From Candidatus Peregrinibacteria bacterium (GTDB lineage Bacteria; Patescibacteriota; Gracilibacteria; UBA1369; UBA12473), in NCBI GenBank assembly GCA_018659585.1, contig JABJMC010000017.1, positions 1 to 39,518 of the forward strand: a DNA stretch of 39,518 nucleotides, in the 5' to 3' direction. The notes under the pieces are model-generated. The model was not told the DNA's origin, searched no databases, and worked only from the letters and a program-made list of their open reading frames with translations. Both the position numbers and the translations under genes were made by a program. Positions 1 through 39,518 of the stretch are shown piece by piece (position 1 is the first letter of the stretch; each line of letters begins with the position of its first letter).

Positions 1-1692
1 GAACCACAAATTTTGGATGAATTACAGGAACGATTTAAATATATTTCTGTGGATGAGTATCAGGATACAAATCACGCTCAGTACGTGTTTATAAAAAAAC
101 TGGCGGAAAAATATCGAAACTTATGTGTAGTGGGTGATGATTGGCAATCTATTTATAGTTGGCGTGGGGCTACGATGCGCAATATTTTGGATTTTGAAAA
201 AGACTATAAAGAGGCCAAGGTTATAAAACTGGAACAAAACTATCGTTCAACTGCGGTGATTTTGGATGCCAGTGATGCCATTATTCGAAAAAACAAATCT
301 CGAACTGATAAAAAATTATGGACCGCCCAAAAAGGTGGCGAGAAAATTCGTATTTGGGAAGCCATGGATGAACGAGATGAAGGCAGTATGATTACGAAAG
401 AGGTTCAGCGTCTACTTTTAGAACATGAGAAACCTGATTATCGTGATTTTGCAGTGCTTTATCGGACCAATGCTCAATCTCGTGTAATTGAAGAATCTAT
501 GATGCGTTATGGAATTCCTTATCGAATTGTGGGGGGTGTTAAATTTTACAAGCGCAAGGAAATTAAAGATGTTTTGTCTTATATGCGTTTGATTGAAAAC
601 CCAGCGGATACAGTGAGTTTGCTTAGAATTATAAACACGCCACCACGCAAAATTGGCAGTCGCACTCTGGAGGTTTTGCATGATTTAAGTCGAGCGCGGG
701 GTGATGAACCACTTTACTCGATTATTCGAGATCTTGAAGCGATTGCGGAAAACCGTTTTCCAGAAACAAAAGTAAAAACTTTGAAACGATTTTTTGATTT
801 AATTCTGAAACTACAAAAAGTGAATAAAGAATATCCAGCCTCTGGAGTAATTAAACATTTTTTGGAAGAAAGTGGTTATAAAGAATTTTTATTAGATGGT
901 AGTTCAGAAGGAGAAACTAGATTTGAAAACGTGCAGGAATTAATTTCTGTGGCGAGTAAATATGACAAATTGGAGCCAGGAATTTCATTATCAACTTTTT
1001 TGGAGGAAGTAGCTTTGATTTCGGATTTAGATAAAATTGATGATCGGGATAATGCACTGACTTTGATGACTTTGCATTCGGCTAAAGGGTTAGAATTTAG
1101 AAATGTTTTTATTTGTGGGATGGAAGAAGGAGTTTTTCCACATTCCAGAAGTATGTTTGATCCCAATGAATTAGAAGAAGAGAGGCGGTTAATGTACGTG
1201 GGATTAACGCGAGCCATGGAGCGTGCTTATCTGTTATATGCAGAAAGAAGACTTTTGTATGGTGATATGAAGCAAAATGCGCCATCACAATTTTTGCGAG
1301 ATTTGCCAGATGAATTATTGGAAACAAACTACGATGATGACTCTATTTTATCTGAAGCCGCCCAGGAAGTTGGTGGGATTTTGGGTAAATATATGACGCG
1401 CAAAGGTGACAAACGCTATGGTGGCATGAAGCGAGTCCCAGTAGAAAAAGCCACTGGATTTTACGCTGATCAAGAACCGATTTACGATGGGGTGGATGAA
1501 TTGCCAGATGATGGATTGTCTGGGCCAGGAGACACAATTGAATATTCGCCAGGAGATCGGGTGCACCACCACACTTTTGGAGAAGGTGTAGTGGCTAGTG
1601 TGCAGGGTGGAGTGATTACTGTGGCATTTAAAGATGCGAAGCATGGGGTTAAAAAATTGGCGGCTAGTGTGGCGCCGCTGAAAAAAATATAG
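1..1692 (+). CDS. pcrA: UvrD/PcrA-type DNA helicase, C-terminal part (5' end outside window)
   Basis: Superfamily 1A 3'-5' helicase of DNA repair and replication. The frame is open back to base 1 (codons for EPQI precede the first possible start, a TTG at 13), so the N-terminal Walker A half lies upstream. Visible motifs: II as DEYQDTN (about 52-72), III as VVGDDWQSIYSWRG (about 130-173), IV as EQNYRS, V as TLHSAKGLEF (about 1072), VI as EEERRLMYVGLTRA (about 1174). Motif V lies about 183 residues after the conserved IPYR segment, so a full 2B subdomain is present, including TPPRKIGSRTLE. The C-terminus (about 1550-1690) has GDRVHHHTFGEGVV and ends KKLAASVAPLKKI. This matches the Tudor-like RNA polymerase-binding tail of PcrA. 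A second, aberrant UvrD lies at 24433-26328. Function is certain; pcrA rather than uvrD or rep is chosen from the tail. Confidence 0.95.
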   Translation, partial: EPQILDELQERFKYISVDEYQDTNHAQYVFIKKLAEKYRNLCVVGDDWQSIYSWRGATMRNILDFEKDYKEAKVIKLEQNYRSTAVILDASDAIIRKNKSRTDKKLWTAQKGGEKIRIWEAMDERDEGSMITKEVQRLLLEHEKPDYRDFAVLYRTNAQSRVIEESMMRYGIPYRIVGGVKFYKRKEIKDVLSYMRLIENPADTVSLLRIINTPPRKIGSRTLEVLHDLSRARGDEPLYSIIRDLEAIAENRFPETKVKTLKRFFDLILKLQKVNKEYPASGVIKHFLEESGYKEFLLDGSSEGETRFENVQELISVASKYDKLEPGISLSTFLEEVALISDLDKIDDRDNALTLMTLHSAKGLEFRNVFICGMEEGVFPHSRSMFDPNELEEERRLMYVGLTRAMERAYLLYAERRLLYGDMKQNAPSQFLRDLPDELLETNYDDDSILSEAAQEVGGILGKYMTRKGDKRYGGMKRVPVEKATGFYADQEPIYDGVDELPDDGLSGPGDTIEYSPGDRVHHHTFGEGVVASVQGGVITVAFKDAKHGVKKLAASVAPLKKI

Positions 1693-1763
1693 AAAAAAAT
1701 GGGAATTTGACTGTTTTTTCTTAGCTGGAGGGAACCTTTTTGGATACATGATCCAAAGGAGGC

Positions 1764-1792
1764 TTGACAAATAAGGGGTTTCTTAGTAGATT
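1764..1792 (+). promoter_or_regulatory. sigma70-type promoter of the gene at 1823
   Basis: A perfect -35 TTGACA (1764-1769), a 17-nt spacer and -10 TAGATT (1787-1792). Transcription should start near 1799, leaving a leader of about 24 nt. The leader is C-rich (CCAACCCTAC, TCCACCCTTA) and has no Shine-Dalgarno sequence. The same promoter style precedes the unknown genes at 15731, 17644 and 7869. Confidence 0.75.
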
Positions 1793-1822
1793 AACCAACC
1801 CTACTAATAATCCACCCTTAAG

Positions 1823-2350
1823 ATGAGTAGTCTTACTACCCTTGACCCTGATGCAGGACGAGAGTCCTCTTCGGAAGAAGCACACAGGAAAGTTGATGGA
1901 GCAGCTCTTTTAGATGCAGCTTTGATTTCTTTTAATGTCACTGAACCTGATGCTGTTGATGAACCGGAGGATATTGCTGAGAAATGTAATCCATCAAAAG
2001 ATAGTGAAGAAGAAATTTTAGACGAATTAGATGGTGTTTCAAAAGGGTTAAGAACTGTTTTAGAACAGCCACAGTTTAATCCAAATTATATGCGGGAGGG
2101 CCAAGAAGCAGCGGCCAAAGTAGTAACTCGTTTGTTAAGAAAGCGCGGGTATGAAGCTACGACATTAGAAGAACCGCAACCAGGGATCCGAATGACTGAC
2201 TTGGAAGGATTTTTAACTGAGGCTCAAAAGCTAGTAATAGATTGGTTTGCGCAAGTAGAAGAGAATGGTGCTCATTTAAGTCTACGAACTATTTCTGAAG
2301 AAGTTGGTGACGTTCGAGCGATTATTGATGCTTGTTTAGAAAATAGATAA
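1823..2350 (+). CDS. unknown acidic protein, 175 aa
   Basis: I do not recognise this protein. The first 65 residues are acidic and probably disordered (SSSEEAHRK, DEPEDIAEK, DSEEEILDELDG). The rest (about 66-175) is predicted mainly helical, with two apparent helical units: QEAAAKVVTRLLRKRGYEA, and a C-terminal unit from the FLTEAQKLVIDWF segment to the end. There is no signal peptide or membrane segment, so it should be cytoplasmic. It is a single-gene unit with its own strong promoter (1764-1792) and a strong terminator (2352-2380), which suggests substantial expression. The ATG at 1823 fits the predicted transcription start about 24 nt upstream. No ribosome binding site is visible. The promoter and ACCCT leader link it to the other unknown genes here (15351-15731, 17644-21957). 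Confidence 0.75.
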   Translation: MSSLTTLDPDAGRESSSEEAHRKVDGAALLDAALISFNVTEPDAVDEPEDIAEKCNPSKDSEEEILDELDGVSKGLRTVLEQPQFNPNYMREGQEAAAKVVTRLLRKRGYEATTLEEPQPGIRMTDLEGFLTEAQKLVIDWFAQVEENGAHLSLRTISEEVGDVRAIIDACLENR

Positions 2351-2351
2351 A

Positions 2352-2380
2352 GCGGCCCGCAGAATTGGGGCCGCCTTTTT
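2352..2380 (+). terminator. rho-independent terminator after 1823-2350
   Basis: GCGGCCC (2352-2358) pairs with GGGCCGC (2368-2374) across a 9-nt loop, followed by TTTTT (2376-2380). The minus-strand reading is followed by a broken T tract (TTTATCTATTTT), so it may also stop transcription from the converging lipoprotein gene ending at 2437. Confidence 0.9.
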
Positions 2381-2436
2381 GAGGTGGTTTTTTGAGGTGG
2401 GGCGGAGGGGCGAGCGCTATGGACGCACGGATCGTG

Positions 2437-4509
2437 CTACCAGCTTTCGCCGTAGGGGCCGCCGTAGGCTCCTTTGTGATTGCGGGTTCCGTCGGAGTTG
2501 TTGTAGGAGGAACTGGAATTGCCGGCATTGAGGCAGGGAGATCCGGGCTGCAGAGTGAAGTCGTGGTTGGTCGGATCGGTGAAGAGCGGATCTTCGGTGG
2601 TGTTGCCGGTCCCCGGGGTGACGTAAACACTCCAATCACCATGATCGTTGTCATAGTTGGTGTTGTAGTCACTGGTCAGGGTGTAAGCGGGATCATCCAG
2701 GTGTAGGCCGTAGTAGGAATGCCCCATGAAAATGGAGTTTTCCACATGACCATAGCCGCTGGTGATCCAAACACCGCCATAGCCTTCGGAGTAGAAGACT
2801 GAGTTGTAGAGAGTGAACTCAGCGTCATTGCTGACATTCAGACCAGAATGGTCCGCATCCAACACAACCAGGTTGGATAACTCGGCTTGCGTGGTGGCCC
2901 CGCCCATCATGATCCCGTAACTATCAGCTCCTTCGATGCGGACGTTGTGTACGACCGCGCCGGGACTGTTTTCGATGATGATGCCCGTGTAGGACACGGT
3001 CACCGGAAGGTAGAGCTGACGCAGAGTGAGAGCAGCTCCGGTCATGACAATGACGCGGCCACCAACTCCATGCACGGTGAACCCCTCGAGAACCGTGGCG
3101 CTGGTCTCGTTGTTTTCAGCCAACACGGTTTGGTCGTACATGTCGGTTCCCACTCCGTAGAGATGGGTTGCCTCCCAGCCATCGAGCGAACGCACGGTGA
3201 TGTCTTCGCCGACAAAGACCAAGTCTTCGTAGTAGTTGCCAGCTTCCACGCACACGATTTCGGAGGTAACAGCCAAGTCAATGGCCTCCTGGATGGTGGA
3301 GATTTCGAGCGGGACCGTGTAGTCACAGTCGTTGGGGTCGGGGCAGAAATCGCTACTGGAGCAATCCTGATCAACCCCGTCGCACTCGATTTCGGTGGCG
3401 CTAGGGGAAATGGTGGCATCGGAGTCGTTGCAATCCCCACCATGTTCGGTGTAGCCATCCCCGTCATCGTCGTAACTGTCTGTGCCCTCGTCGATGAGGC
3501 TATCGCAGTCATTGTCCCAGGCATCTTCCTGTTCTGGGGCGCCGGGATAAATCTGCGAATGGGAGTCGTTGCAGTCTTCGCCAAGGCAATCCGCACCAAC
3601 TCCATACCCATCACCGTCGTTGTCGAGACAGTCTGGGGTGGTGTCGTCGTCAGACTGGGGATCTGAGTCGTCATCAGCCAGGTCGTCATCGCCCCAGGTG
3701 TCGTCGTCGGAGTCGCTGTCGTCGTCGCCGGGATCAACGTCATCGTCATCCCCCAACGGCTCGTCCGGCGACCCGTCCCCATCACAATCGATATAGCCAT
3801 GGTGGCCATACCAACAGCCAGTCTGAAAATCCACGTGTCCAGACATGGGCTCAGGCACCGCGCCATCACCGTCCTTGTAAAAGGCAAAATGAAGGTGCGT
3901 GCCAGGATGTTCGGGACAGGCGCTACCCAGCACATAACCCGAGTTTCCACACAGACCGATCACGTCGTTCTGCGTCACTTCCTGACCAGCGTAAACCTGG
4001 GCTTCATCAAAGTGGGCGTAACGGGACTTGTACCCCTGACCGTGATCAATGAGCACGTAGTTTCCGTAGCCATCATCGTCGTAGCCAACCACTTCCACGG
4101 TTCCCTCGCGGACCGGATAGATCGGCTTGCGCCAGGGATCGCAGCCCGCGAGCGCAAAGTCCAAGGCGTACCGATCATCGACCCAGTCGTAGCCGTAGTC
4201 CATGTGCGAGCCCTCGTTGTAGCTCCGCGTGAGCTGCCAAGCCTCCCCTTCCAAGAAAGGAAGCTGCAACTCGCTGGTCGGACCACCGACACCGTCGGCG
4301 TCGTCATCGGAACCCACGTCGTCATCCGAGAGCAGGTCGTCGTCGCCAAAGTCATCGTCGGACTGACTGTCATCATCGCCGTTGCTCTGACTCCAGTCTG
4401 GCTCGTCCACGTAGTCCTTGCCTCCGGCCTGGCCCGTGTTGCTGACACTCAGGCAGCCCGGCAAAAAGCCGGCCAACCACCAAATCACAATCCACTTGTT
4501 TTTGGGCAT
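2437..4509 (-). CDS. GC-rich lipoprotein: M23-like domain, Asp-rich MopE-type repeats, parallel beta-helix
   Basis: Predicted secreted lipoprotein of 690 aa. Residues 1-19 form a lipoprotein signal ending LPGC (lipidated Cys19). An Asp-rich stretch (44-72) leads to an M23/LytM-like domain (about 88-215) with ALDF, YGNYVLIDHG, YAHF and the paired zinc motif HLH (205-207). The HxxxD motif that normally supplies the first zinc ligand reads R113-Y-A-L-D117, so peptidase activity is uncertain. Next come a second Asp-rich tract (252-290) and two MopE-like metal-binding repeats (about 291-390: DNDGDGYGVGADC, DDDGDGYTEHGGDCND). About residues 400-690 form a right-handed beta-helix (TIQEAIDLAV, then repeating short strands). 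It follows the lipoprotein gene at 4987 by 22 nt. Base composition is clearly more GC-rich than all neighbours. Its start has a strong Shine-Dalgarno site, the only one I found here. Such architectures are familiar from Myxococcota and relatives, so I infer horizontal acquisition. Confidence 0.9.
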   Translation of the reverse strand: MPKNKWIVIWWLAGFLPGCLSVSNTGQAGGKDYVDEPDWSQSNGDDDSQSDDDFGDDDLLSDDDVGSDDDADGVGGPTSELQLPFLEGEAWQLTRSYNEGSHMDYGYDWVDDRYALDFALAGCDPWRKPIYPVREGTVEVVGYDDDGYGNYVLIDHGQGYKSRYAHFDEAQVYAGQEVTQNDVIGLCGNSGYVLGSACPEHPGTHLHFAFYKDGDGAVPEPMSGHVDFQTGCWYGHHGYIDCDGDGSPDEPLGDDDDVDPGDDDSDSDDDTWGDDDLADDDSDPQSDDDTTPDCLDNDGDGYGVGADCLGEDCNDSHSQIYPGAPEQEDAWDNDCDSLIDEGTDSYDDDGDGYTEHGGDCNDSDATISPSATEIECDGVDQDCSSSDFCPDPNDCDYTVPLEISTIQEAIDLAVTSEIVCVEAGNYYEDLVFVGEDITVRSLDGWEATHLYGVGTDMYDQTVLAENNETSATVLEGFTVHGVGGRVIVMTGAALTLRQLYLPVTVSYTGIIIENSPGAVVHNVRIEGADSYGIMMGGATTQAELSNLVVLDADHSGLNVSNDAEFTLYNSVFYSEGYGGVWITSGYGHVENSIFMGHSYYGLHLDDPAYTLTSDYNTNYDNDHGDWSVYVTPGTGNTTEDPLFTDPTNHDFTLQPGSPCLNAGNSSSSYNNSDGTRNHKGAYGGPYGESW

Positions 4510-4515
4510 TTTAGT

Positions 4516-4521
4516 CTCCTT
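4516..4521 (-). promoter_or_regulatory. strong Shine-Dalgarno site of the GC-rich lipoprotein gene
   Basis: AAGGAG on the minus strand, 6 nt before the ATG at 4509. It is notable because no comparably clear purine-rich site precedes the other starts in the window. It also confirms the chosen start. Confidence 0.8.
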
Positions 4522-4531
4522 TCATGAGATG

Positions 4532-4987
4532 TTAGCCCGTTCGGAACGATTGTTGGATCTGCGTCACCTGGTCTAAATGCCCTGGTGTTGTCGCTGAGTA
4601 ATAAGCACTAAACCCAATTATTTCCTCTCCTAAATTATAATAATAAACCTGAAAATCACTCATAAAACTACCTTTTTTTATCATAACTGGAAGGCCGTGT
4701 AATTCAACAAAATCTACGACCATTTCCAAAAAGTCGTCATCCAGTTCAAATCCAATTTGAAGTTGCTCAAAATCACTAGCTTGAGTCTCAAATAAAGCCA
4801 TTTTTAGGCTGGGATTTTCTAAAGAATCCCAAAATTGAACTTCGTCATGACTTTTGGTAACGCTCCAATCGACCGGATACTCCAATACAAATCGGTCATC
4901 TGGGTCCTGATAAATTAGAGTCTCCAAATCCGCTCGTATACAACCAACGAACGTTAATAAAACAATAATAAAAGTAAGTTTTTTCAT
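4532..4987 (-). CDS. small lipoprotein with PsbP-like domain
   Basis: Predicted lipoprotein of 151 aa. The ATG at 4987 gives a classic signal: MKK, a hydrophobic run and the lipobox TFVGC, lipidated at Cys16. An in-frame TTG at 5017 would add ten residues before the signal and is less likely. The mature part opens with DDRFVLEYPVDWSV, a pattern seen in PsbP-like and DUF1795-type lipoproteins (F-x-L-x-YP-x-x-W). It continues as a mixed alpha/beta domain, consistent with that fold. No catalytic residues can be named. It is upstream of and probably co-transcribed with the GC-rich lipoprotein (22-nt gap), but it has the AT-rich composition of the host genome and no Shine-Dalgarno site. A function at the outer face of the membrane is inferred only from the signal. 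Confidence 0.8.
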   Translation of the reverse strand: MKKLTFIIVLLTFVGCIRADLETLIYQDPDDRFVLEYPVDWSVTKSHDEVQFWDSLENPSLKMALFETQASDFEQLQIGFELDDDFLEMVVDFVELHGLPVMIKKGSFMSDFQVYYYNLGEEIIGFSAYYSATTPGHLDQVTQIQQSFRTG

Positions 4988-5035
4988 AAAATAATTTTTA
5001 AGGAGCCTATCTTTCAAAGGTCTTTTCTTAAATTC

Positions 5036-5044
5036 ATATTAGCA
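5036..5044 (-). promoter_or_regulatory. possible extended -10 promoter for the lipoprotein pair
   Basis: On the minus strand TGC followed by TAATAT (5044-5036), an extended -10 shape with no convincing -35. A start near 5029 would leave about 40 nt before the ATG at 4987. Confidence 0.35.
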
Positions 5045-5115
5045 ACTCTTCATTACGAAAACTTAAACAAAAAATGAACGGAAAATTAAAAAAACATGAA
5101 CAAATTCTTTCAAAA

Positions 5116-5144
5116 TTGTTCAAAACACTGATTTCCGCTATACT
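5116..5144 (+). promoter_or_regulatory. promoter of the ymdB-ctp operon
   Basis: TTGTTC (5116-5121), a 17-nt spacer and TATACT (5139-5144). Only 9 nt separate the -10 box from the ATG at 5154, so the leader would be about 2-4 nt and the mRNA nearly leaderless. Confidence 0.65.
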
Positions 5145-5153
5145 CCTCCCGTT

Positions 5154-5933
5154 ATGCGAATTCTATTTTTAGGAGACATTGTGGGTCGCCCAGGTCGAGA
5201 AGCCGTTAAAAAACTTTTACCGGCTATTAAAGATGAACATTCGCCACATTTTATTATTGCGAATGCGGAAAATGTAAGTCATGGCAAAGGTATGAATTCA
5301 CGACATTATGAAGAGCTCAAAAAAGCGGGGATTGATTTTTTTACATCTGGAAATCACATTTGGCAGCAGCATAATATTTTTGAAATTATGGATAAGTCAG
5401 AAACTGATATTTTAAGGCCAGCTAATTATCCCAAAGGAAATCCTGGTCGTGGCTATCGGATCGTGGAAGGTCCTTTAATGAAAAAAATACTTATAATTAA
5501 TTTGCAAGGAAGAGTTTTTGTAAAAGATGATTTGGATTGTCCTTTCCGTAAATTAGACGAAATTTTGGAGGAAACCCAAAGTGAAGATCTTGATTATATT
5601 TTTGTGGATTTTCACGCTGAAGCAACTTCTGAAAAAATCTGTTTGGGCTTGTATGCTGACGGACGAGTTTCTGCAATAATTGGCACTCATACACATGTGA
5701 TGACGGCTGATGAAAGGCTGCTCCCCAAAGGGACTGCTTATATTACGGATGCTGGTTTTGTGGGGCTTACTAATTCCGCCCTTGGAATTGATCCTGAACC
5801 GGTTATTAAACAATTTTTAACGCAAATGCCGGTTAAACATACTATTACCGAAGACTCGCCTGTTACTCTAAATGCCGTTATAATCGATTGCGAAAAAAGA
5901 GGAGCAACCTCTATAAAAAGGATTTATTCTTAA
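5154..5933 (+). CDS. ymdB: YmdB/TIGR00282-family metallophosphoesterase
   Basis: Calcineurin-like phosphoesterase of the YmdB family. In Bacillus the family hydrolyses 2',3'-cyclic AMP and influences RNA turnover and biofilm or colony behaviour. The metal ligands typical of the family are all visible: GDIVG (Asp8), NAEN (Glu39, Asn40), GNHIW (Asn67, His68), DFHAEATSEK (His154) and GTHTHV (His179, His181). The length of 259 aa is normal for the family. It is the first gene of a two-gene unit with the Ctp protease, whose start is 12 nt after this stop. The promoter lies so close to the ATG that the transcript should be almost leaderless. It is cytoplasmic, as no signal or membrane segment is seen. 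Confidence 0.93.
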   Translation: MRILFLGDIVGRPGREAVKKLLPAIKDEHSPHFIIANAENVSHGKGMNSRHYEELKKAGIDFFTSGNHIWQQHNIFEIMDKSETDILRPANYPKGNPGRGYRIVEGPLMKKILIINLQGRVFVKDDLDCPFRKLDEILEETQSEDLDYIFVDFHAEATSEKICLGLYADGRVSAIIGTHTHVMTADERLLPKGTAYITDAGFVGLTNSALGIDPEPVIKQFLTQMPVKHTITEDSPVTLNAVIIDCEKRGATSIKRIYS

Positions 5934-5945
5934 ATTTAATTTTTC

Positions 5946-7154
5946 ATGGCTCGCTTCAGACAACCAAAACGTTCGTTTTTCTCTCTCGTAATATTGGTTT
6001 TGATTGGTGTTTTTGTTGGATGGAAATTGGCTCTTTATAGTGTTAGCGATGAATTAAATGGAATTACTGATGAACAGGATGTTTATCCTCTTAATTTAAG
6101 TCTTTTTTGGGAAACATATGAGATTTTGGAAGATGGTTATGTAGATGTGTTGGCTTTGGATGAAGAGCAGCAATTATATGGTTCGATTAAAGGGATGGTA
6201 GATGCTTTGGATGATCCGTTTACAGTTTTTATGACTCCTTCGGAAACTAATGATTTTCGACATAGCTTAGAAGGTGAATACGTAGGAATTGGAGCGGAAT
6301 TAACTATTAAAAATGGTGATTTAGTGGTGATTGCTCCGTTAAAAGGCTCTCCTGCTGAAGAGGCTGGGTTATTGCCAGCTGATGTGGTTTATTTAATTGA
6401 TGGTAATTTAGTGGCAGAAATGACTTTGTTCGAATCTATTACCTCCATTCGAGGGGAAGAAGGAACCACGGTAATCCTAACTGTTTTACGAGAAGATGAA
6501 AAAGAACCAGTGGAATTAGAAATTGAACGCGCTCAAGTTGATGTCCCGTCTGTAGAAGTTACTTATTATGGTGATGACGAAGAATTAGTACACATTGTTA
6601 TTTCACAATTTAATGACGATACGGAAGTGGAGTTTGAAGAAGTGGTGCAAGAAATTTTGTTAAAAGATATCGAAGGAGTGATGCTGGATGTGCGTTATAA
6701 CGGTGGTGGTTACTTGGATGTAGCCGTGGATATTTTGTCTGACTTTATTGAAGGAAAAGATAAAGCCGTGATTACTAAACAACGTGATGAGGCTAATAAT
6801 GAAATTTTCTATACCAATGCTTCTTCTCGATTAGCAGATTTACCAGTGGTGGTTTTGATTAATGAAGGTTCTGCTTCTGCTTCAGAAATCCTAGCGGGAG
6901 CAATTCAAGATTATGAACGCGGAATTTTGATTGGAGAAACTACTTTTGGGAAAGGAAGTGTTCAAGTGGTGGATGTTTTGGATGATGGTTCTAGTTTGCG
7001 CTACACCATTGCTAAATGGCACACTCCGCTTGATCGTTCAATTGATGATGTTGGAATTGACCCTGACATAGTCGTGGAATACACCAAAGAGAATCGTGAA
7101 AACGATGAAGATCCGCAATTAGACGCGGCTATCGAATATCTTCAGGAGCTGTAG
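5946..7154 (+). CDS. C-terminal processing protease (S41 family, CtpA-like)
   Basis: Membrane-anchored serine protease of 402 aa acting outside the membrane. An N-terminal hydrophobic segment (about 11-30) serves as signal anchor. A short helical region with DALDDPFTVFMTP follows, then a PDZ domain (about 108-198, GSPAEEAGLLPADVVYLIDG), then the S41 catalytic core (about 205-385). The nucleophile lies in NEGSASASE (Ser311 most likely) and the general-base lysine in TTFGKGSVQ (Lys336). The 25-residue spacing is the one expected for the Ser/Lys dyad. It is co-transcribed with ymdB. Its 3' end overlaps the converging gene 7129-7869 by 26 nt. The substrate is unknown; the family trims periplasmic, wall or exported proteins. 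Confidence 0.93.
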   Translation: MARFRQPKRSFFSLVILVLIGVFVGWKLALYSVSDELNGITDEQDVYPLNLSLFWETYEILEDGYVDVLALDEEQQLYGSIKGMVDALDDPFTVFMTPSETNDFRHSLEGEYVGIGAELTIKNGDLVVIAPLKGSPAEEAGLLPADVVYLIDGNLVAEMTLFESITSIRGEEGTTVILTVLREDEKEPVELEIERAQVDVPSVEVTYYGDDEELVHIVISQFNDDTEVEFEEVVQEILLKDIEGVMLDVRYNGGGYLDVAVDILSDFIEGKDKAVITKQRDEANNEIFYTNASSRLADLPVVVLINEGSASASEILAGAIQDYERGILIGETTFGKGSVQVVDVLDDGSSLRYTIAKWHTPLDRSIDDVGIDPDIVVEYTKENRENDEDPQLDAAIEYLQEL

Positions 7155-7869
7155 GGTCCTCTTTTAACCATTCCCCATCTGGAGAAACTAACCCAGCTGC
7201 TCTTAAAAACCGAGCTAGAGCTTTGGCTGAAGGAGTGAAATCACCGGGCAGATTGCTGGTCGAAGGCATTAAGCTCTGCGCAAAATTACCAACTGGAAGA
7301 ACTCCTTTTTTTAAATGACGAAAAGCTTCTCGGCCTAAATTAGCCACTGTAAAACGATCATCTCCATCTGGGCTTAATTGAGCGAACCGATTACGAATTC
7401 TAGCTAAATTCCCCAAAGCGGATCTATCAAAACTCAAAGGTGTGCCATTTCTTTTGCCAACTCGCCTTATTCCATCAATTACTGCTATTAAATCACTTTC
7501 GGCTTGTAATTTACTATCCCCTAAAATCATTTCTAAAAATCGCTGCAACTTCCACTCTTCTAATTTATCGTCTGACCCTGCAAACATTTTAACTAGGAAG
7601 GTGGCTATTTTTTTTGCTTGGTTTTCAAGAGAAGCCATTTCTTTTAATTCGTCATGACTTAAAGGCGCTCTGTCTCCCCTTATAATAGTAGATTGGATAA
7701 CTAAAACATGTCCATGCAGTTTTAATAAATAACTAATCGCTACACGCATGGATTCTAAAGTTTCTGAGAGCGAGGCATCATTAATTTCACCCACCTTTAG
7801 TACGTGTGGATGATTAGAAGTATCTACTTCAGGGGTGTCTGTTCTTTCTTTTAAAGAATCTCGATCCAA
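7129..7869 (-). CDS. unknown helical protein, 246 aa
   Basis: Not recognised. It is a soluble, probably all-helical protein with no signal. The N-terminus (1-35) is polar, then helices run through SETLESMRVAISYLLKLHG, LENQAKKIATFLVKMF and LQAESDLIAVIDGIRRVG. The C-terminal part (about 150-235) contains ALGNLARIRNRF, GREAFRHLKKGVLP and a last unit, PSAKALARFLRAAGLVSPDG. That final unit resembles a small helix-turn-helix but no family can be named. The start is a TTG at 7869, the only start close to the promoter at 7896-7924. The next in-frame Met falls inside the domain. It has its own TTGACA promoter right after the prsW stop, so it can be expressed separately from the RuBisCO-prsW genes. Its 3' end overlaps ctp by 26 nt, tail to tail. 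Confidence 0.7.
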   Translation of the reverse strand: MDRDSLKERTDTPEVDTSNHPHVLKVGEINDASLSETLESMRVAISYLLKLHGHVLVIQSTIIRGDRAPLSHDELKEMASLENQAKKIATFLVKMFAGSDDKLEEWKLQRFLEMILGDSKLQAESDLIAVIDGIRRVGKRNGTPLSFDRSALGNLARIRNRFAQLSPDGDDRFTVANLGREAFRHLKKGVLPVGNFAQSLMPSTSNLPGDFTPSAKALARFLRAAGLVSPDGEWLKEDPTAPEDIR

Positions 7870-7895
7870 AAAAAAATGTTTAAAACTAAGGAGTC

Positions 7896-7924
7896 TTTTT
7901 ATCCTTTTAAAGAGACTTTGTCAA
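7896..7924 (-). promoter_or_regulatory. sigma70-type promoter of the gene at 7869
   Basis: Minus strand: perfect TTGACA (7924-7919), 17-nt spacer, TAAAAA (7901-7896). Expected start near 7889, about 20 nt before the TTG start codon. The -35 box begins 3 nt after the prsW stop codon. Confidence 0.65.
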
Positions 7925-7927
7925 ACT

Positions 7928-8611
7928 CTACTTCTTTTTAAAAGGCGAATTTTCGGCGTGCCATTTACTAGCTCTTAAACCTACTAACCAGGCATAACCA
8001 ATTAATATTGGAGCCATTCCAATTAAAAACTCTACTTGGCTGGAAACAAAAAAGTTGAAAAATCCATGGAAAAGTACAGCCACTACAAAACCTTTTACTA
8101 AATGACGGGTAACGTAGGGATCTTTGCTGTATTTAGCTAAACCAATGTAATAACCCATAATCACGGCAGTTAAGGCGTGCATTGGGACACTTAAAAAAGC
8201 GCGTAAAAGACCGATTTCTATACCCATGGGCAGTACGTACAAAATGTTTTCAATGGTAGCAAAACCTAAAGAGGCAATGACGGCATACATAATGCCATCA
8301 TAAGGTTCGTTGAAGGCTTTTTTCTTCCAGGCAAACTTGCGGACAATAAAAAACTTGGCGCCTTCTTCAATAACAGCTACCAAAAATAAAGCTGATAACA
8401 GATTGGCAAGCAAACTACTGGGTACGTACGGATCTAATCCAAAAACCCAAAACAAACCCATTTCAATAAACGCCACCGGGACAATAGCTAAAGCACCTAA
8501 TAAAAAAACTTTTACTAACAACCCCCAAGGCTCTTTGTCATATTTATCGCGCAAATAAAAAAGAACTATCAAAGCAATAGACGGTGCAATGGCAAGAATG
8601 AAAAGACTCAC
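7928..8611 (-). CDS. prsW: PrsW-family intramembrane metalloprotease
   Basis: Multi-pass membrane glutamic/metallo-type protease of the PrsW (CPBP-like) superfamily. In Bacillus, PrsW makes the first cut in anti-sigma factor RsiW. Conserved motifs are present in order: EEGAK (Glu82, Glu83), FNEPYDGIMYAV with ATIENI (Glu121), SVPMHALTAVIMGYYIG (His145) and VLFHGFFNF (His182). About seven or eight hydrophobic segments span the 227 residues. The start is a GTG at 8611, 11 nt after the stop of the AstE-like gene, in the same transcription unit. The leader reads AACCCCCTTTATT, again C-rich instead of purine-rich. No anti-sigma factor gene is visible nearby, so the substrate is unknown. Confidence 0.92.
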   Translation of the reverse strand: MSLFILAIAPSIALIVLFYLRDKYDKEPWGLLVKVFLLGALAIVPVAFIEMGLFWVFGLDPYVPSSLLANLLSALFLVAVIEEGAKFFIVRKFAWKKKAFNEPYDGIMYAVIASLGFATIENILYVLPMGIEIGLLRAFLSVPMHALTAVIMGYYIGLAKYSKDPYVTRHLVKGFVVAVLFHGFFNFFVSSQVEFLIGMAPILIGYAWLVGLRASKWHAENSPFKKK

Positions 8612-8622
8612 AATAAAGGGGG

Positions 8623-9603
8623 TTACATCTGAATGTTTTTGATTTCTTCAAATAAACGGGCGGTTCGCCGGCGTTTAGTATGACATTTTTTATCTTCCAA
8701 AATGGAGTAAATTGTTTCGCCCTTGGCAATGGCATCGGCGTGTTGAATGGAAAATAACAAGCCGCACATAGGTGAAATTAAATCTTCTTCTCGGGCTTTG
8801 CGGGGAATGTAAATAGAGCCAATTTTATCGCCACGATGAACGCGTTGGCCTAGTTTTTTCTTAAAACGAATAATTCCCGTAGCCTTGGACGGCACACCAT
8901 AACGATCGCGAAGATAATATTGTTTACGAGGGAAATGAGCTTCTCCAGGGAGGAAATCCTGTTGTTTAAGAACATTGATAATCCCCTCTAAGCCCTGATG
9001 AAGAAAATCATGGGCAACTTTTAAGGCGCCGCCAATTTCGATTGTTAAAACCGGAAGAGTGTATTTTTTAGACATTTCCACGGCTAGCATGCCAGATTTT
9101 CCTTTGCGCTCCACAATAATTTTGGAACCAAAAGCCCGGGCCATTTGATGAGTGCATTCCGTACATAATTTACTTTCGTGGCGGTGCACACGGGTATGCG
9201 GAATAAGCATGTTTCGTTCGCCAGAATCATGACAATCAATAGCAATGCTGGCTTTGGAATAAAATTTTCGCTCCAAGGCATTGGCAATACAGTTGCTAGC
9301 GGTTTTGTCTTTGCGATTAAAACTACGATTTAAATCTTTTTTATCGTAAGCAATTTGGCGTATATGTTTTTTAAAACCACTAGAATTGAGAATTGGGAAA
9401 ACTATAATTTCACCTTTAAGATTTTCTTCTAATTCGTGCTTACGGGCGTATTCAATAAATTTCTGAACTAAGGCAATCCCATTTACTTCGTCACCATGAA
9501 CTCCACCGGTTAATACGCAACGTCGTCCCTTTTCTTTGCCTTTAATTATCAGATAAGGGATTTCTATAATCTTACCGGGGATGCGGACGCGAAGCTGTTT
9601 CAT
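8623..9603 (-). CDS. AstE/aspartoacylase-like zinc hydrolase (M14 superfamily)
   Basis: Succinylglutamate desuccinylase/aspartoacylase family, zinc-dependent amidohydrolase or carboxypeptidase fold. Zinc ligands: GGVHGDE (His36, Glu39) and AIDCHDSG (His125). Other family marks are LNRSF (91-95), the likely substrate-binding motif, and LTIEIGG, whose Glu189 fits the catalytic glutamate. The C-terminal third has the barrel-sandwich segment common in the family (GVPSKATGIIRF, LGQRVHRGDKIGSIY, SPMCGLLFS). The length of 326 aa is normal. The start ATG overlaps the stop of the preceding gene (ATGA, 9600-9603), implying translational coupling. The substrate cannot be told from sequence: N-acyl amino acids or wall-peptide fragments are both possible. 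It is part of the RuBisCO-prsW gene string. Confidence 0.9.
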   Translation of the reverse strand: MKQLRVRIPGKIIEIPYLIIKGKEKGRRCVLTGGVHGDEVNGIALVQKFIEYARKHELEENLKGEIIVFPILNSSGFKKHIRQIAYDKKDLNRSFNRKDKTASNCIANALERKFYSKASIAIDCHDSGERNMLIPHTRVHRHESKLCTECTHQMARAFGSKIIVERKGKSGMLAVEMSKKYTLPVLTIEIGGALKVAHDFLHQGLEGIINVLKQQDFLPGEAHFPRKQYYLRDRYGVPSKATGIIRFKKKLGQRVHRGDKIGSIYIPRKAREEDLISPMCGLLFSIQHADAIAKGETIYSILEDKKCHTKRRRTARLFEEIKNIQM

Positions 9604-9998
9604 GGGCCGTCAGGGTGTAAAAGTTCCATATAATAAATTTTCCAGGTGTCTTGTTCTTTTAAAAGGTCTATAAAAAGTGGGATGGCTTGACCTTCGGTAG
9701 TGGTAACTGTTCCTTCTAAATAACCAATATCATTTTCAAAAGAACGATTGTACCAACTAGCACTTTCATAACCATCGAGCCCCGTATAATCTAAAAAATC
9801 AACCATTTGGAGCAAAGTGACTTCTTCCTTAAATCCAACAGAAGTTTGATCGTAAGCAGCTTGCATATCACCTTGGGCGGCGGTCATAAAAAAGTCGTCA
9901 GCAGCGGCTGGAAGGCCGGCCGTAAGAGTGAAAACTAAAACTACACAGCCTCCAATAATAAAACCAAGGCCGCCGATAGCAATCAGAACTTTTCGCAT
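9600..9998 (-). CDS. membrane-anchored small protein, NTF2/DUF4864-like
   Basis: A 132-aa protein with an N-terminal membrane anchor (about residues 4-30: LIAIGGLGFIIGGCVVLVF) and a small extracytoplasmic domain. The domain pattern (ADDFFMTAAQGDMQAAYDQ, then VTLLQMVDFLDYTGL, then strands ending TWKIYYMELLHP) resembles NTF2-like DUF4864-type domains, in which a helical pair is followed by a curved sheet. No catalytic residues are evident. It shares its stop with the start of the AstE-like gene. The leader contains TTTTTAACCTCC 7 nt before the ATG, the reverse of a Shine-Dalgarno sequence. The same 12-nt element precedes RuBisCO. A scaffolding or binding role is only a guess. Confidence 0.75.
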   Translation of the reverse strand: MRKVLIAIGGLGFIIGGCVVLVFTLTAGLPAAADDFFMTAAQGDMQAAYDQTSVGFKEEVTLLQMVDFLDYTGLDGYESASWYNRSFENDIGYLEGTVTTTEGQAIPLFIDLLKEQDTWKIYYMELLHPDGP

Positions 9999-10005
9999 AA
10001 TTTAG

Positions 10006-10017
10006 GAGGTTAAAAAT
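10006..10017 (-). repeat. 12-nt leader element ATTTTTAACCTC, copy 2
   Basis: The minus strand reads ATTTTTAACCTC 7 nt upstream of the ATG at 9998. It is identical to the element at 11384-11395 before RuBisCO. It sits exactly where a Shine-Dalgarno site would be, but carries its complement. Confidence 0.6.
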
Positions 10018-10021
10018 TTAT

Positions 10022-10054
10022 GGCGCGAAGCGCGATGTTGCGGGCGCGAGGCCC
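10022..10054 (-). terminator. weak hairpin pair after RuBisCO
   Basis: Two short GC hairpins follow the RuBisCO stop on the minus strand: GGGC/GCCC (10054-10051 with 10045-10042) and GCGC/GCGC around a 3-nt loop (10033-10023). A T-rich but interrupted tract follows. It could attenuate rather than end transcription into 9998. Confidence 0.35.
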
Positions 10055-10058
10055 AAAA

Positions 10059-11378
10059 CTATTCAAGATATTTTTTGGTGTACGGAACTTTTTCGGTGTA
10101 GAAATCGATCGCAGTTTGGAGCTCCTCGTGATCTTTGGCGTATTCCGTAAGTTTGATTCCTTCTTCCCAGGCGGTACAAGCTTGGCGCAGCGCAGCAGCG
10201 CCAGCAGCAGTCCCACCAGGATGAGAATGGACGCCGCCACCCATGGTAGTGATAAAATCAGTTGTTCCTACGGCGTCGGCATAGGGTTTCAAAAGTACGG
10301 GATTCAAGCCTCCGGAGGCGATAGGACAAGTACCCTTGATGTTGTGCCATTCTTGCTTAAAGTAATCGCCTTCGGACTCGGGGAAAAGAGCGGCGTGAGC
10401 CGCGGTGATATCTTCTTTTTTAGATCCAGACATTTTTCCAATTCCAGCTGTCCCGGTGTGCATACCAGATGCGCCGGATAGTCGACCCATCATGGTCATA
10501 AATGGCACGGAGAAACCAATTGGATTTTCTTTTCGAGTAAACGCCCCGTGACCGGCGCGATGGAAATGAATGAACACCTCTGGCCACAAACGGCGGGCGG
10601 TCTGAACAGCACTCCAACCAGCGGTAATTCCATCAACTAAAAATGCGTATGAACCAGGTTTCATTTTGGATTTAATGTATTCACCACGTTCCTGCATCAT
10701 CATAAAATCTGGTGCAGAAATGTTAAAAGACATAACTTTAGTGTCGCCAGTTTCTTCTTCGGCGCGATCCATGGCGAGGCGGATTTCATCGACACAATCG
10801 TTAAATGGGCAGAAGTCTTGATCAGCTTGAGGTTCGTCAAATTTTACAAAATCCCCGCCACCACTCCAAAATTGGTAACAGACCTCGGCAAACTCCTTGG
10901 CCTTAAGTCCAATTTTGGGTTTCACGATTGTACCGAGTACTGGACGGCCGTCGATATTAAGATATTTTTTCAAATCCTGAATTGTGGACGACGGCCCATC
11001 GTAATGTTCCAACATCTCTTTTGGCATCCAACAATCTAAGGCCTTCAAAGCCACCACATCAGACATTCCAAACACATTTCCCACTACAAAAGTAAGTAAA
11101 TTTTGCACATTCCCACCGCGATCAAAAATACGCCATGGATAAGCAATCCAAGCAAGATTTTTTTCTTCATCAATCTTATAAACAATCGCATTCAAATCAT
11201 CAGAAAAATCAGTAGCAGTCCCAACTCGAAGATTAGAACCAGTGCTAGACTCCGAAGCTACTTCAGAAGCAGTGCCCAACAAATCATGCCCTTCTTTTGG
11301 CACTATATGAAAAACCGTCAGCATATATTTGCCTCCAACTAAGGGATCGAGATCCAAATTTATATAATTTTTTTGCAT
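10059..11378 (-). CDS. rbcL: RuBisCO large subunit, form II/III type
   Basis: Ribulose-1,5-bisphosphate carboxylase of 439 aa. Collinear with form II sequences but closest in style to the II/III group of methanogens and CPR bacteria, where it is thought to act in AMP/nucleoside salvage. Active-site residues: ESSTG (43-47), Lys153 and Lys155 in GTIVKPKIG, the carbamylated Lys179 in GGDFVKFDEPQ with metal ligands Asp181 and Glu182, FHRAGHGAFTR (272-282), loop 6 GTAGIGK with Lys315, ASGG (354-357) and MGGG (379-382). All catalytic residues are present. Phe180 replaces the Asn/Asp expected between carbamate lysine and Asp. No small subunit, AMP phosphorylase, R15P isomerase or phosphoribulokinase gene is in the window. 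It is the first gene of a minus-strand string, with its own promoter at 11406-11434. Confidence 0.96.
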   Translation of the reverse strand: MQKNYINLDLDPLVGGKYMLTVFHIVPKEGHDLLGTASEVASESSTGSNLRVGTATDFSDDLNAIVYKIDEEKNLAWIAYPWRIFDRGGNVQNLLTFVVGNVFGMSDVVALKALDCWMPKEMLEHYDGPSSTIQDLKKYLNIDGRPVLGTIVKPKIGLKAKEFAEVCYQFWSGGGDFVKFDEPQADQDFCPFNDCVDEIRLAMDRAEEETGDTKVMSFNISAPDFMMMQERGEYIKSKMKPGSYAFLVDGITAGWSAVQTARRLWPEVFIHFHRAGHGAFTRKENPIGFSVPFMTMMGRLSGASGMHTGTAGIGKMSGSKKEDITAAHAALFPESEGDYFKQEWHNIKGTCPIASGGLNPVLLKPYADAVGTTDFITTMGGGVHSHPGGTAAGAAALRQACTAWEEGIKLTEYAKDHEELQTAIDFYTEKVPYTKKYLE

Positions 11379-11383
11379 TTTGA

Positions 11384-11395
11384 GAGGTTAAAAAT
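11384..11395 (-). repeat. 12-nt leader element ATTTTTAACCTC, copy 1
   Basis: The minus strand reads ATTTTTAACCTC 5 nt upstream of the RuBisCO ATG at 11378. It is identical to 10006-10017. Confidence 0.6.
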
Positions 11396-11405
11396 CATTA
11401 AGATA

Positions 11406-11434
11406 ATTGTACCGTATGAGCCGACCAAAAACAA
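11406..11434 (-). promoter_or_regulatory. RuBisCO promoter
   Basis: Minus strand: TTGTTT (11434-11429), 17-nt spacer, TACAAT (11411-11406). Start expected near 11399, giving a leader of about 20 nt that consists mostly of the ATTTTTAACCTC element. Confidence 0.7.
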
Positions 11435-11468
11435 TTAAGCTCTTCTTTGGCGAATAGGTACAATAAAT

Positions 11469-12599
11469 TTAAAGCCCAAACCGCTCTGCTTTATAAAACC
11501 AACCAGGTTTACTCCCGACTGTTTCATCAATGATTTTCAAAGCCCAAACAATTTCTTTATCAGGAGTCACTTCTACCATTACTGAATAATCATCCATCAT
11601 ATCCACAGCATTTCCCGTGCCACCATTGTTAACCCCGACAATCAAAGTATTGCCATTTGGTAAACGATCACAGTCACGAGCAGTTCGAAAAGCAGGATGA
11701 TTATAAGCCCATTCTATCTCCTCAGTTTCAAGATTTATTTGAACGGCCTCGTAAGGCGAATCATTTTGTAAACAAACTAAAAGCATTTCTTCGTCCTCAT
11801 AAATTTGCGGTTCATGCGGGTCCACGTTTGCTCCAAAACTAGCCCAATCATATTCACGCACAATTTCACCACTCCCATCTACAATTACACTTTTATAAAA
11901 ATTTCTTAAACTAATTAAAGTAGTCCCATCACTTAACCGTTGCGCTCCATTCACGTGCGTCCAACCTTGCGCTGCAAACTGGTCGGTATCCACGTATTCA
12001 TAATGATCACTAGCCTTCCACTCCCAGACTAACTCTCCGGCTGATGTCACTTCTTTAACATTCGCATCCCCTGCCTCATCATTATTCCCAAAAATATAAA
12101 GCGTATTCCCGTTCTCTAAACGATCCACATCATGACTAACATCTGGATCACTGTGCGACCAAATTAAATTCCCAGAACTATCAATTTCGTAAATTCCCGA
12201 ACCACTAATCACCATCAAAACATTTCCATTTTCAAGTTTTTCTACATCCAAACCAATTATATTTTTGTAAACAAGCCATTCGTCTGGCGGCGTAAACTCC
12301 CAAATCACCTCTCCCAACATATTTACTTCATAAATTATATTATCCCGGGTATCTACAAAAAGCGTGGTTCCGTTGTAGGCCTGATTTTCATCATAAACAG
12401 TAATCTCAAAACTCGGATGAGTCGTGCCGCGGGGCATTTCAGAGGAAATTTCGGCTTCAGCGACCACCTCAGCTACCTCAGCGATTGTTTCAACCGGCTC
12501 TTCTACCGGAGTTTGTGTTTTTTTAGTAACCCACCCAATCCCGGCTAATAATCCAATTACTAAAACCACCCCTAAAATCCAATAAGGTTTCTTTCTCAT
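11469..12599 (-). CDS. membrane-anchored arylsulfotransferase-like beta-propeller protein
   Basis: Extracytoplasmic protein of 376 aa. An N-terminal anchor (about 6-24, WILGVVLVIGLLAGIGWV) is followed by a Glu/Val-rich spacer (30-55) and a beta-propeller. At least four blades share a recurring L-x-[ND]-G-[NT]-[TV]-L core: DVEKLENGNVLMV, DVDRLENGNTLYI, NGAQRLSDGTTLISL and DCDRLPNGNTLIVGV. Each is followed by a strand that describes an ordered string ending E[IV][VI]W[EA]. This pattern and the SHDVDRL, THVNG and PHEPQ histidines match ASST-like arylsulfotransferases (PF05935/PF14269 group). Enzymatic activity is not proven by this; many such propellers are uncharacterised. The start is the ATG at 12599, 27 nt after the 3' end of tRNA-Ser(GCT) on the same strand. 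Confidence 0.82.
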   Translation of the reverse strand: MRKKPYWILGVVLVIGLLAGIGWVTKKTQTPVEEPVETIAEVAEVVAEAEISSEMPRGTTHPSFEITVYDENQAYNGTTLFVDTRDNIIYEVNMLGEVIWEFTPPDEWLVYKNIIGLDVEKLENGNVLMVISGSGIYEIDSSGNLIWSHSDPDVSHDVDRLENGNTLYIFGNNDEAGDANVKEVTSAGELVWEWKASDHYEYVDTDQFAAQGWTHVNGAQRLSDGTTLISLRNFYKSVIVDGSGEIVREYDWASFGANVDPHEPQIYEDEEMLLVCLQNDSPYEAVQINLETEEIEWAYNHPAFRTARDCDRLPNGNTLIVGVNNGGTGNAVDMMDDYSVMVEVTPDKEIVWALKIIDETVGSKPGWFYKAERFGL

Positions 12600-12626
12600 A
12601 ATAAAACATGTCTTAAATTATTTGGC

Positions 12627-12719
12627 TGGCGGAGAGGGAGGGATTCGAACCCTCGCGGCGGCATACACCACCCTACAGGTTTAGCAAACCCGCCTCTTCA
12701 GCCACTTGAGTACCTCTCC
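12627..12719 (-). tRNA. tRNA-Ser(GCT)
   Basis: The acceptor stem GGAGAGG (5' end at 12719) pairs with CCTCTCC, followed by discriminator G and an encoded CCA (12629-12627). The anticodon GCT is at 12685-12683 in the loop TTGCTAA. A long variable arm, as required for serine, and the T-loop GGTTCGAATCC are present. It reads AGY serine codons. Confidence 0.95.
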
Positions 12720-12720
12720 G

Positions 12721-12752
12721 CAATATTTAAAGGAACGCGACTACGATTTTAG
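12721..12752 (-). promoter_or_regulatory. sequence element shared by both tRNA-Ser upstream regions
   Basis: The minus strand reads CTAAAATCGTA (12752-12742), then GTCGCGTT, then AAATATTG just before the tRNA. The blocks CTAAAATCGTA, CGCG and AAATATTG recur in the same order upstream of tRNA-Ser(TGA) (17562-17524). Its role, promoter or processing, is unknown. Confidence 0.4.
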
Positions 12753-12799
12753 GCGATTTAGAGAGGGAAGTCCACAAAAATCATGAAGCAGCGCCTTCT

Positions 12800-14419
12800 C
12801 TAGGGCCTTTGATCTCCTGCTAAGCCTTCTTTTACTCTAGCCATACGCAAACTTGGCTCAATAACTGGCTTACCAGTTTTCCAGAATTCCAAAATCTTAT
12901 TAATGGAAAGCTCAAATTCGGTAACCCTTTCGGCTTCTTTATCTAAAACCTGCAAAGGTTGCAGCAGGTTATTAATCTCGTCAGGATTCCCCACAAAAAT
13001 AAACCTTAAATCCCCGCGTTTTTGGCCCCATTCAACTGAATCAACGTGAATATCTAATCGTCTTTGCTTAATCAAGCCTTGCAAAAGTTGTTGAATCCAA
13101 CGCGGAGCTAGTCCCTTTAGATCCGCTGAGCCTAAACCCTTCATTAGCGACCAGGCTTGTTTAACATTAGTTTCGGCAATGCTAGAATCTAAACTTTCAA
13201 TGATTTCCTTCATTCCTTCAGACCACACTTTTACCCCTCTTAAAAGTAAGTTGGACTCGTGTAGCAGACGTTTAATGCGTTGTTCTTCTTCAGTAAGTGG
13301 CGGTGGTCTTAAATCTACTACCGGAGATTGAATCGCTGGAACTTCAACTTCTGGTTCCTCAGGAGGCAGACTGCTTAATGCTTCTTGCCCTCTTCCGTCC
13401 TTAGCAACTGGATGCTCTCCGGTATCCAGTTGTTGACCAATAAGTCTGCGAACGGTTGGTCCCAAAACATCCCTATCTGCTTCTTCTCCTCCTAGTCTGC
13501 TTCTTATTCCCTGAAAAGCTCTTCTTGCCCCACCAACCACGTCGTCGGCAAATGGTTTTTCTGAGGACCTCCGAGCGGTCATAGTAGAATGTGCAACGCT
13601 ACTTCGCGGCACATAACTCACTGACGCGGTAATCGCTCCACTACTATCAAAATCAATTTCTGTTTCTTGGCCACGCATTAATCTGGCAACATTTGCGTCT
13701 TCACCTAATTCTCCTAAAGCTTCTTGATGGCCTCTAATTCTCGCTGTTTGCGCGCGTAAAGTAGCGTCGACCTCCTGCTGCCGAACCTCAAGAGCAGCTT
13801 CTCTTTCGGCTTCTAGGTCGGCTGCTTCGCGCTCGCGAGATGCTCTGTCTTCATCGGTTTCATCCGCCGCATCACCAATCCCCTCTAATCCCGGGATCAT
13901 TTCCGATTGATAAGTGCGATCTTCAATCCACTCAATAAAAGGCCTTAATTCTGTTAAGCTAATATAAGCTGTTTTGTCTCCAAAAATAATCTGCGTATGC
14001 TCGGTGGCTAGCCGGCCTCCCTGCGGAGGATCTCTTAGCAAACTCTCTAAATCTTCTCTTCCATAAATTACTAAACGAGCGGTGGTTTCACGATTGGTGG
14101 CTAGTGGAGTTTCAATTCGAATATGCGTGACCGGATCATGGGGGATTTCTCTTTCTGGTCGATTTCCATAAAAAGCACCTTTAAGACGTTGTCTTAATTC
14201 TCTTTCTACAAAACGCTCTAATGGCTGTAGAGCAAAAGGCGAAATATGATGAAGCTGCTCAAAAAGTCTAATCACCTCGGAACAACCTAAATGCGGCAAA
14301 ACTTCGTAAAGATTTTTGGTGAGCATTGCTTCTTTCCTCTCGATTTGTTCACGAACATTACGCAATTCATCTAATTTATCTTCTATGGTTAAATTTTCGT
14401 GCAGTTGCTCTTCCCTCAT
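12800..14419 (-). CDS. unknown 539-aa protein with central coiled coil
   Basis: Not recognised. An N-terminal helical part (1-100: IEDKLDELRNVREQIERKE, SEVIRLFEQL, RFVERELRQRLKG) leads to a small alpha/beta domain (about 105-180: VTHIRIETPL, RLVIYGREDLESLLRD, QIIFGDKTAYISLTELRPF). A charged coiled coil (about 190-245) and a disordered Pro/Glu/Arg-rich stretch (about 260-385) follow. The C-terminal domain (about 390-530) has helices, two strands (RLDIHVDSVEW, DLRFIFVG) and a last helix pair. There is no signal or membrane segment. It is the last gene of an operon running 15731 to 12800, 17 nt after the HAD gene stop. The layout suggests a scaffold or adaptor protein; that is only inference. 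Confidence 0.7.
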   Translation of the reverse strand: MREEQLHENLTIEDKLDELRNVREQIERKEAMLTKNLYEVLPHLGCSEVIRLFEQLHHISPFALQPLERFVERELRQRLKGAFYGNRPEREIPHDPVTHIRIETPLATNRETTARLVIYGREDLESLLRDPPQGGRLATEHTQIIFGDKTAYISLTELRPFIEWIEDRTYQSEMIPGLEGIGDAADETDEDRASREREAADLEAEREAALEVRQQEVDATLRAQTARIRGHQEALGELGEDANVARLMRGQETEIDFDSSGAITASVSYVPRSSVAHSTMTARRSSEKPFADDVVGGARRAFQGIRSRLGGEEADRDVLGPTVRRLIGQQLDTGEHPVAKDGRGQEALSSLPPEEPEVEVPAIQSPVVDLRPPPLTEEEQRIKRLLHESNLLLRGVKVWSEGMKEIIESLDSSIAETNVKQAWSLMKGLGSADLKGLAPRWIQQLLQGLIKQRRLDIHVDSVEWGQKRGDLRFIFVGNPDEINNLLQPLQVLDKEAERVTEFELSINKILEFWKTGKPVIEPSLRMARVKEGLAGDQRP

Positions 14420-14436
14420 CTGTACAAATTTTAAAG

Positions 14437-15081
14437 TCAGGAAAGAACTGTACTATGATTTAGCAATTCTTGTAAATCCGTGATTATGTGATCTGCTTGC
14501 GAAAAATCCTGACTTTTGTTGTGATCTGCTTTGCGCGCAATGACCGTGGCCCCGGCGGCCTTCCCCGCGTGAATCCCGTGTGTAGAATCTTCAATAACAA
14601 TCGTGTCACGCGGGTCCACTCCTAATTTCTCGGCAGCCAACAGAAAAATCCCAGGGTCTGGTTTAGCGTGCGGGACATCATCACCCCCCACAATAGCTTG
14701 AAAGCAATCCGTAACTCCCAATCTTTCCAAATACAATTCTGCTAATCGGCGACGAGTGCTAGTAGCTAAAGCCATGGGGAATTTTTTACTAAGTTCACGC
14801 AAAACTTCTGGAGCATGGGGCACAATCGGGAACTTCCCGGAATAATATCCGCGCAAAGTTTCGGAATGTTTTTTAATAATTTCTTTTACCGGCAACTCTA
14901 TCCCAAATTCTTTGCCAATGGCCCCAAAATACTCACTCAACTTCATCCCCATAAATTTCGTGGAGTCTACTTTCGTCAAATCCAAACCGTATTCTTTTAA
15001 AAGTTCTGCCTCGGCTTGAACGTGCATAGCTTCGGATTCCACCAAAACACCATCCATGTCCCAAATTATAGCTTTAATCAT
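14437..15081 (-). CDS. HAD-superfamily phosphatase/phosphomutase (beta-PGM-like)
   Basis: Subfamily IA HAD hydrolase of 214 aa with a helical cap (about 15-90). Motif I is WDMDGVL (nucleophile Asp8, acid/base Asp10), motif II is ATSTRRR, motif III is the lysine of HAKPDPGIF, and motif IV is VIEDSTHGIHAGKAAGA. The DMDGV(L/I)-S/E pattern and cap size fit beta-phosphoglucomutase or small sugar-phosphate phosphatases. The substrate is not decidable. The ATG lies inside the last codons of the preceding gene (8-nt overlap), so translation is probably coupled. It is the only recognisable enzyme in an operon of unknown proteins. Confidence 0.9.
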   Translation of the reverse strand: MIKAIIWDMDGVLVESEAMHVQAEAELLKEYGLDLTKVDSTKFMGMKLSEYFGAIGKEFGIELPVKEIIKKHSETLRGYYSGKFPIVPHAPEVLRELSKKFPMALATSTRRRLAELYLERLGVTDCFQAIVGGDDVPHAKPDPGIFLLAAEKLGVDPRDTIVIEDSTHGIHAGKAAGATVIARKADHNKSQDFSQADHIITDLQELLNHSTVLS

Positions 15082-15343
15082 TTTCTTCTTTTTTTAAGGA
15101 TACTTTTCTGAGGCGGAGAGAAAATCCCGAGACAACTAATTTTGTGGAGCCATCACCAAGAATCCGATCTAAAGGCAAACTTAATTTAGCGCCAGCTTGT
15201 AATCGGGGGGCCTGATCTGGCTCGGCAGCAGGCTCATCAGTGGAATCCTCTTTTGAGGCTCTGTCGGCAAAATGCCTCAATACTCTATTTGTGGCGCGTC
15301 GAGTTACATCACCGGCAAAGGTTCCTAGACTAGGTATTTTCAT
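15074..15343 (-). CDS. unknown 89-aa protein
   Basis: Not recognised. The N-terminal 30 residues are basic and helical (AGDVTRRATNRVLRHFADRA), followed by a disordered acidic Pro/Ala stretch (DEPAAEPDQAP). A short strand-rich end contains KLSLPLDRILGDGSTKLVVSG and a last basic segment, FSLRLRKVSLKK. It is third from the operon end. The preceding gene stops 7 nt upstream, and this gene overlaps the HAD start by 8 nt. The tight packing supports a real coding gene despite the small size. Confidence 0.65.
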   Translation of the reverse strand: MKIPSLGTFAGDVTRRATNRVLRHFADRASKEDSTDEPAAEPDQAPRLQAGAKLSLPLDRILGDGSTKLVVSGFSLRLRKVSLKKEEND

Positions 15344-15350
15344 GGTCTTT

Positions 15351-15731
15351 TTATACCGTATCTGGACCAGGAGGTCTAATGCCGTCTGCTTGAGGCGATT
15401 GGAGGTGCTCTCGAATAGTGGCTAAGGCGTCTTCAATGCTAACTCCAGAGGGGGTAACTCCAGGCTCTTGATCCCACGGATCTTCAGATTGATTGTCGCC
15501 AACCCAAGCATCAACGTCTCCTTCTTCTGCTTCTCGCCTAAGAACGTGAACAAGTTCGGGTGGGAGATCTATTTGTGTAGTTCCGCCAATTGAGCTAGCA
15601 GCTTGAAGGTATGGCTCTAAAGCTACTAATTCTGGGGGACGGGAAGAACCACGAGGATGTTCTGTAGATATATTTATACCGGGAATAGCCGATCGACCTT
15701 GAGGGCCTTTACTTAGAGAATTGCCTTTCAT
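15351..15731 (-). CDS. unknown 126-aa protein, first gene of operon
   Basis: Not recognised. It is largely low-complexity and Pro/Gly/Glu-rich. A short helical core (PPELVALEPYLQAASSIG, then LPPELVHVLRREAEEGDV) and a C-terminal helix (SIEDALATIREHLQSP) are visible. There is no signal or membrane segment. It heads the four-gene operon ending at 12800. It has a strong TTGACA promoter overlapping the end of the upstream gene and a C-rich leader with ACCACCCTAACCC. The PELVALEPYL and TAEPYLTAA strings recall the start of the unknown gene at 26440, but the likeness is short. Confidence 0.65.
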   Translation of the reverse strand: MKGNSLSKGPQGRSAIPGINISTEHPRGSSRPPELVALEPYLQAASSIGGTTQIDLPPELVHVLRREAEEGDVDAWVGDNQSEDPWDQEPGVTPSGVSIEDALATIREHLQSPQADGIRPPGPDTV

Positions 15732-15761
15732 TTTAAAGGGTTAGGGTGGTTGGATGTGCTT

Positions 15762-15790
15762 AATTTAAAGCTGCTTTGTTGTTATGTCAA
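15762..15790 (-). promoter_or_regulatory. sigma70-type promoter of the 15731-12800 operon
   Basis: Minus strand: perfect TTGACA (15790-15785), 17-nt spacer, TAAATT (15767-15762). The -35 box encodes the last Leu-Thr codons of the preceding gene. The leader of about 25 nt reads CCAACCACCCTAACCC before the ATG at 15731. Confidence 0.75.
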
Positions 15791-16894
15791 ATCCTCCCCG
15801 TTTTCCCCACAATGCGGACAATGGTCCAAATCAACGTATTTAAGGTGATCACATTTTTCGCACATGTCTTTGATTTGATGACCGCATTTAGCGCAGTACT
15901 TTTCGCTGAGTTTTAAGCTCAAAGAACAACTTGGGCATTTGTTATCTTTTAAGCAGCGAAGGGCAACTCTTTTGGGGTTGTAGAGATTTTTTTGAATAAA
16001 GAAAACAATTCCTCCAAGAACTACAATCACCAAAGCCACGGCTCCGTAATAAACGATATATTTAAGCGCGGCCACGGCCATTAAAAAGTCAAAAATCGAC
16101 ATGAACCACGCCTTGGGCAAAACATCATAAAGAAAGATCAGCACAATTTCTAAAAACAAAGCGACGGACGCAAAAAATACTGAAGTAATAATAATGGTGT
16201 AAGGGCTGTCTTTGCGTTTGTGTTTTAAATAAAGCCACAAGAAAAGACCAAAAAACGGTAATACAAAAAATAATTTCAAAACAAATGCCTTTAAGCTGTA
16301 CCAAGCTTTTTGAGTTTCGTAATAATCTAGGGCCTCGTCATAGGCGACATCTAGTTCGTCTAATTGTGGTTGAATTTTAGCGATTAGATCGTCGCGGGAT
16401 TCTTCGAGGTTCGCTATTTCGGCTTGAAGGTCGGCCATTGTTTCTTCCAATTCAACGAGCTCTTCTTGCAACTCTTCTTCATCAAAAACTCCTTCTTCTT
16501 CGGCAATTTCTTCTAACAAACTAAGGCCGTAATCTTGAACAAATTCGTCGCGGTCTAGGTCGTCTAAAGTGTTTGTTTTAGATTTAATTGCTTTGTTATA
16601 GTCAATGATCTCTTCGATGGTGGGATCGATTCCTTCGATTAAATCGTCAATACCATAACGAACATCAGTGTCGCTGAAGTAGCAGCGTGATTTATAGGTT
16701 AAATTTGTTAAATTGTCGCCATAATTACTGGCGCAGTAACTGGGATTTTCGGGGTTATTGGGAATATCTTGAATGTCATGAAAAATTGTTTGCCCAATGG
16801 AAACTATGAATATAAAAAGTGCGATTAGAATTAAATATCCAAGTTTGGAAGTTTTCTTTTCGCTGATTTCGGAGTAGGTGTCTTTTAAGGACAT
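15782..16894 (-). CDS. membrane protein with coiled coil and C-terminal double zinc ribbon
   Basis: A 370-aa integral membrane protein. The first transmembrane segment is at about 18-38 (LGYLILIALFIFIVSIG). A long extracytoplasmic, acidic coiled-coil region (about 40-200, EEELQEELVELEETMADL) follows, then three transmembrane segments (about 205-230, 240-265, 275-300). The cytoplasmic tail (about 315-365) has two zinc ribbons: CPSC...CAKC and CEKC...CPHC, with eight cysteines spaced for DZANK-type ribbons. It follows the VIT1-like gene by 11 nt and is probably co-transcribed with it and tRNA-Ser(TGA). No family name can be assigned. The arrangement suggests a membrane protein whose zinc-ribbon tail binds another macromolecule. 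Confidence 0.78.
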   Translation of the reverse strand: MSLKDTYSEISEKKTSKLGYLILIALFIFIVSIGQTIFHDIQDIPNNPENPSYCASNYGDNLTNLTYKSRCYFSDTDVRYGIDDLIEGIDPTIEEIIDYNKAIKSKTNTLDDLDRDEFVQDYGLSLLEEIAEEEGVFDEEELQEELVELEETMADLQAEIANLEESRDDLIAKIQPQLDELDVAYDEALDYYETQKAWYSLKAFVLKLFFVLPFFGLFLWLYLKHKRKDSPYTIIITSVFFASVALFLEIVLIFLYDVLPKAWFMSIFDFLMAVAALKYIVYYGAVALVIVVLGGIVFFIQKNLYNPKRVALRCLKDNKCPSCSLSLKLSEKYCAKCGHQIKDMCEKCDHLKYVDLDHCPHCGENGEDLT

Positions 16895-16905
16895 AGTTTT
16901 TTAAT

Positions 16906-17379
16906 TTAAAAAATATTGGCGATGGCTCCCCCCACTAAATGAGTGGCCACAATTACAACGACCGTAATAAATAAATGCTCAAAAATCACATGGAGCGGTT
17001 TTTCTTTTTGATCGCGGGCAATGGAATAACTAACAGCCGCAATCACCAAAATCCCCCACAAAATACTGACTAAAATTGCGGTATCAAGTGGGAGCAACAG
17101 AACGGGAATAATAAAAATAGAAGCAAAAACAAGCTTGGCGAAAAAAGTGGCAATCGTGGACTCCCAAACTTCACGCGTGGTGTTTTTGCGATCAGATTCC
17201 TCGGAAATGTGCATACCCATGGCATCAGAAAGCGCGTCGGCAATGGCAATGGTTAAAATTCCTCCAATCACTACGGTTTGCGAATGAGTGGTTGCATAAA
17301 GCCCCACCATCAACCCCAGGGTCGTGATGATCCCAGAAGTAAGTCCGAAGCTAAAACCTTTTTTGAGGGAAGTTTTCAT
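16906..17379 (-). CDS. VIT1/CCC1-like metal transporter
   Basis: A membrane protein of 157 aa related to VIT1/CCC1 transporters, which move Fe2+ or Mn2+. It shows the family opening FSFGLTSGIITTLGLMVGL, the motif ADALSDAMGMHISEES, and later segments FAKLVFASIFIIPVLLL, AILVSILWGILVIAAVSYS and HLFITVVVIVATHLVGG, about five transmembrane helices in all. The start is taken as the ATG at 17379 (MKTSLKKGF). An upstream in-frame ATG at 17424 lies inside tRNA-Ser and yields the well-known tRNA read-through string RDRGFESHPLRH. The ATG is only 7 nt after the tRNA CCA end, so tRNA 3' processing would release an mRNA with almost no leader. Confidence 0.82.
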   Translation of the reverse strand: MKTSLKKGFSFGLTSGIITTLGLMVGLYATTHSQTVVIGGILTIAIADALSDAMGMHISEESDRKNTTREVWESTIATFFAKLVFASIFIIPVLLLPLDTAILVSILWGILVIAAVSYSIARDQKEKPLHVIFEHLFITVVVIVATHLVGGAIANIF

Positions 17380-17386
17380 ACAATGA

Positions 17387-17478
<92 letters not shown>

Positions 17479-17523
17479 GCATTGTTGAGGCCGCGATAAA
17501 CGGCCACTAATGATTTTGCGCAA

Positions 17524-17562
17524 CAATATTTGACGCGCGAATCGCATTGTATACGATTTTAG
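17524..17562 (-). promoter_or_regulatory. second copy of the tRNA-Ser upstream element
   Basis: On the minus strand CTAAAATCGTA (17562-17552), CGCG and AAATATTG (17531-17524) occur in the same order as before tRNA-Ser(GCT). Here about 45 nt, including a GGCCG/CGGCC hairpin (17489-17505), separate it from the tRNA. Confidence 0.35.
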
Positions 17563-17583
17563 ACATTTTGGGGAGAATTTTTT

Positions 17584-17613
17584 TTGACAGGAGATTATTC
17601 TATGATGTAGGTT
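17584..17613 (+). promoter_or_regulatory. sigma70-type promoter of the giant modular gene
   Basis: Perfect TTGACA (17584-17589), 18-nt spacer, TAGGTT (17608-17613). Start expected near 17620. The remaining leader is about 24 nt and reads CCCCAACCCACCCTAC, C-rich with no Shine-Dalgarno site. Confidence 0.6.
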
Positions 17614-17643
17614 AGTTATCGAAACCCCAACCCACCCTACAAT

Positions 17644-20600
17644 ATGCCCCCCTCAGAAGAGGGTGCTCCATCTGGCGCACCAGCAGCTAAAATTGCTATT
17701 CCAAAAAATATTCTGGCCGAAGAATTGGCAACAGAGGTTGTTACTAATGTTTCGAGCGATGTTCGAACAGCCGCGTCAGCGGTTGTGCAGGCTTGCCTTA
17801 CAGGAGGGAGCCATGTTCCAATGCGTAGAATTAATTATATTTTAACGCCTTTGACAGGAGAGGAGGAAGAGGTTGATGATTTTTGTGAACGTGTTTTGAA
17901 AGCGATTGAATCTGCGTGGCCTTCATTTTTTCATGTTTCATCCTCAGCTATTTGGATTAATGAGCCTCTGACTTTACCCGTGGAGCAACAAATTGCTGCG
18001 ATTCGTCGGGCTATGGAATTTGTGGATTCCGAGGCTGACCCCGAACAATTTGAAATGTCAGAGATTTCTTCTTTTGGAAAAACTATTCGCTTAAATATAG
18101 AACGGATTATGGGAATGGAAACTGCAAGTTCAGCGCCAAAAACAGAATTAAAAGCTTTAAATTTTCGGACTGATCAACATAACCGAATGGCTGCCCTCTA
18201 TGCCGAACAAGCCGTTCTTCTTGAAGATGAAGCAAAAGCTTTGCGTGATTTTGTACGTCGTCATGCAACTTTAGCCGCTCAATTTAGAGCCGAAGGAATG
18301 CAACTTGAGGATTTTCAAAGAAGAACTCCAGCAGAACCCGTGGTAAAACCAGTTGCAAAGGCCCCTCGAACCCCAGAAACCCAACACAAAATGACTGTTG
18401 GAGCCGATAGATTCAAAGCCGCACACGCTAGATATTTACTTAGAAAAGCTGCCAAATCTCAGCCTTTAGATGCTAAACTTTTACATCGACTTTTTGCGAC
18501 TATCCCAGGCTCCAAAGATGATAAAAAACGTTTTTGCCCTTCCGGGGATTTATTAAGAATTGCAAAAAAACCTAGTGAAAATTTAGGTGATGGGTTGGCT
18601 GCTAGCCGTATTTCACAGAGAATGAGAAAAGGTTTAAAACGTTTGGATGAAGTTTTTTCAGGCGCAATTATTCACGAGTCTAACAGTCGTAAACATCGCA
18701 TTGACCCAGAATGTGTAGATCAATTTTTGGACGTTGATTTGGAGGCTATTGCTGAAGATGCCATGGCCGAGGTCACCCCAGGCCTGCCAATTACGTCTTT
18801 TAAATTTCCTAAATCTTATACTATTTTAGGTCGAAAAATTTCTTTGGAAAAATTCCGTAAAGCCGCGGGGATGAATGATGATGAAGTTGCCACGGAAACG
18901 ACTTCCGGAGGCGACAGCCCAACAGAGCCGGTCGCCGGATCTCCGGCGGCCCCAACTCCTACCCCACAGCCCGAACCTGCGACACCTCCAACGCCCCAAG
19001 CTGCTCCAGCTAAGGCGGCCGAAGTGGTTGGAGATTTTCCTTTAAGGTTAATTTTCCGACGTCTTATGCCAGAATTAAGAGTTGAATTGGCTAGGAAAAT
19101 AGCCATCAAAAAAGTTGGTCCCCGTAGCTTGGTGTATGCGCCGGCCTTAGCTTTCTTTTTAGCGCGGCGTGATAATGAATTGCAAGTACCTTCAAAAGAA
19201 TTTGGACAATTCTTTTTGCAGTCAGGACAAACTTTAGAAAACACCACTACTAGGAGTATGGCTGAACAAAAAAAATATCAGACGAAGCTAGGAATTATGA
19301 AAATTGATCCGAGACTAATAACTCTTGTTGGGGCGCGCACTAAACATGCTACTTACGAGGTAGATGGCGATGTCGCCGAAGAATTATTGAAAATCGTGGA
19401 AGCAGAATTGCGAAAGCTCCCATCGCCGGTAATAATGCCTCAAGATGGCACACCTCCGCCTAGGAATGTTCCGGCAGCTGTGGCTGATGGCGAAGATGGA
19501 GATGATTTAGGTGGTGGGACTCCTCCGGTCGAACCGGCCGCAGAGCCTGCGGCAGCGCCAGCGGCCCCAGCCGAAGGTCATGACAAAATCATCCCTAGAT
19601 TAACTATGGCAGACATCCAATTAGCTTCGGCCGAGGCAATTGTGGCAAAATCTAAAGCTAAAAAACCAACCCCTTACTTTGCCTCAGCAATAGCTTTTAT
19701 TTTAGGGAAAACAAAGCCTGGAGAATTCTTTAAACCTGGCTTGTTAAATGCTGAAGTTTTGGCAATTCCAAACGATGTTGAGAGTCCGCCTCGTAGTGGC
19801 TCAATTGGGTCAAGACGGTCGCGGTGGTTTGAAGAAATGCATAGAGTTTTACCAGGATCACTTATAGATAATGGCGTAGAACGCGGTGGCAAAAGGCACG
19901 CTGTAAATACTGCTCAGCCCGACCTGTTAAGACTAGATGAACCCCTGGAAGGAGTGATGTTAGCAATGCGCAAAATTGATCCTAAACTCGAGATTCCGTT
20001 GGAAGAATGGACCTTACCAAAATCTTTTATAATTTTAGGAAAGAGAGTGACGATAGATAAAGCCAAATTGGCCGAAGTAATTGCGGCGGCACCACCTTTT
20101 GAAGAAGCCCCACCCCCACCTCCACCACCTCCTCCAAAAGGGGCAGAAAGGCCGCTTCCAAAAAATGCTAAATATTCTGGGCCCCACCAAAGACATTTTG
20201 TTGAATTGACTGACGAGGAACAATTAAAACTATGCGCCAAATTTATTAAAGATGTTTGCAAAGCTCCAAACTCTGTTGAGTTAACCCCATTTTTAAAGTT
20301 TATTCTTACGCGACATTCAAGAGATTTACGTGTAGGGATAGATAGAATTTCACCTCTGGTAGTTAAACCCGGAGAAGTTCTACAACCAAATGCTCTAACA
20401 AGCCGCCGAGGTGGAACTGTTAAACACATTCGCAACATTACAAAATGTAATTTAATTGAATTCGTAGCAGCACATAAATGTTATTGCATTGACTCTGAGC
20501 ACATTGAACGACTAGCAAAAATTGTTTTAGAGCCTATTGAAGAAGCGGCAGCAGCAACTGAAGCTGCGGAGGCAGCTAAAGAAGTAGTTGATCCGAATGA

Positions 20601-21957
20601 AGTTTTACAGAAAAAAGCTACGGCCCTTTTAGGAAGCTTAACTAAACCGGAACCAAAAAATGCCATAACTTATAATACAGAAAAAGGCGCTTTACTTGAT
20701 GTTTTAGCAGGAATGGATGAGGAAATTCGTGATGCCTGGGCAAAAGATTGGCAGCTTGATGTAACAGATCCTGCAGACATGATGACGGTTGAAGTGACTC
20801 CAAATAAAGGGGAGAAAATAGAAGTCTACCAAATTAGCTATGACTTAAAAGATCACGAATTAATTTTTATGTTGCGAGACGATGGACCAAGCTTATTGGA
20901 TGAGCCGCAACAGGAGGAACCTAAACCAAAAAAGAAGAAAGCTGCTCCCAAGAAAAAAAAGCCAGCCCCTAAGAAAAAGCCAGCACCAAAAAAACCGGCC
21001 GGAGAAGCCCTACCTCCACCCACAAAGCCTGAAATTGCGTCAGGCTCAACAATTACTTTTAGAATTCCAACAACAGGAATTGATCAAGAAGCACTTAAAG
21101 CTTCTTTTAGAGGAGCTTTTGGGGTGAATGAAACTGTTGAAACTTTGACTGCTTTTGTGTGTTTAGGAATAAATCAAGGTAAATTAGTTCAGCCAGAAAG
21201 ATTTGGATTAAGTGCTGAACCATTCAAAGAATTACACCGCCTTAGGCCAAAAATTGTTCATTTGTGGGATAGTGCCAGGGATGGATTAGGATTTTACGTG
21301 CCAGCGGCTGGTGAAGGCCCACCCCAACCTACTAAAAAATTCGATAATAATGATTTAAAAACTCTAGGATTAAACCGAATTAGACAAGGGGAGGTGCGAC
21401 AGTTAGGATCTTCCCATGGTCATGGACACCTAAATCATGAAGAAATGACTACTATCAGGATTTTATTGCTTTTATGGAAAGACCACGGAACTGATGCTGT
21501 TTTTGATCCCGAAAAATCTCCTGGAACTCTACGTCGAGATTTTATTCGATTCTGTGCTCGTTCTAATTTTAAAGATATCATTCAAAGAACCGAACATGGT
21601 TATCGATTCACTTCTGATCCAAGCGCAAAACTTGCATCTGGCTCTTCTCGGGCTGAGGATGACAAAGAAGCTAAACCACCGGCGGCGGCGCCTCGAGCTG
21701 CGTCCAAAAAACCTAATAATAACTGGGCTCCAACACATCGCTTAAATGGCTTAGGAAAGAAGGAATGTCCTGCGGTAGAAGAGGCTCAATTAAAAATCCT
21801 AAATGGTCCTACAGATCATGAAAAATATGCTGTTCTGGCTGCCGAACATAGAATTGCCGAAAGACCAGATCACCATTTAGTGGAATGGAAAATTGACGGT
21901 CGTAAGGGAGGAGTTATTGTTGTACATACTAACTGGATTGACGGTATCCCGCGGTGA
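17644..21957 (+). CDS. giant protein of tandem winged-helix-like modules with Pro/Ala/Lys linkers
   Basis: Cytoplasmic protein of 1437 aa with no family I can name. It is built from about seven diverged copies of one module: about 38-130, 250-410, 465-592, 646-815, 851-970, 1136-1226 and 1243-1333. Each copy has helices, then an amphipathic helix resembling the recognition helix of OmpR-type domains (RISQRMRKGLKRL, GTLRRDFIRFC). A wing-like hairpin follows (HGYRFTSD, HKCYCIDSE), and often a closing helix. Copies 2 and 4 share the tail PKS[YF][TI]ILG[RK][KR][IV][ST]. Linkers are disordered: Pro/Ala at about 426-462, 597-645, 818-839 (poly-Pro) and 1333-1360. A histone H1-like Lys/Pro/Ala tract is at about 1092-1121. 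A separate small domain lies at about 985-1085, and a unique C-terminal domain at 1360-1437. Multivalent DNA binding or nucleoid organisation is my inference. The gene stands alone behind a strong promoter. Confidence 0.7.
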   Translation: MPPSEEGAPSGAPAAKIAIPKNILAEELATEVVTNVSSDVRTAASAVVQACLTGGSHVPMRRINYILTPLTGEEEEVDDFCERVLKAIESAWPSFFHVSSSAIWINEPLTLPVEQQIAAIRRAMEFVDSEADPEQFEMSEISSFGKTIRLNIERIMGMETASSAPKTELKALNFRTDQHNRMAALYAEQAVLLEDEAKALRDFVRRHATLAAQFRAEGMQLEDFQRRTPAEPVVKPVAKAPRTPETQHKMTVGADRFKAAHARYLLRKAAKSQPLDAKLLHRLFATIPGSKDDKKRFCPSGDLLRIAKKPSENLGDGLAASRISQRMRKGLKRLDEVFSGAIIHESNSRKHRIDPECVDQFLDVDLEAIAEDAMAEVTPGLPITSFKFPKSYTILGRKISLEKFRKAAGMNDDEVATETTSGGDSPTEPVAGSPAAPTPTPQPEPATPPTPQAAPAKAAEVVGDFPLRLIFRRLMPELRVELARKIAIKKVGPRSLVYAPALAFFLARRDNELQVPSKEFGQFFLQSGQTLENTTTRSMAEQKKYQTKLGIMKIDPRLITLVGARTKHATYEVDGDVAEELLKIVEAELRKLPSPVIMPQDGTPPPRNVPAAVADGEDGDDLGGGTPPVEPAAEPAAAPAAPAEGHDKIIPRLTMADIQLASAEAIVAKSKAKKPTPYFASAIAFILGKTKPGEFFKPGLLNAEVLAIPNDVESPPRSGSIGSRRSRWFEEMHRVLPGSLIDNGVERGGKRHAVNTAQPDLLRLDEPLEGVMLAMRKIDPKLEIPLEEWTLPKSFIILGKRVTIDKAKLAEVIAAAPPFEEAPPPPPPPPPKGAERPLPKNAKYSGPHQRHFVELTDEEQLKLCAKFIKDVCKAPNSVELTPFLKFILTRHSRDLRVGIDRISPLVVKPGEVLQPNALTSRRGGTVKHIRNITKCNLIEFVAAHKCYCIDSEHIERLAKIVLEPIEEAAAATEAAEAAKEVVDPNEVLQKKATALLGSLTKPEPKNAITYNTEKGALLDVLAGMDEEIRDAWAKDWQLDVTDPADMMTVEVTPNKGEKIEVYQISYDLKDHELIFMLRDDGPSLLDEPQQEEPKPKKKKAAPKKKKPAPKKKPAPKKPAGEALPPPTKPEIASGSTITFRIPTTGIDQEALKASFRGAFGVNETVETLTAFVCLGINQGKLVQPERFGLSAEPFKELHRLRPKIVHLWDSARDGLGFYVPAAGEGPPQPTKKFDNNDLKTLGLNRIRQGEVRQLGSSHGHGHLNHEEMTTIRILLLLWKDHGTDAVFDPEKSPGTLRRDFIRFCARSNFKDIIQRTEHGYRFTSDPSAKLASGSSRAEDDKEAKPPAAAPRAASKKPNNNWAPTHRLNGLGKKECPAVEEAQLKILNGPTDHEKYAVLAAEHRIAERPDHHLVEWKIDGRKGGVIVVHTNWIDGIPR

Positions 21958-21969
21958 AGTTCGTAATTC

Positions 21970-21978
21970 TGCTATAAT
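21970..21978 (+). promoter_or_regulatory. extended -10 promoter giving a leaderless endonuclease Q-like mRNA
   Basis: TGC followed by a perfect TATAAT (21973-21978). Exactly 6 nt separate it from the ATG at 21985, so transcription should start at the A of the start codon. No -35 box is evident, which is usual for extended -10 promoters. Confidence 0.75.
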
Positions 21979-21984
21979 CCAGAT

Positions 21985-23268
21985 ATGAGTTTAATTACGG
22001 ATTTGCATATTCATTCACGGTTTTCTCGGGCGTGTAGTCGGAGTTTGGACCTGCCACACATTGAGGCGTGGTGTCAGCTAAAAGGAATTGATTTGGTGTC
22101 GACTTCGGATTTTACGCACCCCACGTGGTTTAAGGAATTGAACGAGCAGCTAGAGGAGGTGGATACTGGGGTTTATCGGGTTCGCGAGGAGTTTAGGGAT
22201 CAGGCGTCGGATGTAATTGTGCCGCCAAGTTGTCAGCGTGATGTGCGATTTTTGTGTTCTACTGAAATTAGTTTGATTTACAAACGGCATGATCGGGTGA
22301 GGAAGGTGCATTTGATTGTGTTGGCGCCGGACTTGGAGACTGTGGCCAAGATAAATATTGAGCTGGATAAACGGGGAAATGTGAAGTCTGATGGACGGCC
22401 GATTTTGGGACTGGATAGTGAGGAGTTGTTAAAAATCTTGCTAGATATTTCGCCGGATATCCAGCTGATCCCGGCGCATATTTGGACGCCGTGGTTTGCA
22501 ATTTTTGGGTCGCAATCTGGGTTTGATTCGGTAGAGGAATGTTTTGGGGATTTAAGTGATCATATTTGTGCGTTGGAGACTGGGTTGTCGTCAGATCCGC
22601 TGATGAATTGGCGATTATCAGATTTGGATAAGTATGTTTTGGTGTCGAGTTCGGATGCGCATTCGCTAGGGAAGTTGGGGCGCGAAGCCACGGTATTTGA
22701 TACGGAGTGCACGTACCCGGCCGTACTGGATGCTTTGCGGAATGATCATTCTAAAGTAGCGGGGACTATTGAATTTTTTCCGGAAGAAGGGAAATATCAT
22801 GCGGACGGCCTTCGCGCTGAAAAATTACGTTTGGAGCCTGATGAGACGCTGGCGTGTGATGGAATTTCACCAAAAACTGGTAAGAAAATTACGGTGGGAG
22901 TTTTACATCGTGTGAATAAGTTGGCAGATCGGAAAATGGGTACTCGACCGGACACGGCGCGTGATTTTTGGCATATTATTCCGCTAATTGAAATTGTGTC
23001 AGAAATTGTAGGAATGGGAGTAGCCAGTAAGCGCGTACAAAGCCGTTATTTTTCTTTGCTCGAAAAACTGGGGTCTGAATTTTATATTTTAAAAGACGCC
23101 CCAATTGCTGATATTTCGGCGGCTGATGAATTAGTAGGAGAAGCGATCCGTCGCATGCGCGAAAGTAAGGTTATTATTCAACCAGGTTATGATGGTGAAT
23201 TTGGCGTTATTAAATTGTTTTTTCCCGAAGAATTAAAAAATTATGGAGGACAGGGGGCGCTGTTTTAA
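21985..23268 (+). CDS. endonuclease Q-like PHP-domain protein
   Basis: A 427-aa PHP-domain nuclease of the TIGR00375/EndoQ group. The group cuts DNA 5' of deaminated bases (uracil, hypoxanthine) or abasic sites in Thermococcales and some bacteria. The PHP motifs open the protein: TDLHIHSRFSRACS and LVSTSDFTHPTWF. Further ligands are IPAHIWTPWF and SSSDAHSLG. The central signature TVGVLHRVNKLADR is typical of the family. The zinc knuckle normally just before it (a CPxCG motif) reads SPKTG here, with only a single Cys seven residues or so upstream, so this site appears degenerate. The C-terminal tail (GYDGEFGVIKLFF) resembles UvrD/EndoQ tails. Transcription is probably leaderless. The 3' end faces the Fic gene with a 5-nt gap. 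Confidence 0.88.
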   Translation: MSLITDLHIHSRFSRACSRSLDLPHIEAWCQLKGIDLVSTSDFTHPTWFKELNEQLEEVDTGVYRVREEFRDQASDVIVPPSCQRDVRFLCSTEISLIYKRHDRVRKVHLIVLAPDLETVAKINIELDKRGNVKSDGRPILGLDSEELLKILLDISPDIQLIPAHIWTPWFAIFGSQSGFDSVEECFGDLSDHICALETGLSSDPLMNWRLSDLDKYVLVSSSDAHSLGKLGREATVFDTECTYPAVLDALRNDHSKVAGTIEFFPEEGKYHADGLRAEKLRLEPDETLACDGISPKTGKKITVGVLHRVNKLADRKMGTRPDTARDFWHIIPLIEIVSEIVGMGVASKRVQSRYFSLLEKLGSEFYILKDAPIADISAADELVGEAIRRMRESKVIIQPGYDGEFGVIKLFFPEELKNYGGQGALF

Positions 23269-23273
23269 AAATT

Positions 23274-24329
23274 CTAGAAATAATTTTCAACTACAAATTT
23301 GTACTGATTCAAAAATAATTTCTTGAAATACGAAATATTATTTTGCTCATAAAATAAAAGTACTGCTTTTTTATATTCGAGCTCATCAATACTTCTATAA
23401 GACAAAGGACAACAATCGTGCGCCAAAAGAATAGCGTTACCCATGAGACGACTGGTTCGTTTATTTCCATCTATAAAAGGCTGAATATAAGCAATTAAAA
23501 GCATCAGCATAATTGCTTTGGTAAAAGGATTTTTTTCTTTATTTACCAAAACCGCGGTCGCCTCTAAAGCCTCATTAATCTGAAATTTATTATCAAGCGG
23601 CGTATAGGCTGTTCCTGTAATTCGAACCAGTATTTTCCTTACATTTTTTGAAATATTCAAATCGCCCACTAACAATGAATGAACTTCAACAATCTTTTTT
23701 AAAGAAATCTCTTTAAATTCCGTTAAATTGTTTCTTAAATAGTCTAGTGTTTTTTTATGATTCAAAATCATAATCGCCTCCTCTTTGGAATGATTTTTGG
23801 CTTCGTGATTTTCCTTTATTAATTGTTCGGTCTCCAGCAAAGAATAAGTATTCCCCTCAATTTTCGAAGACTTCCAACTTAGCTCAATTGTTAAACGTTC
23901 AAATTCTTTTTTTATTATTTCTGGTGGGAGTTTTTTGATTTTTGATTGATAAGAACGGTTTAAATTATTCAAAAACACCTTTTCTTCATTAGTTAGAATC
24001 CCCCTTAATTCATCAAAAACATTAAAATTAAAGCTTTTTTTAATCTCACGTTTATCAGGTTCAATTTTAAAATACTCTTCAACATCAATTTCCTTGCTAA
24101 CCAGTGATTGCGGCGAAAGTTCATAAACCAGTGCTCGCCCAGCTCCCTTCATCACCAATAACTCTAAATCAACCAATTTTCTTAAATCACGGTTGATAGT
24201 AATTTTTGCAGAGGTATTTTCGATTCTTTGGAAAAATTCAAAAATTCGAGATACCGAAGAGGTACCATTTTGGGCAACAAAATCGAGAATTTGATCCTGG
24301 CGTTTATTTAATCTTATATCTTTAAACAT
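23274..24329 (-). CDS. Fic-family protein with N-terminal winged helix and variant catalytic motif
   Basis: A 351-aa protein. A DNA-binding winged helix at residues 5-72 (KRQDQILDFVAQNG, ITINRDLRKLVDLELLV) precedes a Fic domain (about 140-345). The autoinhibitory helix motif [ST]xxxE[GN] is present as S154-SKI-E158-GN, so this is the class with an N-terminal inhibitory helix. The catalytic motif, normally HPFxxGN[GK]R, reads Q283-PFIDGNKRTSR. Glutamine replaces the histidine that activates the target hydroxyl, so classical AMP transfer may be lost or altered. The promoter holds a palindrome and direct repeats that look like a binding site for the protein itself. It could be a self-regulated AMPylator, a degenerate copy or a pure regulator. 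Confidence 0.88.
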   Translation of the reverse strand: MFKDIRLNKRQDQILDFVAQNGTSSVSRIFEFFQRIENTSAKITINRDLRKLVDLELLVMKGAGRALVYELSPQSLVSKEIDVEEYFKIEPDKREIKKSFNFNVFDELRGILTNEEKVFLNNLNRSYQSKIKKLPPEIIKKEFERLTIELSWKSSKIEGNTYSLLETEQLIKENHEAKNHSKEEAIMILNHKKTLDYLRNNLTEFKEISLKKIVEVHSLLVGDLNISKNVRKILVRITGTAYTPLDNKFQINEALEATAVLVNKEKNPFTKAIMLMLLIAYIQPFIDGNKRTSRLMGNAILLAHDCCPLSYRSIDELEYKKAVLLFYEQNNISYFKKLFLNQYKFVVENYF

Positions 24330-24333
24330 AAAA

Positions 24334-24374
24334 AATCATATCATTAAAGCACTCTAATCATATCATAAGTGATA
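24334..24374 (-). promoter_or_regulatory. probable operator of the Fic gene
   Basis: Direct repeats AATCATATCAT at 24334-24344 and 24356-24366 begin 22 bp apart, about two helical turns. A perfect inverted repeat TATCA/TGATA (24361-24365 and 24370-24374, 4-nt gap) overlaps the second. The elements cover the -10 box, the spacer and the start region of the promoter. Confidence 0.6.
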
Positions 24375-24385
24375 CGATTTTTCAA
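24357..24385 (-). promoter_or_regulatory. promoter of the Fic gene
   Basis: Minus strand: TTGAAA (24385-24380), 17-nt spacer, TATGAT (24362-24357). Start expected near 24350, about 20 nt before the ATG at 24329. Confidence 0.7.
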
Positions 24386-24432
24386 TATACCTAAATTATG
24401 ATACATTACGCTCAACTTGTAAGCAGCCTTCC

Positions 24433-26328
24433 ATGTTAAATGAGCAGCAAAAACAGGCGGTGGAAACTTTCGATGGGCCGATTCGCGTTTTAGCGGGAGC
24501 TGGAACAGGGAAAACGCGTGTTTTAATTTCACGCGTGGGGCACATGATCAAAACTAAAATTGCGGATTCGCAGGAAATTTTGATTTTAACTTTTACAAAT
24601 AAAGCGGCCCAGGAATTAAACGAAAGATTAGAAAAAGCAGAATTACCACGGGTGCACGCCACAACTTTTCATGGTTTAGCCGCTGGTTTATTACGAAAAC
24701 ATTGGAAACCAAAGTTCAAAATTATTTCGCAAAAAGAACAGGAAGATGCTCTGCATGAAATTGTTTATTCGCACGAACGAGAAGACTTAAAAAATGTAGT
24801 TGAGGATTTTAATAATGTCCGTCAGGCAGCGGCGTGTGAAGCAGAATGGCCAAAGCTTTTATCGGTTTGTTCATTGGAACGATTTGGAGAAATTTGGAAA
24901 GCTTATTATGGAATTTTGGAAGAGCGAAACGCTATGGATTTTACAGGTTTGTTAACGACTTTATTGCAGTTATGGAAAGACAAGCCAGAAGTTCTGCAGG
25001 CGTGCCAAGATCGCTATAAATATGTGTCAGTAGATGAGTATCAAGACGTGTCCCCAATCCAAGATTTTTTGATAAATAAATTAGTAGAAAACCACAAAAA
25101 TATTTGCGTGGTAGGAGACCCTGATCAAACTATCTATTCTTGGCGGGGCGCGCGGGCCCAAACAATGGATGATTTCATCAAGACCTATCCCCGCGCGCAA
25201 ACCATCACCCTTACAAAAAACTATCGAAACTCGGCCCACATTCTTCACGGTGCCGAAACTCTAATCAAAAACAATACAAACCGAATTGAAAAACCATTAG
25301 AACCAACTCTAAACGGAGAACAACCTATAACTTTATTTGAAAATCGGGATGAATGGCAAAATAACGAGGTTATTTTCTATCTGTTAGAACAATTCTTTGG
25401 CAGCCATGACCATATGGCCTCAGCCGACCAATTAGACTCTGGCCGCGACGCTGATTGCCGATCTTTTTCCGATATCGCAATTTTGTATCGAACTAAACAC
25501 GAGGGCCGCCAAATTGCGACTCACTTAGAGCAACGCGGCTATCCTTATCAAAAGTCTTCCATGCCAGACTTCTGGGAGCACCGGGATATTGAACGGTTTT
25601 TAGAAAAACTCCGTGCCATGCAAGAAGCCGGCACTTTGCCGACCGCTGACGCAGAGCCCGCAACCGCCACAGCCGAATCCGCACCCCCCGAATCTACGGC
25701 TGACGCTCCTGAGTCGGCCGCAACAGAACCGATCGCTGGCGCTTCCGAATCGGCCGCCGCCAATTCGCAACCGGCACCAAATCCCACACCTCAAAAATTC
25801 AGTGACTGGTTTCGTGATCAACTCAACAAATTTATTTGGAACCAAAGCATCCCAGAAAGCAAAGCCGAACGACTCAATCAACTCCTGGCCCACGCCATGA
25901 AATACGATCATTTCTCGATCGAAGAAGGGGTAGCTAACTTTTTAGACGAGGCCGAAACCGCGCAAGAAGTAGATAATTTAATTTACGCCGACCGCATAAA
26001 TCTCCTCACTTTACACGCGGCCAAAGGTTTAGAATTCCCAATTGTAATTATTGCCGGCTTAGAAGAAGGAAATCTCCCGCACAAAAAACTCCTAGATGAC
26101 GAATATTGGCTAAACGAAGAACGCCGTTTAATGTACGTGGGCATGACGCGCGCCGCTGAACAATTATATCTGTTAACAGCCCGTGGTCGCGACTCTAAAC
26201 AGCAAGAACCATCTCGTTTTATTGCCGAAATTGGCACAGACCATTTAACTTACGGCCAACTTCCCGAAAGACGCGCCATTACCAGCCGCCGCAAACAAGT
26301 TAAAAAAGCACAGACAAAGTTGTTTTAG
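24433..26328 (+). CDS. UvrD-like helicase with 2B region largely replaced by an Ala/Pro linker
   Basis: Second SF1A helicase of the window, 631 aa. All ATPase motifs are intact: I AGAGTGKT (21-28), Ia LTFTNKAAQEL, II VDEYQD (about 201), III VVGDPDQTIYSWRG, IV KNYRN, V LTLHAAKGLEF (about 525), VI NEERRLMYVGMTRA (about 560). Between the YPYQ segment and motif V there are only about 154 residues. Roughly 55 of these (about 398-453) are a low-complexity Ala/Pro/Ser/Glu/Thr stretch. The usual TPPRGIG-type 2B core is missing, whereas the helicase at 1-1692 has it. There is also no Tudor-like tail; it ends in a basic segment. It starts at the ATG at 24433, about 30 nt after a possible -10 TATGAT (24397-24402), divergent from the Fic gene. 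Confidence 0.92.
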   Translation: MLNEQQKQAVETFDGPIRVLAGAGTGKTRVLISRVGHMIKTKIADSQEILILTFTNKAAQELNERLEKAELPRVHATTFHGLAAGLLRKHWKPKFKIISQKEQEDALHEIVYSHEREDLKNVVEDFNNVRQAAACEAEWPKLLSVCSLERFGEIWKAYYGILEERNAMDFTGLLTTLLQLWKDKPEVLQACQDRYKYVSVDEYQDVSPIQDFLINKLVENHKNICVVGDPDQTIYSWRGARAQTMDDFIKTYPRAQTITLTKNYRNSAHILHGAETLIKNNTNRIEKPLEPTLNGEQPITLFENRDEWQNNEVIFYLLEQFFGSHDHMASADQLDSGRDADCRSFSDIAILYRTKHEGRQIATHLEQRGYPYQKSSMPDFWEHRDIERFLEKLRAMQEAGTLPTADAEPATATAESAPPESTADAPESAATEPIAGASESAAANSQPAPNPTPQKFSDWFRDQLNKFIWNQSIPESKAERLNQLLAHAMKYDHFSIEEGVANFLDEAETAQEVDNLIYADRINLLTLHAAKGLEFPIVIIAGLEEGNLPHKKLLDDEYWLNEERRLMYVGMTRAAEQLYLLTARGRDSKQQEPSRFIAEIGTDHLTYGQLPERRAITSRRKQVKKAQTKLF

Positions 26329-26345
26329 GTCCTTGTGCTGTTTTT
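26307..26345 (+). terminator. probable terminator overlapping the uvrD-like 3' end
   Basis: AGCACA (26307-26312) pairs with TGTGCT (26334-26339), followed by GTTTTT. The left arm lies in the last codons of the gene. The loop is long (21 nt), so the call is moderate. Confidence 0.5.
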
Positions 26346-26362
26346 AAATTACGTTATCCGTG

Positions 26363-26374
26363 ACCGTCGACGGT
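26363..26374. promoter_or_regulatory. perfect 12-bp palindrome upstream of the 26440 promoter
   Basis: ACCGTCGACGGT, fully self-complementary, lies 15 bp upstream of the -35 box at 26390. Its GC content stands out in an AT-rich spacer, so it may be an operator or activator site. Confidence 0.35.
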
Positions 26375-26389
26375 GACTTATAGAATGAA

Positions 26390-26418
26390 TTGATCTTAAG
26401 GCAAACACGTGGTATAAA
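26390..26418 (+). promoter_or_regulatory. promoter of the gene at 26440
   Basis: TTGATC (26390-26395), 17-nt spacer, TATAAA (26413-26418). Start near 26425. The leader of about 15 nt ends TCTACCCTC directly before the ATG. Confidence 0.7.
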
Positions 26419-26439
26419 AAGAGCCTTTAATCTACCCTC

Positions 26440-27585
26440 ATGTCGGCTGATACGCTTCGAACTGAACAACTTGAACAAGGTGCGCATTTAATGACGGCTG
26501 AGCCTTATCTAACAGCGGCATCTCAGGTTATTTTAGACGCCCGATTTCAACATTTACCGCGTTATGCTGAACGAGGCCTAGGAGCGCTGATGGCGGCGAT
26601 GGATTTAACGCAAGAAGAGTTTCGTGCGTTTTTAAACAAATATATTGTTGGGCCAAAGGTTAATCCTGCTCGCCAGGGTTATTTTGTATTAAGAGCCCGA
26701 CGACTTTTAACTGAACGTTGTGATTTTGTGGATGGGGAATCTAAGACCGGCCCCCTTTCCCTAAATGCTGATGAATTTCCATCTTTAGATGTCGAAACTA
26801 CTCAAAACATTACTAGATTAGCTTCAATTCAATGGCTGGCGCAGGTTAATGCCGAAGGCCGGGCGCAGTTTATTCAAACTATTGACGCGGAGCTGACCTT
26901 AACTGAAGACGAAAAAATTCTTTTAAATGAATTACTACTTCGTCCCGGACATATTTTTTCTACTAACGCCAAAACTGCCACCCCTCATTTGGACCGCAAA
27001 ACCCGTAATATTGTTCTGGTCACATTAGCCAGAAAAATAAATAAATTATTTGGTGAAGCGATGATTACTTGGCATCGACGTCAGGTTTATTATGAGGCGA
27101 CAGATAAACTTATAGCCGAGGTTCCGGGACTATCGATAGATGATTTAATAAGTACACATGAAGAACGATTTGGCCCTCACCTACCGCTTTCTGCTTATCT
27201 TTTTAAAACTCCAAACTTTAGCGGTGCCCAAAAAATTGCGGCCCTAAATGCGGTTTTAGAAAATTTAGAAACTCAATTTAGAGAAGTAGCCGGATTTGAA
27301 GAAACCCACGACAGACTCATGAGTGCTGCCGCACAAAAGTTACCCCGATCCAGACCCCGAAAATCCGAAACTTTGATCCGAGTTAAATTTTCCAAAAATG
27401 GCCCACACGAACACGATCTACCCCGAGGACTGAGACAAGTAAAAGATCCCTTACCAGACATGTTTGCCTCAACCGAAGAATTATTTACTTTTGACCGCCC
27501 TCCAGAAAAAAGAGAGCCAACCCAGACAATTATTGAGCAAAGAATTACCGAAAGATTGATTCGAAGGCGGGTGGTTCCAGATTAG
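26440..27585 (+). CDS. unknown 381-aa protein with winged-helix-like modules
   Basis: No named family. It contains two units that resemble the repeating module of the giant protein at 17644. The first (about 28-100) has RGLGALMAAMDLTQEEFRAF and GYFVLRARRLLTERC. The second (about 150-227) runs LTEDEKILLNELLLRPGH, then DRKTRNIVLVTLARKINKLF, then a hairpin with ITWHRRQVYYEA and a closing helix. That is the same order of helix, recognition-like helix, aromatic/His hairpin and closing helix. The C-terminal third (about 300-381) is rich in Pro and charged residues, including SRPRKSETLIRVKF, and ends in a basic helix. It has its own promoter and an ACCCT leader without a Shine-Dalgarno site. DNA binding is inferred. 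It ends 3 nt from the converging gene at 27589. Confidence 0.65.
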   Translation: MSADTLRTEQLEQGAHLMTAEPYLTAASQVILDARFQHLPRYAERGLGALMAAMDLTQEEFRAFLNKYIVGPKVNPARQGYFVLRARRLLTERCDFVDGESKTGPLSLNADEFPSLDVETTQNITRLASIQWLAQVNAEGRAQFIQTIDAELTLTEDEKILLNELLLRPGHIFSTNAKTATPHLDRKTRNIVLVTLARKINKLFGEAMITWHRRQVYYEATDKLIAEVPGLSIDDLISTHEERFGPHLPLSAYLFKTPNFSGAQKIAALNAVLENLETQFREVAGFEETHDRLMSAAAQKLPRSRPRKSETLIRVKFSKNGPHEHDLPRGLRQVKDPLPDMFASTEELFTFDRPPEKREPTQTIIEQRITERLIRRRVVPD

Positions 27586-27588
27586 GAG

Positions 27589-27921
27589 CTACTTCGTCGT
27601 AAAATGCACCATGGCCAAAGCAAAAAAGAAACAAGCGATGTAAGCGATCGCAAAATTTAGCCAATGGGTTTTTAAAAACTGTGAATTTAGCCACAGCAGA
27701 ATCAAACTAAAGAGAACCGCGGCAATCGCCCCATAAATTCCACCGATCAGGAAAGGTTTGGACATCCCCTTATCCCCCATGGTGAGCAAAATATACGAAA
27801 TGGCAAAAACAATCGGAATCCCACCAATCGCGCCGGCCAATTTAGGTCCGCTGAATTTAGCAATCACCAAAATAATAGCAGTCACCACTGCGGAAGCCAG
27901 GCTTTTAAGTATTATTTCCAT
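27589..27921 (-). CDS. small membrane protein, GlpM/DUF3147-like
   Basis: A 110-aa integral membrane protein with four hydrophobic segments: about 5-23, 27-47, 57-80 and 86-106. The glycine-rich start (KLAGAIGGIPIVFAISYILL) and overall size resemble GlpM/DUF3147-type proteins. The function of that group is poorly defined. It follows the permease gene at 29343 on the same strand with a 12-nt gap and is probably co-transcribed. Its start ATG at 27921 is preceded by TAAATAAACC and no Shine-Dalgarno site. The family name is a moderate guess; membrane location is secure. Confidence 0.7.
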   Translation of the reverse strand: MEIILKSLASAVVTAIILVIAKFSGPKLAGAIGGIPIVFAISYILLTMGDKGMSKPFLIGGIYGAIAAVLFSLILLWLNSQFLKTHWLNFAIAYIACFFFALAMVHFTTK

Positions 27922-27933
27922 GGTTTATTTATA

Positions 27934-29343
27934 CTACACACTAGAAGCCACCTCCAATACAAAATACAAACTAAGCAGCGATAACCCAAAAACAAACGGC
28001 GTAATAATTAGTCCGGTTTTCACAAAATCAAAGTAGCTAATTTCTAATCCTTTGGTCTTTAATATTTTCCTCCACATCAACCCAGCCAAAGCTCCAATTA
28101 AAGTTAAATTTGCTCCTAAATTGCTAGCAATAACAACTGCATACGCGCCGCCTCGAAAGGCTTGCTCTGAAATCTGTAAACTATCACTCAATAAGACGTT
28201 ACTGAGTAAGATTGTCATGGGCTGATTATTGATAATATTTGCTAAAAGAAATCCCAAAATCCCATGAGTGGCAATACTGCTTCCGAGAGTGGTGGAAGTT
28301 TTTGAAATCATAGAAGCTAACCAATCAACGGCTCCATACTCATTAAGCCCGGCGACAAGAATGAAAAAAACCATAATAAATGGCAGAATTTTCCAAGGAA
28401 CACGCTTAATTGCAATCCAAAATTCATTTGGATTTTCGGGCAGCCCATAAAGCTTTGAAACTTCTTGTTTTTCTTTTTGCAGCACACTAGGCGGAAGAGA
28501 ATGATATTTAGAAATGTAATAAAGACTAAAAGCTAAATCTTCAATAATAAAAACCCCCGCAAACACACTGGTGATTAGCCAAATTGGAATATCAAACGCC
28601 TGCGAAGTGGTTAAAACAATCAGCATTGTCACCAATAATAAAGAACTAAGTATGGCGTCAAACCAACTCCTTACAGAAAATTTTGAATCGGGATTTGCTT
28701 TGAATTTTTTAGTTATTTTTTTTCTAAAAAACAGATATAAAAGTCCTAAATTTGCGACTGCGGCTACAAGGGTTGGTAGCCACATAATTTTTGTGTATTC
28801 CAAAAAACCAAGACCTAAAGCATTCCCCACAATAATGTTGGTGGGGTTCCCAATATAAAGAAACATACTCAGAGTATTGGCCCCAAAAAACTCAGCAAAA
28901 AGCAGTGGCATCACATTTAATTTGGCGTGTTTCCCAAGATAAAAAATTATCGGTGTTAACGTCAAAATAACAATATCATTAGAAGTGAAAACTGTGAGTA
29001 AGCAGGCAAAGAAATAAAAGAAAAGAAATAATTTAACCCCACTCCCCTTAGTTTTTTGAACTATTTTGTAAGCCAAAAAATCTAAAATCCCCGTAACATC
29101 CACGCTAATACTGACGTAAGCAACTGTGAAAAAAATCACAATTATTTCCCAGGGTTTAAACTGATCATTTCCAAAAATCCCTAATTTAATCGTTTCTAAA
29201 TCTACGGCGTTCAACAAGAGCAGCACCAGCAACGCAAAAATAGACCCAGTGGCAATGTTTACAGGAACCTTTCCAATCTTAAACGGCCGAATGGCAGCGA
29301 TGATAGAAAAAATTATTGCGACAATGATAAGGGGAAGGGACAT
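27934..29343 (-). CDS. ArsB/NhaD-type ion permease (ion transporter superfamily)
   Basis: A 469-aa permease with about eleven or twelve transmembrane segments. It belongs to the ion transporter superfamily that includes ArsB, NhaD and SLC13. The first-half signature is present as TSNDIVILTLTPIIF, then FGANTLSMFLYIGNPTNIIV. The second half repeats the pattern near GFLLANIINNQPMTILLSNV and ASNLGANLTLIGALAG, the paired hairpin-type motifs of this fold. ArsB, an arsenite or Na+/H+ exchanger or a dicarboxylate carrier are all possible. No arsR or arsC is nearby, so arsenite is not specially supported. An extended -10 promoter lies 6 nt from the ATG, so the mRNA is probably leaderless. The GlpM-like gene follows. 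Confidence 0.88.
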   Translation of the reverse strand: MSLPLIIVAIIFSIIAAIRPFKIGKVPVNIATGSIFALLVLLLLNAVDLETIKLGIFGNDQFKPWEIIVIFFTVAYVSISVDVTGILDFLAYKIVQKTKGSGVKLFLFFYFFACLLTVFTSNDIVILTLTPIIFYLGKHAKLNVMPLLFAEFFGANTLSMFLYIGNPTNIIVGNALGLGFLEYTKIMWLPTLVAAVANLGLLYLFFRKKITKKFKANPDSKFSVRSWFDAILSSLLLVTMLIVLTTSQAFDIPIWLITSVFAGVFIIEDLAFSLYYISKYHSLPPSVLQKEKQEVSKLYGLPENPNEFWIAIKRVPWKILPFIMVFFILVAGLNEYGAVDWLASMISKTSTTLGSSIATHGILGFLLANIINNQPMTILLSNVLLSDSLQISEQAFRGGAYAVVIASNLGANLTLIGALAGLMWRKILKTKGLEISYFDFVKTGLIITPFVFGLSLLSLYFVLEVASSV

Positions 29344-29349
29344 GAGCTG

Positions 29350-29358
29350 ATTTTATCA
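29350..29358 (-). promoter_or_regulatory. extended -10 promoter giving a leaderless permease mRNA
   Basis: Minus strand TGA followed by TAAAAT (29355-29350), with 6 nt (CAGCTC) before the ATG at 29343. It has the same geometry as the promoter at 21970-21978. Confidence 0.55.
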
Positions 29359-29424
29359 CTTAACTAACCAAAATCCATACCCCAGTCAAAAACAACATTG
29401 ATCCAAACACATAATTTTGGTTTT

Positions 29425-29601
29425 TTACTCTCTTGCGTCCCTTTCTTGAATTAACAACCAAGCAGCGTTTGTTATATCTTCATTTGTTTCAGCTCGTGTA
29501 ATATTAAATAAGTCTTGATCCCCAAAATTTTTCATTGCTGCATAAGCTGCTTGCGCTTCTTCATTCAACGGTTCTCCACTTCTGGGTTCTTCGACGGTCA
29601 T
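29425..29601 (-). CDS. unknown 58-aa acidic protein
   Basis: A small open frame from the ATG at 29601 to the TAA at 29427-29425. It begins MTVEEPRSGEPLNEEAQAAY and ends AAWLLIQERDARE. It looks soluble, acidic and helical, with a likely helix through NEEAQAAYAAMKNF and another at TNEDITNAAWLLI. I do not recognise it. The best support is a near-consensus promoter (29630-29658) placed about 20 nt upstream and the lack of any other gene in this interval. An ATATTAATATATAA leader replaces a Shine-Dalgarno site. The same strand continues into the permease gene, which has its own promoter. Confidence 0.6.
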   Translation of the reverse strand: MTVEEPRSGEPLNEEAQAAYAAMKNFGDQDLFNITRAETNEDITNAAWLLIQERDARE

Positions 29602-29629
29602 GACTCAAAAGTTATATATTAATATACAT

Positions 29630-29658
29630 ATTATACCATTAATAATGGCACATGTAAA
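29630..29658 (-). promoter_or_regulatory. strong promoter of the 58-aa gene
   Basis: Minus strand: TTTACA (29658-29653), 17-nt spacer ending TGG, then a perfect TATAAT (29635-29630), so both -35 and extended -10 features are present. Start near 29623. Confidence 0.75.
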
Positions 29659-29665
29659 CCTCTAC

Positions 29666-30940
29666 TTACTTCCCAAAAACAAAAACTTTAACCATTCTAG
29701 ATAAATTATAAAAAGGATGCCTAAAAAAACGATTATACTCTTTTAAAAGAGCTTTTGAGTCTTCATGTATCTCTTGTTTTGCCAACTCAAAGGCGTGTTT
29801 TTTGTTGATCTTCCCCCACGCTTTAGCCATTTCAATTTTATTATTTGGCCCCAAAACCTCTTTTTTTTCTGATTTTCTAAAAACTACGTGATTTATTGTT
29901 AGCCAAAGAGATACAAATCTTGCTCCTAAAAAGTTCTCACTTTCAGCATTAATAATTGAGGGGATCAAAAGTTTTGGAAAAACTATATCTAAATCATTTA
30001 GATTTCCTAATACAAAGGCCATGTTCCAAGTTGTGTATAAACTGGCCCATTTTTGACTTAATTTAATAACCGGAAACAAGTTCCCTGATTCACTAATAGA
30101 TTTATAAAAACTGTCTACATTTTTGTCAGGAATTACGCTTTTTTTCTCAAAAACAGTGTGCGGTTGGTCAATTACTAAATCTTCTGACAATGCCAAGGCG
30201 CTGATGGCATTTGCTTTGAACCCTTTTTTATACTCGGTGATCCCGGCCTCGTAAATATTTATTCTAACTAACTCGTTAACATGTTCCGTATGATTTTTTT
30301 GGATTGGTGATAGTAATTTATATTCAATGTAGTTAATTTTTTTCTTCTTATATAGCTTACTTAATTCCTGCTTAGTTAAATGCGTGTCCCCTAAACCTCG
30401 TTGGAGGCTAAAATAAACCAGTAATGGATCTAATGAGATTGGCTTAGCAACGTCAAAGAAATGAGGTGAAATTTTAAAAGCATTTAAAAAGGTCGAAAAT
30501 ATATGAATGGTATCAAGTCCAAATATGCGTTCTTTGGATTTATAGTGTTTCTGAACTTCAATAAAAACCGCATGATTATTACACATGGCAGCGGTTAATA
30601 TTTCTAATATAAAAATTACATGCACAGATTTAATGATCTCCTTTGATGGCTTAAACCATTTCTTTTTGAGCGACAATTCGGCAAATTCAATAATGGCTGG
30701 ATGTTTGGAAATTACTCCTTCCGAAATGGCATCAAATAACGGAGATAAGGCCTGAGGTTTGGAAACAATTTCTTTAAATAATTTAGTAAGTTGTTTATTT
30801 TTAGTGTTTAAATCATCTAACTTAAATTCTTTAATAACAGTTTGCATGATTTTTGGATCGGTTTTCATTCCCGGTGATAAACCAAAAGCCTGTAATGAAT
30901 TTTTTAATATTAACTTGGCTTGTGGATGTTTTCTTTTCAT
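29666..30940 (-). CDS. unknown Lys/Ile-rich helical protein, 424 aa
   Basis: Not recognised. It is AT-rich, with many Lys, Ile, Leu and Phe residues and no signal peptide, membrane helix or catalytic motif I can see. Predicted helices follow one another throughout (LILKNSLQAFGL, KQLTKLFKEIVS, IIEFAELSLKKKW, IIKSVHVIFILEILTAAMC, HVNELVRINIYEAG, EMAKAWGKINKKHAFELAKQ). It ends with a basic tail (FYNLSRMVKVFVFGK). The helical-hairpin regularity suggests an alpha-solenoid-like shape, which is only an impression. The GNAT gene ends 31 nt upstream on the same strand. Amino-acid use differs from the Ala/Glu/Pro-rich unknown proteins of the window, so it is probably not part of that group. Confidence 0.65.
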   Translation of the reverse strand: MKRKHPQAKLILKNSLQAFGLSPGMKTDPKIMQTVIKEFKLDDLNTKNKQLTKLFKEIVSKPQALSPLFDAISEGVISKHPAIIEFAELSLKKKWFKPSKEIIKSVHVIFILEILTAAMCNNHAVFIEVQKHYKSKERIFGLDTIHIFSTFLNAFKISPHFFDVAKPISLDPLLVYFSLQRGLGDTHLTKQELSKLYKKKKINYIEYKLLSPIQKNHTEHVNELVRINIYEAGITEYKKGFKANAISALALSEDLVIDQPHTVFEKKSVIPDKNVDSFYKSISESGNLFPVIKLSQKWASLYTTWNMAFVLGNLNDLDIVFPKLLIPSIINAESENFLGARFVSLWLTINHVVFRKSEKKEVLGPNNKIEMAKAWGKINKKHAFELAKQEIHEDSKALLKEYNRFFRHPFYNLSRMVKVFVFGK

Positions 30941-30971
30941 TTCTTTATTTAGAATTTAAAGTCTTAATTAT

Positions 30972-31490
30972 TTAAACTTCCTTGGCAAAATACTGCCTTG
31001 TTTTGGTAGGTTCCACAATAGAATCCGGAACCATCTCAACCCCGGCTCGCTTGGTATAAAAACTAATGGCGCCCTCATTGGGTGGATCTACCCAGGTTCG
31101 GACAAACAGATATTTCCACTTATCTTTATCGAGCTCTTTAATTAGTTTTTCCATCATCAAACTGCCCATTCCTTTACTAGTGTCTTTGATATACATCATT
31201 TTAATATGAAGACAGTTTTGGACGGGGAAGGAACGAGTAACAGAATCCGGAAGATCAGTGCCATCATCAAGTGGACCGACCACCATAAACCCAATCAGTT
31301 TTTTGTTTTCCATAACTAAATAGGCGTACCCACCATGCCGAAAAGCATCCACCATAAAATCCATCTCATCCTCTTCATCTATAAGATAAGCTGATGAGCT
31401 GTTTTCGATCAAATCTCGTTCGATTGCCAAGATGTCCGGCTGATGAGACAGGAAAAGATTAAGATCGGCTTTGGTGATGGTTGGGGGCAT
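30972..31490 (-). CDS. GNAT-family N-acetyltransferase
   Basis: A GNAT fold protein of 172 aa. Strand beta4 and the acetyl-CoA pyrophosphate loop are seen as LHIKMMYIKDTSKGMGSLMM, where K-G-M-G matches the R/Q-x-x-G-x-G/A loop. The usual later motif is NEGAISFYTKRAGVEMV, which places the helix and strand before the C-terminus. The N-terminal half carries the typical helix pair and the strands AYLVMENKKLIGFMVV. The acyl acceptor cannot be told from sequence. It starts at the ATG at 31490, 13 nt after the argS stop, and is probably co-transcribed with argS. The leader is AACCCAACACA rather than purine-rich. Confidence 0.88.
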   Translation of the reverse strand: MPPTITKADLNLFLSHQPDILAIERDLIENSSSAYLIDEEDEMDFMVDAFRHGGYAYLVMENKKLIGFMVVGPLDDGTDLPDSVTRSFPVQNCLHIKMMYIKDTSKGMGSLMMEKLIKELDKDKWKYLFVRTWVDPPNEGAISFYTKRAGVEMVPDSIVEPTKTRQYFAKEV

Positions 31491-31503
31491 TGTGTTGGGT
31501 TAA

Positions 31504-33234
31504 TTACATTCTCCCAACCGCCTCAATCCCCAGAATCCCCAATCCGTTTTTTAAAACCTGGGCCACGGCGGCGATCAATTGCAAGCGCGCCACACTTTTT
31601 TCCTCAGATGAGTCGTCTAAAACCTTGTGTTTAACGTAAAAACTGTTGGTTTCTTGGGCTAGGTCGTAGAGGTAGTTGGTAATTCCGTGAATACGGTAGT
31701 CTTTGGTGGCGGACTTGATTACTTCGGGGAAAAGTTGGAGTTTTCGGAGGATGGCGATTTCTTCTGGCTCGGTGAAAGTGGTGGCCGCAATAGAGGCGTC
31801 TAACCCCTCGGGAGCTTTGCGTAAAATTGATTGAATTCGCGCATAAGTGTATTGCAAATAAGGGCCGGTGTTTCCTTGAAAGTCGATCGAAGCACTGGGG
31901 TCGTACGTCATGTCGGATTTAGGGTCGATTTTTAGGATGAAATATTTGAGGGCGCCTAAGGCCACTGCATGGATTAAATCTTCTCTTTCTTGGTCTTTGT
32001 AAGGCATTTCTCTATCTGTTACTTCCTTATCTACGAGTGATTTCAATTCGGCGATAAGATTGTCTAAGTCTACGGTGGTGCCTTCGCGGGATTTCATTTT
32101 TCCACTGGGAAGATTAACCATAGCGTAACTCAAATGGTAAAGTTTTTCGGCCCACTTGTGTCCGAATTTTTTAAGAATTTGGAATAAAACTTTGAAGTGA
32201 TAATCCTGTTCGTTTCCAACCACGTAAATTATGCCATCGGCTTTGGTTTCTTTCATTCGGTCCACTGCTAATTGAATGTCTTGGGTCACATAAATTGTGG
32301 TTCCGTCGGAACGGACCAAGACTTTTTTTCCAGTTTCGGAATCACCTAAATTACAATCTGATAAATCAATGGCTAGGGCGCCACCTTCAATCTCTTCGAC
32401 AATTCCTTTCTGGTGAGCTTCTTCAACCAAAGAACGACCGCCTTCCGAAAACTGACTTTCGTAAGTAGTAAAAGTAAAATGGGATCCAATTAAATCGTAT
32501 GTTTCGTTAAACCCATCGTAAACCCATCCATTCATTTTTTTCCATAAAGCACGGGCTTCGGGGTCTTTTTCTTCCCATTTTTTGAGTATGACGCGGGTTT
32601 CTTGTTCGAGTAATTCGTCTTTTTTGGCTTCTTGTGAGTATTTAACATAATAATCCCCTACAAAATGGTCGCCTTTTTTATCCATGCTTTCTGGGGTTGC
32701 GTTGTTGCCCCATTTTTCATAAGCCAACATGCTTTTACAGATGTGGATTCCGCGATCATTTACGTTTTGGGTGGTCTCAACTTCATATCCATTGGCCTCA
32801 AGTAAATTGGCCACTGCCATTCCGAGAAAGTTGTTGCGAGCGTGTCCTAAGTGGAGTGGCTTGTTCGTGTTTGGTGAGGAATATTCTATGACTATTTTTT
32901 TACCTTGGCCCGTGTCGTTCTGTCCGTATTTATCGTTGATGTTTTTGAGATTTTTGACCAAATATTCCTTAGCCACGTAAAAATTAATAAAGCCCGGTCC
33001 CGCGATCTCTACTTTTTCTACAAAATCTGGTTTTTTGAGTGTATCGACTATTGTTTGCGCAACTTCGCGCGGATTTTTGCCAACTTTTTTGGCGAGACGA
33101 AGAGCGCTATTACAGGAGTAATCGCCGTGCGATGAATCGGACGGGTATTCGATTTCGACAACTTCTTTTCCGTACTCGGGAAAAGCCTTGGCCACTGTTT
33201 GTTGAATGATTTTTGCGAGATCGTCTTTTAACAT
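31504..33234 (-). CDS. argS: arginyl-tRNA synthetase
   Basis: Class I aminoacyl-tRNA synthetase of 576 aa, charging tRNA-Arg. The N-terminal additional domain (about 1-105) has the family string SSHGDYSCNSALRLAK and AGPGFINF. The HIGH motif is NKPLHLGHARNN (HLGH at 128-131). VNDRGIHICKSM and the KMSKS-like site SGKMKSREGT (about 375-385) follow. Anticodon-binding DALR-type residues appear in YLQYTYARIQSILRKA. The C-terminus ends GLGILGIEAVGRM, as expected for a complete ArgS. It begins at the ATG at 33234 and diverges from the CNNM gene at 33302. The GNAT gene follows. Confidence 0.97.
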   Translation of the reverse strand: MLKDDLAKIIQQTVAKAFPEYGKEVVEIEYPSDSSHGDYSCNSALRLAKKVGKNPREVAQTIVDTLKKPDFVEKVEIAGPGFINFYVAKEYLVKNLKNINDKYGQNDTGQGKKIVIEYSSPNTNKPLHLGHARNNFLGMAVANLLEANGYEVETTQNVNDRGIHICKSMLAYEKWGNNATPESMDKKGDHFVGDYYVKYSQEAKKDELLEQETRVILKKWEEKDPEARALWKKMNGWVYDGFNETYDLIGSHFTFTTYESQFSEGGRSLVEEAHQKGIVEEIEGGALAIDLSDCNLGDSETGKKVLVRSDGTTIYVTQDIQLAVDRMKETKADGIIYVVGNEQDYHFKVLFQILKKFGHKWAEKLYHLSYAMVNLPSGKMKSREGTTVDLDNLIAELKSLVDKEVTDREMPYKDQEREDLIHAVALGALKYFILKIDPKSDMTYDPSASIDFQGNTGPYLQYTYARIQSILRKAPEGLDASIAATTFTEPEEIAILRKLQLFPEVIKSATKDYRIHGITNYLYDLAQETNSFYVKHKVLDDSSEEKSVARLQLIAAVAQVLKNGLGILGIEAVGRM

Positions 33235-33301
33235 AACGCCACAAGATTAGCAGAAGGCTAGCAGATATGCTACTGGATATGATACACTCATTTCTGCTTT
33301 T

Positions 33302-34546
33302 ATGACTAAAGACATTATCATTCTCGTTGTGCTGCTTGGTCTATCTGGATATTTCTCCGGAGCCGAGACTGCTCTTATCTCCCTTTCCGAGGCAACTGTT
33401 CGTGATATGTCTCAAAAAAAGCTCAAAGGAGCTAACTGGGTTCATTTTTTAAAAAGTCGTCCCCATAAACTGTTAATCACTATTTTGATTGGCAATAATT
33501 TGATAAATATTTTGGCCTCAGTTTACGCCACACTAGTTTTTCAAAAACTTTTAGGAAACGCTGCTTTGGGAATCATTACTGGTGCACTTACCCTATTCAT
33601 CCTAATTTTTGGGGAAATTGTGCCAAAATCATTTGCTACCAGCCATGCTAAAACTTTATCTCGATTAGTCGCCTTGCCTTTAGTTGGTTTGTTTTGGTTA
33701 TTTTCGCCAGCCGTTTGGTTGCTTGATTTAATGGTTAAATTATTACTCAAAGCTTCGAGCCGCAAAAAAGAATCACACGTTACAGAAGATGAGTTAAAAG
33801 CATTTGTAACCATTGGTGCCGAAGAAGGCGCTATTGAAGTTAATGAAAAAGAATTAATTGAAAATGTTCTGGAATTTACAGATACCAGAGTGCGGGACAT
33901 TATGGTTCCGCGGGTAGAAATTCAAGCTCTACCAATTGACTCTACAATTCACGATGCTGCGGATTTTGTGGCGAAACATCATCACTCTCGGATCCCTCTT
34001 TATAAAGATTCTTTGGATAATATTGTTGGACTTTTGACGGTAAAAACATTGCTTTCACACATGCACCGCAAGGAAATGAATCAACCGCTTTCTAAACTAG
34101 ATATTTTGGAGCCGCTTAAGGTTCCATCTTCCAAAAAAATCAACGCTCTATTTAACGAATTTCAGAAGAGAAGAATACATTTAGCCATTGTTTTAGATGA
34201 ACACGGTGGTACGGCCGGGCTCATCACTTTAGAAGATATTCTAGAAGAAATTGTGGGCGAAATTGTGGATGAGTTTGATGAAGAAGAAAAATCTGAAGTC
34301 ACTTTAATTGGAAAAACCGAATTAGAAGCAACGGGCAAAGCTTTGATTGAAGATATTAATGACGAGCTTAAGATCAAAATCCCCTGCCAAGATCATAAAA
34401 CAATTAGTTATTATATTACGGAAAAGTTAGGTCGTTTTCCACGACGCGGCGAAGAAATTAAAGGAAAAGGCTACGTGATTACTGTGGATGAAATGCAAAA
34501 ACATACCATCAAAAAAGTCACCATCGAAAAAAAAGGACGTAAATAG
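33302..34546 (+). CDS. CNNM/CorC-type membrane protein (DUF21, CBS pair, CorC_HlyC domain)
   Basis: A 414-aa protein of the CNNM/CorC (TlyC, hemolysin III-like) family, linked to Mg2+ or Co2+ efflux. A DUF21 transmembrane domain (about 1-165) opens with LSGYFSGAETALISLSEA and has ILIGNNLINILAS and FGEIVPKSFATSHA. A tandem CBS pair (about 195-320: VRDIMVPRVEIQALP, HSRIPLYKDSLDNIVGLL, HLAIVLDEHGGTAGLITLED) follows. The CorC_HlyC domain (about 335-410) is TGKALIEDINDELKI and later GRFPRRGEEI. All parts are in the usual order and of normal length. A TATGAT or TACACT -10 candidate lies 12-18 nt upstream of the ATG at 33302, so the leader is short. There is no Shine-Dalgarno site. Confidence 0.95.
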   Translation: MTKDIIILVVLLGLSGYFSGAETALISLSEATVRDMSQKKLKGANWVHFLKSRPHKLLITILIGNNLINILASVYATLVFQKLLGNAALGIITGALTLFILIFGEIVPKSFATSHAKTLSRLVALPLVGLFWLFSPAVWLLDLMVKLLLKASSRKKESHVTEDELKAFVTIGAEEGAIEVNEKELIENVLEFTDTRVRDIMVPRVEIQALPIDSTIHDAADFVAKHHHSRIPLYKDSLDNIVGLLTVKTLLSHMHRKEMNQPLSKLDILEPLKVPSSKKINALFNEFQKRRIHLAIVLDEHGGTAGLITLEDILEEIVGEIVDEFDEEEKSEVTLIGKTELEATGKALIEDINDELKIKIPCQDHKTISYYITEKLGRFPRRGEEIKGKGYVITVDEMQKHTIKKVTIEKKGRK

Positions 34547-34593
34547 TCTTACTTAAGCACAACACACACATAAATCCCGTCAATTCTTGCTCC

Positions 34594-34622
34594 TTGAAGG
34601 ATTACCCCTTTTATGGTAAAAT
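34594..34622 (+). promoter_or_regulatory. promoter of the LPTTG surface-protein gene
   Basis: TTGAAG (34594-34599), 17-nt spacer ending TGG, TAAAAT (34617-34622). Start near 34629, leaving an A-rich leader of about 39 nt, the longest among the promoters placed here. Confidence 0.65.
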
Positions 34623-34667
34623 TTTATGATTTAAAAAAATCAAAACTAACACTAAAAGCAAATCACC

Positions 34668-36290
34668 ATGACAAAAAAACTTTTCCTAACAAAATGGTTG
34701 CCGTTAATTGTCGGCTATAAACTCTTGTTCCTATTCGTTCTAGCTATCTATAGTTTTATGAACGTAGGAGCAGCTTTCGCGGAAGTGGAAGTAGAAGACA
34801 CTGAAGTCCCTGGCTATGTAGATGGCCTCGCTGTCACTCCTGGTGACGGAGAAGCCACCCTTACCTGGGATGCCGCCACTGATAACGTCGGAGTTACCGG
34901 ATACAATGTGTATTTTGGAACCGAACCTGTGGAAGCAGCCGGTGATGAATATAACCTAGGATCGCTTGAGGTTGGTGATGTCCTCGAGTACACAGTTCCT
35001 GGTTTAGAAAATGGTGTGACTTATTATTTTGCGATAACAGCCGTTGATGATGCTGAAAACGAAAGTGAATCTTATAGTTTTGAAGAAAGTGCAACTCCAG
35101 ACGGAGCCGGGGATGATGGTGACAACCCTACTGTACTTGATGCCGAAGCAACTGATTGTACAACTATTGAAGTGACTTTTTCCGAAGCAGTTACCTTCCC
35201 TGCCGAAAATGCTGGGGAAGCTTTTACAATCGAAAACCTAGATAATCTTCTTTATCTAGAAGTAACTAGTGTTAGCCATTCAGACGATGGTGATGAAAAA
35301 CTTATTCTAACCACCGAAGAAATGGATGCCACTGCCCAGTATATAATGACTGTAGGCGTGGAAATTGAAGATCGCTTTGATCACGCCGTGATTAGCGGCA
35401 CTTCTGATACGGCGATCCTTTCTGGGGCTGAGTGTGCGGTTGTAGTGGAAGACCCTGTTGACGATGTTGAGGATACTGAAACTGTCGATGACACCGAAGG
35501 CATTGAAACTGACACTGAAGATGCGGATGTTAGTGCTCCAAACCTAGAAGAAGTTGTAGTAACCGCTTTCACAGAATTAGAATTAACTTTTGATGAAGAA
35601 GTTTACCTCCCAGCAGATGAGGATCATGAAGATGATTCTGATCCCGCTTTGGAAGCTTTTGAAATCTTTGATGGCGAAGATAATGTTTTAGAAGTAACAG
35701 CTGTAGAGTATAAAATCTCTGAAACTGATGAGCTAACTGAAGATCAAACAATTTTAGTACTAACTACTTCTGAGCACGCGGCTGAAACTGAATATTTTAT
35801 TGCCGTAACTGGTGTGCTTGACGTGGCTGGCAATGAAACTGCTGGAGATTTCTCTAGCGCGATGTCTTACGCTACTCCCGAAGCTTCGGCTTTTGATACT
35901 GGCGATGACACTGATGTTGATGTTGTTGCCCCCGAAGATGTCACTGAATTTGTGACTAGTGTAGTTGATTTGATTGTTGATCTAAACTGGGCAGAAAGTT
36001 TGAACTCAGCTGGCGATTTAGTTGATCAAGTTCTCTACGTTAGTTCTGATGGCGGAAATACTTATGAAGAAGTTGGTTCCGTGGAAGATGCTACTGAATA
36101 CACTTACGAAGGTGGTGTTGAAGGCCAAACTTACCTCTTTAAAGTGGTAACTGTTGATGAATACGGAAACATGAGTGAAGGAACTGTGGCTTCGGCTACT
36201 CTTCCAACCACTGGAGCAGGTATTGCTCTACTCGGAGCTGCTTCTCTCTTCGGAGGAAGTGCTCTAGCGCGACGTCGACGTCGCAAATAA
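34668..36290 (+). CDS. surface protein with Fn3/Ig-like domains and LPTTG sorting signal
   Basis: An exported, probably sortase-anchored protein of 540 aa. Signal peptide residues 1-39 end AAFA. A fibronectin type III domain (about 49-143) has ATLTWDAATDNVGVTGYNVY and VTYYFAITAVDDAENES. Two SbsA/Big_5-type Ig-like domains follow (about 150-250 and 290-405; SEAVTF, FDEEVYL). Between them is an Asp/Glu/Thr-rich linker (about 262-290). A last Fn3-like domain (about 420-512) ends DEYGNMSEGTVASATLP. The C-terminus is a cell-wall sorting signal: LPTTG, a hydrophobic segment and RRRRRK. The protein is very acidic. Known sortase substrates have this exact tail order. A role in cell contact or an S-layer-like coat is plausible. 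A terminator follows at 36302. Confidence 0.92.
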   Translation: MTKKLFLTKWLPLIVGYKLLFLFVLAIYSFMNVGAAFAEVEVEDTEVPGYVDGLAVTPGDGEATLTWDAATDNVGVTGYNVYFGTEPVEAAGDEYNLGSLEVGDVLEYTVPGLENGVTYYFAITAVDDAENESESYSFEESATPDGAGDDGDNPTVLDAEATDCTTIEVTFSEAVTFPAENAGEAFTIENLDNLLYLEVTSVSHSDDGDEKLILTTEEMDATAQYIMTVGVEIEDRFDHAVISGTSDTAILSGAECAVVVEDPVDDVEDTETVDDTEGIETDTEDADVSAPNLEEVVVTAFTELELTFDEEVYLPADEDHEDDSDPALEAFEIFDGEDNVLEVTAVEYKISETDELTEDQTILVLTTSEHAAETEYFIAVTGVLDVAGNETAGDFSSAMSYATPEASAFDTGDDTDVDVVAPEDVTEFVTSVVDLIVDLNWAESLNSAGDLVDQVLYVSSDGGNTYEEVGSVEDATEYTYEGGVEGQTYLFKVVTVDEYGNMSEGTVASATLPTTGAGIALLGAASLFGGSALARRRRRK

Positions 36291-36301
36291 AAGACGCCGC
36301 C

Positions 36302-36320
36302 CGCGCCTTGAGCGCGTTTT
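36302..36320 (+). terminator. rho-independent terminator of the surface-protein gene
   Basis: CGCGC (36302-36306), loop CTTGA, GCGCG (36312-36316), followed by TTTT (36317-36320). An outer GCCCGC/GCGGGC pair (36299-36304, 36321-36326) offers an alternative stem. Confidence 0.7.
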
Positions 36321-36346
36321 GCGGGCTCTAAAATTAGGATCTGCGT

Positions 36347-36373
36347 AGCCGTTGATACTTGCTATCGGCGGCT
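36347..36373 (+). other. 10-bp RNA hairpin with two G-U pairs
   Basis: AGCCGTTGAT (36347-36356) can pair with ATCGGCGGCT (36364-36373) over a 7-nt loop. The two T/G positions pair only in plus-strand RNA. It lies between the two converging genes and has no T tract. Confidence 0.4.
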
Positions 36374-36374
36374 A

Positions 36375-37592
36375 TTAGTTTAACTTTCCCAAACGTTGAA
36401 CACGAGCCATCCCACCACCGGCCCCGTTTCTAAGATGAGTTTTATCAAATTTTGTCCAACCAAAATGAGATGTTTCACTGGTGTCTGAAATCATTCTTGG
36501 ATGAATCCAAACATCTGGATGGCAAGGCTCAAAAACATAAGGTTCAAAAGCTTCTGACTCTCTAACTGCGGCCATTAACTCTTCTATTTTTCTGTACTGT
36601 TTTCTGCTTACTTTGCAGCCAGTTCTAACGCCTAATAATCTTTGGGCTTCTGTTCTCGGACAACCATAGGCCTTTACTACCTCATCAACCATAACGGCAA
36701 CTACTTCTTTATTTAAGTATATTTTGTCATTCACAAAAAACGGATCTTCTTTTAAAAAAATTAAAACATCATCTAGCCCTACGCGAATTTCATTAAGAGT
36801 TTGAATGTCACCAATTACTTCGCCCCTTTTTAATCTTTCCAAAAACAACTGAATTGTGCCTTTATATAAATCTGTTAATTGAGCTAAAACATGGTAGAGA
36901 TCTTTTTTTGTAATAGTGCGATTAATAGCTTGGATTTCAGCTATGCGTTCTAAATGATCACCAAGTAATCCTAGCTCTGAGGAACGTGACGCCGGGAAAA
37001 TCTCTTGGCCACTAGCCACTGAACAGCAAATTGCTACTAACGCTATTTGAATTCTTTTGTTTGGTTTACGTAAATCGCGGGAAACATCTTCGAAATTCGA
37101 ACCTGTAATATGCGATACAGCTCCAATAAGACGCCTTTCTGTACAGTGCGGGGCAAGAGCTTTTATTCTATCAATTAAATGACCATTATCAGCTTCTATT
37201 AAGTCGTCTTTTAGGGGTTTTCTCTTTCTTTTGGGTTTTCTAGGTTCTCTAGGCTTGATCTTACGAATTGGTTCTTGCTTTAAATGCACAAGATCACCAG
37301 GGCGGAGGGGAGCAACCCTAACGATATCTAATATTTGTTCTAATATTTGCTCTAGTTTTTTTCGAGCTTCTAAAAAAGTTTCATAAACTATGTCATTAGG
37401 CTTAAGCGGGCTAAATAAAAAATCACGATCTTTAGGCGTAAGTCCTAATAATTTTCCTACTACACCAGCTACATCTTTTTTAATTAACCCATATTCAGCG
37501 CGAAGAATATTGTCTAATAGTGCCGGTACCGGGTCGGCCTGTATAAATTCTTCGCTTATAATAATTTTTCCTATTTGTTTTAAATCGCTCAT
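36375..37592 (-). CDS. unknown 405-aa protein with basic central linker
   Basis: Not recognised. An N-terminal helical domain (about 1-100: IISEEFIQADPVPALLDNIL, KKLEQILEQILDIVRV) is joined by a strongly basic Pro/Lys/Arg linker (about 108-128: KIKPREPRKPKRKRKPLK). A long helical region follows (about 130-260: IDRIKALAPHCTERRLIGAV, ITKKDLYHVLAQLTDL). A unit at about 295-345 looks like a helix-turn-helix (VVAVMVDEVVKAYGCPRTEA, then QRLLGVRTGCKVSRKQYRKI). The tail (about 350-405) is Gly/His-rich with PDVWIHPRM and GAGGGMARVQRLG. The basic linker and helix-turn-helix suggest nucleic-acid binding, which is inference. It begins 11 nt after the stop of the upstream gene and is in one operon with it. 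No Shine-Dalgarno site is seen. Confidence 0.65.
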   Translation of the reverse strand: MSDLKQIGKIIISEEFIQADPVPALLDNILRAEYGLIKKDVAGVVGKLLGLTPKDRDFLFSPLKPNDIVYETFLEARKKLEQILEQILDIVRVAPLRPGDLVHLKQEPIRKIKPREPRKPKRKRKPLKDDLIEADNGHLIDRIKALAPHCTERRLIGAVSHITGSNFEDVSRDLRKPNKRIQIALVAICCSVASGQEIFPASRSSELGLLGDHLERIAEIQAINRTITKKDLYHVLAQLTDLYKGTIQLFLERLKRGEVIGDIQTLNEIRVGLDDVLIFLKEDPFFVNDKIYLNKEVVAVMVDEVVKAYGCPRTEAQRLLGVRTGCKVSRKQYRKIEELMAAVRESEAFEPYVFEPCHPDVWIHPRMISDTSETSHFGWTKFDKTHLRNGAGGGMARVQRLGKLN

Positions 37593-37603
37593 TTAGTTTA
37601 ATT

Positions 37604-39518
37604 TTATTTAGCTCCACCGTTTGATGGTAATTCGTTGTCTTCTGCTAATACCTCGGACGGCACAAGTTCAGACGGCACTAGAATTGTTTCTAAATCGTCT
37701 TCCTCTCCTACAAAAACTAACGCCCTTCCTCCTGTATGTATCCCTGTAAAACGAACTGTGTCTCCATCCCATTGTAATAAATCATACCAAACCTCATCTA
37801 AATCTTGAAACTCACTTAATTCTTCTTCTTCTAAGTCATCTGCCTGCGCTAATAGGTGCCTATATCTAGCTAATCCTGTTTGGTCTTTTAATTCACTTAA
37901 TTTTAAGACCCATTCTGGCCGAGGCTTTATTGGTTTAGCTTTTACCCGCTCGACAGCAGCGGCAATAGCTGCTCTTGCTTCAGCAGTTAATGGTTTCTTT
38001 TTCTTGCCTCGACTTGTTTCTGCCGAATCTTCATCTCCCCAATAATTAATATCTAAAACTCCACCAAAATCAGAAGATCCTTCTGCTTCGTCTTCGTCTA
38101 GAGTATCAACCGTTCCACTACCCACAAAGGAAAGCAGTTCACCTTGTGGTGCCCTACCGTCACCAAGCGCACCCATTGTTCTGGCATGACTTTTTTCTTG
38201 TGGGCGAGGGTCGTTAGGATGAGCACCAGGATAGCTAGCAAGTAATGGAATCTTAATAACTACGGCTCCTTGTGGGGGTGGTGAGGAGGAAGAGGTAGCT
38301 CTAGCAGATCTTTTTGGCTCTTTCTTTTTGCCGCGATTTTTAAACGGGGAAGCGGGTAGTTCGTAACCATCCATTGATAATTTTAAAGCGGCTTCGATAA
38401 TCAAAGAGGCATTAGCCGGACTAATGGCGGTGAATCCTTTTTGTTCATAAGCTACAACTTCTAATAGTCTTTCATTCCCTCCTAAAACTGTCCCTAGAGC
38501 TCCATTAATAGTTTCACGTTCTGCTAATCGGCGACGTCCTAATGCCAAAAAATCACTATCTTCTCCAGATGATGCTATGCATTTATTCCATTCTGCAGCC
38601 CTTACAAAAGGCCTTTGAGCTCGTAAAGTGTGTGCCAGAAGTTGTCTTGTAATAGAATTATGTTTACTCCCTTTGGAGGCGCTGTCGTCTAATAATTTTT
38701 GACACCTTGCTTCTTGCTCAGGAATTGGCAACTCTGCCCAGGCGCGCCGAAGCGGCTCAATGGCCTCCCAGGCAACTAGTAAAGCTGCTTTTTCTTTTGG
38801 AATAGGGTTTTTGGGAGGGGCTGGATCAGGAACAATTCTGACAGATGGTTTGTCAGTTGAACCTGAAAGAACTGGCTGGTATTCATCCATAAAAGGATCT
38901 TGATGGAAATTTAAAATCTGAACTAAGACTCGCTCTATTTCTGGCGCCTTTAAAACTGTGTAATCAGGCACTGGGAAAGAAACAATAGTTTCTTTCAAGG
39001 CCTGAGGTAATTGCTTTCGAGCTCGAAATAAACGTTGCCTTAAAGCCGCTGGAGTAACGCTTTCTATTTTTTCTCCTTCGCGCAACATAACTACTAAAAA
39101 GTCTTCATCATTAAATGCTGCTTCACCCTGAGATAAAATGTTGGTTATAATCCGAGCTAGATTAGGAGCGGCTCTAAGCCCTGTCCCTCCAAGTGATTGG
39201 AAAAATCGTTCACATAACTCTTGACGTTCTGCGGTTGGGATCGCTAAGAATCTTTGTCTTAATGGTTCAATTTGCGCCCAATTAGCAGAAGCTAACTCTA
39301 ATTGTTCTCGAGCAGCAGGATCGACTGGCGGGGTTGCTGGCGGGGTTGCTGGTGGGACCGCTGATGAGGCCGCTGGCGGGACATACTCGGTGGGCCCAAG
39401 GTCTGGTTGGGGTGACGCTGGCGGAGGGGATTGTGAAAGGGCAGCTCCAATTGTTCCAGTTGAGTGAATTTTTAATATTTCGGTGAGAATCTCCCCAGCA
39501 ACATGAGCGTTAATTTGC
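37604..39518 (-). CDS. unknown modular protein, 5' end outside window
   Basis: 637 residues are visible and the frame is open to the window edge; the ATG at 39088 is internal. I do not recognise the family. After a Pro/Ala-rich stretch (about 39320-39440 nt) there are two copies of one module. Copy 1 has WAQIEPLRQRFLAIPTAERQ (about 39280-39222). Copy 2 has WEAIEPLRRAWAELPIPEQE (about 38790-38731). Each is followed by helices, a recognition-like helix (TPAALRQRLFRARKQL; LGRRRLAERE) and a hairpin-plus-helix tail (VVAYEQKGFTAISPA then IIEAALKL). The tails resemble those in the protein at 17644. A disordered, partly basic region (about 38360-38000 nt) and an acidic C-terminal domain (DLEEEELSEFQDLDEVWYDL) end the protein. 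DNA binding is inferred. It is co-transcribed with 36375-37592. Confidence 0.65.
   Translation of the reverse strand, partial: QINAHVAGEILTEILKIHSTGTIGAALSQSPPPASPQPDLGPTEYVPPAASSAVPPATPPATPPVDPAAREQLELASANWAQIEPLRQRFLAIPTAERQELCERFFQSLGGTGLRAAPNLARIITNILSQGEAAFNDEDFLVVMLREGEKIESVTPAALRQRLFRARKQLPQALKETIVSFPVPDYTVLKAPEIERVLVQILNFHQDPFMDEYQPVLSGSTDKPSVRIVPDPAPPKNPIPKEKAALLVAWEAIEPLRRAWAELPIPEQEARCQKLLDDSASKGSKHNSITRQLLAHTLRAQRPFVRAAEWNKCIASSGEDSDFLALGRRRLAERETINGALGTVLGGNERLLEVVAYEQKGFTAISPANASLIIEAALKLSMDGYELPASPFKNRGKKKEPKRSARATSSSSPPPQGAVVIKIPLLASYPGAHPNDPRPQEKSHARTMGALGDGRAPQGELLSFVGSGTVDTLDEDEAEGSSDFGGVLDINYWGDEDSAETSRGKKKKPLTAEARAAIAAAVERVKAKPIKPRPEWVLKLSELKDQTGLARYRHLLAQADDLEEEELSEFQDLDEVWYDLLQWDGDTVRFTGIHTGGRALVFVGEEDDLETILVPSELVPSEVLAEDNELPSNGGAK

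Follow-up and report, generated by a model that had tools for sequence, protein, structure and literature searches.

An orphan protein of 1437 residues from a Peregrinibacteria genome with a duplicated two-module cassette: a possible multivalent DNA-associated scaffold

What is encoded by a bacterial gene whose very long product matches no known family and yet seems to repeat itself? The question is raised by P0001, a protein of 1437 residues encoded by a stop-free open reading frame at 17644-21957 (+ strand, as for all P0001 features below) of the window, meaning the whole 39,518-nucleotide stretch of a Candidatus Peregrinibacteria contig that was analysed. Candidate-phylum bacterial genomes contain large orphan proteins without assigned function. 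An earlier note had read this one as about seven diverged copies of a single winged-helix-like unit. The frame obtained a synonymous codon score of 0.102, inside the reference range of 0.056 to 0.215 given by the window's conserved genes, and the remaining five frames at the locus scored -0.163 to 0.039. Synonymous codon choice is host-like in the P0001 frame alone, and a shadow reading frame or frameshift artefact was ruled out by codon usage. No family match was found in Pfam or NCBIfam at permissive thresholds, and comparison with solved structures by sequence gave no convincing match. Neither a signal peptide nor a transmembrane segment was seen, no stretch being sufficiently hydrophobic for a membrane helix.

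Internal similarity was examined by pairwise Smith-Waterman comparison of ten P0001 segments and three segments from neighbouring proteins (78 pairs, 600 shuffles each). Two pairs stood far above the shuffles: m2 (18388-18858) with m4 (19579-20079), with z 11.6 and p 2e-7, and m3 (19018-19401) with m5 (20176-20541), with z 10.8 and p 5e-7. The earlier note had also paired copies 2 and 4 and copies 3 and 5, and the motifs that it quoted for them are all present, namely PKSYTILGRKIS (residues 389-400, the C-terminal end of m2) and PKSFIILGKRVT (792-803) for the first pair, and FFLARRDNELQV (504-515) and FILTRHSRDLRV (886-897) for the second. At the level of sequence the two similarities are a single duplication of a two-module cassette, A-B, because residues 247-587 can be aligned with 646-966 in one piece across the linker, with a semi-global score of 211 against 65 +/- 12 (500 shuffles, maximum 107). 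Copy 1 of the cassette (18382-19404) consists of module A (m2), a Pro/Ala linker and module B (m3), and copy 2 (19579-20541) of module A' (m4), a Pro linker and module B' (m5). The two cassettes are 28% identical, which looks old and is in tension with the lack of any known orthologue of P0001.

The remaining modules could not be tied to the cassette. Modules A and B are not significantly related to each other (p 0.026 uncorrected), and significant self-alignment between segments was found for the two module pairs only. Candidate modules 1 (residues 38-130; 17755-18033), 6 (residues 1136-1226; 21049-21321) and 7 (residues 1243-1333; 21370-21642) showed no significant pairwise similarity to the other copies, nor were they found with profiles made from copies 2-5 and two related modules elsewhere. 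Since these three are unlinked to the cassette and A and B reach only p 0.026, the "about seven copies" of one recurring unit are, judged by alignment, a reading of secondary-structure rhythm without demonstrated homology. Four modules, forming two pairs, survive from that count, and the idea of seven equivalent copies was rejected. Residues 131-247 resemble segment mC with an uncorrected p of 1.6e-4, and are Ala-rich. The disordered linkers proposed between modules have their counterpart in Pro/Ala-rich linkers.

Modules weakly like B were found in a second orphan protein of the window (37604-39517, - strand), which is cut by the contig end. It contains two in tandem: z1 (38891-39280), which compares with m3 at p 0.003 and with m5 at p 0.004, and z2 (38351-38770), which resembles z1 at p 6e-5. 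Reciprocal profile searches between the z modules and B gave E 0.025-0.035, the top match among other window proteins. Because z1 and z2 resemble each other and weakly B, P0001 and the second orphan may form a small family within this genome, which the similarities suggest without proving. No additional copy turned up when the whole genome was searched with a profile, and direct reading of about 250 kb, or 18% of it, showed no further member. Directly downstream of the second orphan lies another orphan, a basic protein of 405 residues (36375-37592, - strand), whose weak matches to AbiP (E 0.006) and HrpB1 (E 0.02) are probably due to chance.

The fold of the cassette modules was approached with AlphaFold models of m4 and m5, each built from an input in which the modules were aligned to one another. 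The m4 model (mean pLDDT 45) has the order H-H-H-E-E-H, that is, three helices and then a beta hairpin after helix 3. When it was compared with known structures by VIA-align, 17 chains reached Z>=5, the best at 6.9 and all under 7, a range flagged by the tool as possibly reflecting a mere common arrangement. Read from their titles and ranges, the matched chains are winged-helix domains: those of MukF, JetB, the cohesin kleisin C-terminus, AfsR, ToxR, CadC and PhoB, and further those of ORC, Cdt1, LexA, MarR-type proteins, cullin WHB, linker histone H1/H5, Stn1 and NLR proteins. The argument for module A lies in the uniformity of this list, each single Z falling in the inconclusive range. Such a list is not automatic for any helical model, because the matches of the m5 model, obtained by the same procedure, were mixed and none was confident. 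That model (mean pLDDT 55, order H-H-H-E-H-H-E-H) shows the three-helix core with a hairpin in part, its helix-strand order being compatible with a winged helix at low confidence; eS19 ribosomal proteins, which contain a winged-helix-type domain, recur among its weak matches at Z about 3, and it is too poor to use. Foldseek gave no significant match for either model, viral structures included, and for m4 no E below 0.19 against the PDB. The winged-helix fold put forward in the earlier note is thus supported, not proven, for module A by the m4 model and its match list, and module B is without a confident match. Both cassette modules most likely adopt winged-helix folds; for B, as for copies 1, 6 and 7, we infer the fold.

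From these observations, P0001 is tentatively read as a cytoplasmic, lineage-restricted, multivalent DNA-associated scaffold whose winged-helix modules bridge or hold DNA, with a probability of about 0.4. The central half of the chain would have arisen through the internal duplication of the two-module cassette. The basic modules, carried on long flexible Pro/Ala linkers and accompanied by a histone-H1-like Lys/Pro/Ala-rich linker, would allow one chain to contact DNA at several points, whether the contact partner were DNA itself or a DNA-bound partner. Such a protein would bridge or hold DNA, unlike a classical one-site regulator. The reading is favoured because of the block duplication, the winged-helix list of m4, the basic charge of the repeated modules (+11, +6, +5 and +2, with m2 at about +11), the KPA-rich linker PKPKKKKAAPKKKKPAPKKKPAPKKPAG (residues 1093-1120, 28 residues; 20920-21003), the lack of a transmembrane segment and the position of an endonuclease Q gene 27 bp downstream. 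It is weakened by the low confidence of the models, Z values under 7, a net charge of only +5 for the whole protein, the acidic parts (module 1 and residues 1004-1084) and an endonuclease Q neighbourhood that is not conserved for the P0001 gene and in which endoQ may have a promoter of its own. We infer DNA binding and the bridging role, and the earlier note's "multivalent DNA-binding or nucleoid protein" is plausible, with the basic modules and the KPA-rich linker in its favour. Rather improbable is the bolder proposal of a new kind of large, multivalent DNA-bridging protein confined to one Peregrinibacteria lineage, with up to seven diverged winged-helix modules, an H1-like linker and at least one related partner in the same genome.

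Linker histone H1/H5 offers one comparison for a DNA-bridging scaffold, as P0001 combines a Lys/Pro/Ala-rich tract with probable winged-helix-type domains, and the H1/H5 globular domain matches the m4 model at Z 4.4-4.6. A Lys/Pro/Ala-rich tract like that of P0001 also occurs in the bacterial H1-like proteins AlgP and Hc2 (PMC9239181, PMC2848022). Unlike in these proteins and the linker histones, the tract of P0001 is a 28-residue internal linker and not a long tail, and P0001 has several diverged modules and no sequence homology to them. If P0001 is a multivalent winged-helix scaffold, it would illustrate how a small genome, through duplication within a gene and the lengthening of linkers, can arrive at a protein for DNA organisation or assembly beside the single HU-type protein detected in it. 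If it is not, the case gauges how far a visual winged-helix reading can be trusted, being right on the duplicated pair and unproven for the rest.

The genes around P0001 give a lead rather than evidence of function. The gene downstream (21985-23268, +) encodes endonuclease Q (PfuEndoQ, PDB 5zb8, E 5.6e-46; TIGR00375), which is described as a DNA endonuclease acting at deaminated bases (PMC4357722), and any link of P0001 to repair through it is such a lead. The 27-bp gap contains TATAAT with an upstream TG, because of which endoQ may have its own promoter. In many relatives a UvrD-type helicase gene directly follows endoQ, and here the UvrD/PcrA-like helicase is encoded at 24433-26328 (+). A recognisable P0001 ahead of endoQ was seen at none of the 12 loci examined. 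The lineage looks like Peregrinibacteria: for the endoQ neighbour, the best named match is in a Peregrinibacteria genome (68% identity), and a RuBisCO large subunit gene is also present in the window. Within 21985-26328 endoQ is separated from the helicase by a Fic-family gene (23274-24329, - strand) that lies in an AT-rich stretch. Elsewhere in the window, a gene resembling those for M23 peptidase, MopE-like and beta-helix lipoprotein-like proteins (2437-4509, - strand) was probably acquired recently, because its third-position GC is 0.70 as against about 0.25-0.45 in the other genes measured. In a relative (locus L037), two adjoining proteins (2199-3653 and 3668-5392) with recurring units of ~75-85 residues (ALAEHGIHDR..TL, FPPWGKG) lie next to what appears by eye to be a large SNF2-like helicase; they are unrelated to P0001.

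Winged helices often bind proteins rather than DNA, as in kite proteins and cullins. The main rival to the scaffold reading is accordingly that the modules make protein-protein contacts in the manner of the kite proteins ScpB and MukE or of cullin WHB, so that P0001 would be an assembly platform and itself not DNA-binding. The highest Z values of the m4 model, for MukF and JetB, both winged-helix domains of SMC complexes, speak for this, although the Z differences are within ties, and so do the acidic copies and the near-neutral overall charge, although the basic charge of the repeated modules and the KPA-rich tract point the other way. P0001 resembles kite proteins (ScpB, MukE, JetB) and the winged helices of the kleisins MukF and Scc1 in its probable tandem winged-helix modules, but its chain is far longer, with long disordered linkers, and has no sequence match to them. 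No SMC-related family was matched by sequence, the ScpA, ScpB, MukE and MukF profiles among Pfam and NCBIfam being without a hit in P0001, and no kleisin or SMC partner gene was seen in the window. On balance this account is doubtful.

The distribution of P0001 bears on a further alternative to a DNA-associated scaffold, namely a rapidly evolving orphan with another function, for example in anti-phage defence or host-cell interaction, or as what is left of a mobile element outside the sampled ones. Its helical modules would then look like winged helices only in a low-confidence model. No relatives were found among the 353 genomes available for the class, with a cassette profile among 380 genomes sampled across the phylum, or in IMG/VR, phage and plasmid sets. 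Exact-peptide patterns of P0001 found none in GTDB contigs, such pattern-based scans detecting close relatives only. As far as the searched sets show, P0001 appears as an orphan restricted to its lineage. This absence favours the alternative, as do the gene's absence from the endoQ locus of the 12 relatives and the 28% identity of duplicates for which no orthologue is known. Conversely, no defence model was matched, codon usage is native and not foreign, and the m4 structure comparison is uniform and not random, and we consider the alternative unlikely. Several candidate leads were set aside. Possible relatives in genomes G269 and G086 (E 0.002-0.005 over the 353 genomes) were within chance; L034_6677_9148 lay near noise in the module profiles (E 0.07-0.4), its layout not shared by eye; a phage or plasmid origin was rejected, there being no matches in those sets, and a defence system likewise, with no PADLOC match; and PHROG 13246, "replisome organizer" (E 0.003 on residues 797-873), was put down to composition, as the span includes a Pro-rich linker.

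Least probable, and already disfavoured, is a transcription regulator derived by multiplying an OmpR/PhoB or ToxR/CadC effector domain: visual inspection suggests the order H1-S1-H2-H3-hairpin for copies 2-5 and for copy 7, the m4 model weakly matches ToxR (Z 5.0), CadC (4.9) and PhoB (4.7), and short stand-alone PF00486 proteins are common in the order, but PF00486 finds no match in P0001 at E<=10, nor in the last module alone, and a profile of 28 OmpR-type domains from the same order, run with filters off against P0001 segments, other proteins and reversed decoys, ranked no P0001 module. Membership in OmpR/PhoB was rejected on these two profiles. The earlier note's remark that the last copy "strongly recalls" this family fails every sequence test run, although its motifs GTLRRDFIRFC (1294-1304) and TEHGYRF (1316-1322) are present and it rightly saw no receiver, for which Pfam and NCBIfam gave no match anywhere in P0001. 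PF00486 does match one bona fide regulator in the same genome, on contig C9. Unlike OmpR/PhoB and ToxR/CadC proteins, P0001 has neither receiver nor transmembrane part and carries several modules per chain. The N-terminal four-stranded sheet before helix 1, a feature of OmpR effector domains, is absent from the m4 and m5 models, both of low confidence. A fold like that of OmpR/PhoB without membership is possible.

OmpR-like features were also observed outside P0001. Many genomes of the same order contain stand-alone PF00486 winged-helix reading frames of about 100-140 residues, too short for a receiver domain. In the window, an orphan protein of 381 residues (26440-27585, +) contains a stretch that looks OmpR-like on visual inspection (LTLTEDEKILLNELLLRPGHIF). 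In the PDB, the ECF sigma factor SigL is a weak match to the N-terminal part of this protein (E 0.0099), and a CreB model reaches E 0.08 against the protein.
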